A stretch of 58,537 bases of DNA from positions 1 to 58,537 of the forward strand of contig NWQQ01000004.1 of the NCBI GenBank assembly GCA_002798255.1, given 5' to 3'. The notes below the pieces were generated by a model, which saw only the letters and a program-made list of their open reading frames with translations, was not told where the DNA came from and did not search any database. The stretch comes from Lysobacteraceae bacterium NML95-0200 (GTDB lineage Bacteria; Pseudomonadota; Gammaproteobacteria; Xanthomonadales; Xanthomonadaceae). Of this stretch, positions 1 to 58,537 are shown piece by piece. A program made the translations under genes and the position numbers. Positions within the stretch are counted from its first letter, which is position 1; the number at the start of each line of letters is the position of its first letter.

Positions 1-2
1 CA

Positions 3-986
3 GCGGCGGCCAAAGCCTTTGACCAGCTCTCCGGCGAAGCCCATGGCAGCGTGCGCAGCGTACTGGCCGATGACAGCCGCCACCTGCGCAATGCCGCCCT
101 GTCCCGTGCCCGCACCGGCCTGGATGCGTTCACCGCCCAGGGCGTGGGTGCCGGCTTCTCGGTCTGGGCCGATTACCAGGGGCGCGGTGGCGCCCTGCAA
201 GGCGACTTCAACACCGCCTACACCCGCTATGATGGCCAGCAATGGCTGGTCGGCGGCGACTACCAGCTGGAGAACGGCCTGCGCGTTGGCCTCCTCGGCG
301 GCAGCGGCCGTCTGGATGGCCATATCGGCCATCGCACCAGCAAGTTCGAAGTCAGACACAACAGCCTCGGCCTGCATGTGGGCGGTCGCTGGAGCGGTCT
401 GGGCGTATTTGCCGGTTACACCCATAGCCAGCAGGACATCGACATCACCCGCACGGTGAACTTCGCAGGCTTCAGCGCAGGTCTCACTGGCGACTACAAG
501 GCCAAGACCCGTCAGGGCTTTGTGGAACTGGGCTACCTGTTTGGCGGCGAACGCTTCCAGGCCGAGCCCTACCTGCAATACGCCGATGTGCGCGTGCAGA
601 CGGACGGCTTCCAGGAAGCAGGTAACCCGCTGGCCGCCCTCAGCGCCGCCGGGCAGCGCAACCAGCTGAAGCTCACCACCGGCGGCGTGCGCGCCAGCCT
701 GAACCTGGCCGGCAGCCAGCAGGAAGAAACCTGGCTGAGCCTGCGCGCAGGCCTGGGCTACCGCCATGCCTCGGGTGATTTGTCGGCCGCCAGCCTGCAA
801 TCGTTCAACGGCAGCCCGGCCTTTACCGTGCTGGGCGCACCGGTGGCGAAGAAGGCCACCGTGGCGGATTTGGGAGTTGCCGCCCGCCTGAGCGCGCGCA
901 GCCTGCTGGAAGTGGGCTATAGCGGCCAGTACGCCGATGAAGGCAACGACCACGGCGCCCACGCCCGCTTCACCTTCAAGTTCTGA
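3..986 (+). CDS. Autotransporter beta-barrel domain, C-terminal part (5' truncated by window edge)
   Basis: The reading frame is open from the first bases of the window, so the start and the passenger domain lie upstream. The visible 327 residues begin with a segment (AFDQLSGEAHGSVRSVL) typical of the junction before an autotransporter translocator, followed by alternating amphipathic strands rich in G, Y and aromatic residues. The protein ends in ARFTFKF, the terminal-phenylalanine signature used by the BAM machinery for outer-membrane insertion. In this family (type Va secretion) the barrel sits in the outer membrane and exports the passenger. The passenger's role cannot be judged. A strong hairpin follows the stop codon, so this is the last gene of its unit. 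Confidence 0.88.
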   Translation, partial: AAAKAFDQLSGEAHGSVRSVLADDSRHLRNAALSRARTGLDAFTAQGVGAGFSVWADYQGRGGALQGDFNTAYTRYDGQQWLVGGDYQLENGLRVGLLGGSGRLDGHIGHRTSKFEVRHNSLGLHVGGRWSGLGVFAGYTHSQQDIDITRTVNFAGFSAGLTGDYKAKTRQGFVELGYLFGGERFQAEPYLQYADVRVQTDGFQEAGNPLAALSAAGQRNQLKLTTGGVRASLNLAGSQQEETWLSLRAGLGYRHASGDLSAASLQSFNGSPAFTVLGAPVAKKATVADLGVAARLSARSLLEVGYSGQYADEGNDHGAHARFTFKF

Positions 987-1050
987 GCCTGTTCACGGCA
1001 TGCGGGTTGAGGTGCTCACCCCAACCCGCACACACGCTTGAAGCACGAAG

Positions 1051-1087
1051 CCACACACCCCCGGAGGAAAATCCCGGGGGTGTGTGG
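1051..1087. terminator. Strong hairpin after the autotransporter gene
   Basis: A perfect 14-bp inverted repeat (CCACACACCCCCGG and its complement) encloses a 9-base loop at 1065-1073. No T-run follows, so it may act as a factor-dependent terminator or as a 3'-end stabiliser. It lies 65 bp after the autotransporter stop and about 90 bp before the next start. Confidence 0.65.
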
Positions 1088-1178
1088 CTGATGGGGTATT
1101 GAAGCCCGTTTGCCCCAGGGGGCTGGCAGTTGTTTCAGGCAAACGTATCATCTGCCAACTGGCAGCAACCGGTTATAA

Positions 1179-1619
1179 ATGCACATGAAATCTCCCCGCA
1201 AAAAGCGCATCAGGCTCGCTACCACCCTGACCGTACTCGGATTGCTGGCGGCTTTCATTTTGTTGGCCGTAACGGCTCTGCCGCTGGAAGAACTGGCAGC
1301 CAGTACACAGGCGGAGAGGTACACATCTGGCAGCCTGCCCAATCAGCACACGCATCAAGACCTGCCCGCTGAGGCCTGGCGAACTGTCGCGCTGATTCAG
1401 CGCGGCGGCCCGTATCCGCACCGCCAGGATGGCACGGTATTTGGCAATCGCGAGCGACTTTTGCCCGGCAAACCTCGTGGCTATTACCGTGAATACACGG
1501 TGGAAACGCCGGGGCTGCGGCATCGTGGTGCAAGGCGCATCGTCACCGGCGGCCAACCGCCCGATGTCTGGTATTACAGTGACGACCACTACCAGAGCTT
1601 CCGCAAGTTCACGCCATGA
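1179..1619 (+). CDS. Secreted barnase-like (N1/T1 family) ribonuclease
   Basis: The 146-residue protein has a basic N terminus and one hydrophobic segment (about residues 11-33), consistent with export or an N-terminal anchor. The C-terminal 90 residues carry the microbial guanyl-RNase fold signature: FGNRERLLPG, then YYREYTVETPG with the candidate general-base Glu, RGARRIV with the candidate phosphate-binding Arg, and DDHYQSF with the candidate catalytic His. Such enzymes cleave RNA after G. The next gene overlaps by four bases (ATGA) and encodes a barstar-like inhibitor, which supports the call, because a cell making this RNase needs cytoplasmic protection. Another Met codon lies at 1185 and no strong ribosome site is visible, so the exact start is uncertain. 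Confidence 0.82.
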   Translation: MHMKSPRKKRIRLATTLTVLGLLAAFILLAVTALPLEELAASTQAERYTSGSLPNQHTHQDLPAEAWRTVALIQRGGPYPHRQDGTVFGNRERLLPGKPRGYYREYTVETPGLRHRGARRIVTGGQPPDVWYYSDDHYQSFRKFTP

Positions 1620-2008
1620 GCGCTCCATCTTCCGGCCTTCTCCTTCTCTCCAGCGCGGATTTTGTGCAATTGCAACAGGCATTGCTTGATGCCGGCGCCG
1701 AGCTGCGCGAAGTCTCTCTTGCCGGCGTGCGCAACAAGGGCGCGCTGCTGGCACGCTTTGCCCGGGCACTGGATTTTCCCGAAGGCATCGGCCACAACTG
1801 GGATAGCCTGGCCGATGCGCTGCGCGATGTATTTCCGCCGCAACAAGCGCCGCAGGTATTGATCGTGCGCCACTGCCGCGCCTTGCGGGAGGCAAGCCCG
1901 GAGGACTTGCAGATACTTGTAGACATCCTGGCCGACACCCTGACGTTTTATGCCGGACAAGGCCAGCAGGTTGCAATCGTGCTGGATGCCCGCCCGCCCC
2001 GATGCTGA
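1616..2008 (+). CDS. Barstar-family ribonuclease inhibitor
   Basis: The protein has 130 residues and no signal peptide. It contains the barstar pattern: a Leu/Ala-rich N-terminal helix, then ALDFPEGIGHNWDSLADALRD, in which the NWDSLADAL helix matches the barnase-binding helix of barstar. The start codon overlaps the stop of the RNase gene (ATGA), implying translational coupling. It should sequester the RNase in the cytoplasm before export. The protein is longer than the roughly 90-residue type member but within the range of proteobacterial relatives. The pair could serve in competition or extracellular RNA use; the sequence does not decide which. Confidence 0.85.
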   Translation: MSAPSSGLLLLSSADFVQLQQALLDAGAELREVSLAGVRNKGALLARFARALDFPEGIGHNWDSLADALRDVFPPQQAPQVLIVRHCRALREASPEDLQILVDILADTLTFYAGQGQQVAIVLDARPPRC

Positions 2009-2009
2009 A

Positions 2010-2558
2010 TCAAACCTGCTGCAACCAGCGTTTTGCCATGCGCCGCAGCGAAGCATCGCCGCCCTCGTCTTCGGCCAGTGTGGCGATATCCCGCCAGGCC
2101 AGCGCCAGCGATTCTTCGCTGATGACGAAATTCTCATCCGCGCCTGCCCGCAACACATAGCGCACGTCGTAATGCCAATGCCCCGGCACGGCGCCATGCG
2201 CGGGTATCCAGTGTTTGTCGATATCGAAAATTTCAGGAGCAAGCACAAGCCCATGCAGCCCGGATTCTTCGCAGGCTTCGCGTAATGCGGCGGCGGCCAG
2301 GTCAGTATCGCCATCGGCATGTCCGCCCAATTGCAGCCAGCGTTGCAGTTTGCGGTGGTGGGTCAGCAGCACACGCCTGCCATCGGCGCTCACCAGCCAG
2401 CAAGAAGCGGTGAAATGCCCGGCCAAACGGCTGCGGCAAAACGGACTCTGCCCACCTTCGCGCAGCAGTGTCAGATATTCGCCCGCCAGCGCCGCCTGCT
2501 GTGGATATTGCCCGGCAAAGACTTGCAGGGCGTGCTCAAGCGCAGTCATCGGCTTCAA
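2010..2558 (-). CDS. NUDIX hydrolase with altered Nudix box
   Basis: The 182-residue protein contains a recognisable Nudix box, GGHADGDTDLAAAAL followed by REACEESGL. The metal-binding REXXEE core is intact, but the position normally holding the first conserved Glu of GX5E carries Thr. Members hydrolyse nucleoside diphosphates linked to another moiety; the substrate cannot be told. The gene follows uup on the same strand, with its start codon overlapping the uup stop by four bases, so the two are probably co-translated. A second possible start (MTALEHAL) lies three codons in. It converges on the barstar gene with a 1-bp gap. Confidence 0.8.
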   Translation of the reverse strand: MKPMTALEHALQVFAGQYPQQAALAGEYLTLLREGGQSPFCRSRLAGHFTASCWLVSADGRRVLLTHHRKLQRWLQLGGHADGDTDLAAAALREACEESGLHGLVLAPEIFDIDKHWIPAHGAVPGHWHYDVRYVLRAGADENFVISEESLALAWRDIATLAEDEGGDASLRRMAKRWLQQV

Positions 2559-4435
2559 CCTGCCAATGCATCAAGTTCTTCCCAGCGGGCATAGGCCGTA
2601 TCCAGCTCGGCCTGCGCCGCTTCAAGCGCGGCATTGTCGGCCTGCACGGCGGCGGCATCGCGCTGGAAGTACGCCGGCTCGTTCATGCGTGCAGTGTGCT
2701 CGGCAATCTGCGCTTCCAGCGCCTCGATGCGTGCCGGCAAGGCTTCCAGCTCGCGGGCGTCCTTGTAGCTCAGTTTCTTTTTGGTACTCGTCGGCTTTTC
2801 TGCGGGCTTTTCCGGCGCTTTGACGGCAACAGGCTTTTCAGCCGATATCGCGCCTTGCGGGCGTTGCCGCAGCCAGTCGCTATAGCCGCCGACATACTCA
2901 CCTATCCGGCCATCGCCTTCCATCACCAGCGTGGAAGTCACCACATTGTCGAGAAAATCACGGTCGTGGCTGACCAGAATCAGGGTGCCGGGATATTCCA
3001 GGAGCAGCTCTTCCAAAAGCTCCAGGGTTTCCACATCCAGATCATTGGTCGGCTCATCCATCACCAATAGATTGGAAGGCTGGGCAAACAGTTTGGCCAG
3101 CAGCAGGCGATTGCGTTCGCCGCCAGAAAGCCGGGTAATCGGTGCGCGTGCGCGCTCGGGAGTGAACAGGAAATCCTGCAAATAGCCCAGCACATGCTTG
3201 CGACGCCCGCCCACGTCAACGGTATCGCTGCCTTCGGCGACGTTTTCCATCGCATTCCAGTCCTCGCGCAGTGTGGCGCGGTACTGGTCGAAATACGCCA
3301 CCTGCAACTGCGTGCCCAGCTGTACTTCGCCGCTGTCCGGGGCAAGCTCGCCCAGGAGCAGCTTCAGCAAAGTGCTCTTGCCGCTGCCATTGGGGCCGAT
3401 CAGGCCAATGCGGTCGCCGCGCAGCAAGGTGGTGGAAAAGTCCCGCACCAAGGTCTTGTCGCCATGGGCAAAGCCCAGGTGCTTGACCTGGATGACCTTC
3501 TTGCCCGAAGCCCCGGCGCTGGCCAGCTCCATCTGCACCTTGCCCTGCACTTCACGGCGGGCGGCGCGCTCACGGCGCATTTCCTTCAACCGCCGCACCC
3601 GGCCTTCATCACGGGTACGGCGCGCCTTGATGCCCTGGCGAATCCAGATTTCTTCTTCAGCCAGCAGTTTGTCGAAACGGGCATTCTCCTGGCGCTCGGC
3701 ATGCAGCCGCTCCTCACGGCGGCGCAGATAGTTGTCCCAGTCTCCCGGCCAGCTGGTCAGCTCACCACGGTCGATTTCGACAATGCGCGTGGCCAATTGC
3801 TTCAGAAAACGCCGATCGTGGGTGATGAACAGCAAAGCCCCTGGCCATTGCTGCAAAAAGCCTTCCAGCCAGTCGATGGCCTCGATATCCAGATGGTTGG
3901 TCGGCTCATCCAGCAATAGCAAGTCCGGCGAGGACACCAATGCCCGCGCCAGCAGCACGCGGCGTTTCAAGCCGCCGGAAAGCCGGGTGAAATCGGCTTC
4001 GCCATCGAGTTCCAGCCGTTGCAGGGTGTCATTGACGCGATTTTCCAGTGACCAGCCACCCTGGGCTTCGATGGCTGCCTGCACCTTGGCCAGCGCCACT
4101 TCATCCAGCACTTCGGCATGGGTCAGATGATGATGCTCGGCAAGCAGCTGACCCAGCGCGCCCAGGCCTTGGGCCACCACATCGAACACCTTGCCCTGCG
4201 CCGCCTGCGGCACTTCCTGCTCAAGCCGCGCAATGCGCACCCCGCTTTGCAGGCGAATCTCGCCATCATCGGGCTTGATTTCGCCTGCAATCAGCTTCAG
4301 CAAGGTGGACTTGCCGGCGCCATTGCGGCCAATCAGGGCGATACGTTCGCCCGGCTCGATGGAAAAATTTACCTGCTCCAGCAACAATGGGCCGCCGATA
4401 CTGAAATCAACGGCGTTCAATGTAATCAGTGGCAT
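2555..4435 (-). CDS. uup: ABC-F ATPase, Uup type
   Basis: This 626-residue protein has two ATP-binding cassettes and no membrane segment. The first has Walker A GRNGAGKST (about residues 36-44), signature LSGGLKRR and Walker B LLLLDEPTNHLD. The second has GPNGSGKST, LSGGERNR and LLVMDEPTNDLD. A charged, helical arginine-rich linker separates them and a Lys/Glu-rich C-terminal region looks like the coiled coil found in Uup. ABC-F proteins act at the ribosome or in DNA transposition control, and Uup is linked to ribosome assembly and precise transposon excision. The start was set at MPLITL because the upstream codons are not conserved-looking. Confidence 0.92.
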   Translation of the reverse strand: MPLITLNAVDFSIGGPLLLEQVNFSIEPGERIALIGRNGAGKSTLLKLIAGEIKPDDGEIRLQSGVRIARLEQEVPQAAQGKVFDVVAQGLGALGQLLAEHHHLTHAEVLDEVALAKVQAAIEAQGGWSLENRVNDTLQRLELDGEADFTRLSGGLKRRVLLARALVSSPDLLLLDEPTNHLDIEAIDWLEGFLQQWPGALLFITHDRRFLKQLATRIVEIDRGELTSWPGDWDNYLRRREERLHAERQENARFDKLLAEEEIWIRQGIKARRTRDEGRVRRLKEMRRERAARREVQGKVQMELASAGASGKKVIQVKHLGFAHGDKTLVRDFSTTLLRGDRIGLIGPNGSGKSTLLKLLLGELAPDSGEVQLGTQLQVAYFDQYRATLREDWNAMENVAEGSDTVDVGGRRKHVLGYLQDFLFTPERARAPITRLSGGERNRLLLAKLFAQPSNLLVMDEPTNDLDVETLELLEELLLEYPGTLILVSHDRDFLDNVVTSTLVMEGDGRIGEYVGGYSDWLRQRPQGAISAEKPVAVKAPEKPAEKPTSTKKKLSYKDARELEALPARIEALEAQIAEHTARMNEPAYFQRDAAAVQADNAALEAAQAELDTAYARWEELDALAG

Positions 4436-4487
4436 GAGCGCCCCAAACAAAACAAAGCGCAATTTTCACATGCTTTTGGAGCCTGTC

Positions 4488-5375
4488 ATGAACAACCTCA
4501 TCATCTACAAGACCATGCCGGAATGGACGCCGGATACCCTGCCCAAAGGTTTTCTGCACAATCACCATACCCAGGAAGGCACCTGGGCGCAGCTGCAAAT
4601 ACTGGCAGGAAGTCTTGATTTCGCCATCACCGATAGCCAGGGCAATACCCTGGAGCACTTTACTTTCAGCCCGGAAAATCAACCGCCCTTGATTGAACCC
4701 AAGCAATGGCATCGCATCGTCTCGGCCAGTACCGACATGCGCTGCCAACTGCGCTTCATGTGCACGCCCGAGGACTACCCGGCCAAGAAATACAAGCTGA
4801 GCCGTGCACACTCCGAAGTCGTCGAAGCCCTGCCGCGCCTTGCCCTGCCCGCCAATGCCCGTGCACTGGATGTGGGCTGTGGTCGCGGCCGCAACAGCCT
4901 GTATCTGGCGCTGCACGGCCTGCACGTGGATGGCATCGACCGCAACCCCGAAGCCTTGCAGACGCTGGCCGAGATCATCGCCAGCGAAAACTTCGGCGAG
5001 CGCATCAGGCTTGCCGAGGCCGACTTCAATCAGGCCGGCCAACAAACCCTGTTGCAGGGCCAGTATGACCTCATCCTCTCCACCGTAGTGCTGATGTTCC
5101 TGCAGGCAGACGCCGCCCGCGCCCTGATCGCGCAGATGCAGGCCGCCACCGCGCCGGGCGGCTACAACCTGATCGTCAGCGCCATGGACACCGACGACTA
5201 TCCCTGCACCCAGCCTTTTCCCTTCACCCTGCGCGAAGGCGAGCTGGCGACGATGTACCAGGGCTGGGAGCTGCTCAAATACAATGAAAACCTGGGGCAC
5301 CTTCATAAAACCGATGCCGAAGGCAATCCCATCGCGCTGCGCTTTGCCACCCTGCTGGCAAGAAAGCCGCAATAA
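4488..5375 (+). CDS. tehB: Tellurite-resistance SAM methyltransferase TehB with N-terminal DUF1971 domain
   Basis: The 295-residue protein starts at MNNLIIYKTMPEWT, preceded by a GGAG ribosome site. Residues 1-90 form a small beta-rich TehB/DUF1971 module (PEWTPDTLPKGFLHNHHT). The rest is a class I methyltransferase with the SAM loop ALDVGCGRGRNSLYLA. The family methylates tellurite or selenite in a SAM-dependent way. No tehA transporter gene is adjacent. The gene is divergent from uup with about 50 bp between starts and ends at a bidirectional terminator shared with the convergent lipoprotein gene. Confidence 0.9.
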   Translation: MNNLIIYKTMPEWTPDTLPKGFLHNHHTQEGTWAQLQILAGSLDFAITDSQGNTLEHFTFSPENQPPLIEPKQWHRIVSASTDMRCQLRFMCTPEDYPAKKYKLSRAHSEVVEALPRLALPANARALDVGCGRGRNSLYLALHGLHVDGIDRNPEALQTLAEIIASENFGERIRLAEADFNQAGQQTLLQGQYDLILSTVVLMFLQADAARALIAQMQAATAPGGYNLIVSAMDTDDYPCTQPFPFTLREGELATMYQGWELLKYNENLGHLHKTDAEGNPIALRFATLLARKPQ

Positions 5376-5392
5376 ATTCTGAACTGCATGAA

Positions 5393-5416
5393 AAAACCGC
5401 CCCTTGGGGCGGTTTT
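5393..5416. terminator. Bidirectional rho-independent terminator between tehB and a lipoprotein gene
   Basis: An 11-bp inverted repeat with a CTTG tip has an A-run on the left arm and a T-run on the right (AAAACCGCCCC and its complement). It lies between two convergent genes and would stop transcription from both sides. Confidence 0.85.
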
Positions 5417-5435
5417 GAAAAAATGGATATTGAAA

Positions 5436-6263
5436 TCAACTTCCGGTGAACATCGCTCGATACTTCGCCGCCAAATGCGGGCGCAGTACGGAGGCTGGCA
5501 CATCCACACTCTGGGTACCATCGGAATATGGGCCGACCTGGTAGGGCGGAAATACAAAGCGCAGGCCAAACCATTTGCCATCGGCCGAGGGAATCGGTTC
5601 AAACTGGGCGAAGTTGGCCGCATCAGGCATGGTGCCTTCTTCAATCATATTGCTGGCACTGCGAATGATTTCAGTGCGCTCGGGCAAAGGCACTTCATCT
5701 TCATCAAGACGCGCCTCTACCTGGGCACCCAATTGTTTGCGCACATAGTCCGATATGGCCTGCCAGCCGGAGCGTTCGGACACCAAGTCCTGCGGGCTGA
5801 GCATCCTGTCTTCCTGTGGCAGATAGGTAAAACGCGCAATCAGCGGGATGCCATGTGCACCACCGGTATACAGGCTGCCATCGACGGCCACCACTACCGC
5901 AGCGGGGGTATTCATCAGCTCAATGAAATTGAGGCTCAGGTCATAAGTATTGCCGCCACCGACAGAATCACCGGCGAGCTTGACCGCATCATCCAGATCC
6001 TGCTGTGCGCTTTTGGCGTAATCAAACAGGGCCTGGGCAAGCTGGGGGTGCTGGCTGGCAACCGCAGGATAGGTGATGCCGATAAGATACTTGGAATTAC
6101 GCTCGGTCACATCTTTAAGTGGCAGCTCCAATGCCTGCACAGGCTCTTGTTTATCGGCAGGTGTAACGGCAGCGGTTGTTTCCTTATCTGTTGACGGCGC
6201 TTCCACTCGACAGCCGACAAGCACAACCAGCAACACTAACAAGGGCACAATTCGCAAAGACAT
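5436..6263 (-). CDS. Lipoprotein with DUF3298 (RsiV-type) domain
   Basis: The 275-residue product has a lipoprotein signal with lipobox LVGC (Cys18 of the chosen start MSLRIVPLLV). After a low-complexity Thr/Pro linker, the globular part contains the DUF4163/DUF3298 hallmarks: YDLSLNFIELMN, SLYTGGAHG, and the closing FPPYQVGPYSDGTQSVDVP. In Bacillus RsiV this domain binds lysozyme; in proteobacteria its role is unknown, so periplasmic or outer-membrane ligand binding is only an inference. An alternative start four codons upstream (MYIPMSLR) is possible. Confidence 0.8.
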   Translation of the reverse strand: MSLRIVPLLVLLVVLVGCRVEAPSTDKETTAAVTPADKQEPVQALELPLKDVTERNSKYLIGITYPAVASQHPQLAQALFDYAKSAQQDLDDAVKLAGDSVGGGNTYDLSLNFIELMNTPAAVVVAVDGSLYTGGAHGIPLIARFTYLPQEDRMLSPQDLVSERSGWQAISDYVRKQLGAQVEARLDEDEVPLPERTEIIRSASNMIEEGTMPDAANFAQFEPIPSADGKWFGLRFVFPPYQVGPYSDGTQSVDVPASVLRPHLAAKYRAMFTGS

Positions 6264-6367
6264 GGGGATATACAAATTGGAAATGACTGGGCTCAGAATG
6301 ACACAAGGCGTGTGATGCCAATATCATGGTCACATGATAGAGGCTGTTTTGCCGTCTTTGGCAACAA

Positions 6368-6391
6368 AAAACCCGACCGGAGCCGGGTTTT
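6368..6391 (-). terminator. Rho-independent terminator of the cold-shock gene
   Basis: The arms AAAACCCG and CGGGTTTT pair around an 8-base GC-rich centre. On the minus strand the stem is followed by a run of T. It lies 24 bp after the csp stop codon. Confidence 0.85.
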
Positions 6392-6414
6392 CTTTGCCAG
6401 GCATGAACAGGCGA

Positions 6415-6624
6415 TTACAGCGCCTGCACTTCGTCGGCTTGCAGGCCTTTCTGGCCCTGCACTACCTTGAAGGAAACCTGCTGGCCTTCCTGCAACGACT
6501 TGAAGCCGGTGCCCTGGATGGAGCGGAAGTGGACAAACAAATCAGCGCCGCTTTCGGGGGTGATGAAGCCGTAGCCCTTGGCATCGTTGAACCATTTGAC
6601 GGTACCGGTCTGACGATCGGACAT
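6415..6624 (-). CDS. CspA-family cold-shock protein
   Basis: The 69-residue protein starts at [24 protein letters not shown], with both nucleic-acid-binding motifs: KGYGFI (RNP1-like) and DLFVHF (RNP2-like). It is a single OB-fold domain that melts RNA secondary structure and acts as an RNA chaperone. An AAGGAGT ribosome site lies six bases before the ATG. Roughly 200 bp of gene-free DNA upstream is compatible with the long 5' leader common to cold-shock mRNAs. Paralogues are usual, so the exact csp name cannot be assigned. Confidence 0.95.
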
Positions 6625-6827
6625 GTTGTTACTCCTTGGAAACAGTTGGATGAAAACACGGCACAAGGCCGGACTGTCAGACAAGGGGCAACACGCAAGC
6701 GATGAAGCTGACCGCACGATCAAACACATCGGATCACTATGTTTCCGTGATCCCGCTGAAACAGTATGCGCACCATACACCAAAGCCGCGCAATAAGGGG
6801 AGATTTTTCACTTTGCTGGCAGAACTA

Positions 6828-7106
6828 TCATGCAGAGGCACGCAAATCTTCGTATTCAGCATGACGCTTCATCCAGCTGTCCACATAGGAGCATTGCGGA
6901 TTGACCTGCAAGCCTTCGGCCCGCGCCCATTGCAGCGCCGCCCCGGTAAGCCCCCCGGCAAGACCGCGACCGCCAATTGCTGCGGGCACATGGGTGCTGA
7001 AAATCACCATCACATCACCCTCCCTGCGGTAATGAAGGCTTGCACGATACCCGTCTTCTTGCAGGTAAAACTGCCCGCTTGCAGCGTCGTGTTCAATTTC
7101 ACGCAT
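6828..7106 (-). CDS. Small GNAT-type N-acetyltransferase (YjdJ/NATD1-like)
   Basis: The 92-residue protein is the length of the minimal GNAT subfamily. It shows a beta-rich N terminus (GQFYLQEDGYRASLHYRREGDVMVIFSTHVP), an acetyl-CoA-binding loop of the type GGRGLAGGLTGAALQWARAEG, and a closing CSYVDSWMKRHAEYEDL. These short GNATs have unknown acceptors. The gene starts 1 bp after the stop of the upstream rhomboid gene on the same strand and is likely co-transcribed with it. Confidence 0.85.
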   Translation of the reverse strand: MREIEHDAASGQFYLQEDGYRASLHYRREGDVMVIFSTHVPAAIGGRGLAGGLTGAALQWARAEGLQVNPQCSYVDSWMKRHAEYEDLRASA

Positions 7107-7107
7107 A

Positions 7108-7719
7108 TCAGAACCTCATTTGCCGAAGAAAATGTCCTGCCAGCCCCGGCTGGGTCAGCAGCATGAACAAGACGCCATAGGCCGCGCCGGCCAGATGGGT
7201 GCCATGGGCGATATTGTCGCGGCCACGGCGCTCCATCCAGATGGAATAGGCCACATACAGCACGGCGAACACGATGGCCGGAATCGGCACCGGGATGGGG
7301 AAAATCACCAGCTTCGACCAAGGCGAGAACAGGATGAAGGCAAACAGCACTGCCGAGGTGCCACCGGAAGCGCCCAGGCTGCGATAGTTCGGGTTTTGCC
7401 GGTGCCCAAGCCAGGCCGGCAGGGCGGCCATGCCAATGGCCGAGAGATAGAAAAACGCAAACCCCGCCGCTGCGGAGAGTCCCTCGCCGAACACCTGCTC
7501 AATCTGGCGACCAAAAAAGAACAGCGTCACCATATTGAAGATAAGGTGCATCCAGTCGGCATGGATGAAGCCGTGGGTGAGCAGGCGCTCATATTGCTTG
7601 CGGCGCGCCATCAGCGCCGGCCACAACATCAATCGCTCCAACAGCCGCTCGTTATCGAAAGCCCGCCATGAAACCAGCACGGTAATGGCGATGATGATGA
7701 GGGTCATGCTGGGATTCAT
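7108..7719 (-). CDS. Rhomboid-family intramembrane serine protease
   Basis: The 203-residue protein has about six hydrophobic segments. It contains the GASGGTSA motif with the catalytic Ser, HADWMHLIFNM in the loop-1/TM2 region, and a His in HGTHLAGAAYG as the partner of the Ser-His dyad. Rhomboids cleave transmembrane substrates within the inner membrane. The start MNPSMTLIII was chosen because a GGAGA ribosome site lies upstream of it. The downstream acetyltransferase gene follows with a 1-bp gap. Confidence 0.92.
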   Translation of the reverse strand: MNPSMTLIIIAITVLVSWRAFDNERLLERLMLWPALMARRKQYERLLTHGFIHADWMHLIFNMVTLFFFGRQIEQVFGEGLSAAAGFAFFYLSAIGMAALPAWLGHRQNPNYRSLGASGGTSAVLFAFILFSPWSKLVIFPIPVPIPAIVFAVLYVAYSIWMERRGRDNIAHGTHLAGAAYGVLFMLLTQPGLAGHFLRQMRF

Positions 7720-7851
7720 GGCCTGTCTCCACAAGGCATCAAGCCAGACCTGCTAGCGGGTTTGCTCATGCGTACTGCCCAAATTTGCAAAGACTGCAAG
7801 ACTATCACCGCCCGCTTGAGCCGCCTAATATCAGCGGGTTTCCCAACCAAG

Positions 7852-9636
7852 ATGTCTGTTATGCCTCGCCTCAATGCACTTGCCCTTGCCTGCCTGATGG
7901 CCTTGACCCCGCTTGCGTCACTGGCCGCCCCGCCCCTGTCCAGCCATGCCGAACGCAGCGGCTTTACCCAAACCGGCCGTTATGCAGAAGTGATTGAACT
8001 TTGCGAAGGCTTTGCGCAAGCCTATCCGCAGCGGGTGCGCTGTTTTGACTTTGGCACCACCCCGGAAGGCCGGCCGATGAAGGCGCTGGCGATATCGGCC
8101 AGTGGCGCGCTGGATGCAGAAACTGCCCGCGCCCGGAAATTGCCGGTGATTCTGGTGCAAGGCGGGATTCACGCCGGGGAAATCGACGGCAAGGATGCGG
8201 TGTTCTGGCTGCTGCGCGAATGGCTTGAAGACCCGCAAAAAATGGCGCTGCTGCAACAGCAGGTGATGCTGTTTGTGCCGGTATTCAATGTCGATGGTCA
8301 TGAAAATTTCCGCGCCTGGAACCGCCCCAACCAGCGCGGCCCTGAGCAAATGGGGTTTCGCGTCACCGCACAGCGTTACAACCTCAACCGCGACTATCTG
8401 AAAGCCGATTCGCCGGAGATGCAGGCCATGCTGCGGCTGGTCAATCAATGGGACCCGCTGGTGGAAATCGACCTGCATGCCACCGATGGCGCACAGTTCC
8501 AGCACGATATTTCCATCACCGCACATCCGGTGAATATTGGTGATGCGGCGCTGGCACATGTGGGGCGCAGCCTGCGCGATGGCATCATCGCCGAGCTTGG
8601 CAAAAATGGCTCGATGCCGGTGGATTTCTACCCCAGTTTCGTCGAATACGACAATCCGGCTTCGGGCTTTTCCGAGGGCGTACCCAGCCCGCGCTTTTCG
8701 CATGGCTATTTCTGGCTGCGCAACCGCATCGGTATCCTGGTCGAAACTCATAGCTGGCGCAGCTATCCCGAGCGCGTGCGCGCAACCCGCATCAGCGTGG
8801 AAAGCCTGATTGGGCAGATGGCTCGCCACGGCAAGGACTGGCAGGCCGTGGCCACAGCCACCGATGCCCGCAGCGCTGCCCTTGCCGGCCAGCGCATACC
8901 GTTGAGCTGGAAAGTGCTGGAAGAGGCCAAAACCATCGACTTCCAGGGCTATGCCTATACCCGCACCCCGTCAGACATTTCCGGCGCCCTGATGACCCGC
9001 TATGACGAAACCACCCCGCAAGTCTGGCGCGTGCCGCTACGCAACCAGGTCGCTCCGGCACTGGAAGTCACTGCCCCGGAGAACGGCTATCTGATTCCCG
9101 CCGCCTGGGCCAGCCTCTTCCAGCCCAAACTGGCGCTGCATGGCATCGAATACCGTCCCATCGAGCAGGCACTTGCCGATATTCCGGTGGAAGTTTTCCG
9201 TGCCAGCCGGGCCGAATTCGCCAAAACCTCCGTGGAAGGCCAGCAACGGCTCAGCATCGAGGGCCAGTGGCAGGCCGAAGGCAGGCAGAGCCTTGCCCCC
9301 GGCGCACTCTGGGTGCCGATCCGCCAGGCCAAGGCGCGTCTTGTCATGCAGCTTCTTGAACCGCAAGCCCCGGACGCACTCGTCGCCTGGGGCAAGATGA
9401 ATAACGTCTTTGAGCGCAAAGAATACATGGAGGACTATGTGGCCGAGGCCGAAGCCCGCAAGATGCTGGCACAGGATGCGGCACTGAAAGCCGAATTCCA
9501 GCGTCGCCTGGCCGAAGATGCCGAGTTTGGCGCCTCCGCTGAAAAGCGCCTGGAGTTTTTCTACCGCCGCCACCCGGCCTATGACCGCGAGCTGCACCGC
9601 TACCCGGTTGTGCGCCCCTTGCAGGCAATCAAGTAA
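7852..9636 (+). CDS. Secreted M14-family zinc carboxypeptidase
   Basis: The product is about 594 residues with a signal peptide ending near SLAAPP. The M14 zinc site is visible: HAGEIDGKD supplies the HxxE pair, and EIDLHATDG a later His ligand. NRDYLKADSPE lies in the substrate region, and GILVETHSWRSYPERV carries the candidate catalytic Glu. A C-terminal part of about 250 residues of unknown role follows. The enzyme probably trims peptides in the periplasm or outside. The true start could instead be MPRLNAL at 7861; no strong ribosome site separates the options. Confidence 0.85.
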   Translation: MSVMPRLNALALACLMALTPLASLAAPPLSSHAERSGFTQTGRYAEVIELCEGFAQAYPQRVRCFDFGTTPEGRPMKALAISASGALDAETARARKLPVILVQGGIHAGEIDGKDAVFWLLREWLEDPQKMALLQQQVMLFVPVFNVDGHENFRAWNRPNQRGPEQMGFRVTAQRYNLNRDYLKADSPEMQAMLRLVNQWDPLVEIDLHATDGAQFQHDISITAHPVNIGDAALAHVGRSLRDGIIAELGKNGSMPVDFYPSFVEYDNPASGFSEGVPSPRFSHGYFWLRNRIGILVETHSWRSYPERVRATRISVESLIGQMARHGKDWQAVATATDARSAALAGQRIPLSWKVLEEAKTIDFQGYAYTRTPSDISGALMTRYDETTPQVWRVPLRNQVAPALEVTAPENGYLIPAAWASLFQPKLALHGIEYRPIEQALADIPVEVFRASRAEFAKTSVEGQQRLSIEGQWQAEGRQSLAPGALWVPIRQAKARLVMQLLEPQAPDALVAWGKMNNVFERKEYMEDYVAEAEARKMLAQDAALKAEFQRRLAEDAEFGASAEKRLEFFYRRHPAYDRELHRYPVVRPLQAIK

Positions 9637-9687
9637 GCCAGCCCTTGCGCGGCGCAACATGACTTGTGCAAAGACTCAGGTCTAGAA

Positions 9688-9712
9688 TCAATCAATCGTT
9701 TGAATTGATTGA
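9688..9712. promoter_or_regulatory. Perfect 9-bp inverted repeat, probable TetR-regulator operator
   Basis: TCAATCAAT and its exact complement ATTGATTGA are separated by 7 bases, with an internal TCAA/TTGA repeat sharing the centre. It ends 6 bp before the start of the TetR-family gene heading the fadN-fadA operon. Autoregulation by that protein is the simplest reading, inferred from position and symmetry. Confidence 0.72.
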
Positions 9713-9717
9713 CTTGC

Positions 9718-10332
9718 ATGGCTGCCATCCAGTTCAGCACCAAAGAACGGATTCTCAATGCCGCAGAAGCCCTGTTCGCCGAGCAGGGCTTTTCCGCGAC
9801 CTCCTTGCGTGAAGTCACCAGTCGTGCCGATGTCAATATCGCTGCGGTCAATTACCACTTTGGCAGCAAGGAAAACCTCATCAACGAAGTATTCCGGCGA
9901 CGCATGGACGAGATGAGCCAGGCGCGGCTGACGCTTCTGAAAGCGGCCCTGGCCGAGCAGCCCGGCCAGATTGAAGCCATCCTGCGCGCCTTCATTATTC
10001 CTGCGCTTGGCGTTTCCACCGAGCGCGGCGGGGTGGCCTTCATCCGCGTGATTGCCCGTGCCTATGCGGAAAAAAACGACAGTCTGCGCACCTTTCTGTC
10101 AGCACGCTACGGTCATGTGCTGCGCGAATTTGCCAAGGCATTGGCACCCTGCCTGCCCGGGATTTCCAAGGAGCAGCTGTATTGGCGGCTGGACTTTGTC
10201 ATCGGTGCGCTGTCCTATGCGATGTCGGATTTCGGCGTCATCAAGCGCCCTTCCGGCATCAGCGAGGCCACCCATCGCGAGCGCGCCACCCAGGAGTTGA
10301 TTGCTTTCGCCGTGGCCGGGCTGAGAGCCTGA
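9718..10332 (+). CDS. TetR/AcrR-family regulator of the fatty-acid oxidation operon
   Basis: The 204-residue protein has an N-terminal helix-turn-helix (RILNAAEALFAEQGFSATSLREVTSRADVNIAAVNYHFGSKENL) and a variable all-helical ligand domain with a PsrA/CerR-like feel. It heads the fadN-fadA gene pair in the same direction with a 32-bp gap. The likely effector is therefore an acyl-CoA or fatty acid, as for FadR/PsrA regulators. A perfect inverted repeat lies directly upstream and fits autoregulation. A TTG start at 9709 is also possible but would lie inside the operator, so ATG at 9718 is preferred. Confidence 0.85.
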   Translation: MAAIQFSTKERILNAAEALFAEQGFSATSLREVTSRADVNIAAVNYHFGSKENLINEVFRRRMDEMSQARLTLLKAALAEQPGQIEAILRAFIIPALGVSTERGGVAFIRVIARAYAEKNDSLRTFLSARYGHVLREFAKALAPCLPGISKEQLYWRLDFVIGALSYAMSDFGVIKRPSGISEATHRERATQELIAFAVAGLRA

Positions 10333-10364
10333 GCCTTCTCCATCCACCCTCACCGGAGCCTGAA

Positions 10365-12734
10365 ATGTCCGAAAAATTACTTGTCCGCCGTGTTGCCGTC
10401 CTGGGCGCAGGCGTGATGGGCGCGCAAATCGCCGCCCAGCTGGTCAATGCCGGCGTCGATACCGTGCTGTTCGACCTGCCCTCTCAAGAGGGTGACAAAA
10501 GCGCGATTGCGAAAAAAGCCATCGCCCATCTGGCCAAGCTCTCGCCGGCGCCGCTGGCGGAAAAGTCGCTGGCCGAAGCCATCGTCCCGGCCAACTACGA
10601 AACCGACCTGGCACTGCTGGAAAGCTGCGGCCTCATCATCGAGGCGATTGCCGAGCGCATGGACTGGAAGCAAGAGCTGTACCGCAAAATCGCAGGGCAT
10701 GTCCCGGCACATGCCCTGCTGGCCTCCAATACCTCGGGGCTTGGCATCGAAAAATTGGCCGATGCGCTGCCCGAAGCCCTGCGCCCGCGCTTTTGCGGCG
10801 TGCATTTCTTCAACCCGCCGCGCTATATGTATCTGGTGGAGCTGATTCCCACCCGGCATACCGACAGCAAGCTGCTGGCCGGGCTGGAGACTTTCCTCAC
10901 CACGCAAGTCGGCAAGGGCGTGGTGATTGCCCGTGATACGCCAAACTTCATCGGCAATCGCATCGGCGTATTCTCGATTCTCGCCACCCTGCATCACACC
11001 GCGCAGTTCGGGCTTGGCTTTGATACTGTCGATGCGCTCACCGGCCCCTTGCTTGGCCGCCCCAAATCCGCCACCTATCGCACCGCCGATGTGGTGGGAC
11101 TTGACACCCTGCGGCATGTCATCAACACCATGGCCGATACCCTGCCCCAAGACCCCTGGCATGGCTTTTTCAGGGCGCCCGCGTGGCTGGATGCGCTGAT
11201 TGAAAAAGGCGCGCTGGGGCAAAAAAGCGGTATCGGCATCTACCGCAAACAGGGCAAGCAGATTGATGTGCTTGACCTTGAAAAAGGCGATTACGCTGCG
11301 CAAAGCGGTGGCGCAGCGGAAGAAGTCATCGCCATCTTGAAAGAAAAAGACCCGGTGAAGAAATTTGCCGCACTGCGTGCCAGCGAGCACCCGCAGGCGC
11401 AGTTCCTGTGGGCGATTTTCCGCGACCTGTTCCATTACGCGGCCTACCATTTGGCCGATATTGCCGAAACCGCCCGCGATGTGGACTTCGCCATCCGCTG
11501 GGGCTATGGCTGGAAAATGGGCCCGTTTGAAACCTGGCAGGCCGCTGGCTGGCAGCAGATTGCCCAGTGGATTGCCGAGGATATCCAGGCGGGCAAGAGC
11601 ATGAGCGCCGCGCCACTACCGGCATGGGTGATGCAGCGCGATGGCGTACATATGGCCACTGGCAGCTACAGCCCCAGCCAGGATGCCCTGCTGCCGCGCT
11701 CGGCACTGCCGGTGTATCAGCGCCAGCGCTTTCCCGACCCGGTACTGGGCGAGGTTTACGCCAGCGGCAAGACCATTTGGGAAAACCCCGGCGTGCGCCT
11801 TTGGGCGGATGAAGGCGAGGATATCGCCGTCATCAGCTTCAAAACCAAGCTCAATACCGTCAACGACCATGTGCTTGACGGCATCCAGGAAGCCATCGGC
11901 ATTGCCGAGCGCGACTTCAAGGGACTGGTGATTTGGCAGGCCAGCGAGCCATTCTCCGCCGGTGCTGACCTTGCCGGTGCGCTGGGCTTGCTGAAACAGG
12001 GCAAGGTGGATGAGTTCGAGGCGATGGTCGCCAACTTCCAGCGCACCAGCCAGGCCATCAAGTATGCGCTGGTGCCGGTGGTGGCCGCAGTGCGCGGCCT
12101 GGCGCTCGGCGGTGGCTGCGAGTTCCAGATGCACGCTGCGCGCACCGTGGCGCATCTGGAAAGCTATATCGGCCTGGTGGAAGCCGGGGTTGGCCTCTTG
12201 CCTGCCGGTGGCGGCCTGAAGGAGTTTGCGCTGCGCGCCGCCAAGGCCGCCGAAAACGGCGATGTATTTGCTGCGCTGAAAAAAGGCTTTGAAGCCGCGG
12301 CCATGGCCAAGGTTTCAACTTCAGCTATGGAGGCCAAAACCCTGGGGCTTTTGCGTGCCGATGACCGCATCGTGATGAATGTCCATGAGCTGCTGCATGT
12401 CGCCAAGGCCGAGGCGCGTTCGCTGGCCGAGGGCGGCTATCGCCCGCCGCTGCCAGCGCGCGCCATTCGCGTAGCCGGTAATGTCGGCATCGCCACTTTC
12501 AAGATGATGCTGGTGAACATGCTCGAAGGCCGCTTCATCAGCCCCTATGACGCGGAAATTGCCGGACGCATCGCCACCATCATCTGCGGCGGTGAAATCG
12601 ACCGGCATGCGCTGGTCGATGAAGAATGGCTGATTCGCCTTGAACGCCAGCATTTTGTCGAGCTGGCGCAACAGGAGAAAACCCAGGCGCGTATCGAGCA
12701 CATGCTCAATACCGGCAAGCCGCTGCGTAATTGA
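10365..12734 (+). CDS. fadN: FadN-type 3-hydroxyacyl-CoA dehydrogenase / enoyl-CoA hydratase
   Basis: The 789-residue bifunctional protein has the dehydrogenase first: the Rossmann motif VLGAGVMGAQIAAQLVNAG lies at the N terminus, followed by GVHFFNPPRYM and NFIGNRIGVF. The hydratase/isomerase domain comes last, with SAGADLAGALGLL and RGLALGGGCEFQMHA. This order and length match FadN of Bacillus and differ from E. coli FadB (hydratase first). The protein catalyses the middle two steps of beta-oxidation in the cytoplasm. A GGAG ribosome site precedes the ATG, and the thiolase gene follows after 121 bp. Confidence 0.92.
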   Translation: MSEKLLVRRVAVLGAGVMGAQIAAQLVNAGVDTVLFDLPSQEGDKSAIAKKAIAHLAKLSPAPLAEKSLAEAIVPANYETDLALLESCGLIIEAIAERMDWKQELYRKIAGHVPAHALLASNTSGLGIEKLADALPEALRPRFCGVHFFNPPRYMYLVELIPTRHTDSKLLAGLETFLTTQVGKGVVIARDTPNFIGNRIGVFSILATLHHTAQFGLGFDTVDALTGPLLGRPKSATYRTADVVGLDTLRHVINTMADTLPQDPWHGFFRAPAWLDALIEKGALGQKSGIGIYRKQGKQIDVLDLEKGDYAAQSGGAAEEVIAILKEKDPVKKFAALRASEHPQAQFLWAIFRDLFHYAAYHLADIAETARDVDFAIRWGYGWKMGPFETWQAAGWQQIAQWIAEDIQAGKSMSAAPLPAWVMQRDGVHMATGSYSPSQDALLPRSALPVYQRQRFPDPVLGEVYASGKTIWENPGVRLWADEGEDIAVISFKTKLNTVNDHVLDGIQEAIGIAERDFKGLVIWQASEPFSAGADLAGALGLLKQGKVDEFEAMVANFQRTSQAIKYALVPVVAAVRGLALGGGCEFQMHAARTVAHLESYIGLVEAGVGLLPAGGGLKEFALRAAKAAENGDVFAALKKGFEAAAMAKVSTSAMEAKTLGLLRADDRIVMNVHELLHVAKAEARSLAEGGYRPPLPARAIRVAGNVGIATFKMMLVNMLEGRFISPYDAEIAGRIATIICGGEIDRHALVDEEWLIRLERQHFVELAQQEKTQARIEHMLNTGKPLRN

Positions 12735-12855
12735 ACCCGATGAAAAAGACTCGGCATCCTGCCGCAATTTTTCCCGCGTTGTCCAAGCGCCTGAGCTTTG
12801 GCAGCGCGCGTGGCGGCACAGCCAGGTGCCGTTATCCCGACTTTTGGAGATAGCC

Positions 12856-14064
12856 ATGAATAAACAAATCCAGGACGCCTATATCGTCGCCGCCACCCGC
12901 ACCCCGGTCGGCAAGGCACCGAAAGGCATGTTCCGCAATACCCGCCCGGATGACATGCTGGCGCATGTATTGCGCGCCGTCGTCGCGCAAGCCCCCGGCG
13001 TGGACACTGCACGCATTGATGACGCCATCATCGGCTGCGCCATGCCCGAGGCCGAGCAAGGCATGAATGTCGCCCGCATCGGCGTGCTGCTGGCGGGGCT
13101 GCCCAATACCGTGGCGGCGCAAACCGTAAACCGTTTTTGCTCCTCCGGTCTGCAGGCCATCGCCATGGCTGCCGACCAGATTCGTCTGGGGCAAGCTGAC
13201 CTGATGCTGGCCGGTGGCACCGAGTCGATGAGCATGGTGCCGATGATGGGCAACAAGGTCGCGCTCTCGCCACAGGTGTTTGCCAGCAGCGAAAATACCG
13301 CGATTGCCTATGGCATGGGCATTACTGCGGAAAAGGTCGCCGAGCAATGGAAAGTCAGCCGCGAGGCGCAGGATGCCTTCGCCGTGGCCTCGCATGAAAA
13401 AGCCCTGGCGGCGATTGCCCGGGGCGAATTCAGGGACGAAATTACCCCCTACCCCATCAGCAGCTATCAGCCCGACCTTGACAGCTATAGCATTAGCGCG
13501 GCCGGGCATCTGGCCGATACCGACGAGGGCCCGCGCCCCGGCACCTCGATGGAAGCCCTGGCCAAGCTCAAGCCGGTATTCCGCAATGGCCAGTTTGGCG
13601 GCACCGTGACCGCCGGCAACAGCTCGCAGATGAGCGATGGCGCCGCCGCCGTGTTACTGGCTTCGGAGCAGGCCATCAAGGATTACGGCCTGACCCCGCT
13701 GGCGCGTTTTGTCAGTTTCTCGGTGGCCGGGGTACGCCCGGAGGTGATGGGCATCGGCCCGGTGGCGGCCATTCCCAAGGCGCTGCAGCAAGCCGGTCTT
13801 GACCAAGATCAGCTGGACTGGATTGAGCTCAACGAAGCCTTCGCCGCACAGGCGCTGGCGGTGATGGGCGACTGCCAGCTCGACCCTGCCCGCGTCAATC
13901 CACTGGGCGGCGCCATTGCCCTGGGGCATCCGCTGGGCGCTACCGGCGCGATTCGCACCGCCACCCTGCTGCACGGCCTGCGCCGTCACAAGCAGAAATA
14001 CGGCATGGTCACCATGTGCATCGGCACCGGCATGGGCGCAGCCGGGATTTTCGAAGCGGTTTGA
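12856..14064 (+). CDS. fadA: Acetyl-CoA C-acyltransferase (thiolase), FadA
   Basis: This 402-residue degradative thiolase has the nucleophilic Cys in [12 protein letters not shown] (about residue 95), the conserved NEAFAAQ, the His motif [15 protein letters not shown] and the second active-site Cys in [10 protein letters not shown]. It cleaves 3-ketoacyl-CoA to acetyl-CoA and a shortened acyl-CoA, the last step after FadN. A GGAG site lies upstream of the start. The gene ends 22 bp before a terminator hairpin, closing the TetR-fadN-fadA unit. No acyl-CoA dehydrogenase is adjacent. Confidence 0.94.
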
Positions 14065-14085
14065 GTCATCAGCTCAATATGAAAA

Positions 14086-14123
14086 CACCCCAAAGGTCGG
14101 ATGGGCGTCCAACTTTTGGGGTG
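14086..14123 (+). terminator. Terminator-like hairpin after fadA
   Basis: CACCCCAAAGGT and ACTTTTGGGGTG pair at 11 of 12 positions, with a further partly complementary centre. It starts 22 bp after the fadA stop. The A- and T-containing outer arms resemble a rho-independent terminator without a clean T-tail. Confidence 0.6.
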
Positions 14124-14227
14124 CCGTTCAAAACGGCGGACATTTAATTTGTCGGCACACCACCGACTCCGGGGCTGGGTCTGCCATCACTTGCCGGGCA
14201 ACAAATTCTCGGAAAGTGAGCACTGGA

Positions 14228-14575
14228 TCATGCCGGCGTCCCAAACCTTCCCAGCGGCGCGCCAGCCAGCAAATGCATGTGAATCTGGAAGACGGTCTGG
14301 CCGCCGTCGCCATTGCAGTTCATCACGATGCGGTAGCCGCTTTCATCCAGGCCTTGCGCTTTGGCGTAATTCGCCGCAGCCACGGCCAGACGGCCGATGA
14401 TTTCCGGCTGGTTTTGCGGCACATCATTCAAGGTAGCGAAATCCTGCTTGGGCACGAACAACACATGCACCGGCGCCTGTGGCGCAATATCGCGGAAGGC
14501 AAACAGGTGCTCGTCCTCATAGACGATTTCTGCGGGGATTTCGCGGTCGCGTATCTTGTGAAAAACAGTGCTCAT
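14228..14575 (-). CDS. HIT-family (histidine triad) nucleotide-binding protein, HinT-like
   Basis: The 115-residue protein starts at MSTVFHKIRDREIPAEIVYEDE, which is typical of HinT. The histidine triad is in QIHMHLLAG (His99 and His101, with a Gln before the first). NCNGDGGQTV is the conserved nucleotide-binding loop. HinT hydrolyses phosphoramidates such as adenosine 5'-monophosphoramidate in the cytoplasm. It stands alone, divergent from bpt with about 140 bp between starts. The 150 bp between its end and fadA hold only the fadA hairpin and no other visible element. Confidence 0.94.
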   Translation of the reverse strand: MSTVFHKIRDREIPAEIVYEDEHLFAFRDIAPQAPVHVLFVPKQDFATLNDVPQNQPEIIGRLAVAAANYAKAQGLDESGYRIVMNCNGDGGQTVFQIHMHLLAGAPLGRFGTPA

Positions 14576-14718
14576 GCGCAAGGCTCATACAGGGGTTTGC
14601 GTGATTCTAGCCCGGATGTTCGGGGATGCCGAAACGGCCGCGCAGCATTTTCAGCGCCTATGTCGCGCTGGACTGTCCCCGGGCAGCCCGCAGGCGCTGA
14701 AACCGCTATGCTGCTCCC

Positions 14719-15459
14719 ATGCAACCGCCTCCCCCACCCTCGCAGGCAATCGACCTGTATCTGAGCCGCGAGCATGATTGCGGCTACTGGCCGCAACGCA
14801 GTGCGCGCAATCTGCTGCTGGCACCCGGTGATACGCGCCTTGCTGCCCTGTATCCGCGCGCGCTGGAAATAGGTTTTCGGCGCTCCGGCGAGCTGATTTA
14901 TCGCCCGGCGTGCCCGCATTGTCATGCCTGCATCCCCGTGCGCATCCCGGTGGCGGACTTCCACCCCAATCGCAGCCAGCGCCGCAATCTCGCCCAGAAT
15001 GCCGCCCTCATCATGCGCATCCTGCCTGCCGAGCGCAGCGAAGAGCAATTCGCACTGTATCGTCGCTATCTGCAAAGCCGCCATGCCGGCGGCGGCATGG
15101 ATGCCCATACCCCGGAAGATTTCGACCAGTTTTTGACAGGCCAGCGTTTCAATACCCGCTTTGCCGAATTCCGCCGGGATGGTCAATTGCTGGCAGTGGC
15201 CGTCACCGATGTGCTGCCCGATGCGCTGTCATCGGTCTATACCTTCTATGCGCCTGAAGCCGCTGCGCGCGGCCTCGGCACCCATGCCATCTTACGACAA
15301 ATCCAATGGGCGCGCGAAGCCGGTCTGGCATACGTATATCTGGGTTTTTGGCTGCACAATCACCCGAAAATGGACTACAAACGCCGCTTCACGCCACTAC
15401 AGGGTTTTGATGGCCAACAGTGGCTGCCTTTTGAACATTTTTTCCCGGAGCCATCATGA
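14719..15459 (+). CDS. bpt: Aspartate/glutamate leucyltransferase (Bpt, ATE-like)
   Basis: The 246-residue protein has the family hallmarks: [16 protein letters not shown], the Cys pattern [14 protein letters not shown], the substrate-proximal FHPNRSQRR and [18 protein letters not shown]. Bpt transfers leucine from Leu-tRNA to N-terminal Asp or Glu, marking proteins for ClpS/ClpAP in the bacterial N-degron pathway. The gene overlaps the next (ATGA), so translational coupling with the phosphatase-like lipoprotein is likely. Confidence 0.93.
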
Positions 15460-16643
15460 GCTTTCGCCGCTTGCTTCTTGTTGCCAGTTTGCTGCTCGCT
15501 GCCTGCAGCAGCATGCCCGCCCCCGACCAGCCTTCTGCCATGCGCTTTGCCACTTACAACACCTCGCTGTATCACGGGCAGGCCGGTGGCCTGATTGCGC
15601 GGCTGCAAAACGATGACCCAGGCGCGCGCAAAATCGCGGCCGTGCTGCAACACACCCGGCCTGACGTGGTGCTGCTCAACGAGTTCGATTTCGATGCCGC
15701 AGGCCAGGCAGCGGATTTGTTCCAGCGCCAGTATCTTGAGCAGTCGCAATTCGGTCTTGCCCCCATCCACTATCCGTACCGCCATATCGCCCCGGTCAAT
15801 ACCGGCGTTGCCAGCGGACTGGATTTGGATGGCGATGGCAAGGTCAGCGGCGAAGGCCGTGCCTATGGCAATGATGCCTGGGGCTATGGCCTACATCCGG
15901 GACAATACGGCATGCTGGTATTGTCCAAATATCCCATCGACAGCGCCCGCATCCGCAGTTTTCAGCATTTCAAATGGTCGGCGCTGCCCGGCGCAATCCG
16001 GCCAACCGACCCGGCCAGCGGCAAGCCCTGGCATCCCGACGCTATCTGGCAGGCCTTGCGGCTGTCATCCAAATCGCATTGGGATGTCCCCATCAAGACC
16101 CCGCAAGGCGACATCCACTTGCTCGCCCTGCATCCCACGCCGCCGGTTTTCGATGGCCCGGAAGACCGTAATGGCGCCCGCAACCATGACGAAATCCGCC
16201 TCATTGCCGAATACATTTCCGGCAAGCCGCTGCCCTGGCTTTGCGATGACCAGGGCGTGTGTGGCGGCCTGCCGGCCAGCGCCGCATTCGTGATTGCCGG
16301 TGACCTCAATGCCGACCCGATGGACGGCGACAGCGCGCCGGGCGCCATCGCGCAACTGCTTGAGCACCCACGGGTATTGAGCTATGCCGCGCCACGCAGC
16401 CAGGGCGCTGCTGCCCGCGCCGCGCATTACGGCATTGCAAGGCGCGGCGATACCGCCACCCACACTGGCGACTTTGGCGCGCGCTCCGGCACGTTGCAGT
16501 TGGACTATGTCCTGCCCTCACGCCAGCTTGCCGTCAAACGCAGCGGCGTATTCTGGCCGCTGCCCGAAAGTGCCCAAGCCCGCTTTGCCGAAGGCAGCGA
16601 CCATCATCTGGTATGGCTGGATTTGGATTTTTCCGGCAACTGA
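15456..16643 (+). CDS. Endonuclease/exonuclease/phosphatase-fold lipoprotein
   Basis: The 395-residue protein has a lipoprotein signal ([17 protein letters not shown], lipid Cys17). The EEP fold motifs are present: [22 protein letters not shown] with the metal-binding Glu, [23 protein letters not shown], and the terminal [10 protein letters not shown] with the catalytic His. [13 protein letters not shown] segment looks like a calcium-binding loop. The family cleaves phosphodiester bonds in DNA, RNA or phospholipids. A secreted lipoprotein form suggests a periplasmic or surface role. It is coupled to bpt by overlap but shares no obvious pathway with it. Confidence 0.85.
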
Positions 16644-16656
16644 TTGATTCGTGCAA

Positions 16657-16683
16657 GCCAAGTCCGGCATATCCGGACTTGGC
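16657..16683. terminator. Bidirectional terminator hairpin between the EEP lipoprotein gene and purT
   Basis: A perfect 11-bp stem (GCCAAGTCCGG and complement) encloses a CATAT loop. It lies between convergent genes, 13 bp after one stop and 21 bp after the other. Confidence 0.75.
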
Positions 16684-16704
16684 GTTGTTCAGACCTTTCC
16701 TGAA

Positions 16705-17904
16705 TCAGCGCAGCTCCACCTTCAGGCGGGCGGCAGCATCGCGCGCTTTTTGCCGCGCCTCATCAATACTTTGCCCGCGCGCCAGGGTCACTGCCACGCG
16801 GCGCTGGCCTGCCACGCTCGGTTTGCCAAACAGCCGCAGGGCGCTATCGGGCTCGGCAAGTGCGGCATCCGCGCCAGAGAACACCGGCACGCCATGGCCT
16901 TCTGCCAGTACCGCGCAAGAGGCCGAAGGTGCAAGGCAGGGGATGCTGCCATCAGCCTCGGTCGCTACCGGCAGGCCGAGAATCGCACGGGCATGCAGGG
17001 CAAACTCCGAAAGCGTTTGCGATACCAGGGTGACAAGGCCGGTATCGTGCGGGCGCGGCGAGACTTCCGAAAACCAGACTTCATCGCCCTTGACGAAAAA
17101 CTCCATGCCAAACAGGCCATAGCCGCCCAGGCTCTCGGATACCTTGCGGGCAATCTCTTGCGCACGCGCCAATGCCTTTTCCGACATCGGCTGCGGCTGC
17201 CAGCTTTCGCGATAATCACCATCCTTCTGCCAATGGCCGATGGGCGCACAAAAGGCCGTGCCACCGGTATGCCGCACGGTCAGCAGGGTGATTTCGTAAT
17301 CGAAATCAACAAAACCTTCGACAATGCAGCACCCGGCGCCAGCGCGCCCGCCGCTTTGCGCGTACTCCCAGGCGGCATCAATATCCCCGGCCGTTTTCAA
17401 TGTGGACTGCCCCTTGCCCGATGAGGACATCACCGGCTTGATGACACAAGGCAGGCCAATGGCCTCAATCGCTGCCAGATATTGCTCGCGGTCATCCACA
17501 AAACGGTAGCGCGAAGTCGGCACGCCCAGTTCTTCTGCGGCCAGCCGCCGGATGCCCTCACGGTTCATGGTGAGCCAGGCCGCGCGCGCAGTCGGCACCA
17601 CACAAAGCCCGGCATCGCGCTCCAGCTCAACCAGCGTCGGCGTATGGATGGCCTCGATTTCCGGCACCACCAGATGCGGCTGCTCCTGCGCTATCAAGGC
17701 ACGCAAGGCGGCGCCATCGAGCATGTCGATGACATGACTGCGATGCGCCACCTGCATCGCCGGGGCATCGGCATAGCGGTCAACGGCAATCACCTCCACG
17801 CCAAAACGCTGCAACTCCAGCGCAACCTCCTTGCCCAGCTCGCCTGAACCCAGCAGCAAAACACGGGTGGCATAGGGCGAAAGCGGGGTACCGATAGTGC
17901 TCAT
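16705..17904 (-). CDS. purT: Formate-dependent phosphoribosylglycinamide formyltransferase PurT
   Basis: The 399-residue ATP-grasp enzyme starts at [27 protein letters not shown]. The ATP-grasp core is visible in [15 protein letters not shown], with ligands in [27 protein letters not shown]. PurT makes formyl-GAR from GAR, formate and ATP, the folate-independent version of purine step 3. A GGAG ribosome site precedes the start. The gene is divergent from the following lipoprotein gene, and 64 bp separate the two starts. Confidence 0.96.
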
Positions 17905-17968
17905 GCAATGCTCCAAAATTGACTGGCATCAGTTTATGCCCATATCCCTATCTGTCATGCTTGTGCAC

Positions 17969-18901
17969 ATGCGTTTTTTTCCAGCCAAAGTGGCAGCGCT
18001 CGCCCTTGTATCGATGCTGTGGCTTGTCGGCTGCGGCCATCAGGATGTACCGGAGTTACGGCTTTCCGGCCTCATCACCCACGAAAAGCTGTCCGAAATC
18101 AGCGGTATGGCCGCATCGCGCCGCGAATCCGGCCGGTTGTGGGTGATTGACGATGGCGGCAACCCGGCGCAACTGCACGCCATTTCCCGGCGCGGTCGCT
18201 ATCTTGGCAGCGTCAATATCGCCGGCGTGAAAAAAGTGGACTGGGAAGACCTTGCCAGTTTCGAGCTGGACGGCAAGCCCTATCTGATGATTGCCGACAC
18301 CGGCGATAACGGCGGCATCCGCAAAACCCTGCAACTGCATGTCATTGCAGAGCCCGATAGCGAAACACTGGCACAAGGTGGCCAGGTGGAGCCGGCATGG
18401 AGCATCAACTTCCGCTGGCCCGATGGCGCACGCGATGTCGAGGCACTGGCTGTGGATGCGACAAGCGGGCAAATCATTCTTGTCAGCAAAAAACGGCAGC
18501 CGCCACAGCTTTTCACCCTGCCACTACGCCCGGCCAAAGAAACAGGCCGAAAAACCGAAACCGCGGCACTGGCCGGTACTCTAGCCGGCGTGCCACAAGC
18601 CAGTGCCAGCGAACGTCGTAAAAACCCGTCTTTTGCACGCCTGCGCAGCCAGGTCACTGCCGCTGACATCGCCCCGCAGCGTGATGCCATCGCCATCCTG
18701 ACCTATGACAACCTGCTGCTCTATCGCCGCCGCCCCCAGCAAAGCTGGGCACAGGCACTGACCTCTGCGCCACAAGTCATCAGCTTGCGATTCTTGCCAC
18801 AGGCAGAAGCCCTGGCCTGGTCGCCAAGCGGCATCCATGTCACCAGCGAACTTAGCCCGGCGCCATTGATGTATCTGCCTTATTCCCGGACTAACAAGTG
18901 A
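17969..18901 (+). CDS. Putative beta-propeller lipoprotein of unknown function
   Basis: The roughly 310-residue protein has lipobox LVGC (Cys22). Repeated segments suggest a propeller fold: SGMAASRRESGRLWVIDDGG, WEDLASFELDGKPYLMIADTGDNGG, DVEALAVDATSGQIILVSKK, RDAIAILTYDNLLLY. These resemble SdiA-regulated/NHL-like lipoproteins, but no catalytic motif is apparent. It probably sits in the outer membrane or periplasm. A start four codons upstream (MLVHMRFF) cannot be excluded. It is divergent from purT and convergent with fur. Confidence 0.65.
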   Translation: MRFFPAKVAALALVSMLWLVGCGHQDVPELRLSGLITHEKLSEISGMAASRRESGRLWVIDDGGNPAQLHAISRRGRYLGSVNIAGVKKVDWEDLASFELDGKPYLMIADTGDNGGIRKTLQLHVIAEPDSETLAQGGQVEPAWSINFRWPDGARDVEALAVDATSGQIILVSKKRQPPQLFTLPLRPAKETGRKTETAALAGTLAGVPQASASERRKNPSFARLRSQVTAADIAPQRDAIAILTYDNLLLYRRRPQQSWAQALTSAPQVISLRFLPQAEALAWSPSGIHVTSELSPAPLMYLPYSRTNK

Positions 18902-18926
18902 TACCCAAGCACCTGCACAAGACGGT

Positions 18927-19325
18927 TTATTTCTTGCGCACGTACAGCACCAGTGCGTGGTCTTCAATCACATAGCCATGCTTGGCAGCGATTTCCTTTT
19001 GCAGCTGCTCAATCTCACGGCTTTCAAACTCGATGATTTTGCCGGTATCCAGATCCACCATATGGTCATGGTGTTCGCCCCGGTCGATTTCATACACCGC
19101 CTGACCGCCCTCAAAATTGTGCTTGAGCACAAGACCGGCAGCCTCGAACTGGGTCAGTACCCGATACACGGTAGCAAGACCAATTTCTTCATTGTCGGCA
19201 ATCAGCTGGCGATAGATATCTTCAGCCGTCAAGTGCTGCGGGCGGGCGTTTTCCAGAAGGCTCAAGATGCGCACGCGCGGATGGGTTACCTTGAGGCCCG
19301 CATTGCGGATATCGTCGTTGTCCAT
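18927..19325 (-). CDS. fur: Ferric uptake regulator Fur, lacking the CxxC motifs
   Basis: The 132-residue protein has the Fur winged-helix domain (GLKVTHPRVRILSLLE, DIYRQL, IGLATVYRVLTQFEAAGLV) and metal-binding histidines in EHHDHMVDLDTGKIIEF and ALVLYVRKK. The CxxC zinc pairs present in E. coli Fur are absent; the protein contains no Cys at all, similar to the reduced-Cys Fur of pseudomonads. With Fe(II) it represses iron-uptake genes. It is divergent from bamE, an arrangement familiar in Xanthomonadales and pseudomonads. A Fur-box-like site lies in the shared intergenic region. Confidence 0.95.
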   Translation of the reverse strand: MDNDDIRNAGLKVTHPRVRILSLLENARPQHLTAEDIYRQLIADNEEIGLATVYRVLTQFEAAGLVLKHNFEGGQAVYEIDRGEHHDHMVDLDTGKIIEFESREIEQLQKEIAAKHGYVIEDHALVLYVRKK

Positions 19326-19393
19326 TCGGATAGATGCAGTTGGCGAAAGTCAGTGGGAAGTTTGCCTGATCTGAACGCCAAGTGCAGCCCCTT

Positions 19394-19408
19394 TGCGCAT
19401 GATTCTCA
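19394..19408. promoter_or_regulatory. fur: Candidate Fur box between fur and bamE
   Basis: On the minus strand this reads TGAGAATCATGCGCA, matching 11 of 15 positions of the core Fur pattern TGATAATCATTATCA. It lies 70 bp before the fur start. It shares the 9-mer ATTGAGAAT with the candidate Fur site at 28142. Confidence 0.5.
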
Positions 19409-19464
19409 ATCTTGCCATAGCATCGGTGTATCATCCCCCAGTCTTTACAGCCACTGTTCTACTC

Positions 19465-19869
19465 ATGCGCGTGACCGCTTCCAGGCTTGCCCTTATTGCT
19501 CTCATTGCTGCCACCACTGCCGGTTGCGGCGTTCTTTACAAGCAGCCTATCTATCAGGGCACCTTGATTGACCCGGCCAGCGCCGAACAGTTGCAGGTGG
19601 GCATGAGCCGCCAACAGGTCGCCAGCATGCTCGGCACGCCCTCGATTGCCGACCCGTTCCATCAAAACCGCTGGGATTACACCAGCACAATCCGCCGCGG
19701 GCGTGTCGGCAAAACCGAGGTCAAGAACTTTGGCGTGCATTTTGAAAACGACCTGGTAACCCACTGGGAGGGCGATTACTTCCCGAACCAGGATGCCGAG
19801 CTTGCCCGCCGTTCGGTGCGCGAATTCGGTCCCAACCTGCGCCGCGAGCGCAATCAGCGCGGTCGTTGA
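19465..19869 (+). CDS. bamE: Outer-membrane assembly lipoprotein BamE (OmlA/SmpA)
   Basis: The 134-residue product has a lipoprotein signal ending TTAGC (Cys21), followed by the BamE sequence LYKQPIYQGTLIDPASAEQLQVGMSRQQVASMLGTPSIADPFHQNRWDY. BamE is a small periplasmic-facing lipoprotein of the BAM complex that inserts beta-barrel proteins such as the autotransporter at the start of this window. The start at MRVTASRL was chosen because it gives a proper signal peptide. Confidence 0.95.
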   Translation: MRVTASRLALIALIAATTAGCGVLYKQPIYQGTLIDPASAEQLQVGMSRQQVASMLGTPSIADPFHQNRWDYTSTIRRGRVGKTEVKNFGVHFENDLVTHWEGDYFPNQDAELARRSVREFGPNLRRERNQRGR

Positions 19870-19994
19870 TGTAAACACCTTAAATACTCAAACAAAACCT
19901 GCTCTTTAGTAGCACGCAGAACATTCAGAGCCTGTTCAAGGTCACACACACCGTCTGATTTGAACGGGAGTCTTCACTTTACGGGCAACGGAGT

Positions 19995-20075
19995 GTTTCA
20001 ACACCCGTGCCCGCACGAGGCGGGCACTGCCATCAATTTGTAAGCTGATACCCGTTGAATTGTTTCAACACACGT
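19995..20075. CRISPR. Decayed CRISPR fragment: one 33-nt repeat, a 34-nt spacer and a truncated repeat
   Basis: Positions 19995-20027 match the repeat of the array at 57465 at 31 of 33 positions; the differences are at repeat positions 11 and 21, outside the stem. After a 34-base spacer (20028-20061), the first 14 bases of a second repeat appear (GTTTCAACACACGT, one mismatch) and then the match stops, just before transposase-derived DNA. Spacer length agrees with the 33-36 bases of the intact array. This is the remnant of a second locus of the same type, with no cas genes nearby. Confidence 0.8.
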
Positions 20076-20090
20076 ATCCACCTGGTTCAA

Positions 20091-20387
20091 CAGTGCGCCG
20101 CCCAGTCTCCGTTCCCGGGCGTGCTTGAAGCAGATGAGCCGTATTTCGGCTCCAAACGTATCCAGAGCAAACGCGAGCGCGGCGCAGGTGGTAAAACCAT
20201 CAGCTTTGGTACGTCAACGGCATCGAGTCTTTCTGGAGCCATGCCAAACATCGGCTGGTGCAACTTCACGGCATGCGACGTGACAAGTTCGGACTGCATC
20301 TCAAGAAGAACGGATTCCGCTTCAATCGTCAAAACCTTTAATCCCTACAAGACACTGCTTAAACTGCTCAAAAACGCCCCTCTTTGA
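20091..20387 (+). pseudogene. Broken IS1595-family transposase remnant
   Basis: One frame encodes VLEADEPYFGSKRIQSKRERGAGGKT, the region around the second catalytic Asp of IS1595/ISPna2-type transposases. It then jumps, through an internal deletion near 20205, to another frame encoding YVNGIESFWSHAKHRLVQLHG and LHLKKNGFRFNRQN. A further frameshift near 20340 restores YKTLLKLLKNAPL, the family's C terminus. The N-terminal third and the central DDE region are missing. It is nonfunctional and directly abuts the decayed CRISPR repeat. The 113 bp between it and the carbonic anhydrase gene show no clear feature. Confidence 0.8.
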
Positions 20388-20516
20388 TGCCTTTGCTTCC
20401 TAAGCCTCAGCCAAAAAGATGGCAAGTGTCATACGTCTCCCCCAGAAAAGTCATACCAAGTACATCCACGATGACTCAATCGCACAATTTCCGCATTTCT
20501 GCCTGACAATAGTGCG

Positions 20517-21179
20517 ATGAGCACACACATCGACCATTTGCTGGAAAACAACCGCCTCTGGGCCGAGCGCATCCAGAGCGAAGACCCCGGTTTTTTCCAG
20601 CGGCTTTCCACCCAGCAAACTCCGGAGTATCTATGGATAGGCTGCTCCGACTCGCGGGTGCCGGCCAACCAGGTCATCGGCCTTGCGCCGGGCGAGGTGT
20701 TCGTGCACCGCAATATCGCCAATGTGGTGGTGCATACTGACCTTAATTGTCTTTCCGTCATCCAGTACGCGGTGGATGTCCTCAAGGTCAAGCATATTCT
20801 GGTGGTGGGCCATTACGGCTGCGGCGGGGTGCTGGCATCACTTGAGAAAGCGCGGATTGGCCTTGCCGACAACTGGATTCGCCATGTCGATGATGTCGCC
20901 GCCAGGCACGTGGAAATCCTCTCGCCGCTGTGCAAGGAATTGGCGCATGACCGGTTGTGCGAGCTCAATGCCCTGGAGCAGGCGGTCAATGTCTGTCGCT
21001 CCACCATCATCCGCGATGCCTGGAGCCGTGGGCAGTCAATCGCGGTACATGCCTGGGTTTATAGTCTGCGCGATGGCCGTGCCCATGACCTGGGGCTTGC
21101 CGCCACCTCCACGCAGGATCTCGAAGCGCGCTATCAAGAGGCGCTTGCCCGTATCCGGGTGGATATGGAAGACCGATAA
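20517..21179 (+). CDS. can: Beta-class carbonic anhydrase
   Basis: The 220-residue protein has zinc ligands Cys43, His99 and Cys102 in CSDSRVPAN and HYGCGG, with the Asp45-Arg47 dyad of the active site. It interconverts CO2 and bicarbonate in the cytoplasm, supplying bicarbonate for carboxylation reactions. Length and motifs match E. coli Can. It lies 49 bp before the start of the DUF6624 gene and could share a transcript with the kynurenine operon, although nothing in the sequence proves it. Confidence 0.95.
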   Translation: MSTHIDHLLENNRLWAERIQSEDPGFFQRLSTQQTPEYLWIGCSDSRVPANQVIGLAPGEVFVHRNIANVVVHTDLNCLSVIQYAVDVLKVKHILVVGHYGCGGVLASLEKARIGLADNWIRHVDDVAARHVEILSPLCKELAHDRLCELNALEQAVNVCRSTIIRDAWSRGQSIAVHAWVYSLRDGRAHDLGLAATSTQDLEARYQEALARIRVDMEDR

Positions 21180-21227
21180 GCCCAAGCCATATTGCCTGCA
21201 CGCCTTCGGCCCCTACCAGGACGCAAG

Positions 21228-21851
21228 ATGAAAGCCAAGACCATTGCCCTGCTAATGTGCCTCATCACCTGCCCGGCAGCTGTTTGTGCCAGTGACAGTC
21301 CGGCCACGGATAATCCGGCGCTGGCAGCGCTGTTTGCGCAAGACCAGGCCGACCGCAATCAGAGCGATATCGACTGGCAGGCGCTCAGCCAGCGCGATGC
21401 CGAACGCCGTACACAGCTCAAACGCATGTTGCAACAAGGGCAGCTGCGCACCGCCAATGATTATCGCCATGCGGCCTTCATCCAACAGCATGGCGATACC
21501 CCGGAGGACTATCGCTTGGCGCATGCATTGGCAACCCTGGCAATGACACTCGAAGACAGTGCACAAAACCGCTGGATAGTCGCTGCAAGCTGGGATCGCC
21601 TGTTGATGTCGCATACCGAGCCGCAGTGGTATGGCACACAGATGCGTGGCGATGCCGATGGCATGTATTTGTTTCCGGTCAATCCAACGGCACTGGATGA
21701 ATCACGGCGCAAGCACATGAGTGGTCATAGTCTTGCCGAACACAGGCAAAAACTGGAAACCATGGCAAAGCAAATCGGGCAAAAACTGCGTGACCCCGCC
21801 CCTACGATTGAACAGCTGCGCGCCCGGCAGCATGACGAAAGTGAAAACTGA
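21228..21851 (+). CDS. Exported DUF6624-domain protein
   Basis: The 207-residue protein has a signal peptide ([22 protein letters not shown]). The mature part is helical and contains the DUF6624 signatures [26 protein letters not shown] and [25 protein letters not shown]. No catalytic function is known. Its stop overlaps the start of the next gene (TGATG), so it is the first member of the overlapping series DUF6624-nbaC-kynU-kmo-sbcB-DUF2461. The link to tryptophan breakdown is by position only. Confidence 0.75.
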
Positions 21852-22399
21852 TGCTGCCTGCCGCTTTCAATCTGCAAGCCTGGATCGATGAGCACCGTCA
21901 TCTTTTGAAGCCGCCGGTGGGCAACAAGTGCATCGTGCAGGAGGACTTCATCGTGATGATTGTCGGCGGCCCGAATGCGCGCACCGACTACCACTGGGAA
22001 GAAGGCCCGGAGTGGTTCTACCAGCTCGAAGGCGAAATGGTGCTGAAGGTGCAGGACGAGGGCGTGGCGCGTGATATTCCCATCCGCGCCGGTGAAGTGT
22101 TCTATCTGCCGCCGCGTGTGCCGCATTCCCCGCAGCGCATGGAAAACTCGGTCGGCCTGGTCATCGAACGCCGCCGTCTGCCGCACGAGAACGACGCGCT
22201 GATGTGGTTCTGCCAGCACTGCAACCACAAGCTGTATGAGGAATTTTTCCACCTGAGAGATATCGAGCAGGACTTTTTCCGGGTATTTGAAACCTTTTAC
22301 CGCAGTGCCGCCCTGCGTACCTGCACGCAATGTGGCACGCTCAACCCGCGTCCGGCGCGTTACGAGGCGCCGCCGGACTCAGCGGCCGACATCACCTGA
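21851..22399 (+). CDS. nbaC: 3-hydroxyanthranilate 3,4-dioxygenase
   Basis: The 182-residue cupin has the iron-site sequence [21 protein letters not shown] and [10 protein letters not shown]-terminal rubredoxin-like metal site is formed by CQHCNH and CTQCGTLN, as in bacterial enzymes. It opens the ring of 3-hydroxyanthranilate to give aminocarboxymuconate semialdehyde, the precursor of quinolinate (NAD synthesis) or the 2-nitrobenzoate/tryptophan degradation route. The start overlaps the preceding stop by one base, and kynU follows. Confidence 0.96.
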
Positions 22400-22417
22400 T
22401 ATTTGGAGCGCATCATC

Positions 22418-23695
22418 ATGAACACCCATCTTCACGCCACCGACTATGCCGCCGCACAAGACGCCGCCTGCCCGCTGCGGCATTTCCGTGACGAGTTTTT
22501 GCTGCCGCAGCATGAAGGCCAGCCGCAGGCGTATTTTGTCGGCAATTCGCTGGGGCTACAGCCCAAAGCGGCGCGCGTGCATGTGGAAGAAGTGCTGCAC
22601 AAATGGGCCAGCGAGGCAGTAGAGGGGCATTTCAACGGTAGCGGGCAGTGGATGCGCTATCACGAGCTGGTGCGCGAGCCACTGGCGGAAATCGTCGGCG
22701 CCAAGCCTTCGGAAGTGGTGGCGATGAACTCGCTGACCGCAAACCTGCACCTGATGATGGCGAGCTTCTACACCCCCACGCCTGAGCGCAATGCCATCCT
22801 GATTGAAAAGGGCAGCTTTCCTTCCGACCGCTACGCGGTGGAATCGCAAATCCGCTTCCACGGCTTCTCGCCCGATACCTGCCTGATTGAAGTCGAGCCT
22901 GACCTGCCCGGCCATCTGTTCTCGGCCGAGGCTATCGAAAACGCCATCCGCGCACATGGCGCGCGCCTGGCGCTGGTGCTCTGGCCCGGGGTGCAGTACC
23001 TGACCGGGCAGGCCTTCGACTTGCCGCGTATCGCCGCGCTCGCCCATGAGGTCGGCGCACAGGTGGGCTTTGACCTGGCGCATGCGGTCGGCAATCTGTC
23101 ACTGGGCTTGCATGAGAGTGATGCCGACTTCGCGGTCTGGTGCCATTACAAATATCTGAACTCAGGCCCGGGAGCCGTGGCCGGCTGCTTTGTGCATGAG
23201 CGCCATGCGCGCACCGGGCGCCCGCGTCTGGCAGGCTGGTGGGGCAATGACCCGGCAACCCGCTTCCTGATGGCACCGGACTTCAACCCGTCCGCAGGTG
23301 CCGAGGGCTGGATGCTCTCCAACCCGCCGGTATTGGCGCTGGCGCCGCTGCGTGCCGCCGCCGAGCAATTCCAGCGCGCCGGGATGCCGGCACTGCGGCA
23401 GAAATCACGCCAGCTGACCGGCTATCTTGAAGCCCTGATTGATACGCATCTGGCCGATGCCATCGAGATTCTCACCCCGCGCGATGCAGCCCAGCGTGGC
23501 GCACAGCTATCGCTGCGGGTGAAAGCCGGGCGCGATGCCGGGCGCAGCCTGTTTGCCTACCTGCAAGCGCACGGCGTGCTGGGCGACTGGCGCGAGCCGG
23601 ATGTCATCCGCATCTCGCCGGCGCCGCTGTACAACACCCATCAAGACGTGCTGCGTTTTGCGCAAACCACCCGGGAGTGGATGGATGGGCAGTGA
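22418..23695 (+). CDS. kynU: Kynureninase
   Basis: The 425-residue PLP enzyme of the aspartate-aminotransferase fold carries the Schiff-base Lys in WCHYKYLNSGPGAVAG, preceded by VGFDLAHAVGN with the Asp that contacts the cofactor. FVGNSLGLQPK marks the N-terminal region. It cleaves kynurenine or 3-hydroxykynurenine to (hydroxy)anthranilate and alanine. A GGAG ribosome site lies 15 bases before MNTHLHATDY. The end overlaps kmo by 11 bases. Confidence 0.97.
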   Translation: MNTHLHATDYAAAQDAACPLRHFRDEFLLPQHEGQPQAYFVGNSLGLQPKAARVHVEEVLHKWASEAVEGHFNGSGQWMRYHELVREPLAEIVGAKPSEVVAMNSLTANLHLMMASFYTPTPERNAILIEKGSFPSDRYAVESQIRFHGFSPDTCLIEVEPDLPGHLFSAEAIENAIRAHGARLALVLWPGVQYLTGQAFDLPRIAALAHEVGAQVGFDLAHAVGNLSLGLHESDADFAVWCHYKYLNSGPGAVAGCFVHERHARTGRPRLAGWWGNDPATRFLMAPDFNPSAGAEGWMLSNPPVLALAPLRAAAEQFQRAGMPALRQKSRQLTGYLEALIDTHLADAIEILTPRDAAQRGAQLSLRVKAGRDAGRSLFAYLQAHGVLGDWREPDVIRISPAPLYNTHQDVLRFAQTTREWMDGQ

Positions 23696-25046
23696 GCGCC
23701 ATCTGACCCTGATCGGTGCGGGGCTGGCCGGGGCACTGCTCGCCATCCTGCTGGCCCGGCAAGGCTGGCGCGTGCAGGTATTCGAGCGCCGCGGCGACCC
23801 GCGCATCGACGGCTATGCCGGTGGCCGTTCCATCAATCTGGCGCTGACCGAGCGCGGCCTGGATGCATTGCGGCGCGCAGGCACTGCCGAACAGGTGCTG
23901 AGTCAGGCGGTGATGATGCGTGGCCGCATGGTGCATCCCCTGGGCGAAGCGGCCTATCTGCAACCCTATGGCCGCGATGATTCCGAAGTCATCTGGTCCA
24001 TCAGCCGCGGCGACCTCAATCTCACCTTGATTAATGCCGCAAAAGCCGCTGGTGTGGACATCCTGTTCGACCACAGCCTGGAAAGCGTGGATTTCGATGC
24101 CGGTATCGCAGTTTTCAGAACCCCGGAAAACCCGCAGCGCCGCCACGCCTTCAACACGCTGATTGGCTGTGATGGCGCAGGCTCCAGCTTGCGCGCTGCA
24201 ATGGAGAAAGTGCAGCCGCTTGGCAGCCGTACCGAATGGCTCGGGCATGGCTACAAGGAACTGGAAATCCCGCCGGGCTTCGATGGCGAGTTCCAAATCG
24301 AGCCCAATGCCCTGCATATCTGGCCGCGCGGGCGCTATATGTGCATCGCCCTGCCCAATGACGAGCGCACCTTTACCGTCACCCTGTTTCTGCCCAATGA
24401 CGGCCAGGCTCCGAGCTTTGCCACCATCAAAAACGGCGCAGATGCCCGCGCCCTGTTTGCCCGCGACTTTCCCGACGCACTGCCGCTGATTCCCCGGCTT
24501 GCAGAAGACTTCGAGCGCAATCCGGTGGGCATCCTCGGCACACTGTATCTGGAACGCTGGCATCTGCATGGCCAGGCCGTACTGCTCGGCGATGCCGCCC
24601 ATGCCATGGTGCCATTCCACGGCCAGGGCATGAACTGCGCCTTTGAAGACTGCGTGGCGCTGGCCGAGCAGCTGCCTCTGGATGTACAGGATTTTGCCGC
24701 CGCCTTTGCCGCCTTCGAGGCCGAACGCGCCCCCAATGCCCTGGCCATCCAGCAAATGGCGCTGGAAAACTATCTGGAAATGCGCGACCACGTTGATGAT
24801 GCCGACTACCAGCTGCAACGCGCACTGGAGCTGGAGCTGGCGCGTCGCTATCCGGGGCAGTTCATTCCGCGCTATAGCATGGTGAGCTTCACCCGCCTGC
24901 CCTATGCCCTTGCCCAACAACGCGGCCGCATACAGCGCGAGCTGCTGGTCGAAGCCACGCAGCATATCGGCACACTCGATGCCGTGGACTGGGACTGGCT
25001 GGATGCGCAAATTCACACACGCCTGCCGCCACTGGAAGCCCGATGA
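23685..25046 (+). CDS. kmo: Kynurenine 3-monooxygenase
   Basis: The 453-residue FAD-dependent aromatic hydroxylase has LTLIGAGLAGALLAILLARQG as the FAD Rossmann motif, IGCDGAGSSLR as the DG motif and AVLLGDAAHAMVPFHGQGMN as the GD motif. GGRSINLALTERGLDALR is kmo-specific. It hydroxylates kynurenine with NADPH and O2. With kynU and nbaC, the pathway from kynurenine to the quinolinate precursor is complete here; tryptophan dioxygenase and formamidase are not in the window. The start MGSERH overlaps kynU; an ATG four bases upstream is out of frame. Confidence 0.96.
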   Translation: MGSERHLTLIGAGLAGALLAILLARQGWRVQVFERRGDPRIDGYAGGRSINLALTERGLDALRRAGTAEQVLSQAVMMRGRMVHPLGEAAYLQPYGRDDSEVIWSISRGDLNLTLINAAKAAGVDILFDHSLESVDFDAGIAVFRTPENPQRRHAFNTLIGCDGAGSSLRAAMEKVQPLGSRTEWLGHGYKELEIPPGFDGEFQIEPNALHIWPRGRYMCIALPNDERTFTVTLFLPNDGQAPSFATIKNGADARALFARDFPDALPLIPRLAEDFERNPVGILGTLYLERWHLHGQAVLLGDAAHAMVPFHGQGMNCAFEDCVALAEQLPLDVQDFAAAFAAFEAERAPNALAIQQMALENYLEMRDHVDDADYQLQRALELELARRYPGQFIPRYSMVSFTRLPYALAQQRGRIQRELLVEATQHIGTLDAVDWDWLDAQIHTRLPPLEAR

Positions 25047-26479
25047 GCAATTCCTTCCTGTTCTACGACCTGGAAACCTTTGGCGCTGACCCACGCAGCA
25101 GCCGCATTGCCCAGTTCGCGGCGATTCGCACCGATGAGCATCTCGACATCATCGAAGACCCGGTCGATTTTTTCATCCAGCCAGCGCCCGATTTCCTGCC
25201 CTCGCCCGAAGCGACGCTGATTACCCACATCCTGCCGCAGCAGGCGCGCCGCGACGGGCTGTTGGAAGCCGAGGCGATGGCGCGCATCTGCGAGGAAATG
25301 TCCCGCCCCGGTACCTGCACACTGGGCTACAACTCGCTGCGCTTTGACGATGAATTCATCCGCTTTGGCCTGTACCGCAATTTTCACGATGCCTACGAGC
25401 GCGAATGGCGCAACGGCAATTCGCGCTGGGATTTGCTGGACGTGGTGCGCTTGGCACACGCGCTGCGCCCGGAAGGCATCATCTGGCGCGCACGTGAGGA
25501 CGGCCAGGGCACCAGCTTCAAATTGGAGCATCTGGCCGAGGACAATGGCCTGCGCGAAGGCATGGCGCACGAAGCGCTCTCGGATGTGCGCGCACTGATT
25601 GGCCTTGCCCGACGGCTGAAAAATACCCAGCCCAAGCTCTGGGACTACGCGCTGGGTGCGCGCGACAAACGCCGCATGCTGCAACTGCTGAACCCGCTGG
25701 CCATGCCGCTGCTGCTGCATGTGTCGCAGCGCTTTGCCGCCAGTCGCCTGTGTGCCGCGCCGGTCATCGTGCTGGCGCAGCATCCATATATCGACAGCCG
25801 GGTGATTGCCTTCGACCTGATGCAGGACATCGAGCCGCTGCTCAGCCTGCCTGCCGAAGCCATTGCCGAGCAGCTCTATACCCCGCGCGAGGCGCTGCCT
25901 GAAGGGCAAGCGCGCATCGCGCTCAAGGAAATCCATGCCAACCGCTGCCCGATGCTGGTGGACTTTGCCCATCTGCGCGCACCGGATTTCGAGCGCCTGG
26001 CCATCGATCCTGAGCTTGTACAGGCACGCGCCAAGACCCTGCGCCAGCACGACGCAGAGCTGGCGGAAAAAATGCGCCGGGTATTTGCCCAAAAACGCGA
26101 GTTTGCCGCCAGCGATGCCGATGGCGCGCTGTATGACGGCTTCATCTCGCCGCATGACAAACGCCTGATGGCGCAAGTGCGCGCAACACCGCCGGAAAAA
26201 CTGGCCAATAGCGGCATCCAGTTCCGCGATGCGCGCCTTGACGAGCTGCTGTTTCGCTACCGTGCCCGCAACTGGCCGCAGACCCTCAATTTTGAAGAAC
26301 AAGCCCGCTGGTATGACTTCCGCCGTGAACGCCTGCTCTCGGGCACGCCTTCGGCACTGGATGAATACCGCACACAAATCAAGGAGCTTGCCCTCGCATG
26401 CCAGGACGACGAAAACGCCCAGAACCTGCTCCAGCACCTGCGCGCCTTTGGCGATGAACTGGAAGCGGAGATCAGCTGA
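25043..26479 (+). CDS. sbcB: Exodeoxyribonuclease I (SbcB)
   Basis: The 478-residue DEDDh exonuclease has FYDLETFG (Asp9 and Glu11), TLGYNSLRFDDEFIR, RWDLLDVVRLAHALRPEG and the last acidic motif HEALSDVRALIGLA. The C-terminal half matches the SH3-like and helical extension of ExoI that grips single-stranded DNA. It digests ssDNA 3' to 5' in recombination and mismatch repair. Its start overlaps the kmo stop (ATGA), so it is physically in the kynurenine operon although functionally unrelated. Confidence 0.96.
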   Translation: MSNSFLFYDLETFGADPRSSRIAQFAAIRTDEHLDIIEDPVDFFIQPAPDFLPSPEATLITHILPQQARRDGLLEAEAMARICEEMSRPGTCTLGYNSLRFDDEFIRFGLYRNFHDAYEREWRNGNSRWDLLDVVRLAHALRPEGIIWRAREDGQGTSFKLEHLAEDNGLREGMAHEALSDVRALIGLARRLKNTQPKLWDYALGARDKRRMLQLLNPLAMPLLLHVSQRFAASRLCAAPVIVLAQHPYIDSRVIAFDLMQDIEPLLSLPAEAIAEQLYTPREALPEGQARIALKEIHANRCPMLVDFAHLRAPDFERLAIDPELVQARAKTLRQHDAELAEKMRRVFAQKREFAASDADGALYDGFISPHDKRLMAQVRATPPEKLANSGIQFRDARLDELLFRYRARNWPQTLNFEEQARWYDFRRERLLSGTPSALDEYRTQIKELALACQDDENAQNLLQHLRAFGDELEAEIS

Positions 26480-27165
26480 TGCCCCCTTATTTCACACAGC
26501 AGAGCCTTGACTTCCTGGGCAAGCTCGCCGCCAATAACCGCCGCGAATGGTTCCAGACGCACAAGGATGACTACCAGCGCCATGTGCGCGAGCCGTTCCA
26601 GCAGCTATTGGCCGACCTGATTGTGCCGCTTGCCGCCATCAGCCCGCATTTTCGTGCCGACCCCAAGCCCGTGGGCGGCTCACTGTTTCGCATCTACCGC
26701 GATACCCGCTACGCCAGCGACAAATCGCCCTACAAACCCTGGCAGGGGGCACAGCTTTTCCATGAACGCCGCAGGCAAGTCAGCGCGCCTGCGTTTTATC
26801 TGCATCTTGAGCCGGGGGAAAGTTTCATCGGCGCCGGACTTTGGCATCCGCCCACTGAAGTACAGCGGCATATCCGCCAGTTCATCTTTGAAAACCCGGA
26901 AAGCTGGGCGCGCGCCGCCCATGCCCCGGCACTGCGGGAGAACTTCCAAAGCTACAGTGAGGACATGCTGAAAAGGCCGCCGGCGGGCTTTCCGGCAGAC
27001 TTCCGCTTTATCGACGACCTGCGCCAACGCAGTTTCGTGCTGAGCCGCGCACTTGACGATGCCCAGATGACTTCCGCATCGCTGCTTGAAACCATCATCC
27101 AGAACCTTGAGCAACTTGCCCCGTTCGTTGACTACCTCTGCGCCGCACTGGATTTGGAGTTTTAA
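26479..27165 (+). CDS. DUF2461 domain protein
   Basis: The 228-residue protein shows DUF2461 landmarks: FLGKLAANNRREWFQTHKDDYQ at the N terminus, SLFRIYRDTRYASDKSPYKPWQGAQLF in the middle, and FYLHLEPGESFIGAGLWHPP. The function of the family is unknown. It overlaps sbcB by one base (TGATG) and closes the operon, converging with a 4-bp overlap on the nucleotidase gene. Confidence 0.85.
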   Translation: MPPYFTQQSLDFLGKLAANNRREWFQTHKDDYQRHVREPFQQLLADLIVPLAAISPHFRADPKPVGGSLFRIYRDTRYASDKSPYKPWQGAQLFHERRRQVSAPAFYLHLEPGESFIGAGLWHPPTEVQRHIRQFIFENPESWARAAHAPALRENFQSYSEDMLKRPPAGFPADFRFIDDLRQRSFVLSRALDDAQMTSASLLETIIQNLEQLAPFVDYLCAALDLEF

Positions 27166-28073
27166 TCCATATTCGCCACACCATGCGGCACATGCCCGGC
27201 GGCGACATGGCGGCGGGCGGAGTCGATGTTGTGACGACTGTCATCAAAGAAAATATCCGCACCAAAGGCTTCCAGAAACGCGCCTTTGTCGCGCCCTCCC
27301 AGAAACAGCGCCTCATCCAGACGCACGCCCCATTGCCGCAGCGTGCGAATCACCCGCTCATGCGCCGGTGCCGAGCGCGCCGTGACTAAAGCGGTGCGAA
27401 TCGGCGCGTTTTCATCGGCAGGATAGGCCTGCTGCAAATCGTGCAATGCCTGCAAAAAGCCACGAAACGGCCCGCCCGAGAGTGGCTCGTGAGCCCGTTC
27501 GCGCTCATGGCGGCCAAAAGCCTCGACCCCCTGCTCGCGCGAGACCCGTTCGCTTTCATCGCCAAAAATCACCGCATCGCCATCGAAGGCAATACGCAAC
27601 TGATCCTGCCGCGATTTGGGCGCACGTGCCGGCAGAATGGTCGCCGCCCCAATCCCCGCTTCCAGCGCACGGCGCACGGATTCGGGGTTGGCCGACAAGA
27701 ACAACTGCGCCCCGAACGGCTTGATATACGGCCATACCGGCGCACCGGAAGTAAGCGTGGCGCGGCGGATGGCAAGCCCGTGATGCTGGAAAGAATTGAA
27801 AAGGCGAAGGCCGGTATCGGCGGAATTGCGCGAGAGCAGAATCACCTCGATACGCGGATTGTCCGCCAGCGGGTCGGGATTGAGCGCCAGCAGTTTTTTC
27901 ACCAGGGGAAAGGCAATCCCCGGCGCCAGCGGCTCATCCTCACGCTCGCGTTGATAAGCGCAGAAAGCCTCCACACCTTCACGCTCAAACAACTCGTGGC
28001 TGTCCTCCATATCGAACAGCGCACGGGCGGTAATGGCAATAATCAGCGGACGGGATTGGGGATTGGTTTCCAT
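27162..28073 (-). CDS. Cytosolic 5'-nucleotidase (NT5C1-like)
   Basis: The 303-residue protein begins METNPQSRPLIIAITARALFDMEDSHELF and contains IEVILLSRNSADTGLRLFNS, RIAFDGDAVIFGDESE, RTALVTARSAPAHERVIRTLRQWG and DIFFDDSRHN. This matches the bacterial relatives of animal cytosolic 5'-nucleotidase I, a HAD-like phosphatase acting on nucleoside monophosphates. The nucleophile would be the Asp of AFDGDAVIF, which is an inference. The product is soluble with no signal. It is divergent from the DUF4198 operon, whose Fur-like promoter lies about 70-110 bp away. Confidence 0.8.
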   Translation of the reverse strand: METNPQSRPLIIAITARALFDMEDSHELFEREGVEAFCAYQREREDEPLAPGIAFPLVKKLLALNPDPLADNPRIEVILLSRNSADTGLRLFNSFQHHGLAIRRATLTSGAPVWPYIKPFGAQLFLSANPESVRRALEAGIGAATILPARAPKSRQDQLRIAFDGDAVIFGDESERVSREQGVEAFGRHERERAHEPLSGGPFRGFLQALHDLQQAYPADENAPIRTALVTARSAPAHERVIRTLRQWGVRLDEALFLGGRDKGAFLEAFGADIFFDDSRHNIDSARRHVAAGHVPHGVANMD

Positions 28074-28141
28074 ATTGCAAGCATGACAGAAGCCCGGCGC
28101 AAATACTGCCATTCATCACATTTCCTGGAATTAAACACAAT

Positions 28142-28187
28142 ATTGAGAATAGTTCCCGTTGACATTCTCATTAACAAGTCGTAAATT
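28142..28187 (+). promoter_or_regulatory. Sigma-70 promoter overlapped by a candidate Fur site
   Basis: A consensus -35 TTGACA (28159-28164) and a -10-like TAAATT (28182-28187) are 17 bp apart. The -35 is embedded in an inverted pair, ATTGAGAAT (28142-28150) and ATTCTCATT (28164-28172), resembling split Fur-box arms. This would place the DUF4198/EF-hand/TonB-receptor genes under iron repression. Confidence 0.6.
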
Positions 28188-28268
28188 ACCGCCCGCGCCG
28201 AGCCGCCCCGGCACCCGTTCAATCGGGCGGTATCGGCCTATCCATTTGCTCATCACCGGGTTTACGAC

Positions 28269-29060
28269 ATGAAAAAGCTCACTGTCGGCCTGCTTCTGGC
28301 ATTGGCCGCCCTGCCTGTTTCTGCACATACGCCTTATCTGCACGCCAAGGGTGAAATCACCGCCAATGGCGGGCTGGTTTCCATGGAAGCCTCGTTTGCC
28401 GAAAAATTCTTCATCCCCGAGGCAGCATTTGACAACAGCCAGTTCCAGCTCACTTCACCCGAAGGCAGGCGCCTGGCACCTGACCGGGTGGAAGTATGGA
28501 AAGCACGCACCCTGGCCGAGCACCGGCTGGACAAAACGCCGGGCACCTGGCGCTTCAGTACCGGCAAGCGCTACGGCGCGCTGTTTCGTGTTTGGGAAGT
28601 GGACGGCAAGCGCGAGTCCAGCCGTGATGCAGCGGTGAAAATCCCCGAAGGCGCAAAAATCATCAGCAATTTCCAGTCGGTCACCCGCGCTGAAACCTAT
28701 CTGACTGTAGGTGCGCCCAATCGCACTGCACTGGCTGCCCACGGTGAAGGGCTGGAAATTGTCGCCATCGACCATCCCACCGACCTGTATGTGGGCGAGC
28801 CATTCCGCTTCAACGTGCTGTTTGATGGCAAGCCGCTGGCTAACCAAAAAGTGGAAATCACCGAGGTCGTTTCCGATACCGGCAATACCCCGCAAGTCAT
28901 CACGCTCACTACCGATGCCGCAGGCAATGCCAGTTTCCGTTCCGAACGTGCTACCCGCTGGCTGGCGCTGACCCGGCACCGCACCCCGGCACCGCAGTCC
29001 AGCGGCGTGGCCGAATACAGCCATTCCTACACCCTTTCCTTCCGCACCCTGGCGCAATAA
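28269..29060 (+). CDS. DUF4198 periplasmic protein
   Basis: The 263-residue protein has a clear signal peptide ending PVSAHTPYL. The exposed HTPYL after the cleavage site and the later VDHP-like/YVGEPFRFNVLFDGKPL segment are typical of DUF4198, a family found beside TonB-dependent receptors and proposed to bind metals in the periplasm. The C-terminal half looks like an Ig-type beta domain. It is the first gene of a probable operon with an EF-hand protein (3-bp gap) and a TonB-dependent receptor. The AT-rich promoter region upstream carries Fur-like arms. Confidence 0.82.
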   Translation: MKKLTVGLLLALAALPVSAHTPYLHAKGEITANGGLVSMEASFAEKFFIPEAAFDNSQFQLTSPEGRRLAPDRVEVWKARTLAEHRLDKTPGTWRFSTGKRYGALFRVWEVDGKRESSRDAAVKIPEGAKIISNFQSVTRAETYLTVGAPNRTALAAHGEGLEIVAIDHPTDLYVGEPFRFNVLFDGKPLANQKVEITEVVSDTGNTPQVITLTTDAAGNASFRSERATRWLALTRHRTPAPQSSGVAEYSHSYTLSFRTLAQ

Positions 29061-29063
29061 ACC

Positions 29064-29900
29064 ATGACTCATACCCTGCTTTTCATCGCCCTTGCCGTAG
29101 CCCAGAACGCCGCGAACACGCCGGCTCCGCCGCCGACCTTCGCAGGCCACGGCAATAATGTGCAGAACTTCATCAATGCACATGACCTCAACAAGGATGG
29201 CGTGCTGACCCGCGAAGAATTTGAGACCTTCCGTCGCCAGCGCTTTGATGCCAGCGATTTTGACCGCAACGGCCATATCGACCTGCTGGAATATGTGCGC
29301 GAGTTTGACGAGCGCATCGACAAGCGCCTGAAGCCCGAGCTGGAAGCCACCCAGACCATGACCGAGCGCCGTTTCCAGTCGCTGGCCAAGGGGCAAAGCC
29401 ATATCAGCCGCGAGCGTTATGACGAGTCCGGCAACCGCGCCTTTGCCGCCTATAGCGAAGGCAAGCTGCCCGAGACCCTGCCTGCCGGTACGCCGCGCAG
29501 CATGCTTGGCCTGCCCACCAATCACACCAAGGGTGGAATGCTGGCGCTGTACGACCGCAATAGCGATGGCGCGCTGCCCCGCGAAGAATACGACGAAGTG
29601 CGCGATGAGCAGTTCAAACGCACCGATGCCAACCGTGATGGCAAACTCAGCCGCCACGAGTACGAAGCCGAATTCAACCAGCGCATCCACGCCCGGATCC
29701 ACGACTTGAAGACCCGCGAACTGCGTCAGGCCGGGGTACGCTTCGGGGTGCTGGACAAGGACAAGAACGACCAAATCGGCTGGGACGAATATCTGGCTTC
29801 GGGCATGAATCTGTTCAAGCGCACCGACCGCAATAACGACGGCAAGGTGGACAGCGTGGACGTGTCCATGCCCGCCCCTGCACGCAACAACGAAGGCTGA
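29064..29900 (+). CDS. Exported multi-EF-hand protein
   Basis: The 278-residue protein has a short hydrophobic leader (MTHTLLFIALAVAQ) and six EF-hand-like loops in three pairs: DLNKDGVLTREEF, DFDRNGHIDLLEY, DRNSDGALPREEY, DANRDGKLSRHEY, DKDKNDQIGWDEY and DRNNDGKVDSVDV. The fifth has Asn-Asp at the usual Gly position. This suggests calcium binding outside the cytoplasm. It starts three bases after the DUF4198 stop. A role in metal sensing or buffering with the neighbouring receptor is inferred from context only. Confidence 0.85.
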   Translation: MTHTLLFIALAVAQNAANTPAPPPTFAGHGNNVQNFINAHDLNKDGVLTREEFETFRRQRFDASDFDRNGHIDLLEYVREFDERIDKRLKPELEATQTMTERRFQSLAKGQSHISRERYDESGNRAFAAYSEGKLPETLPAGTPRSMLGLPTNHTKGGMLALYDRNSDGALPREEYDEVRDEQFKRTDANRDGKLSRHEYEAEFNQRIHARIHDLKTRELRQAGVRFGVLDKDKNDQIGWDEYLASGMNLFKRTDRNNDGKVDSVDVSMPAPARNNEG

Positions 29901-29911
29901 TTTTCTGCCTG

Positions 29912-29934
29912 CTGGCGCGGCTTGGCCGCGCCAG
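29912..29934 (+). terminator. Hairpin after the EF-hand gene
   Basis: A 9-bp stem (CTGGCGCGG and complement) with a CTTGG loop begins 11 bp after the stop codon. No T-run follows. Confidence 0.5.
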
Positions 29935-29943
29935 TGAATTTCC

Positions 29944-29993
29944 CCGGACACATGGCTTGCAGCATCACCCCTGCAAGGGTTTTTCGTGTCCGG
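29944..29993 (+). terminator. Nested hairpin with T-run between EF-hand and TonB-receptor genes
   Basis: Outer arms CCGGACAC (29944-29951) and GTGTCCGG (29986-29993) enclose an inner stem, CTTGCAG (29956-29962) with CTGCAAG (29971-29977), followed by GGTTTTT. The inner stem plus T-run is a rho-independent terminator. The outer pairing would remove the T-run from its free state, so the layout resembles a terminator or attenuator in the receptor leader. Confidence 0.6.
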
Positions 29994-30077
29994 AAAAAGC
30001 GCCCCTCCCCATAGCCACGCCCGGAAACACCGGAACGCAGCCAGAAGACGATTTTCAACTGCCTCTGGAGAACACCC

Positions 30078-32435
30078 ATGTCTCAGATTCCTGCGCGCCG
30101 CCTGCTCGCGCTTTCCATTTGCCTTGCACTCTCTCCCGCCGCTTTTGCCGATACGGCGCCCGGCACCGATGCCGCAGTCAGCTCGCTTGACCGCATCACC
30201 GTCAAAGGCCAGCGCACTGAAACCAGGAGCGCCAACCAAAACACGCAAACGGTCGATGCCGACCAGCTTGAAGAAGAAATGGCCAACTCGCTGGAGGATG
30301 CCATCCGCTATATCCCCGGCGTTGAAATGAACGATTTTGGCCAGCGTTTTGGCGATAACGGCCTGACCATCCGGGGGCTGAGCGGTGACCGGGTATCGAT
30401 GAGCATTGATGGCATGGAAATGCCCGAATCGGTGGAAAGCGCAGCCTCGCAGTTGTATGACTTTTTCCGCGCAGGCCGTGGCGCACCGGATATGGATACG
30501 CTCAAGCAAATCGAAATTGCCAAGGGCGCTGACAGCATCACCGCCGGCAGCGGCGCGCTGGGCGGCTCGGTATCGTTCCGCACCAAAGACCCGCATGACT
30601 ATCTGAAACCCGGCGTCAATGACAGCTACTTCGGCCTGAAGCTCGGCTATGCCGATGTCAACCAAGAAGCCAATGGCAGCCTGACCCTGGCCAACCGTAC
30701 CGGCATGGTGGAATCGATGCTGGTCTATACCCAGCGCCGTGGTCATGAAACCCAGGGCTGGTATTCCGACAGCCCAGCACGTACGGGCATTGGCCGCCGC
30801 ATTCGTGACCCGCTCAGCTTTGAAAGCCGCAGCATTCTCGCCAAGGTGGATTTCGTGCTCAGCCCCGCACACCGCATTGGCCTGGTTTACGACCGCCTGC
30901 AGGCAGAAAGCCTGATTGAAAACTTGAGCCGCAATTTTGGCCCCAATAGCCCCTATATCGAACGCTGGGGGGATGACGAAGTGCGCCGCCAACGCTACGG
31001 GCTGGAGTGGAACTGGAACGGCAACAACGCCGTATTCGACAATATGGAACTGCGCCTGGGGCGCATGAACTCGGACAATATTGCCCATACCCGCATCTTT
31101 GGCCTGTCACCGCGCCAAGCGGCCTGCAACTCGCCGCTGCCCTGCTGGCGTCTGGACGACCGCTCCTCACACCAGACCCGCGACCAGTTCAGCGTGGACT
31201 TTGACAAACGCTGGGGTGAGGCCGTGCGTCACCAGCTGGTGTACGGCCTGGCCTGGCAGCAAACCGAAATCGGCCAGGTGGACTTCCGCAGCTTCCATGA
31301 AAGCAGCGGCAATGTCATCCGTGACCCCTATCTGCAAGGCGGCCGCCTGCCGGACCTGGATACACGCCACTGGAATGTCTATGTGCGCGACCAAATCCGT
31401 CTCATGGATGACCGTCTGGGGCTGACGCTGGGCGCACGTTATGACAGCTACCAATACAACGCCACCGCCACACGCTACTTCCCTGACCGCGTCGGCGCAC
31501 TGGTACCGGCCAAGTTTGCTGCCCCGAGCTGGAGCGCCGGCCTTGACTGGAAGCTGGATGAACACAACACCCTGTGGCTGCAAACCGGGCGCGGCTTCCG
31601 CGCACCCAGCGCCAGCAATATGTATCTGGGGCTGAGCTCCACCGAGGCCACCAATGTCGCCACCGGCGAAACCGTGTACTTCTGGAACCAGGCATCCAAC
31701 CCGGAGCTTGAATCTGAAAAGAGCCTCAATATTGAGCTCGGCTGGCGCTGGGAAAGCCGCAATGCACGCTGGGGCATTTCCGCCTTCCATGATACCTATG
31801 ACAACCTCATCACCACCGGCACGGTGATGCGTACCCCGGAAATTACTTACCGGGTTTGTACTGGCGCCCCGCCACGCCAGACCTGCCGTACCGAGCAGGG
31901 CAATAACTACAACACCCCCATCAATGGCCTGAAGGCCGAAATCCGCGGTATCGAGATGAGCGGCATGCTGCGCCTGGGCAGCGCCTGGTTGTTGCAAGCC
32001 TCGCTCTCGCACAACAGCGGCAAGTTTGCCGATGGCCGCCCGGTGGAAAGCATCAACCCGGCCAGCGGCGTACTGGGACTGCGCTGGAACAGCCAGAACC
32101 AGCGCCTGAGCATCAGCACCCATCTGCGCCACAACCTGGCTAAAAAGCCCAGCGACCTGGCATCACTGCGCAACAGCTTTACCGGAGAAATGAACCGGCC
32201 GCTAAGCAGCGCCTGGAGCACGGTGGACTTGACCGCCAATTACCGACCCAACGCGCACTGGCGCATCAATGCAGGCGTGTACAACTTGTTTGACCGCAAG
32301 TACACCCCCTGGAACCGCCTGGCCTATGCCGTATTTGCCGATTCGCCGATTCATGGCGGCATGAGCATGGAAGGCCTGGGACGCCTGACATCCCCGGGAC
32401 GCAACTTCCGCCTCAGCGCAGCGTTCTCGTTCTAA
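30078..32435 (+). CDS. TonB-dependent outer-membrane receptor (hemoglobin/transferrin-receptor type)
   Basis: The 785-residue protein has a signal peptide ending AAFAD, then a TonB-box region (SLDRITVKGQR) and a plug domain (EDAIRYIPGVEMNDFGQRFGDNGLTIRGL, GADSITAGSGALGGSVSF). A 22-strand-type barrel follows, with the final FNLFDRKYTPWNRL-like repeat and a terminal FRLSAAFSF. The conserved RGFRAPSASNMYLG segment fits the heme/hemoglobin receptor subfamily. It imports a ligand using TonB energy. A GGAG site precedes the start. The Fur-like promoter 1.9 kb upstream and the DUF4198 partner suggest an iron or metal ligand; the exact ligand is not visible. Confidence 0.92.
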   Translation: MSQIPARRLLALSICLALSPAAFADTAPGTDAAVSSLDRITVKGQRTETRSANQNTQTVDADQLEEEMANSLEDAIRYIPGVEMNDFGQRFGDNGLTIRGLSGDRVSMSIDGMEMPESVESAASQLYDFFRAGRGAPDMDTLKQIEIAKGADSITAGSGALGGSVSFRTKDPHDYLKPGVNDSYFGLKLGYADVNQEANGSLTLANRTGMVESMLVYTQRRGHETQGWYSDSPARTGIGRRIRDPLSFESRSILAKVDFVLSPAHRIGLVYDRLQAESLIENLSRNFGPNSPYIERWGDDEVRRQRYGLEWNWNGNNAVFDNMELRLGRMNSDNIAHTRIFGLSPRQAACNSPLPCWRLDDRSSHQTRDQFSVDFDKRWGEAVRHQLVYGLAWQQTEIGQVDFRSFHESSGNVIRDPYLQGGRLPDLDTRHWNVYVRDQIRLMDDRLGLTLGARYDSYQYNATATRYFPDRVGALVPAKFAAPSWSAGLDWKLDEHNTLWLQTGRGFRAPSASNMYLGLSSTEATNVATGETVYFWNQASNPELESEKSLNIELGWRWESRNARWGISAFHDTYDNLITTGTVMRTPEITYRVCTGAPPRQTCRTEQGNNYNTPINGLKAEIRGIEMSGMLRLGSAWLLQASLSHNSGKFADGRPVESINPASGVLGLRWNSQNQRLSISTHLRHNLAKKPSDLASLRNSFTGEMNRPLSSAWSTVDLTANYRPNAHWRINAGVYNLFDRKYTPWNRLAYAVFADSPIHGGMSMEGLGRLTSPGRNFRLSAAFSF

Positions 32436-32455
32436 CCCAAACGGCGCATTTCAAG

Positions 32456-32487
32456 GCGAGCCTCCATATCTGGAGGCTCGCTTTTTT
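32456..32487 (+). terminator. Rho-independent terminator after the TonB receptor
   Basis: A perfect 11-bp stem (GCGAGCCTCCA and complement) with a TATC loop is followed by six T. It starts 20 bp after the stop. Confidence 0.92.
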
Positions 32488-32525
32488 GAATCCGCTTCCA
32501 AAAACAAACAGCCTCTTGGCAAGCG

Positions 32526-33800
32526 CTAAAGCCGCGCATCCACTGCCTGACGTGGCCAGATGGATTTGACATCAAATATCACGGCATCCGCTTTACCCAA
32601 TGCACGAATGGCTGCAGCATCCATATTGCGGAAGCCCGAGTGCGCCACCGCCAGCACGATGGCGTCATAGCCCCCTGGCTTGGGTGTTTCCAACAACTCG
32701 ATACCGTATTCCTGCCAGGTCTCCTCGGCATCCGCCCACGGGTCGTGAACATCGACGGCAGCGCCAGCTGCTTGCAGCGCTGCAATCACGTCCATCACTT
32801 TGCTGTTGCGAAGGTCGGGGCAGTCTTCTTTGAACGTCATGCCCATGACCAGTACGCGGGCGCCTTGCGGAGCTTTGCCGCGCTCGGCAAGCAATGCCAG
32901 CACCCGGCTTGCCACATGCGCCCCCATGCGGTTATTGATGCGGCGGGCAGTATCAATCAATTGCGGGTGATAGCCGGCAGATTCGGACTTGTGCAGCAGG
33001 TAGTACGGGTCAACGCCGATGCAGTGCCCGCCCACCAGCCCCGGCTGAAACGGCAAAAAATTCCATTTGCTGCCAGCGGCATCCAGTACATCACGGGTAT
33101 CCAGACTCAAACGGTCGAATACCAGCGCCAGCTCGTTGATGAGCGCAATATTGACATCGCGCTGGATGTTCTCGATCACCTTGGCGGCCTCGGCTACCCG
33201 AATGCTGGGCGCGCGATACGTGCCCGCAGTGATGATGCGCCGGTACAGGGCATCGACAAAATCCGCCGTCGCCGCATTGGAGCCGGAAGTCACTTTGACA
33301 ATATCCGCCAGCCGCCGCCTGTGGTCGCCGGGATTCACTCTCTCCGGGCTGTAACCACAGAAAAAATCCACGTTGAAGCGCAGCCCCGAGCCCTGCTCCA
33401 AGAGCGGCACGCAGATTTCTTCGGTAGTGCCCGGATACACGGTGGACTCGAAAATCACCACATCGCCTGGCTTCAGATGCGCAGCGACCAGTTCGCTGGC
33501 CGCCATCAATGGCTCAAGGTCAGGGTCGTGCGCAACATCGATGGGCGTCGGCACGGTGACGATATACACATTGCAGTTAGCAAGTGCCGCCGCATCAGCG
33601 CTGTAGCACAGTTGCGGTACGGCAAGAGCGTCATTGGGCACTTCCCGGGTACGGTCAATACCCGCTCGCAGCTCGGCAATACGCCCGGCATCGGTATCAA
33701 AACCCACAGTAGGAAAGTGCCGGGCAAAGGCCACCGCCAATGGCAGACCCACATAGCCCAGCCCTATCACGGCGATGTTTGCATCAGCAAGTTGCAGCAC
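32526..33800 (-). CDS. tviB: UDP-N-acetylhexosamine dehydrogenase (TviB/WbpO type)
   Basis: The 424-residue nucleotide-sugar dehydrogenase has the NAD motif IAVIGLGYVGLPLAVAFA, then ESTVYPGTTEE, EAAKVIENIQRDVNIALINE and the catalytic Cys in GLVGGHCIGVDPYYL. Length and sequence fit enzymes making UDP-GlcNAcA or UDP-GalNAcA for capsule and O-antigen. The start is set at GTG (33800), preceded by GGAGA; upstream codons would run into the tRNA remnant. No other polysaccharide gene is nearby. The original tRNA-Leu gene lay just upstream, so the integrative element now separates it from metG. Confidence 0.9.
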   Translation of the reverse strand: MLQLADANIAVIGLGYVGLPLAVAFARHFPTVGFDTDAGRIAELRAGIDRTREVPNDALAVPQLCYSADAAALANCNVYIVTVPTPIDVAHDPDLEPLMAASELVAAHLKPGDVVIFESTVYPGTTEEICVPLLEQGSGLRFNVDFFCGYSPERVNPGDHRRRLADIVKVTSGSNAATADFVDALYRRIITAGTYRAPSIRVAEAAKVIENIQRDVNIALINELALVFDRLSLDTRDVLDAAGSKWNFLPFQPGLVGGHCIGVDPYYLLHKSESAGYHPQLIDTARRINNRMGAHVASRVLALLAERGKAPQGARVLVMGMTFKEDCPDLRNSKVMDVIAALQAAGAAVDVHDPWADAEETWQEYGIELLETPKPGGYDAIVLAVAHSGFRNMDAAAIRALGKADAVIFDVKSIWPRQAVDARL

Positions 33801-33817
33801 AGCTGCTCTCCATTGTG

Positions 33818-33870
33818 TGCCCGGGGCGGGGCTCGAACCCGCATGGTGTTGCCACCGAGGGATTTTAAGT
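33818..33870 (-). pseudogene. Severed 3' half of the chromosomal tRNA-Leu(UAA)
   Basis: On the minus strand this reads from the anticodon loop (ACTTAAAAT) through CCCTCGGTGGCAACACC, the T-arm GCGGGTTCGAGCCCCGC and the acceptor strand CCCGGGC plus discriminator A. The 5' half lies 12.3 kb away at 46205-46244; joined at the 9-bp core the two give a canonical 84-nt tRNA-Leu with AGGGA/TCCCT anticodon stem and GCCCGGG/CCCGGGC acceptor. No CCA is encoded (CACA follows). The bases to its right do not rebuild a 5' half. Confidence 0.88.
33862..33870. other. Left attachment core (att)
   Basis: ATTTTAAGT, the complement of the tRNA-Leu(UAA) anticodon loop. It is identical to 46205-46213, and a third copy lies in the element-borne tRNA at 46062-46070. 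Confidence 0.85.
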
Positions 33871-33997
33871 TCACATTTTGCCATCATTTGGCAGCAGTTA
33901 GAGGCATTTAGGCTCCGCATCTCAACAAAATGATTGGCTGCGAAGGCGGTTTGGCCAAGAGTTCGGCATCCAGAGGCATACCTAGTCCGGCACCTGC

Positions 33998-34017
33998 ACG
34001 GTTCGCGGACGGTTCGC
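33998..34017 (+). promoter_or_regulatory. Paired ACGGTTCGC repeats, left arm-type sites
   Basis: ACGGTTCGC occurs at 33998-34006 and 34009-34017, just before the integrase start. A matching pair (second copy with one mismatch) lies at 45989-46009 near the other end. The layout suggests integrase arm sites or regulator sites controlling int. Confidence 0.55.
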
Positions 34018-34046
34018 CACCCTGGGCCAACAACTGGAGCACCGCC

Positions 34047-35324
34047 ATGCCAACCTTCGCACCTACCAAGCTCACGATCCGCTTCGTCGAGAACCTGCCG
34101 CACGCCGAGCGCGACCCAACCTCCGGGCGCGTCCTATCGTACTCCGTCCGGGACACCCTCGTCCCTGGGCTGATGGTTGTCGTGAATGCGAACTCCAAGT
34201 CGTTCGCTGTCCAGCGCGACCTGTACTCCGAGGAGCGCGATGCCCAAGGCCGCCGCGTGAAGCTCGGCACCCGCCGCGTTCGCCTGGGCGACGCCAAGGG
34301 CTTCCTGTCCATCGAGGCCGTCCGGGCGAAGGCCCAGGAGGTCATCAACCAGCTCCGGGCAGGCATCGACCCGAACAAGCCCGCCGAGCCCGAGGCGCTG
34401 CCAGAGCCGAAGAAGGAATTCACCTTCGCCCAGGCGCTGGACTCCTACCTAGACCGCTGCGAACGCAAGGCCCGCCGCCCTTCCACCATCAACGGCTACC
34501 GGATTCTGTTCGAGCGCTACCTCAAGGACTGGGCCGACCGCCCGCTGCGCGAGATCGGCGATGACACCCTGGGCGTGGATGAGCGCCACCGCACCATTAC
34601 CAAGAACAACGGCCCAGTGGTGGCCAACCAGTCCATGCGCCTCGTCCGGGCTGTCTATCGGCACGCCCGCCGCAAGATGCGCGACCTCCCGCCGCCGCCC
34701 ACCGACGCGGTGGATTTCAATGACGAGAAGCGCCGGGATGTCATCGTTACCGACTGGCCCGCCTTCTGGGCTGCGGTGCAGGGGCTTCGCAACCCGGTGA
34801 CGCGAGACTGGTATCTGTTCTTGGCCTTCACCGGTATGCGCCGGGGTGCCGCCAGCGAGGCCCGCATCGAACACCTGGACTTGGAGAACGGCTTCCTACA
34901 CGTGCCCAACCCGAAGGGCGGGCCGAAGCGGGCCTTCGACCTTCCGCTGTCGGCCTTCCTCGTGGATATGCTGCGCCAGCGCGTCAAGGAGAACGCCGAG
35001 GTCTTCGGCAAGGACTACCCGTGGCTCTTCCCGTCGCACACCTCGGGCAAGGGGCACCTCACCCAGTCCCACGTCAGGCACGCCGGGCTGGTGAATCCGC
35101 ACGCGCTGCGCCACTCCTACGCGACCGCCGCCGCAGCCGTTGGGCTAGACCCCTTCACGATCAAGCTCCTGCTCAACCACCAGCTACCGGGCGTAACGGG
35201 TGGCTACATCCACGGCTCGGCGCTTGGAGCAACGCTCAGAGAGGCGCAGGGCCGCGTTTCGGCCTACCTCCTGGGCCAAATTCACGGCAACGTCCTAGCC
35301 CTCCCTAGGCGGGCTGTGGCGTGA
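34047..35324 (+). CDS. int: Tyrosine site-specific integrase
   Basis: The 425-residue protein has an N-terminal arm-binding DUF4102-like region (PTKLTIRFVENLP, SFAVQRDLYSEERDAQGRRVKLGTRRVRLGDAKGFLS), a core-binding domain and a catalytic domain. The catalytic residues seen are Arg265 (FTGMRRGAA), His352-x-x-Arg355 (HALRHSYAT), a later His in LLNHQLPG, and Tyr near 387 (GGYIHG). It would recombine the element at the anticodon-loop core. A GGAG site precedes MPTFAPTKLT. The gene lies about 180 bp from the left att core, as expected for an integrase. Confidence 0.94.
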   Translation: MPTFAPTKLTIRFVENLPHAERDPTSGRVLSYSVRDTLVPGLMVVVNANSKSFAVQRDLYSEERDAQGRRVKLGTRRVRLGDAKGFLSIEAVRAKAQEVINQLRAGIDPNKPAEPEALPEPKKEFTFAQALDSYLDRCERKARRPSTINGYRILFERYLKDWADRPLREIGDDTLGVDERHRTITKNNGPVVANQSMRLVRAVYRHARRKMRDLPPPPTDAVDFNDEKRRDVIVTDWPAFWAAVQGLRNPVTRDWYLFLAFTGMRRGAASEARIEHLDLENGFLHVPNPKGGPKRAFDLPLSAFLVDMLRQRVKENAEVFGKDYPWLFPSHTSGKGHLTQSHVRHAGLVNPHALRHSYATAAAAVGLDPFTIKLLLNHQLPGVTGGYIHGSALGATLREAQGRVSAYLLGQIHGNVLALPRRAVA

Positions 35325-35453
35325 TCTTTACCCTGAGGAATGAGAGAATAGACGCAGGTCTTAGGGCACAAAGCCCTCTGCACAATAATTAAGGGTTGGT
35401 GCCTTCAGATAGATTTCGCCCAATCTTGAATTTGAGCTTGGTATTATTCAGAA

Positions 35454-36323
35454 ATGACATCAGGAAAAACAGACACTTTTGAGCGAATTGTTAGCGCATT
35501 GGGTCAGCCGTTTTACCGTGACGAGAAATCCGCCATTTACCACGGGGATAGCTCTGAACTCTTGCTGCAAATTCCAGAGGAATCTATTGATCTTACGATC
35601 ACCTCGCCGCCGTACAACATAGGAAAAGAGTACGAAGAGGTGAAAGATGTGGATTTTTACGTCAATTGGTGCGAGGGCTGGATTCGAAAAATTCATAGAG
35701 CCACTAAGGCAAATGGTGCGCTAGCCCTCAATGTTGGATATCTTGAGGTCCCCGGGAAAGGTTTTGCGGTGCCAATACCTTACTTGCTATGGGACAAAAC
35801 AGATTTTTATCTAATTCAGGAAATTGTCTGGAACTATGGTGCCGGCGTAGCTTCAAAGAAAAGGCTTTCCCCAAGAAATGAGAAAGTTCTCTGGTATGTG
35901 AAAGATTCAGAATCCTACACATTTAATCTGGATCCAATTAGAGATCCCGATGTTAAGTACCCAAATCAGAAGAAAAACGGAAAACTTAGGTGCAATCCGC
36001 TGGGCAAGAACCCGTCAGATGTCTGGCAGATAGCAAAGGTTACATCTGGCAAAAACCGTTCATCCAAGGAGCGCGCCCCTCATCCTGCTCAATTTCCACT
36101 AGAGCTAGTTGGTCGCCTTATGAAGGGCATGTCAAATGAGGGTGATGTTGTACTAGATCCCTTCTTGGGGTCTGGATCAACGGCTGAAAGCGGCGCTGAA
36201 AACAATCGCTTTGTGATTGGTTTTGAGCTTGATAAGAAATACCTAGAGCATGCCAAGGCCCGTTTGAAGGGCCGCACCGAAAGCATAAAGATGCTTTCGG
36301 CCCAGCAAACACTTCAAATCTAG
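35454..36323 (+). CDS. Beta-class DNA methyltransferase of a type II R-M system
   Basis: The 289-residue protein has the catalytic motif IV early (ITSPPYNIG, residues 49-57) and the SAM motif late (VVLDPFLGSGSTAESG, about 225-240), the motif order of beta-class enzymes. TSPPY suggests N4-cytosine methylation, though N6-adenine is not excluded. It should protect DNA from the adjacent nuclease, which lies tail-to-tail 2 bp away. The gene and its partner are clearly AT-richer than the rest of the element, indicating separate acquisition. It is preceded by about 130 bp of AT-rich DNA likely to hold its promoter. Confidence 0.88.
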   Translation: MTSGKTDTFERIVSALGQPFYRDEKSAIYHGDSSELLLQIPEESIDLTITSPPYNIGKEYEEVKDVDFYVNWCEGWIRKIHRATKANGALALNVGYLEVPGKGFAVPIPYLLWDKTDFYLIQEIVWNYGAGVASKKRLSPRNEKVLWYVKDSESYTFNLDPIRDPDVKYPNQKKNGKLRCNPLGKNPSDVWQIAKVTSGKNRSSKERAPHPAQFPLELVGRLMKGMSNEGDVVLDPFLGSGSTAESGAENNRFVIGFELDKKYLEHAKARLKGRTESIKMLSAQQTLQI

Positions 36324-36325
36324 TA

Positions 36326-36913
36326 TTATCCGAAAAGAGTTATAAATTTGTCTCTGTACGTTTCAGGGGCGAGCCTAGCTTGCTGGCCTGTGCTCGCCAC
36401 CTGAGCTATCCAATCCGTATGATCCAACCACCCAAACCTAACCTTCAGTAATTTGGGCGTGGCGCCGCCGCTAACAAAAGCCTCAAAGTTTACGGCCAGG
36501 TAAAACCCATCTTTGCTTTTCCCGCCCGCACTTACCTGCTGGGCGTAGCTCCTATTTCCAAATATCTGAGTTTTGTTTGACGATGTCTTCAGTTCAATAG
36601 AGTAAAAGTCATCTAATACGCAAACAATGTCTTTGTCAGACTTTTCTATTTCTTTTCTCCACTGTCCTGGGAAAGCGGCTGCGACTCCAGCGGGGATTAG
36701 TTCATGCAATAGAGCGCCTATAATCTGCGGCTTCGGGAATATATCAACGCCGATTTTAAGCCCTGCTTGACCAATAGAGGTGCTGAACATCCCCTGCCAG
36801 GCATCGTTGATTATCTCAACTATGTGCGGAGTTAAGGGATGCGAGCTTATTAGCTGCTCTGTGACCAACGGCCAATCGGTTTTCGCTACTCCAGCGTATG
36901 GACTTTGAGCCAT
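36326..36913 (-). CDS. Type II restriction endonuclease (possibly ScaI-like)
   Basis: The 195-residue protein has a PD-(D/E)XK core, DIVCVLDDFYSIELKTSSNK, with Asp and the Glu107-x-Lys109 pair. Other segments include ISSHPLTPHIVEIINDAW, SIGQAGLKIGVDIFPKPQIIGALLHELIP and RFGWLDHTDW. These remind me of the ScaI endonuclease family (AGTACT cutters), a recollection that needs a profile search. Convergent pairing with a methyltransferase makes the restriction role firm. The start MAQSPYAG is preceded by AGAGGAAG. An in-frame start 10 codons upstream is possible. Confidence 0.8.
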   Translation of the reverse strand: MAQSPYAGVAKTDWPLVTEQLISSHPLTPHIVEIINDAWQGMFSTSIGQAGLKIGVDIFPKPQIIGALLHELIPAGVAAAFPGQWRKEIEKSDKDIVCVLDDFYSIELKTSSNKTQIFGNRSYAQQVSAGGKSKDGFYLAVNFEAFVSGGATPKLLKVRFGWLDHTDWIAQVASTGQQARLAPETYRDKFITLFG

Positions 36914-37369
36914 GTTCTTCCTCTGATCTCGACACAAAGTCACGAGGGTATTGGAATAGCATTACCTTGTCCATGTTGGGAGCTCCGGGGAGGCCATTAC
37001 TCAGCGGTAACGCCGCGTTACCACTCTGGCATGGTCTGGCGGGCCGCTGGCGCTCCCTGGGCAGTGCGCGCACCGCGAGACCGACCGCGTGCCCTTCTCA
37101 TGACATCTCAGGAATGACAATGGCCGGTGTCAGGAGGAACGGTTGTCCTGTTGCGGCTGGGAGCGTAGATGCCAGATAATTGGGGTCGTTAGCGAGAGCG
37201 TGCCTGAATCGACAGGACGAACCAGGACGGCCTACGGAGGGCCGACCAGTAGCGGTGGCAGTCCGCAGCTAACAGCCGAACCCGTTCCCGCCGAGTGGGT
37301 TCTCATGCTTCGCCCGGCATTGTCTCGGGGCGGCTCCGGATCTTGGCGACATCAGATTCGGAGACTCTC
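36914..37369. other. Gene-free control region between the R-M pair and the alpA-primase operon
   Basis: About 455 bp have no convincing gene; short open frames show no ribosome site or family resemblance. It holds the promoter side of the endonuclease gene and the leader of the alpA-like gene. The 17-bp perfect palindrome at 37016-37032 is the only conspicuous signal. TCCTGT (near 37146) and ACAGGA (near 37218) could form a long-range pairing. Confidence 0.6.
37016..37032. promoter_or_regulatory. Palindrome GGTAACGCCGCGTTACC, candidate operator
   Basis: Two perfect 7-bp arms are separated by 3 bases. It lies 103 bp upstream of the endonuclease start and 338 bp upstream of the alpA-like start. 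It is a plausible repressor site for either unit; the binding protein is unknown. Confidence 0.45.
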
Positions 37370-37621
37370 ATGTCCAGCACCCCTGCCCAAGACGGCAACC
37401 TCGCCGAAGAAATTTCCTTCAACGTCCCGAAGCGGTGGCTCCGCGCCCGTGAAGCTGCCGAGTACCTGGGCGTTTCCGTGCCGCACCTCGCCCGACTGCG
37501 CGAGCTGAGAAAAGGCCCGCCGTACCGCAAGTTCGGCAGCGTTGTCCTGTACGACATTCACGAGCTGGACGCCTTCGTCCTGGCGCAGCCCCGCTTTGAA
37601 ACCAAAGGGGGTGGCCTGTGA
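37370..37621 (+). CDS. AlpA/MerR-like helix-turn-helix regulator (excisionase fold)
   Basis: The 83-residue protein ends in a winged helix-turn-helix of the HTH_17/AlpA type: KRWLRAREAAEYLGVSVPHLARLRELRKGPPYRKFGSVVLYDIHELDAFV. AlpA-type proteins activate element excision genes or replication in P4-like satellites and PICIs. The start MSSTPAQDG has a GGAG site. The stop overlaps the GTG start of the primase gene, so the two are coupled. Confidence 0.85.
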   Translation: MSSTPAQDGNLAEEISFNVPKRWLRAREAAEYLGVSVPHLARLRELRKGPPYRKFGSVVLYDIHELDAFVLAQPRFETKGGGL

Positions 37622-39999
37622 GCGATTTTCTGGACACCCGAAAAGGTGAAAGCCCCGCTTCCGGGGCGACAGAAGACGGGGCTTTCGGAGCAAAGCGAGA
37701 AGGAAGCGATACTCAAGCTGAATTCTCGGTGGCACAGGCTGCCCCGGCAATCATCGACACCGCCGCCGCTGTCAGTTTCTTGCAGTGGCTCCGCCCGGAA
37801 GGCCCGTGGCTGCTGGTCGCCAAGCACCCCGAGCGGAACGGGTTCCGGCCCAAGCTGTTCGCGCCTGGGCAAGAGGCCGACCTCGCCCAGTGGCTGGCGG
37901 GCCTGTCCTCGCAGAACGTCTATTACCACCTGAACCCCTCCCGCGACGGGCTGGAGAAGAAGGCCGCCAAGTCGGACGTTACCGCCGTGCGCTTCCTGCA
38001 CGTGGATATCGACCCGCGTGCCGGGGAGGACGTTGGCGAGGAGCGCCAGCGCATCATCGGCCGCCTGACGCACAACCTGCCGAAGGAGCTGCCGCCACCC
38101 ACCGCAATCATCAGTTCCGGCGCTGGTGCCCAGGCGCTGTGGGCGCTGCGCGAGCCAATCCTCTTGGACGGCTCCGAGGCCCAGGCGGCAGAGGCCGAGC
38201 GTTACACCCGCTGGATTCAGGGCGTGTTCAGCAAGGGCGAGTCCGGCGGGGCTGACAACTGCCACAACGTGGATCGCATCCTTCGCCTGCCGGGCAGCAT
38301 CAACAACCCGGACGCCAAGAAGCGGGCCAAGGGCCGCACCGCTGCCCCGGCCACCGTCGTGGAGCTGCACCCCGAGCGCGTCTATGGGCTGGAGAGCTTC
38401 CAGCAGGCTCCGGCCCAGGGTGCCGCCGCGCCCGCCACCGTGCGCTCTTCTGGCGCGGCTCTCGCCGCTGTCCCGCTGGGCGAGGTGGAGCCCTTGGAGT
38501 CGGTGGATGCCCTCGACAAGTGGAACGTGCCGGGCTGGCTGAAGGTGCTGATTGTCCAGGGCAACGATCCCGACAACCCGGCCAAGTACCCGAGCCGTTC
38601 CGAGGCGCTGTTCGCTGCCGCGTGTGGGCTGGTGCGCCAGGGTGTGCCCGACGAGGTGATTTTCTCGGTGCTCACCGACGAGTCGTTCGGCATTGCCGAA
38701 TCGGTGGTCGAACACAAGAGCCCGGAGAAGTACGCCCGCCGCCAGATCGACAAGGCCCGCGAGGCGGTCGGCCAGGACGTGGGTTGGAATCCGACCAACA
38801 AGGCTGGCGAGCCGCTGAAGAGCCTGCACAACACCATCACGGCCCTGCGGCTGATCGGGCTGGAGTGCAGCTATGACCTGTTCCGCCGCCGGAACATGGT
38901 CGGGCACCACCAGATGCAGGAGCTTTCCGGTGAGTTCTCCGACATGGCCGAGGTGCTGATTCGGCGCGAAATTCGCTGCCGCTTCGGCTTCGATCCGGGC
39001 AAGGAGTACGTCCGCGACGCGGTGCTGGAGTTGTGCGCCCTGGGCAGCTTCGACCCGCTCCGGGATCATCTGCACGGCCTGCCCACTTGGGACGGGGCGC
39101 CCAGGCTGGACTCCTGGCTCGTTCGCTATCTGGGCGCAGAGGATTCGCCCTACATCCGGGCCGCTGGCGCTACTTGGCTCGTGGCAGCGACGGCCCGCGC
39201 CTTCGAGCCGGGCACCAAGTTCGACCACATGCTGGTGCTCGTGGGTGCCCAGGGGTGTGGGAAGTCGTCCGCGCTAAACATCCTCGCCGGGGAGTTCTTC
39301 AGCGATGCGAACTTCCTCGATGCCCAGGACACCCGCGAAGTTCTGGAGGCAACGGAAGGGGCGTGGATCGTTGAATGTGCGGAGCTGGCCGGGATGCGTC
39401 GGAAAGACGTGGAGACGCTGAAGCACGAGATCACCCGGCGAGAAGACCGGGGCCGCCCTGCCTATGCGCGGACGGTCGTGTCGGTAAAGCGTCGCTTCGT
39501 CCTGGCGGGCACCACCAACAGCGGACGCTTCCTGCACGATGAGACGGGCAACCGTAGATTCTGGCCGGTGGAGGTTGGCGAGATCGACCTGCCTGGGCTG
39601 CAAGCCGACCGCGACCAGATTCTGGCCGAGGCGCTGGCCCGCTACCGCAGTGGCGACTTCCAGTTGTTCCTGGCAGACGAGGCGCTGGAGGGTGCCCAGC
39701 AGGCCCAGGAGGCCAGACGCACCGTGGAGGATGGCCTCCTAGAGATCGCCGAAGGGCTGCACCCCGAAGGCTTCTACAGGGACACGGCAGCCATCCGCAC
39801 GGATACGGTGTATCAGTCCATGGGCATTCCGCCCGAGCGCCGGGTAGGACAGCTCGCCACCAACGTGCGCCGGGCAATGGAGGAAGCTGGGTGGAAACCG
39901 TCGCAGGGCTCCGTGCGCTGGCAGGGCAAGAAGCAGCGCCTGTACCTCTGGGCGAAGGACGAACCGCCACCGCCGCCCGTATCGGCACAACCGTTCTAA
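37618..39999 (+). CDS. Replication protein: primase-polymerase fused to VirE/VapE-type helicase
   Basis: The 793-residue protein has an N-terminal primase-polymerase-like domain (about residues 40-270) with FLHVDIDPRAGED (DxD metal site) and ISSGAGAQALWAL, then NVDRILRLPGSINNP. The C-terminal VapE-type ATPase has Walker A GAQGCGKSS (about 543-551), WIVECAELAGM as a Walker B-like segment, ETLKHEITRREDRGRPAYA, and RFVLAGTTNSGRFLHDETGNRRFWPV, which fits superfamily 3/VirE replication helicases. It probably initiates autonomous replication of the excised element. The start is GTG, overlapping alpA. The iteron-like region directly downstream supports an origin-binding role. Confidence 0.88.
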   Translation: MSDFLDTRKGESPASGATEDGAFGAKREGSDTQAEFSVAQAAPAIIDTAAAVSFLQWLRPEGPWLLVAKHPERNGFRPKLFAPGQEADLAQWLAGLSSQNVYYHLNPSRDGLEKKAAKSDVTAVRFLHVDIDPRAGEDVGEERQRIIGRLTHNLPKELPPPTAIISSGAGAQALWALREPILLDGSEAQAAEAERYTRWIQGVFSKGESGGADNCHNVDRILRLPGSINNPDAKKRAKGRTAAPATVVELHPERVYGLESFQQAPAQGAAAPATVRSSGAALAAVPLGEVEPLESVDALDKWNVPGWLKVLIVQGNDPDNPAKYPSRSEALFAAACGLVRQGVPDEVIFSVLTDESFGIAESVVEHKSPEKYARRQIDKAREAVGQDVGWNPTNKAGEPLKSLHNTITALRLIGLECSYDLFRRRNMVGHHQMQELSGEFSDMAEVLIRREIRCRFGFDPGKEYVRDAVLELCALGSFDPLRDHLHGLPTWDGAPRLDSWLVRYLGAEDSPYIRAAGATWLVAATARAFEPGTKFDHMLVLVGAQGCGKSSALNILAGEFFSDANFLDAQDTREVLEATEGAWIVECAELAGMRRKDVETLKHEITRREDRGRPAYARTVVSVKRRFVLAGTTNSGRFLHDETGNRRFWPVEVGEIDLPGLQADRDQILAEALARYRSGDFQLFLADEALEGAQQAQEARRTVEDGLLEIAEGLHPEGFYRDTAAIRTDTVYQSMGIPPERRVGQLATNVRRAMEEAGWKPSQGSVRWQGKKQRLYLWAKDEPPPPPVSAQPF

Positions 40000-40640
40000 C
40001 CACTCGGGGGCTTCGGCCCCCGTTTTGTGCGTGCCTGCCCCGCGTTCCGCGCCCCGTTCCGGGTAGGGTTCCGGGCTGGGAGCCTGTAGAGACGCGGGTT
40101 CTAGGCCCGGAACGACCGGAACGGAGAACGTGCGTATATAGGGGCTACCTCTACCGCCCAGGTGCCCACACCACACTGCTGTGGTGTAGTCCTCTGCCTC
40201 TCTCTACCTCTTACTTAATTCCTTCGTTCCGTTAGTTCCGGGGAACTAGGAGCCTGTATCTACGCGGGTTTTGGCCGGAACGCTGGCCTGGTCGATGGCG
40301 TTCCCGCGTTCCGTTCCCGCGTTCCGCCTGGGCAGCGGGGCCGCCCCGGCTGCTACTCCTGACATATCCAATTCAACTAACACATCGCGCCCGCGCACGG
40401 GAACCACCCCGCCTGTGCGCCACCCCGCCTGGGCCGCCCTCGCAGCCCCGAGAGCGACCGCCAGCACCTCGCCCAGCCGCTGGCCTGCCTGGGCCGCCCC
40501 GCCGCCCCTAGGCCCGCCTAGGAGGTGTAGCGGAACGCCCCGGTAAGTTCGAGTTACCACGCCCCGCCAGCGAGACCAGCCCGCCACCCTGGGCCGCCCG
40601 CTGCCGACCGTGGAGCGCACCGCGCAGCGGGCAGTGGCGA
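40000..40640. other. Gene-free region with iteron-like repeats, candidate replication origin
   Basis: No credible gene is seen. GTTCCG or its complement occurs about ten times between 40044 and 40326 (at 40044, 40056, 40068, 40108, 40117, 40226, 40235, 40276, 40308 and 40321) and again at 40531. Two imperfect direct copies of a roughly 35-bp block (GAGCCTGTA, 3 variable bases, ACGCGGGTT, then GGCC and GGAACG) lie at 40079-40114 and 40249-40282. An 8-bp perfect hairpin (ACACCACA with a CTGC loop) is at 40168-40187, and a short pyrimidine/AT-rich stretch lies near 40195-40225. This is the expected composition of an iteron origin next to its initiator gene. Confidence 0.6.
40079..40282. repeat. 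Two imperfect direct repeats flanking a hairpin
   Basis: Copies at 40079-40114 and 40249-40282 are 170 bp apart. They share GGAGCCTGTA and ACGCGGGTT exactly and differ in the 3-base centre (GAG versus TCT). They sit inside the candidate origin. Confidence 0.7.
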
Positions 40641-41162
40641 TCACGATTGCCGTTCAACTTCGGCCAGGAATCGCTTGAGCGCGTGGAACGCCTTGCTGTC
40701 CTTTTGTCCGTCGATCACTGCATCCTCGACATAGCCCGAAGTGGTGCTCACGCGGAGCCATGTCCTTTGTGAAGTTGTGATCTTGCGAACCAAGGTGGTC
40801 GGCACGAGAAATCCTTTGCGGGACTCTTTCGTCGCAGCGCCGAGTTCGTTGAAATTGGTGAAGGTCTCCATGATCTTGAGGTCGTAAATCTCACCGTCGA
40901 TATTCAGCTTTGCGCCCGTGATCGCATTGATGCTGTTGAAGATGCTCACCACAAGGATCGTCTCATTCGGTCTTGTCGCGCTCCAGTGAGCGCCTAGCCC
41001 GGTGCAAACCATCCCAGAGCAGGCGTTGCCGTGAGGGTTGATGCGTACCACGGCTGCATTGTCAAAACCGCTTCGGGAAACGTCCGGCCCCGTACCGGAG
41101 GTCGTAGAACATCCCGCTACGAACAAGGCGCTTGCCGCCAAACCAATGAGTTTCTTCCGCAT
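40641..41162 (-). CDS. Element-encoded lipoprotein of unknown function
   Basis: The 173-residue protein has a lipoprotein signal (MRKKLIGLAASALFVAGC, Cys18) and a mature domain with three later regions of beta character (AVVRINPHGNACSGMVCTGLGAHW, ETILVVSIFNSINAITGAKLNIDGEIYDL, TWLRVSTTSGYVEDAVIDG). No family is recognised. It lies alone on the minus strand in an otherwise plus-strand replication/packaging block and is less GC-rich, which is typical of a cargo (moron) gene. A surface or periplasmic role such as superinfection exclusion is possible but unproven. Confidence 0.7.
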   Translation of the reverse strand: MRKKLIGLAASALFVAGCSTTSGTGPDVSRSGFDNAAVVRINPHGNACSGMVCTGLGAHWSATRPNETILVVSIFNSINAITGAKLNIDGEIYDLKIMETFTNFNELGAATKESRKGFLVPTTLVRKITTSQRTWLRVSTTSGYVEDAVIDGQKDSKAFHALKRFLAEVERQS

Positions 41163-41334
41163 ATACCCTCCCTGGGTCGTTGATTATTGATGCCATTCAG
41201 TTAATCCGTTTCGACTATTCCGCCTCATTTCTTGCGAGTCAAGCAATCCGGCAGACCAGGTGCCAAAACTGATATCGCCGCCGCTGCCGGGCCGAGATCA
41301 TTTCCCTTGAGAACGCAAGCACCAGGGAATCCGC

Positions 41335-41670
41335 ATGTCACTGACCGCCCGCGCACCAGCCCAGAGAGGAATCGACCTGTATCGAATCGAGCAGGACGAG
41401 GACGAGGCCCGCGACAGCCCCGAGCGCCAGCTCGCCGCTGCCGTCCTTCTCCAGGCATGGAACGACGCAAACGCCACGCCCGAAACTGTGAAGTACGCGA
41501 AGGGAAGCGGAGGCTTCACGCCCGAGCATCTCGTCCGAACGGCGCGACGGTTCCTGACAGACAAGCGGGGCTCCTGGGCACGACAGCGCCAGCTCTTCAC
41601 GAGCGCGTTATCTGTTGATGATGAGGCCATCCGCCTGCGCGCGGTGGCCCAGTTTGGAGAGGGACACTGA
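41335..41670 (+). CDS. Hypothetical element protein
   Basis: The 111-residue protein is charged and helical with no signal and no known motif (GIDLYRIEQDEDEARDSPERQLAAAVLLQAWNDANATPETVKYAKGSGGFTPEHLVRTARRFL). It is followed one base later by the terminase-like gene, so it belongs to that operon. A role in packaging or regulation cannot be distinguished. The 172 bp before it contain no other visible signal except a weak purine-rich ribosome site. Confidence 0.6.
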   Translation: MSLTARAPAQRGIDLYRIEQDEDEARDSPERQLAAAVLLQAWNDANATPETVKYAKGSGGFTPEHLVRTARRFLTDKRGSWARQRQLFTSALSVDDEAIRLRAVAQFGEGH

Positions 41671-41671
41671 G

Positions 41672-42301
41672 ATGAGTATCAAGCCGAAGACTGGAGGCGG
41701 GGCACGCCCCGGCGCACCTGTGGGCCGGAAACGGGGCGACCGGGTACCGATGGCTGCGCTGACCGAGGAGCGCAAGGAGGTCTTCCTGTCGGAGCTACGC
41801 CGCCACGGAATCGTGAGTGCCGCCGCTCGGGCAGCCAGCCCACACGCCAAGGGGACGTGCGCCCCTTCGTTCTACATCCTGCGGAAAAACGATCCCGAGT
41901 TCGCCGCCGCGTGGGATGACGCCATCGAGCAGGCAACCGGCAGCGTCGAGCTGGAGATTCACCGCCGCGCTGTGGAGGGCTACGACGAGCCGGTCTATCA
42001 GAAGGGCGAGCTGGTCGGGACGGTGACGAAGTACAGCGACCGCCTGCTGGAGCTGCGGGCCAAGGCGCTCCTCCCGCAGAAGTACATCGAGCGCCGGGCC
42101 GTCGAACTGAGCGCCAACCTGAACGTCACCCAAGAGCTGTACGGCGGACACGCGCTGACGCTCAAGCCCGAGGACGTGCTGCTGCTCGACGAAGGCAAGC
42201 GCCAGCAGCTCCTGGGCCTGCTCACCGAGATTGCGCTGGCACGGGGCGACCTTCTGGAGGTAGAACCGGAGCCCGCTGGGCTGCTGGAGGCGGAAGCATG
42301 A
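41672..42301 (+). CDS. Terminase small subunit-like protein
   Basis: The 209-residue protein has a basic N terminus (GGGARPGAPVGRKRGDRVP) and a helix-turn-helix-like part (KEVFLSELRRHGIVSAAARAA, followed by FYILRKNDPEFAAAWDDAIEQA). The segment VELEIHRRAVEGYDEPVYQKGELVGTVTKYSDRLLELRAKAL then follows, seen in many phage proteins annotated as small terminase or phBC6A51-type. A small terminase without a large subunit is the PICI strategy for redirecting helper-phage packaging. It overlaps the next gene by four bases. The annotation rests on remembered family pattern and is moderately sure. Confidence 0.62.
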   Translation: MSIKPKTGGGARPGAPVGRKRGDRVPMAALTEERKEVFLSELRRHGIVSAAARAASPHAKGTCAPSFYILRKNDPEFAAAWDDAIEQATGSVELEIHRRAVEGYDEPVYQKGELVGTVTKYSDRLLELRAKALLPQKYIERRAVELSANLNVTQELYGGHALTLKPEDVLLLDEGKRQQLLGLLTEIALARGDLLEVEPEPAGLLEAEA

Positions 42302-42564
42302 TCGGCGACTTCCTGGCCCAGGTGGAGGGGCTTGTCAGCTTCGAGGAGGAAGCCGGGGTGCCGCCCCGGCGAACCCCGTTCGGCTTCCTGATGCCGGACT
42401 ACCAGCAGGACGAGGAAGGGCTCGACCGCTGGGAGGCCGCCTATGGGGAGAAGGCCCGAGGCACCACCCGCCTGCCCATCCCCGTACCCAGGGCAGTGCG
42501 CGATGCACCGGAGCGAACCGTCCAGCAGCCTGGAGCGCCCATCCGGCGGGGCCGCCTGGGGTAA
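42298..42564 (+). CDS. Small hypothetical element protein
   Basis: This 88-residue acidic protein (EGLVSFEEEAGVPPRRTPFGFLMPDYQQDEEGLDRWEAAYGEK) ends in a basic, proline-rich tail. It overlaps the terminase-like gene by ATGA, indicating coupling. No family is recognised. Confidence 0.55.
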   Translation: MIGDFLAQVEGLVSFEEEAGVPPRRTPFGFLMPDYQQDEEGLDRWEAAYGEKARGTTRLPIPVPRAVRDAPERTVQQPGAPIRRGRLG

Positions 42565-42690
42565 CTGGACGTTAGCAGTGGCCACCTGGGCCACCCGCTA
42601 AAAACTGAGAGCCGAGGCGGCAACAAAAAGGAATGATTCTCATCACGGAAGCCGGAATGGTCTAGCTCCGATTTCTCAAAGGTGAGAATC

Positions 42691-43416
42691 ATGTCCAAGT
42701 TGAATCTGAAGAAAATCCCGTCTCGGGCCAATGTCCAAGAGCTCCGCTCTATTCTTCGCAGCCACGCCGCCAACCTCCAGAGCCTGCGCAAGTCGCTGAC
42801 CGACGCCCGCGAAATTGCCCAGAAGCGTGCGATGGAGGAAGTCTCCAAGATCACCATGACCGCCCAGGAGCGCCAGACCTTCGCCAAGCGCAAGGCCGAC
42901 ACCCTGGTCGCAGCCCAGCGGGCCGCCGCGAAGGAGACAGCCGAGCGCCTGGCAAAGGATCTGGCGACCGCCCGCAACGTGCTGGAGCTGGGCAAGGGCG
43001 TCTATGACAACCCGTTCTCCGCGCTGGATGCCGCGACGCTGGGCAGCCCGCGCCGCGCCACCTACATGCAGAACCTCGCCAGTGCTGGCCCGGTGGCCCT
43101 GAAGAACGCCGCCGAGCGTGCCGCCTCCCTTGGCGATGCCGAACTGGCCGCCGCTGTCATCGCTGTGGTCTCGGGTATGCCGACCGACAAGCGCCCGTTC
43201 CATCCGGCTGCCGTCCTCGACATCTTCCCCGAAGAGCACGAGGTGTTCGCGCCGATGGTTGAGTTCGAGGAAGCCGAGGCCGCCCTGGCTGATGGCCTGT
43301 CGCTGTATGGCGAAGTCGTAAACGGCACCACCAACCCGACCTCCCGAATCGAACGCGCCCTGCGCGCCCTGCGCGACCGCGAAGCCGCTGCTGGCGCTGA
43401 AGGGGGTGAGGAATGA
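42691..43416 (+). CDS. Coiled-coil hypothetical element protein
   Basis: The 241-residue protein has a long, charged helix (residues about 10-100: ELRSILRSHAANLQSLRKSLTDAREIAQKRAMEEVSKITMTAQERQTFAKRKADTLV) likely to form a coiled coil, and an Ala-rich helical C-terminal half. It has a GGTGA ribosome site. Its position after the small terminase and the coiled coil would suit a capsid-size or scaffold factor, but no similarity supports this. It overlaps the next gene by four bases. Confidence 0.6.
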   Translation: MSKLNLKKIPSRANVQELRSILRSHAANLQSLRKSLTDAREIAQKRAMEEVSKITMTAQERQTFAKRKADTLVAAQRAAAKETAERLAKDLATARNVLELGKGVYDNPFSALDAATLGSPRRATYMQNLASAGPVALKNAAERAASLGDAELAAAVIAVVSGMPTDKRPFHPAAVLDIFPEEHEVFAPMVEFEEAEAALADGLSLYGEVVNGTTNPTSRIERALRALRDREAAAGAEGGEE

Positions 43417-43784
43417 ACGCCCATCTCCAATCGCTGACCGACGCCGAGCTGGCCCAGCGGATCATCGACACCCTCGACGACCGCGACGCCGCCGCCCTGG
43501 CTTCTGCCTGCCTGATGGCGCACGCCCACGGCAAAGACCGCCCGGACGTGAAGACGGCCCGCACCTGCTGCACCTTGGCCGGAGCAAACGCCCAGCGCGT
43601 GATGCCCTTCCTTGGCTATCTGCCGCTGAAGGGCTACGCCGACGCCTGGGCCGACGCCGAGCAAGGCGCACACGGCCCCGGCATCGTGGATCGCACCCAA
43701 GAACCCGGCCTGTTCGTGTTCCGTCAGCTCGGAGGCCGACTCCGCGCCAACCTTCGTTTCATCCAAGCCTCTGAGGAGATCTAA
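43413..43784 (+). CDS. Hypothetical element protein
   Basis: The 123-residue helical protein (SLTDAELAQRIIDTLDDRDAAALASACLMAHAHG, then AQRVMPFLGYLPLKGYADAWADAEQGAHG) has no recognised family. It is coupled to the previous gene by overlap and to the next by a 2-bp gap, forming a tight three-gene cassette ending in a terminator. Confidence 0.58.
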   Translation: MNAHLQSLTDAELAQRIIDTLDDRDAAALASACLMAHAHGKDRPDVKTARTCCTLAGANAQRVMPFLGYLPLKGYADAWADAEQGAHGPGIVDRTQEPGLFVFRQLGGRLRANLRFIQASEEI

Positions 43785-43786
43785 CC

Positions 43787-44068
43787 ATGGCTACCTTCCT
43801 GCTGTACCCCGCTGAACCGCACTTCCGCCGCGCCGACGGCCTGAACGCCCTCGTCGTGCCCGCTGCCGATGCAGCTTCCGCCCCGGCTGCCGCCCGTGCC
43901 CTGTGCAAGCGTGTGGAGATCGACGCCTTCGACAACTTCACCGTTGTTGAGATCGGCGCGACGACCGCCTTCGCTGTTGAGGGCCATCCGCCCGTGAGCC
44001 AGCCCGGCAACGCCGAAGGGCTGCCGTACCTGGGCCGTGGCGGCCACGAGGTCATGCTGCCGGTCTAA
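43787..44068 (+). CDS. Small hypothetical element protein
   Basis: The 93-residue beta-rich protein (MATFLLYPAEPHFRRADGLNALVVPAADA, KRVEIDAFDNFTVVEIGATTAFAVEG) has no recognised family. It is the last gene of the rightward operon, 35 bp before a clear terminator. Small beta proteins at this position in phages can be decoration or regulator proteins; no choice is possible here. Confidence 0.55.
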   Translation: MATFLLYPAEPHFRRADGLNALVVPAADAASAPAAARALCKRVEIDAFDNFTVVEIGATTAFAVEGHPPVSQPGNAEGLPYLGRGGHEVMLPV

Positions 44069-44102
44069 TCGTTCCGCTCCTGTTACTTCGACGGCACCTT
44101 CG

Positions 44103-44135
44103 CCCCGGCCCTGCAAAGCGCCGGGGTTCTTTTTG
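44103..44135 (+). terminator. Rho-independent terminator ending the rightward element operon
   Basis: CCCCGGC (44103-44109) and GCCGGGG (44120-44126) form the stem, followed by TTCTTTTT. Confidence 0.85.
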
Positions 44136-44221
44136 GCCGTCAGACAGTGCGCTCGCACGGTTCGCTGCGCCCTTGGGTGCCGCCAGCCCTGGGCAGACGG
44201 ACACCCGTGAGTAACTGCGAC

Positions 44222-44758
44222 TTACTGGGCCGCTTCTGGCAGCGCGAAGGTTCCGCGCCCGACACAGGCGATGGTGTGGCCGACACGGCGGGCAGTGTCG
44301 ATGGTGGAGCGCACCTTCTTCTGTTCCATGTCCAGTGCCTCGGCCAACTCGGCGACGGTGCGTGGGCCGCTGGCGAGCGCCGCTAGGATGTCTCCCACGC
44401 GAGCCTTGAGCCCGGCGGGCTTGGCCTTAGCCTCGGCGGTGGCCGCGCTCTCTGCAGGCTCCTCGGTGGTGCTAGACGCGGTGGCGGGGGCTGCCTCCAC
44501 GGTGGCCGGGGTGGCGGGCTCCTGCACGCCCTCGGCCTGCTCCGGCGCAACCTCGGCGGGCTCCTCCTGGGCAGCCTCTTCGACCTGGGCGAGCTGCGGC
44601 TCGATCAAGGCCCAGACCTGCTGCATGCCCTTGGCACGTTTCAGGAACTGCTTGGTGTTCTTGCCGGTGACGCTGTTGTAGTAGGCCAGCAGGTCGGCGG
44701 TGGAGACTTCGTTCAGGTCGGCGAAGCGGGTGATGGTGACGTCAGCAATGCGGATCAT
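44222..44758 (-). CDS. Element protein with C-terminal winged-helix domain
   Basis: The 178-residue protein starts at MIRIADVTITRFADLNEVSTADLLAYYNSVTGKNTKQFLKRAKGMQQVW. A roughly 60-residue Ala/Glu/Pro-rich linker leads to a winged-helix-like domain (VGDILAALASGPRTVAELAEALDMEQKKVRSTIDTARRVGHTIACVG). An AGGAGA ribosome site precedes the start. The layout suggests a DNA-binding regulator with a flexible linker. The upstream intergenic space holds an inverted repeat of the ACGGTTCGC motif. Confidence 0.65.
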   Translation of the reverse strand: MIRIADVTITRFADLNEVSTADLLAYYNSVTGKNTKQFLKRAKGMQQVWALIEPQLAQVEEAAQEEPAEVAPEQAEGVQEPATPATVEAAPATASSTTEEPAESAATAEAKAKPAGLKARVGDILAALASGPRTVAELAEALDMEQKKVRSTIDTARRVGHTIACVGRGTFALPEAAQ

Positions 44759-44900
44759 GGTGGCTCTCCTTTTCTGTTCCGGCAGCGCGACCGCCGCCGA
44801 TGACCGAATCATTGAGCAGAGCGGAGAAAAGGCAACAGCATCATGCACTTGCTGAGATTCGCCCAGCGGGGCGGGCTGCCCTGGGCCAGCTCGGCCCAGG

Positions 44901-44926
44901 CGGTTCGCTGTTTGTCGGGCGAACCG
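44901..44926. promoter_or_regulatory. Inverted repeat CGGTTCGC / GCGAACCG
   Basis: Two perfect 8-bp arms lie at 44901-44908 and 44919-44926, separated by 10 bases. It is in the spacer between two minus-strand regulator-like genes and uses the same motif as the end-proximal direct repeats. Confidence 0.5.
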
Positions 44927-44987
44927 TGCAGCGCCTGCCAAGCCCAGGGAGACCGGGCACCCGCAAGGGACACGAGGCCAGAAACCC

Positions 44988-45377
44988 TCAGCAACCATCC
45001 TTCGACGATTGAGTCGGAGGATATTGAGCCCAGAGGTCGTCATCGTCTATGTCCAGTCTGTCGTGAAAACTGCTCACTGAATCACCGTTAGTCCGAAATT
45101 CGGGAGCGCGTTCACGCAGGACAAAGTACCCCCAACGCTCAGCGAAGATTGGGTAGCCCTCCACATACATCAGCTCGTAAAGCGCCTCCCGGACGGTCGG
45201 AACAGACCGTTGAGTTCTCCCAACGGCCTCGCATATCCGCTCCACGGTAAGCCCATAGGGGCTCATCTGCAGGACAGACAAAATGTTCGCGTGGAGATAT
45301 GGAAGCGGCTTCTGTTTTCGAGCTTGACGGGAAATTGAGACCTGGCGCTGTATGCGAATGAGTTTGGTGGTATCCAT
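44988..45377 (-). CDS. Hypothetical winged-helix-like element protein
   Basis: The 129-residue protein has a basic N terminus (LIRIQRQVSISRQARKQKPL) and a wHTH-like region (LHANILSVLQMSPYGLTVERICEAVGRTQRSVPTVREALYELMYVEGYPIFAERWGYFVLRE), followed by an acidic tail. AGGAGTG precedes the ATG. The order of helix, turn, recognition helix and wing suggests DNA binding. It is less GC-rich than the neighbouring gene. It could be an element repressor; no such function can be shown. Confidence 0.62.
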   Translation of the reverse strand: MDTTKLIRIQRQVSISRQARKQKPLPYLHANILSVLQMSPYGLTVERICEAVGRTQRSVPTVREALYELMYVEGYPIFAERWGYFVLRERAPEFRTNGDSVSSFHDRLDIDDDDLWAQYPPTQSSKDGC

Positions 45378-45487
45378 GTTGCACTCCTGATGAACCGAGG
45401 CGGCACCGCGCTGCCTCGTGTGGAGCGAACTTTCTCAGGCGCAGCCCTGGGCGTCTGGACCCGCCAATAGGGCGCGATTTTCGAGAG

Positions 45488-45967
45488 CTATTTGCGGGTC
45501 TTGAGAGCGTTGCGGACGTTGCGTAACGTCACGCGGGCGTCGAGCGCCTCGCACACGGCCAGGAGTCGGCTCTCGTCGGGCAAGGGCTTCGCCCGCTGGC
45601 TGCTGCCGTAGCTGCTGAGGCCCAAGACGCGAGCGACTGCACGGATGGCCTCTAGGCTGACGCCCGAGTAGTGGCCCCGGCGCTTGCGGCCCGCCTCGAA
45701 TAGAACGGTCTCGGCAGTCTCTTGGAGGGTTAGCAGCGCGGCCTCAACGGGGGCAGCGCCAGCGGTGTGCTGGGCCGTCCATGCAACCTGTGCGCGGGCT
45801 TCTTCGGAGAGGTTTTCCCAGGCGGCAGCCATGCGCCGGTGGAATGCGGCGACTTCCTTCCGCGCTGCTGTCAGGCGCTGCTGCGCCTCCTGGGCTTCGC
45901 GCTCCTGCTGGAGGCAGGTGTCCCAGGCGGCCCGCGCCTTGGCGAGGGTGGCGTCGTCGATGCTCAT
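45488..45967 (-). CDS. Hypothetical element protein with coiled-coil N terminus
   Basis: The 159-residue protein has a helical N-terminal half rich in Ala, Glu, Gln and Arg (ATLAKARAAWDTCLQQEREAQEAQQRLTAARKEVAAFHRRMAAAW). The C-terminal portion (YSGVSLEAIRAVARVLGLSSYGSSQRAKPLPDESRLLAVCEAL) might bind nucleic acid. The frame is open further upstream, but there it would cross the tRNA gene, so MSIDDATL is used; no good ribosome site is visible. It lies 50 bp downstream of the element's tRNA-Leu on the same strand. Confidence 0.55.
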   Translation of the reverse strand: MSIDDATLAKARAAWDTCLQQEREAQEAQQRLTAARKEVAAFHRRMAAAWENLSEEARAQVAWTAQHTAGAAPVEAALLTLQETAETVLFEAGRKRRGHYSGVSLEAIRAVARVLGLSSYGSSQRAKPLPDESRLLAVCEALDARVTLRNVRNALKTRK

Positions 45968-45988
45968 AGGAGGGGTGCGCCCGCCCAG

Positions 45989-46009
45989 ACGGTTCGCTGG
46001 ACGGTGCGC
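45989..46009 (+). promoter_or_regulatory. Paired ACGGTTCGC-type repeats, right arm-type sites
   Basis: ACGGTTCGC at 45989-45997 is followed by ACGGTGCGC at 46001-46009, mirroring the pair at 33998-34017 near the other end of the element, in the same orientation. Confidence 0.5.
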
Positions 46010-46016
46010 GAGGTGC

Positions 46017-46101
46017 TGGTGCCCCGAGCCGGACTCGAACCGGCACGCCATTCGGCAAAGCATTTTAAGTGCTCAGTGTCTACCGATTTCACCATCGGGG
46101 C
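46017..46101 (-). tRNA. tRNA-Leu(UAA), complete, carried by the element
   Basis: The 85-nt minus-strand gene has acceptor GCCCCGA paired with TCGGGGC and encoded ACCA. The D-arm holds GGTAGACAC. The anticodon arm GAGCA-CTTAAAA-TGCTT gives anticodon UAA. The variable arm is long, as in class II tRNAs, and the T-arm is GCCGGTTCGAGTCCGGC. It lies inside the right end of the element, 66 bp downstream of the disrupted tRNA-like sequence, and differs in sequence from the chromosomal gene it would replace. Its anticodon loop holds a further copy of the att core. Confidence 0.95.
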
Positions 46102-46166
46102 TTGTAAAAACAACAGGTTACAGCCTTTTGTTACTTGTCATCAACGTGTCCCGGAGCGGGTTCCGG

Positions 46167-46244
46167 GGTGCCCGTCTGGTGCGGAATCGGCAAGGACACA
46201 GGTAATTTTAAGTCCCTTGCGTCTACCAGTTTCGCCACCCGGGC
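46167..46244 (-). pseudogene. Chimeric tRNA-Leu: native 5' half fused to degenerate element-derived 3' half
   Basis: The minus strand from 46244 reads GCCCGGGTGGCGAAACTGG through the anticodon loop to the core at 46205, identical in design to tRNA-Leu(UAA). After the core the sequence is element-derived and ends in GACGGGCACC. Only five of seven acceptor pairs form, the anticodon stem is broken (AGGGA against TTACC), and the T-arm is shortened. It is probably not a functional tRNA. Confidence 0.8.
46205..46213. other. Right attachment core (att)
   Basis: ATTTTAAGT, identical to 33862-33870; the junction between chromosomal tRNA 5' half and element DNA. Confidence 0.85.
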
Positions 46245-46253
46245 GCGGGGGTC

Positions 46254-46281
46254 TAAATCATCACGCCATTGCCGGGTACAA
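46254..46281 (-). promoter_or_regulatory. Candidate promoter of the original tRNA-Leu
   Basis: On the minus strand, TTGTAC (46276-46281) and GATTTA (46254-46259) are 16 bp apart, placing a start near the first base of the tRNA. It would read through the chimeric tRNA into the element-borne tRNA-Leu. The rest of 46282-46576, up to metG, shows no gene. Confidence 0.4.
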
Positions 46282-46576
46282 GCCCTTGCCAGCAGCTGAG
46301 TTTCTGACTTGTGTTCCAGGGCTGCATGGCCTTGGATGTCATGCGCGCATGGGGGCGTAGTCTGTGCGTTTTTTGTGCAATGCGCAACCATTGCCATCGT
46401 TTGGCTGTCATGGAGCCGCCTTGCCCAGTCAGAATCGCACTATCGATAAACAGCACTTGGGCACAGCCATGTATTGAATTGACAGCGGCAATCAATGCAT
46501 CTCCTTGGGCTGTGCCAAACCCCGACCCAACAACTGCATGCGATAATCCCGCGCTCGTTTTAACCGGAATCCGCTC

Positions 46577-48634
46577 ATGGCGCGCCAAGCCCTCGTCACC
46601 ACTGCCCTGCCCTATGCCAACGGCCCGCTGCATCTGGGGCATCTGGTGGGTTATATCCAGGCCGATATCTGGGTACGGGCGCGGCGCATGGCAGGTGACA
46701 CCGTACATTTTGTCTGTGCCGACGACACCCACGGCACCCCCATCATGCTGGCGGCAGAAAAGGCCTGCACCACGCCGGAGGCCTTTATCGCTGCCATCCA
46801 GGCCAGCCACGAGGCCGACTTTGCCGCCTTTCATGTCGATTTCGACCACTACGGCTCCACGCATTCGGCGCACAACCGCGCCTTGACCGAAGCCATCTAC
46901 CGGGCACTGGATGCTGGCGGCCATATCGGCCGGCGCACGGTATCGCAGCTGTACGACCCCGAGCGCGGCATGTTCCTGCCCGACCGCTACGTCAAGGGCG
47001 AATGCCCCAAATGCGGCGCGGCCGACCAGTACGGCGACAACTGCGAAGCCTGCGGCGCGACCTATTCGCCCACCGAATTGCTGAGCCCCAAATCCGCCGT
47101 CTCCGGCGCCACCCCGGAGCTGCGCGATTCCGAACACTATTTCTTCGAGCTTGGCCAGTTCGAGGGCTTCCTGCGCCAATGGCTGGCCGGCAATGTCGCC
47201 CTTGCCGGGGTCAAGGCCAAGCTCGCCGAATGGCTCGATGGCGAAGGCGGCCTGCGCGCCTGGGACATCTCCCGCGACGCGCCGTATTTCGGCTTCGAGA
47301 TTCCCGGCGCACCGGGCAAGTATTTCTATGTCTGGCTGGATGCGCCGATCGGCTATCTGGCGAGCTTCAAGGCACTGTGCGAGCGCGAGGGGCTGGATTT
47401 TGACGCCTTCCTCAACGCCGGGAGCCAGGCCGAGCTGCATCACTTCATCGGCAAGGACATCGTCAACTTCCACGGCCTGTTCTGGCCGGCGGTGCTGCAT
47501 GGCGCCGGGCTGCGCGCCCCGACCCGTCTGCACGTCAACGGCTATCTCACCGTCGATGGTGCCAAGATGAGCAAATCGCGCGGCACCTTCATCATGGCGC
47601 GCAGCTGGCTCGACCACGGCCTGCCGCCCGAAGCGCTGCGCTATTACTTCGCCGCCAAGACCAGCGGCGGGGTGGAAGACCTCGACCTCAACCTCGGCGA
47701 CTTCGTCAGCCGCGTCAACAGCGATATCGTCGGCAAGTTCGTCAACCTCGCCAGCCGCTGCGCCGGCTTCATCGAAAAACGCTTCGCCGGACAACTGGCC
47801 GCCGAACTGCCCGATCCGGCGCTGTACGCCAGCTTCATCGAACGCCTTACCGCCATCCGCGCCGCCTATGCCGACAACGACGCCGCCCAGGCGCTGCGCC
47901 TGGCCATGGCGCTGGCCGACGAGGCCAACAAATACATCGACGAAGAAAAACCCTGGGTGATTGCCAAGCAAGAAGGCGCCGATGCCCGCCTGCAAGCAGT
48001 CTGTACCCAGGGTCTCAACCTGTTCCGGGTGCTCGCGCTCGCCCTCGCCCCGGTACTGCCCGCCACCGCCCGGCGCGTGGCCGAGTTCCTTGCCGCGCCG
48101 CTGCAACACTGGCAGGACTGCGATCAGCCACTCACCGGCCAGCACATCCAGCCCTACCAAGCCCTGTTCACCCGTATCGACCCCAAGCACATCACCGCCA
48201 TGACCGACGCCAATCGCGACACCCTCAAGCCCGCCGACGCCCCCCCGGCCAAGACCGAGAAAGCTGCTGCCAAGCCTGCCGAGAAGCCCGCAGCCGAAAG
48301 CCAGTACATCGGCATCGACGACTTCGCCAAGCTCGACCTGCGCATCGGCAAAGTGCTCGAATGCAGCTTGGTGGAAGGCTCGGACAAACTGCTGCGCTTC
48401 CTGCTCGATGCCGGTGATCTTGGCCAGCGGCAGATTTTCTCCGGCATCCGCGCCAGCTATCAGGAGCCGGAAAAACTCATCGGCCGCAACGTGGTGTTTA
48501 TCGCCAACCTCGCCCCGCGCAAGATGCGCTTTGGCCTCAGCGAAGGCATGATCCTCTCCGCCGGTTTCGATGGCGGCAGCCTTGCCCTGCTGGATGCCGA
48601 CAGCGCTGCCCAGGCCGGCATGCCGGTGCGTTGA
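46577..48634 (+). CDS. metG: Methionyl-tRNA synthetase with C-terminal tRNA-binding domain
   Basis: The 685-residue class I synthetase has HLGH at residues 19-22 and KMSKS at about 330-334. A knuckle-type zinc site is formed by CPKCGAADQYGDNCEACG. After an Ala/Pro/Lys linker, the C-terminal EMAPII-like domain (IDDFAKLDLRIGKVLECSLVEGSDKLLRF) provides dimerisation and tRNA binding. It charges initiator and elongator tRNA-Met. It is divergent from the interrupted tRNA-Leu and is followed by a CRISPR leader and array. Confidence 0.97.
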   Translation: MARQALVTTALPYANGPLHLGHLVGYIQADIWVRARRMAGDTVHFVCADDTHGTPIMLAAEKACTTPEAFIAAIQASHEADFAAFHVDFDHYGSTHSAHNRALTEAIYRALDAGGHIGRRTVSQLYDPERGMFLPDRYVKGECPKCGAADQYGDNCEACGATYSPTELLSPKSAVSGATPELRDSEHYFFELGQFEGFLRQWLAGNVALAGVKAKLAEWLDGEGGLRAWDISRDAPYFGFEIPGAPGKYFYVWLDAPIGYLASFKALCEREGLDFDAFLNAGSQAELHHFIGKDIVNFHGLFWPAVLHGAGLRAPTRLHVNGYLTVDGAKMSKSRGTFIMARSWLDHGLPPEALRYYFAAKTSGGVEDLDLNLGDFVSRVNSDIVGKFVNLASRCAGFIEKRFAGQLAAELPDPALYASFIERLTAIRAAYADNDAAQALRLAMALADEANKYIDEEKPWVIAKQEGADARLQAVCTQGLNLFRVLALALAPVLPATARRVAEFLAAPLQHWQDCDQPLTGQHIQPYQALFTRIDPKHITAMTDANRDTLKPADAPPAKTEKAAAKPAEKPAAESQYIGIDDFAKLDLRIGKVLECSLVEGSDKLLRFLLDAGDLGQRQIFSGIRASYQEPEKLIGRNVVFIANLAPRKMRFGLSEGMILSAGFDGGSLALLDADSAAQAGMPVR

Positions 48635-48918
48635 AGAGCAAAGATCACAAATGAGGAACTGGGAGCGGCAAAGCCCGCCCCAACCTCAATTTGCCTGGCG
48701 ATTTTTTAGCCAACTTTTCACCCAAAAACCAATACCCTTGCCCCCACCCCATCCGCAAAAACAGGAATACCCTTGCAAATCAAGCAATTGCAAAAAATTC
48801 GATGTCATCCGCAAGGCTCAAAATCTGGTGAAATTTTAGCCAACTTTTTGGCAGCAAAACGACCGCCCAAAACTGCCTTGCAACCTATTGATTGCCAAAC
48901 AAAAATTTTTGCGCTAGA
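48635..48918 (+). promoter_or_regulatory. AT-rich CRISPR leader with internal repeats
   Basis: This gene-free stretch between metG and the first repeat is AT-rich, unlike the surrounding DNA. It contains a perfect 15-bp direct repeat, TTTTAGCCAACTTTT, at 48704-48718 and 48834-48848, and AATACCCTTGC twice (48731 and 48766). CATCCGCAA also recurs. Its position on the side opposite the degenerate last repeat identifies it as the leader. Confidence 0.7.
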
Positions 48919-49366
48919 GTCCCCTCACTGCCCCGACTTTGAGGGGATTAAGACGCGGTTGACAATATTCCAGCAGAACGAGGCCAGGTCCCCTCACTGC
49001 CCCGACTTTGAGGGGATTAAGACGTACCTTTGGTACCAATGTAACGGAATCCGAAAGTCCCCTCACTGCCCCGACTTTGAGGGGATTAAGACATTCCTGA
49101 ACACATTGGTTAATGGAATGTTGGCGGTCCCCTCACTGCCCCGACTTTGAGGGGATTAAGACTCCCAAAGCGATACCTACCGGAAGCCCGAAGGCTGCCC
49201 CCTCACTGCCCCGACTTTGAGGGGATTAAGACCATGGACTGCTGCGCGAACTTCTTGCTTATTCGTCCCCTCACTGCCCCGACTTTGAGGGGATTAAGAC
49301 GCATTAAATGCCTATGTCAACACTTTTTTTTCGGCGTCCCCTCACTGCCCCGACTTTGAGGGAGGA
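48919..49366 (+). CRISPR. CRISPR array 1: seven 36-nt repeats, six spacers
   Basis: The repeats start with GTCCCCTCACTGCCCCGAC and end with GAGGGGATTAAGAC. CCCCTC and GAGGGG can form a 6-bp stem. Repeats start at 48919, 48988, 49057, 49127, 49197, 49265 and 49336. Spacers are 33, 33, 34, 34, 32 and 35 bases, all different. The fifth repeat has C instead of T at position 2. The seventh loses its last nine bases (GATTAAGAC replaced), marking the trailer end, so the array reads rightward. The repeat differs entirely from array 2. No cas gene is in the window. The subtype cannot be fixed; a type III or other 36-nt family is possible. Confidence 0.97.
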
Positions 49367-49469
49367 TTGATCCTGAGATTCTGTTTGTTGCGCACCTCGG
49401 TTTCAGCCTCCCCTCGCTTTGACTTTGATAGGCTGGTATCGTGCGCATCCTTTGCATGCTGCCGCATTG

Positions 49470-49907
49470 ATGAAGCCCGCCCTGTCCGAATTAGTCGAAC
49501 GCATCGACCGCCTGCTGCCGCAAACCCAATGCGGGCAGTGTGGTTTTGAGGGCTGCCGGCCGTATGCCGAGGCGCTGGCACGCGGCGAGGCGGATATAGA
49601 CCACTGCCCGCCCGGTGGCGATGCCGGTGCGCGGGCGCTGGCAAAACTCTTGGCACGCCCAGCCAAGCCTTATGACCGTAGCCGGGGCGAATACAAGCCG
49701 GGCATGGTCGCGCGGGTGATAGAGGCCGACTGCATCGGCTGCACCAAGTGCATTCAAGCCTGTCCGGTGGATGCCATCGCCGGTGCATCCAAATTGATGC
49801 ACAGCGTCATTACCTCACTCTGTACGGGCTGCGAGCTGTGCATCCCGCCCTGCCCGGTGGACTGTATCGTGATGCTGCCATCAGGCAGCCTGGGCAGTCT
49901 TGGCTGA
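49470..49907 (+). CDS. rsxB: RsxB/RnfB-like ferredoxin
   Basis: The 145-residue protein lacks the N-terminal membrane helix of full RnfB. It begins with a 4Fe-4S module, [36 protein letters not shown]. Two further clusters follow, in [16 protein letters not shown] and [16 protein letters not shown]. It is thus a soluble three-cluster electron carrier related to the RnfB subunit. No other rnf genes are adjacent, so the partner is unknown. The start MKPALSEL was chosen because the ferredoxin homology begins there. The gene starts about 100 bp after the degenerate end of CRISPR array 1. Confidence 0.88.
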
Positions 49908-49947
49908 ACTCTCCGCAAAACCTGTAGCCTGCCCGCCAAAAGCAAGT

Positions 49948-49971
49948 CGCCCCCGGATAATCCCGGGGGCG
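49948..49971. terminator. Hairpin between rsxB and the lytic transglycosylase gene
   Basis: CGCCCCCGG and its complement form a 9-bp stem with an ATAATC loop between two convergent genes. No long T-run follows. Confidence 0.65.
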
Positions 49972-50012
49972 GCTCGTTAACGGCGTTTCAGGCCATCCCT
50001 TCTTGCCTTGGG

Positions 50013-51587
50013 CTATTTCTTGCAGCCGGTGAGCCGCAGGGTTTGGCCGGGCTGGATGGCATAGCGCGGGGCGCGGATATTGTTAGCCGAGGCCAGTTGC
50101 TGTACCGAGCATTGATAACGGCGGGCGATGGCGTTCAAGGTTTCTCCGCGCGCCACACGATGTGTGCGGGTGCGCTGCTGGCGCTGTTGGGTGCGATTGC
50201 GAGCCGGGGCGGTGCTTGCTGCCGGTGCGCTGACACGCTGCGGCGCTGCTTGGCTGGGTGCGGTCGGAGTGAGCTCACTTACACGCACTTCCCCCACCGG
50301 CGTGGTGCTGCCATGCACCAGGGCGCCATTGACGCTGCTCATCATCAGCTGCCGGGTGGTTTCGGCGCGCTTGCCAGTGACGCAATAGCGGTTGTAAAGC
50401 GAGGCGATGGTATTGGTGACAGTCAGTGTGGTGCCCTCGGGCAAGGGGTCATTGATGCGGTAGCGCGGGTTGAGATTGCGCAGTGCGCGCTGATAGCCAT
50501 TGCTGCCGCGGGCATTGCCAAGGCAGATGGTCAGCTCGTTGATGCTGGTCGCACGCTTGAGCTGGATTTGCGAAACCCGGCCTGCCCCCCAGGTACGCGG
50601 AAAGCGCAGGCCGTACTCGGACGGATGCAGATACAGCCAGGCGGCGGCAATCACCATCGGCACATAGTCACGGGTTTCGCCCGGGAACTGGTTATAAACG
50701 CTGATATCCCAGAAGCTGCGCCCACCGCTTTGGTTGTAGATGCGCAGTGCGCGGCCTTCGCCACCGTTATAGGCGGCCAGCGACAGTTCGATATTGCCGT
50801 TGAGTTGAGCATAGCGCTCCAGCAAATAGGCCGCAGCGGCCTCTGCCGACATACGCGCATCAAAGCGGGTGTCAAAGCCGGTGCCATCTGGCCCCAGGCC
50901 AAAACGACGCCCGGTCGCAGGCATGAATTGCAACGGCCCGCTGGCGCCGGCGCGCGAGCTGACATGCACCTTGCCGTTGGATTCTTTGGCCATGATGCCA
51001 AACAGCAGCGCCTCGGGCAGGCCGGCACGCTGGAAGGCTGGCGCCATATGTGGGCGCAGGTACTGGTAATTGACATAGCTTTCCATCAGCGCCGGGCGCA
51101 TATCAGTCAGCCAGCGGCGAATGCCCTCCTGTACCGCAGGATTGAATTGCACCATCTGCACAAAGCGCTTGTTGCGCTCATCCAGCAAGGCATCGGCACT
51201 GGCCGAATCCGGCACCGACTGGCCGGTAAAATTGATGGGGTCTTCATCCTCATCGCCTTCATCCAGCGCATCATCATTGGCCTGCACGCCCTCGGCCTGC
51301 CCCTTGGGTTGCAGCATGCGGCGATACACCGGGGTCAGTGACTGCACCTGGCAGCCACGCACATTGCTACACTCGGCAATCAGTTTTTCCATGTCGGTCA
51401 ATGCCGCTTCCTGCTGCTCGGCATCGCTGGCCTGCGCAAAACGCGCCTCGATGCCTTGTGCCTGGTCAAGGATGTTCTGCACGGCACGCGAGAGGCGCTG
51501 GGCATTGCTTTGAGCTGGTGCCAGCAAGACCATCGACGCCAGCAAGGCCAGGGAAAGTTGAACTGTTTTTTGCCGTATCAGAACCAT
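50013..51587 (-). CDS. mltD: Lytic murein transglycosylase with LysM domain (MltD-like)
   Basis: The 524-residue protein has a signal peptide (LSLALLASMVLLAPAQSNA). The SLT domain has the catalytic Glu in GIMAKESNGKVHVSSRAGASGPLQFMPATGRRFGL and the AYNGGEGR motif. An acidic spacer precedes it, and one LysM module ends the protein (HRVARGETLNAIARRYQCSVQQLASANNI). It cleaves peptidoglycan to anhydromuropeptides during cell-wall turnover. No lipobox is seen, unlike classic MltD, so it may be periplasmic and soluble. The start MVLIRQK gives a proper signal sequence. Confidence 0.9.
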   Translation of the reverse strand: MVLIRQKTVQLSLALLASMVLLAPAQSNAQRLSRAVQNILDQAQGIEARFAQASDAEQQEAALTDMEKLIAECSNVRGCQVQSLTPVYRRMLQPKGQAEGVQANDDALDEGDEDEDPINFTGQSVPDSASADALLDERNKRFVQMVQFNPAVQEGIRRWLTDMRPALMESYVNYQYLRPHMAPAFQRAGLPEALLFGIMAKESNGKVHVSSRAGASGPLQFMPATGRRFGLGPDGTGFDTRFDARMSAEAAAAYLLERYAQLNGNIELSLAAYNGGEGRALRIYNQSGGRSFWDISVYNQFPGETRDYVPMVIAAAWLYLHPSEYGLRFPRTWGAGRVSQIQLKRATSINELTICLGNARGSNGYQRALRNLNPRYRINDPLPEGTTLTVTNTIASLYNRYCVTGKRAETTRQLMMSSVNGALVHGSTTPVGEVRVSELTPTAPSQAAPQRVSAPAASTAPARNRTQQRQQRTRTHRVARGETLNAIARRYQCSVQQLASANNIRAPRYAIQPGQTLRLTGCKK

Positions 51588-51705
51588 TTTTATTGCACAA
51601 TGCCAAGGAAGCCCCGCAGGGTAACCGCGCCCAGCGCAGCAGACAAGGCGCACAAGCGGCAATTGCCGCATAAAATCTGCGCCGTTCAGTCTTCAGGAAA
51701 ACCGT

Positions 51706-53220
51706 ATGAACCCAATCCTTGTGGGCAAAGCCGTGAGCAGCGCCGATGGCGGCCTGATTCACCTCAATCCCCAATACGGCAACCGCCACGGCCTGATTGC
51801 AGGCGCCACCGGCACCGGCAAGACCGTCACGCTGATGACCCTGGCCGAAGGCTTTAGCAAAATCGGCGTGCCGGTGTTCCTGGCCGATGTCAAGGGCGAT
51901 GTGGCCGGGCTTGCCATGGCCGGCAGCGACAATGCGCGCATCAACCAGCGCGTGGCGGATATCGGCCTTGAAGGCTTTGCATACCGGGAAAACCCGGTGG
52001 TGTTCTGGGATTTGTGGGGCAAGCTGGGGCATCCGGTACGCACTACGGTCAGTGAAATGGGGCCGCTGCTGCTATCCAGGATTCTGGAGCTGAATGACAC
52101 CCAGGCCGGGGTGCTGGATATCGTCTTCAAGCTGGCCGATGACCGTGGCCTGTTGCTGCTGGACTTGAAAGACCTGTGTGCGCTGCTGAATCTGGTGAAT
52201 GAGGAGCGCAAAACGGTTTCCACCGAATACGGACTGGTCAGCAGCCAGTCCATCGGCGCCATTCAGCGCGCGCTGCTGCGGCTGGAGCAGGAGGGCGGCG
52301 AGCTGTTCTTTGGCGAGCCGGCACTGGAGTTGACCGACCTGATGCGCACCCATCTGGATGGGCGCGGCATCATCAATATCCTGGCCGCCGAGCAATTGAT
52401 TCTGAAGCCGCGGCTGTATTCGAGCTTTTTGCTGTGGCTGCTCTCGGAGCTGTTCGAGCGCCTGCCGGAAGTGGGCGACCCTGAAAAGCCGCGTCTGGTA
52501 TTCATTTTTGACGAAGCGCATCTGCTGTTTGCCGATGCGCCGCCCGCGCTCAAGCAGCGTGTGGAGCAAGTGGTCAGAATCATTCGCTCCAAGGGCGTGG
52601 GCGTGTATTTCTGCTCGCAATTGCCCGACGACATCCCGGACAACATCCTCGGCCAGCTTGGCAACCGCGTGCAGCACGCCTTGCGCGCCTTCACCCCGCG
52701 CGACCAAAAGGCCGTCAAAACCGCAGCCGAAACCTTTGTGCCCAACCCGGCGCTGAAGGTGGCTGAGACTATTTCGCAACTGGGCACCGGCGAGGCGCTG
52801 GTATCCGTACTGCAAGACAAGGGCGTGCCGATGCCGGTGGAGCATGTCCTCATCGCCCCGCCCGGCTGTCGCCTGGCTGCCATCAGCGATGCCGAGCGCG
52901 CACGTATCCGCGCCGCAAGCCCGGTCGGCCTGAAATATGAGCAGGTACAGGACCGCGAATCAGCCTTTGAAGTGCTGGCCAAGAAAGCCGAGCAACTGGC
53001 GCAACAGGCGCAGAGCGCGACGGCCACAGCGGCAGGCAACAAACCCCAGGCCGAGCAAGGCGGCTTTGGGCAAAGCATCAAAGATGCCGTTTTTGGCACG
53101 GGCCGCAAACAGGGCATGCTGGAAACCATGGCAAAACAGACCGCCCGCACGGTTGGCAACAAAGTCGGGCAACAAATTTTTCGCGGCCTTTTGGGCGGCT
53201 TGTTTGGAGGCAAACGCTAA
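51706..53220 (+). CDS. HerA-like ATPase (DUF853, YjgR type)
   Basis: The 504-residue FtsK/HerA-superfamily ATPase has Walker [21 protein letters not shown] and Walker [15 protein letters not shown], with [33 protein letters not shown] as the conserved arginine/sensor region. The C terminus is Gln/Ala-rich and ends in a glycine-rich amphipathic helix ([12 protein letters not shown]). The biological role of the family is unknown; DNA translocation is inferred from its relatives. Its stop overlaps the AbgT start by one base (TAATG). Confidence 0.9.
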
Positions 53221-54782
53221 TGACAACTCAAACCACGACTGGCAAAAAATCGGCCATCGACCGCTTTTTGACCATCGTCGAAAAAGGCGGTAATGCACTG
53301 CCGCATCCGGCGACGCTATTCGCCATTCTGGCCATCACCGTGGTGCTGCTGTCCTGGGTGGCCTCGCAATTTGACCTGTCGGTACAGCATCCGACCTCCG
53401 GCAAGGACATCACCCCGGTCAACCTGATGAGCGTGGAAGGCTTGCAGCGCATCCTCGGCAGCCTGGTCACCAATTTCACCAGCTTTGCGCCACTCGGCAC
53501 CGTGCTGGTGTCCCTGATTGGCATTGGCGTGGCCGAGCACTCCGGCCTGATTGGCGCGGCGCTGCGCAAGCTGGTGCTAACCGCGCCGCGCTTTTTGCTG
53601 ACCCCGGTAATGGTATTTGCCGGGGTGATGTCGAACATGGCCAGCGAAATCGGCTATGTGCTGCTGGTGCCGCTAGCCGGGATGGTGTTCATGGCCGCGG
53701 GCCGTCACCCGATTCTTGGCATGGCGGCGGCTTTTGCCGGGGTGTCCGGTGGTTATTCGGCCAACCTGCTGCTCGGCACTATCGACCCGTTGCTGGCCGG
53801 CCTCTCGCAAGAAGCCGCGCGCATCGTTGACCCGGCCTATACCGTCAGCCCTGCCGCCAACTGGTTTTTCATGATTGTCTCCACCTTCCTCGTCACCGGA
53901 CTGGGCTGGTGGGTGACCGAACGCTTTGTAGCCACCCGCTTCCCCAATGCGCCGCAAACCGAAGGCTCGCAAGAAGAACAAATCGAGCAAATGAGCGCCG
54001 CTGAAAAGCGCGGTCTGACCTTCGCCACCATCGCCAGCCTCGCCCTGACCGGGCTGTTGCTATGGGGCACGGTGCCGGACAACGGTTTCCTGCGCCTGGC
54101 AGGCGAAGCTGACCTTCTGAAATCCCTGAAACCGTTCCTGGACGGCATCGTCGCCATCATTTTCCTGTACGGCCTGGTGGCCGGTGTCGCCTATGGCATC
54201 GGTGCGGGCACCATCCGCAACGATAGCGATGTCATCAACGGCATGGGCAAGAGCATGTCCACCCTGGGCGTGTATCTGGTGCTGACCTTCTTTGCCGCCC
54301 AGTTCGTGGCATTCTTCAACTGGACCCAGCTTGGCCTGATTTTTGCGGTCAAAGGCGCGGATTTGCTGATTCAGCTGCAATTGCCGGGCATCGTGCTGTT
54401 TGCCGGCTTTATCGTGCTCACCGCCACCGCCAACCTGTTCATGGGCTCGGCCTCGGCCAAATGGGCGCTGATGGCGCCGGTATTCGTGCCGATGTTCATG
54501 CTGTTGGGCTATTCGCCAGAACTCACCCAGGTCGGCTACCGCATTGGCGACTCTGTCACCAATATCATCTCGCCGATGATGAGCTACTTCGCCCTGATCA
54601 TCGCCTTCCTGCAACGCTATGAGCCCAAGGCCGGCATCGGCACCGTGATTGCAGTGATGCTGCCCTATTCCATCGCCTTCCTGATTGGCTGGACCGTGCT
54701 GTTCATGATCTGGATGTGGCTGGGTCTGCCGATTGGCCCCGGCGCACCGCTGAACTATATCCCGGCGGGCGGGGTTTCCTGA
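53220..54782 (+). CDS. AbgT-family transporter
   Basis: The 520-residue integral membrane protein has roughly 11-13 hydrophobic segments, a cytoplasmic N terminus and the family signatures [30 protein letters not shown] and [18 protein letters not shown]. AbgT proteins import p-aminobenzoyl-glutamate or export sulfonamide-like drugs by proton coupling. Either fits; no abgA/abgB hydrolase genes are adjacent. It is translationally coupled to the HerA-like gene. Confidence 0.92.
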
Positions 54783-54848
54783 GCATTCAGTCTTTATCGT
54801 GATAGAATTTTTGACTCTTTCATCCATGAATTCCAGAAGGACATAGAA

Positions 54849-55292
54849 ATGAAAAAGCTCGCTCTGCCGCTTGCTATCGCCGCCACCCTGTCGCTGGCCG
54901 CTTGCAGCCAGGCTGATGCACCGGCGCCGGCTGAACCTGTTGTGCAAGAAACCACACCCGCAGAAGCCACCCCCACTGCCGAACAGACGCTCGCTGGCGA
55001 GTTCAAAGGCACTGTGGCCTGCGCCAGCTGCCCGGGCATTGAAACGGTTCTCACCCTGAACGCCGATGGCAGCTACACGCTGGAAGAAAACTATCTGGAA
55101 GAGCAAGACGGCCAGAAGAAGAGCGCCGGCAAGTGGGTGCTGAATGAAGGCCGCGTGGCACTGACGCCGGAAGGCGCCAATGAAGCTGAAACCTTCTATG
55201 CCGTGGACAGCAACGATGCGCTGACCCAGGTTTCGGCTGATGGTAGCCGTAGCGAAAACGCCGAACTCAACTACACCCTGAAGCGCGGCTAA
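54849..55292 (+). CDS. NlpE-like envelope lipoprotein
   Basis: The 147-residue protein has lipobox LAAC (Cys19), a Pro/Ala/Thr/Glu-rich linker, and an NlpE N-domain with the paired Cys motif GTVACASCPGIETVLTLNADGSYTLEENYLEEQDG. In E. coli, NlpE senses surface and copper or redox stress and activates Cpx; the CxxC is the redox element. Only the N-terminal domain is present here, about half the length of E. coli NlpE. The gene stands alone between abgT and greB. Confidence 0.82.
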   Translation: MKKLALPLAIAATLSLAACSQADAPAPAEPVVQETTPAEATPTAEQTLAGEFKGTVACASCPGIETVLTLNADGSYTLEENYLEEQDGQKKSAGKWVLNEGRVALTPEGANEAETFYAVDSNDALTQVSADGSRSENAELNYTLKRG

Positions 55293-55320
55293 TCCCGCTT
55301 CTTAACACAAGTTTGAGCCT

Positions 55321-55348
55321 GCCGCCGGTGGCCAATGTCACCGGCGGC
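55321..55348 (+). terminator. Terminator-like hairpin after the NlpE-like gene
   Basis: A 10-bp perfect stem (GCCGCCGGTG and complement) with an 8-base loop is followed by TTTG, 14 bp before greB. Confidence 0.7.
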
Positions 55349-55361
55349 TTTGTATTGACCC

Positions 55362-55874
55362 ATGAGCCGCTGGCGTCCCCCTTCCCCAGGCAGTACCGAG
55401 CTGATTACCGCACAGGGTCATGCCCGGCTGAAAGCCGAGCTGGATGATTTATGGCGCGTGCAACGCCCTGAAGTGGTGAAAGCACTGGCCGCCGCCGCTG
55501 CCGAGGGCGACCGCAGCGAGAACGCCGAATACACCTACCGCAAAAAGCAACTGGCCGGCATCGACCGCCGCGTCCGCTATCTGTCCAAACGCATCCCGGC
55601 ACTGAAAGTCGTCGATACCCTGCCCAGTGACCCGGAGAGAGTGTTTTTTGGGGCAGAAGTCGAACTCGAAAACCTGGCAGATGGCGAAGTCATGCGTTAC
55701 CGCATCGTCGGCCCGGATGAAACCGACGCCAAGCTCGGCCATATCAGCATTGACTCGCCACTGGCACGGGCAATGCTGAAAAAGCGCATTGATGATGAAT
55801 TTGAAGCCGCACTTCCCGGTGGCCTGGTTCGCTTCGTGATTGTGGATGTGTATTACGCTGTTCAGGATCAATAA
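55362..55874 (+). CDS. greB: Transcription elongation factor GreB
   Basis: The 170-residue protein has the Gre coiled coil with the tip acidic pair and conserved [13 protein letters not shown] ([43 protein letters not shown]). The C-terminal FKBP-like domain contains [48 protein letters not shown]. It enters the RNA polymerase secondary channel and stimulates cleavage of backtracked RNA. The sequence [21 protein letters not shown] is the GreB type rather than GreA. Confidence 0.96.
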
Positions 55875-55947
55875 CCCAATTTGGCATATCCCCCACTGAG
55901 CCAGAATGCTCGCCTGCAAAAGCAAGAATATCTGGCAGCTGCCAGCG

Positions 55948-57156
55948 TCAAGCCGCTGCAAGTTCAGTCTGCCGGTGATGCGCCCAGCGCCAGATACTCC
56001 AGGCCAACAGCGACAACAGTCCGGCAGCGGCGGAGAGCCATGCCAGCTCATGACTTAGCCAAGGCGATACCACACCGGCCATCAGGGCATTCATCAGCAG
56101 GCTGATAAAGGCCTGCATGGATGAGGCCGCGCCCCGGGTCGCCGGGAACATATCCAAAATCGCAAGCGTGAGAATCGGAAACACCAGCGCAATGCCGAAT
56201 GAATTGAGCGCCACCGGTAGCACGGTAGGCAACACCGCGGGCGCGCCAGTCTGGGTGTGATAGCCCAGGTTGATGCAGGCGGCAATGATGCAGCAGGCAA
56301 AACCCAGGCGGATTTGCGCCACGCTGCTCAAGCGCCCGGCAAGCCGCCCGGAAGCAAACGCCCCCAGCATCATGCCGCCAATCATTGGCACAAAAAACCA
56401 GGCAAAACCGTCCTGTCCCAGTTTCAGATGGTCAATCACCAATGCCGGAGCAGACGAGATATACAGAAATAGCGCCGCGAAATTGAGGCTGGCGGCCAGC
56501 GCCAAGCGCATGAAGGCGGCATTACCCAGCATCGACCAGTAGCCGCGCAGCATCCGCCCGATCTGCAATGGTTGCCGAGCCTCGGGCTGCAGTGTTTCCG
56601 GCAAACGCCACAGCACCAGCAGCGTCAACCCCGCGGCAAACAACGCCAAAAACCAGAAAATCCACGTCCAGTCCGACCACCCCAGCAACCATGCCCCAAC
56701 AATCGGTGCAATCGCCGGTGCCACGCCAAAAATCATCGATACCTGGCTCATCAAGCGCTGAGCATCATCACCTGCAAAGACATCGCGGATTACCGCGCGC
56801 CCGACAATCAGCCCGACCCCGGCAGACAGCCCCTGCAACGCACGGAAACCCAGCAGCATCGGCAACGAAGTCGCCAGCGCACAGCCAATCGACGCCAGCG
56901 CAAACACTATCAGTCCAGTAATGATGACCCGCCTCCGCCCAAGCGCATCGGAGAGCGGTCCATGCACCACGCTCATCACGGCATAGGCCAGCAGATACAC
57001 ACTGATGGTCTGCTGCATCGCCAGCTTGTCGGCACCGAACTGCCCGCCAATATCAGGAAACGCCGGAAATATGGTGTCGATGGAAAACGGCCCCAGCATC
57101 GAGAGCAACGCCAGAATCAACGCGAGATGGCGGGCAGCAGAAACAGAACGGGACAT
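55948..57156 (-). CDS. Bcr/CflA-type MFS drug-efflux transporter
   Basis: The 402-residue protein has 12 hydrophobic segments. The family landmarks include LSMLGPFSIDTIFPAFPDIGGQF in TM1, VHGPLSDALGRRRVI in the first cytoplasmic loop (MFS motif A), GFRALQGLSAGVGLIVGRAVIRD and the motif-C-like VAPAIAPIVGAWLLG. It exports drugs or small molecules by proton antiport. The start MSRSVSAARH was chosen; an alternative Met lies ten codons upstream. Transcription would begin close to an IS3 remnant. Confidence 0.9.
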   Translation of the reverse strand: MSRSVSAARHLALILALLSMLGPFSIDTIFPAFPDIGGQFGADKLAMQQTISVYLLAYAVMSVVHGPLSDALGRRRVIITGLIVFALASIGCALATSLPMLLGFRALQGLSAGVGLIVGRAVIRDVFAGDDAQRLMSQVSMIFGVAPAIAPIVGAWLLGWSDWTWIFWFLALFAAGLTLLVLWRLPETLQPEARQPLQIGRMLRGYWSMLGNAAFMRLALAASLNFAALFLYISSAPALVIDHLKLGQDGFAWFFVPMIGGMMLGAFASGRLAGRLSSVAQIRLGFACCIIAACINLGYHTQTGAPAVLPTVLPVALNSFGIALVFPILTLAILDMFPATRGAASSMQAFISLLMNALMAGVVSPWLSHELAWLSAAAGLLSLLAWSIWRWAHHRQTELAAA

Positions 57157-57201
57157 GGCGCACGACAATAAAAAACAGCACGACATAATAGAGTCATTAC
57201 G

Positions 57202-57366
57202 CTTGGAAAGCCGGCGCAGAGCGACTATATCGAAAGCCTCACTGACAAATTCCGTGATGAGTGCCTCAACGAGCACTGATTCACCTCGTTACAGCAAACG
57301 CGCCAGATCATCGCCCTGGGGCGATGTGACTACAATCAAGTTCGCCCACATAGCAGTTATGGATGT
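57202..57366 (+). pseudogene. IS3-family transposase C-terminal remnant
   Basis: The plus strand reads LGKPAQSDYIESLTDKFRDECLNEH, a stop codon, then FTSLQQTRQIIALGRCDYNQVRPHSSYG. This matches the end of the IS3-type OrfB catalytic domain (the EHWFTS Trp codon has become TGA, and the DYN..RPH tail is present). Only about 55 codons remain. It ends 98 bp before CRISPR array 2; those 98 bp hold nothing recognisable. Confidence 0.82.
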
Positions 57367-57464
57367 ATCCCGCCTACACGTTCTGCAGCTCAACACAAAA
57401 CCATAACTCACCCCAAAGATGCAGTTCACGTACCCGCATGTTGAGCGTAGGCAGAGATGACCTA

Positions 57465-58537
57465 GTTTCAACACGCGTGCCCGCGCGAGGCGGGCACTCG
57501 CTCACGCCAAGGCGTTGTTATCGTTCGCTGGTTTCAACACGCGTGCCCGCGCGAGGCGGGCACCCCGCAGCCCCGCTGCCCGTGGCCTTGCTTGCCAGTT
57601 TCAACACGCGTGCCCGCGCGAGGTGGGCACTATTTACAGTGACGAGTGATGCCGCGCAGGGGCTGGTTTCAACACGCGTGCCCTCGCGAGGTGGGCACTG
57701 CCTCTGCCAAGGCCGCTGACCCTACACACAGAGGTTTCAACACGCGTGCCCTCGCGAGGTGGGCACATAGATGAGGTGGCTATGATTGTGAGCTTTCGTC
57801 ATGTTTCAACACGCGTGCCCTCGCGAGGTGGGCACAGATGACCCTTGCCACGCTCGGCAAAGAAGCCTTTGTTTCAACACGCGTGCCCTCGCGAGGTGGG
57901 CACAGCCGGTCGGCCAATATTCCCCACCGCTGCGCATGGGTTTCAACACGCGTGCCCTCGCGAGGTGGGCACAGCCGGTCGGCCAATACTCCCCACCGCT
58001 GCGCATGGGTTTCAACACGCGTGCCCTCGCGAGGTGGGCACCAGCCACCTCCCCCCCATCAATCTCAGCACAAAGGTTTCAACACGCGTGCCCGCGCGAG
58101 GCGGGCACATGGCCTCGCGTGCCTGCCGTTCACCACGGGAGAGTTTCAACACGCGTGCCCGCGCGAGGCGGGCACATGGCCTCGCGTGCCTGCCGTTCAC
58201 CACGGGAGAGTTTCAACACGCGTGCCCTCGCGAGGTGGGCACCAGCGCACTAGCATTGGCGAGGCGTCGGCTGCTCGTTTCAACACGCGTGCCCGCGCGA
58301 GGCGGGCACTGATGCTATTGGCTGCTGGCTATATGGCGTATGCGTTTCAACACGCGTGCCCGCGCGAGGCGGGCACGTGCGGGTTGCCGCCTGCGCGACT
58401 TGCAGATGATGTTTCAACACGCGTGCCCGCGCGAGGCGGGCACATGGCCTCGCGTGCCTGCCGTTCACCACGGGAGAGTTTCAACACGCGTGCCCGCGCG
58501 AGGCGGGCACATGGCCTCGCGTGCCTGCCGTTCACCA
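57465..58537 (-). CRISPR. CRISPR array 2: sixteen 33-nt repeats, continues beyond the window
   Basis: Plus-strand repeats begin GTTTCAACACGCGTGCCC and end GGGCAC. Starts are 57465, 57531, 57598, 57666, 57734, 57803, 57871, 57940, 58009, 58076, 58143, 58210, 58277, 58344, 58411 and 58478. The 15 full spacers are 33-36 bases. An 8-bp stem (GTGCCCGC/GCGGGCAC) with GCGAG loop lies at the 3' side. The TTGAAAC end on the minus strand resembles type I-C repeats, so transcription is probably leftward with the leader beyond the right edge. The last partial spacer repeats an earlier one. No cas genes are in the window. Confidence 0.98.

Follow-up and report, generated by a model that had tools for sequence, protein, structure and literature searches.

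A satellite-like island very probably splits a host tRNA-Leu(UAA) gene and supplies a whole replacement beside attR

What becomes of a tRNA gene when a mobile element splits it and rebuilds nothing? This question is raised by the window, the stretch of 58,537 nucleotides from Lysobacteraceae bacterium NML95-0200 analysed here, which is one contig of a 2.38-Mb draft assembly (46 contigs, rated 100% complete). The native tRNA-Leu(UAA) gene is interrupted there by a 12.3-kb element (33871-46204) at a 9-bp core of the anticodon loop, ATTTTAAGT. Rejoining of the halves and their match to relatives placed the 3' half with the core, which constitutes attL, at 33818-33870 and the orphan 5' half, adjoining the native 5' flank, at 46205-46244, both on the minus strand; a sequence search located the core at 33862-33870 on the integrase side and at 46205-46213 in attR. 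With the flanks rejoined at the core, ARAGORN returned a complete canonical tRNA-Leu(UAA), identical at 85/85 nucleotides to the intact gene of a relative of the same genus (G001), which confirms the original prediction of a chromosomal gene cut in its anticodon loop. The element shares with the host gene these 9 bp only: unlike a classical tRNA-restoring island, it carries no 3' half and rebuilds no tRNA. Across the window ARAGORN predicted no tRNA at either junction, the attR chimera included, so that on prediction a functional chimeric tRNA at attR is ruled out and the element-derived 3' part restores nothing, as had been proposed.

The sole tRNA called by ARAGORN in the window is another tRNA-Leu(UAA), complete with an encoded CCA, borne by the element on the minus strand at 46017-46101. 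It is only 68% identical to the rebuilt native tRNA, and thus corresponds to the different, full-length gene announced on the same strand about 100 bp from the core. A third core copy, unnoticed in the first reading, lies in its own anticodon loop (46062-46070). The spacer that separates it from the attR core (46102-46204, minus strand), presumably an attP arm, is shared with Gulbenkiania (locus L143, 97/104 positions identical) and with a viral contig (L147, 101/104). Rfam found 46 tRNA genes in the genome. ARAGORN, applied at the Rfam match sites, assigned the leucine anticodons CAA, CAG, GAG and TAG once each and UAA in the element only, so that no second intact tRNA-Leu(UAA) was found in the 46-contig draft and the native gene appears to have been replaced whole by a foreign copy, as originally claimed. 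BLAST of the genome with the 5' side of the split gene listed that gene and Leu-CAA only; such a search would miss divergent copies, since the tRNA of the element itself was not listed.

The empty site was sought in relatives. Each of the 16 same-genus genomes searched (G001-G016) has an intact tRNA-Leu(UAA). The 3' neighbour is the same as in the window in G001, G006 and G010 (87, 89 and 81% DNA identity over about 1.35 kb) and is matched in G009 and G013 at 73 and 71%. The 5' flank is common to G006 only among the relatives compared (77% over 187 bp), and the empty site is therefore better shown on the 3' than on the 5' side. These relatives have a single tRNA-Leu(UAA) rather than an adjacent pair, and a two-tRNA tandem at the empty site is rejected on this ground. 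In the window the 5' flank leads to metG (46577-48634), which adjoins the tRNA; among the relatives searched, the metG matches lie apart from those of the tRNA, and the 5' flank of the window must thus have been rearranged. Beside metG, at 48773-49150, a translated open reading frame contains regular repeats (SPHCPDFEGIKT), possibly a CRISPR array.

The explanation that we favour, and hold with high confidence, is that a satellite-like island splits the host tRNA-Leu(UAA) gene and supplies a whole replacement beside attR. The tyrosine integrase would recombine the 9-bp attP core with the anticodon loop of the host gene, and integration would destroy that gene because the core is all that is shared. 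The complete tRNA-Leu(UAA) about 100 bp inside attR would then take over the decoding of UUA and part of that of UUG. A self-contained tRNA would free the integrase from matching the host 3' half; only the anticodon loop would have to match, an arrangement suited to transfer between distant hosts. We infer that the cell expresses, charges and needs the replacement. Loss of the element by deletion should therefore be costly, as had been argued, but the claim that it is hard to lose would not cover precise excision, since the native gene would then be regained.

The same arrangement was looked for beside related integrases. That of the window is 97-99% identical to integrases of Gulbenkiania mobilis and two viral contigs and 88-90% identical to those of Pseudomonas duriflava, a Halopseudomonas MAG and a third viral contig, and a Rhodocyclales MAG holds a fragment; more distant matches occur in 6/398 genomes of the order and 23/369 of the class (its own genome included in each). 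None of 50,697 phage records matched at 1e-40, and a single match, at 35% identity, was found in 72,556 plasmid records. The search of viral contigs gave 39 loci, of which 14 were added, 22 weak ones were left out (L162-L183) and 3 were known already. The final set comprises 50 integrase loci, after removal of L103 (27% identity) and of L099-L101, L105 and L106, duplicates of L143, L142, L144, L147 and L146.

A full replacement tRNA is present in 17 of the 50 loci. Fourteen show the two orphan halves together with a complete but divergent tRNA of matching anticodon (4 Leu-UAA, 7 Thr-CGT and 3 Thr-TGT); the 13 besides the window include some close kin of each other, and because the anatomy recurs in them it is not due to chance. 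The three further carriers are L160, whose integrase end is cut off, L149, which lies in a tandem array, and L143, at a non-tRNA site in Gulbenkiania. In all 17 the replacement is co-directional with the split gene or its 5' half (with the core in L143 and L149) and its 5' end lies 85-132 bp from the core; in the 14 resolved cases its anticodon is that of the split gene. This geometry comes from a scan for minus-strand tRNAs with three anticodons, and the unfiltered tRNA lists show no other orientation. The core search used 8 bases; the 7-bp Thr-TGT cores of L109 and L110 were found by eye and then by motif. Classical rebuilding is seen in 13 of the 50 loci. In 11 of these, 42-44 of 44 positions match the 3' half of the rebuilt tRNA; L220 is borderline (37/44), and L144 was classed by a by-eye reading of its junctions. 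In many of the remaining 20 loci the contig ends, and in others no tRNA half or distal end was found; L111, with an intact Thr-CGT about 24 kb away and no resolved junction, is counted in neither class. Viral contigs account for 11/17 replacement and 0/13 classical cases, so the proportions of the two modes reflect sampling.

Could the island instead be a decayed tRNA-restoring one, which once carried an identical 3' half and kept a tRNA left from tandem insertion or imprecise excision? The integrase tree lends this some support. All 17 replacement loci group in one 26-row clade (support 100/99) of a 49-integrase tree, together with seven unclassified loci and two classical ones, L108 and L144; L144, whose integrase is 88% identical to that of the window, is part of a tandem array and has kept a 3' half of the classical kind. 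Three changes of mode, the fewest possible, are enough for the tree, and one gain of replacement with two reversals is a history that could fit. The 68% identity between replacement and native tRNA and the narrow spacing kept in 14 records speak against it, and we consider decay unlikely as an account of the present locus, possible as it is as an origin story.

A still less probable reading makes the replacement incidental phage cargo, serving translation or countering a tRNA-cutting defence, in a host that tolerates the loss of its own gene because UUA is rare. UUA does make up only 0.11% of codons (98/85,671, in 221 mechanically predicted open reading frames over 300 kb), and the loss of tRNA-Leu(UAA) might therefore be tolerated; bldA of Streptomyces is a case that bears on this point. 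On the side of the favoured explanation, single UUA codons occur in dxs and murF, both above an NCBIfam cut-off, and one in a PBP2/FtsI-type gene that scores lower than the curated cut-offs; such genes are essential in most bacteria. A 301-bp query around the tRNA of the element also matches 161 of 50,697 phage records, and 18 of the 20 phage matches listed lie at an annotated tRNA-Leu. Mere cargo, however, would hardly be expected to carry the anticodon of the split gene in 14/14 cases and for three isoacceptors, on the same strand and always 85-132 bp from the core, nor would it leave 12 of the 13 classical loci with a single tRNA of the target anticodon in the stretch fetched, the rebuilt one (L144 has none). 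Finally, the joining of unrelated contigs in a 46-contig draft genome has a negligible probability, as both junctions lie within one contig and junctions of this type are also found in viral contigs and in other genomes, that of Pseudomonas duriflava among them, a recurrence that rules out an assembly artefact.

How the replacement supplied by the island would be transcribed is a separate matter. The original prediction had a transcript from the native promoter run through the broken half into the replacement, and the geometry would allow it. A promoter scan of 45950-46450 found none. We also scored 12 gaps between core and tRNA against 500 single-base shuffles each, with a promoter matrix. 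In L148 the sequence GTGACT-18-TATAGT ends 8 nucleotides before the tRNA and was equalled by 7/500 shuffles; L149 has a near copy of it (2/500), and these two promoter-like sequences argue against read-through as a general rule. The gap of the window contains a weak candidate (47/500; 25 in L143 and 44 in L151), and its native 5' flank is no better, with 244/500 shuffles scoring as high. In the other 7 of the 12 gaps the score is nothing unusual (L107 393, L156 402, L146 413, L158 416, L142 421, L155 442 and L109 474), so that the gaps give no common answer. In the minimum-energy fold of the read-through RNA the orphan half pairs with the replacement tRNA, a result that, like the empty promoter scan, weighs against the favoured explanation.

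What kind of element carries this tRNA? The tyrosine integrase, which sits beside attP, starts at 33930 or 34047 (34047-35324, plus strand; Pfam PF00589, phrog_1, with Arm-DNA-bind_3 just below the cut-off). It is followed by two cargo genes, an N6/N4 DNA methyltransferase (35454-36323, plus; PF01555) and a ScaI-type restriction endonuclease (36326-36943, minus; PF09569), then by a small helix-turn-helix protein with a putative AlpA-like role (37295-37621, plus; PF12728), a primase-helicase with a VapE-like domain (37618-39999, plus; PF05272, phrog_256 and others) and a terminase small subunit-like protein (41615-42301, plus; phrog_4044, with no Pfam match). Among the matches of the element proteins scanned, a subset of the open reading frames, none belongs to capsid or tail families. 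Integrase, helix-turn-helix protein, primase and packaging gene without structural genes among the scanned proteins is the PICI-like combination, and by gene content the element may be described as a satellite-like restriction-modification island. The scanned open reading frames of L148, L107 and L142 have similar content, with a terminase match in L148 and L142 and not in L107. The cargo beside the integrase (35454-36943 in the window) varies among the near-identical L099, L104 and L105, and this restriction and nuclease site is a possible defence hotspot. In L104, L144-L145 and L146 a second integrase or phage-like gene set adjoins the element; a by-eye reading of the translations suggests capsid, portal or terminase-like open reading frames in these sets.

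One relative lies inside a phage. In the viral contig L147 (IMGVR_UViG_3300014012_000008) a LUZ100-like T7-type phage has a near-identical element inserted in its tRNA-Leu(UAA) gene, immediately upstream of its integrase; in the LUZ100 paper, this tRNA is noted beside the phage integrase (PMC10134795). The flanks 3872-4567 and 17059-18184 match LUZ100 at 2024-2712 and 2704-3829 with 89% identity, and the overlap of the two matches falls precisely on the core. Compared with LUZ100, the phage portion of this contig shows additional joins, which may be genuine or produced by assembly. Such an insertion is at most suggestive of mobilisation by a helper.

The replacement of a host tRNA by an integrating element has been described before. 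Guerrero-Bustamante and Hatfull (mBio 2024, PMC10865867) named tRNA-dependent lysogeny in mycobacteriophages and report experiments in which the actinobacteriophages Fionnbharth, cluster L and Gaia need their own tRNA for lysogeny, integration at secondary sites when the phage tRNA is inactivated, and mycobacteriophages that similarly switch between rebuilding and replacing; they add that the prevalence of this lysogeny outside actinobacteriophages needs study. The island shares with these phages a tyrosine integrase, an encoded tRNA of the same isotype, a host tRNA that is not rebuilt, a core of similar length in the tRNA gene (9 bp, against 8-17 bp), close relatives that rebuild, and integration at a secondary site (PMC10865867). 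The targets differ, being Lys-TTT, Ile2-CAT and Leu-CAA there (PMC10865867) and Leu-UAA, Thr-CGT and Thr-TGT here, where the replacement is moreover co-directional and 85-132 bp from the core. The published carriers are whole temperate phages tested by experiment (PMC10865867), whereas ours is a 12-kb proteobacterial satellite-like island known from sequence; with no capsid or tail family among its scanned proteins, it would work like tRNA-dependent lysogeny in a different kind of carrier. In Sinorhizobium meliloti, Lo5R7ANS-like prophages inactivate the host tRNA-Leu(UAG) and supply a foreign isoacceptor (PMC11476347); these cases differ from the window in being prophages, in involving another isoacceptor and in coming from two strains. 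Prophages without a replaced tRNA are also reported (PMC12429752). Because of tRNA-dependent lysogeny and the Sinorhizobium case, the principle of replacement is not new. Classical islands of the Islander database (PMC4383910) share the tyrosine integrase and the tRNA target with the window element, which, unlike them, has no 3' half and rebuilds nothing. PICI-type and helper-embedded satellites, as presented in PMC10111431, likewise have an integrase, a helix-turn-helix protein, a primase and a terminase small subunit, a likeness in gene content, and as with the helper-embedded ones a relative of our element lies inside a phage genome.

In the literature searched we found no description of a proteobacterial satellite family with a replacement tRNA. 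What is new is thus a natural proteobacterial family of satellite-like islands, lacking recognised virion genes, that use a replacement tRNA tightly linked to attP against three target isoacceptors; close relatives within it follow either mode, rebuilding or replacing, and there are, at sequence level, signs of cassette exchange. It bears on how an element replaces a probably needed host gene, on integration host range and on why mobile elements carry tRNAs, and for annotation it is a caution that a tRNA gene taken as 'native' may be part of a mobile element.

Comparison of tRNAs with spacers leads to a further, tentative reading, somewhat short of even in our judgement: the replacement tRNA may be a swappable host-range cassette, exchanged independently of attP, with an integrase that needs only the conserved anticodon loop. 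The window and L147 have the same replacement, and the tRNAs of the window and L143 are 79% identical despite their shared spacer. Conversely, L158, L148, L150 and L152 have an identical replacement, though the spacers of L158 and L148 agree at only 55/118 aligned positions. The native tRNAs of the L148, L150 and L152 loci are 85, 77 and 90% identical to their shared replacement, a range that a 3' half of the classical kind would hardly cover. In L107 (86%), L151 (88%) and L152 (90%) the replacement is near the native tRNA, so a broad host range is not needed for every case. If the cassette reading is true, the same satellite could enter the matching tRNA genes of distantly related bacteria, and even that of a phage by which it could be carried.

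Two minor observations concern the core. In Gulbenkiania mobilis (L143/L099) the element, still carrying its tRNA, occupies a non-tRNA site with the core ATTTTAAGT and an intact host tRNA-Leu(UAA) lies elsewhere, a situation that recalls the secondary sites of mycobacteriophages. The replacement tRNAs of L142 (14503-14590) and L146 (18155-18242) have ACTTAAACT in place of the core ACTTAAAAT, a change that may shield them against the integrase of the element itself; that of the window, unlike these two, keeps the core.
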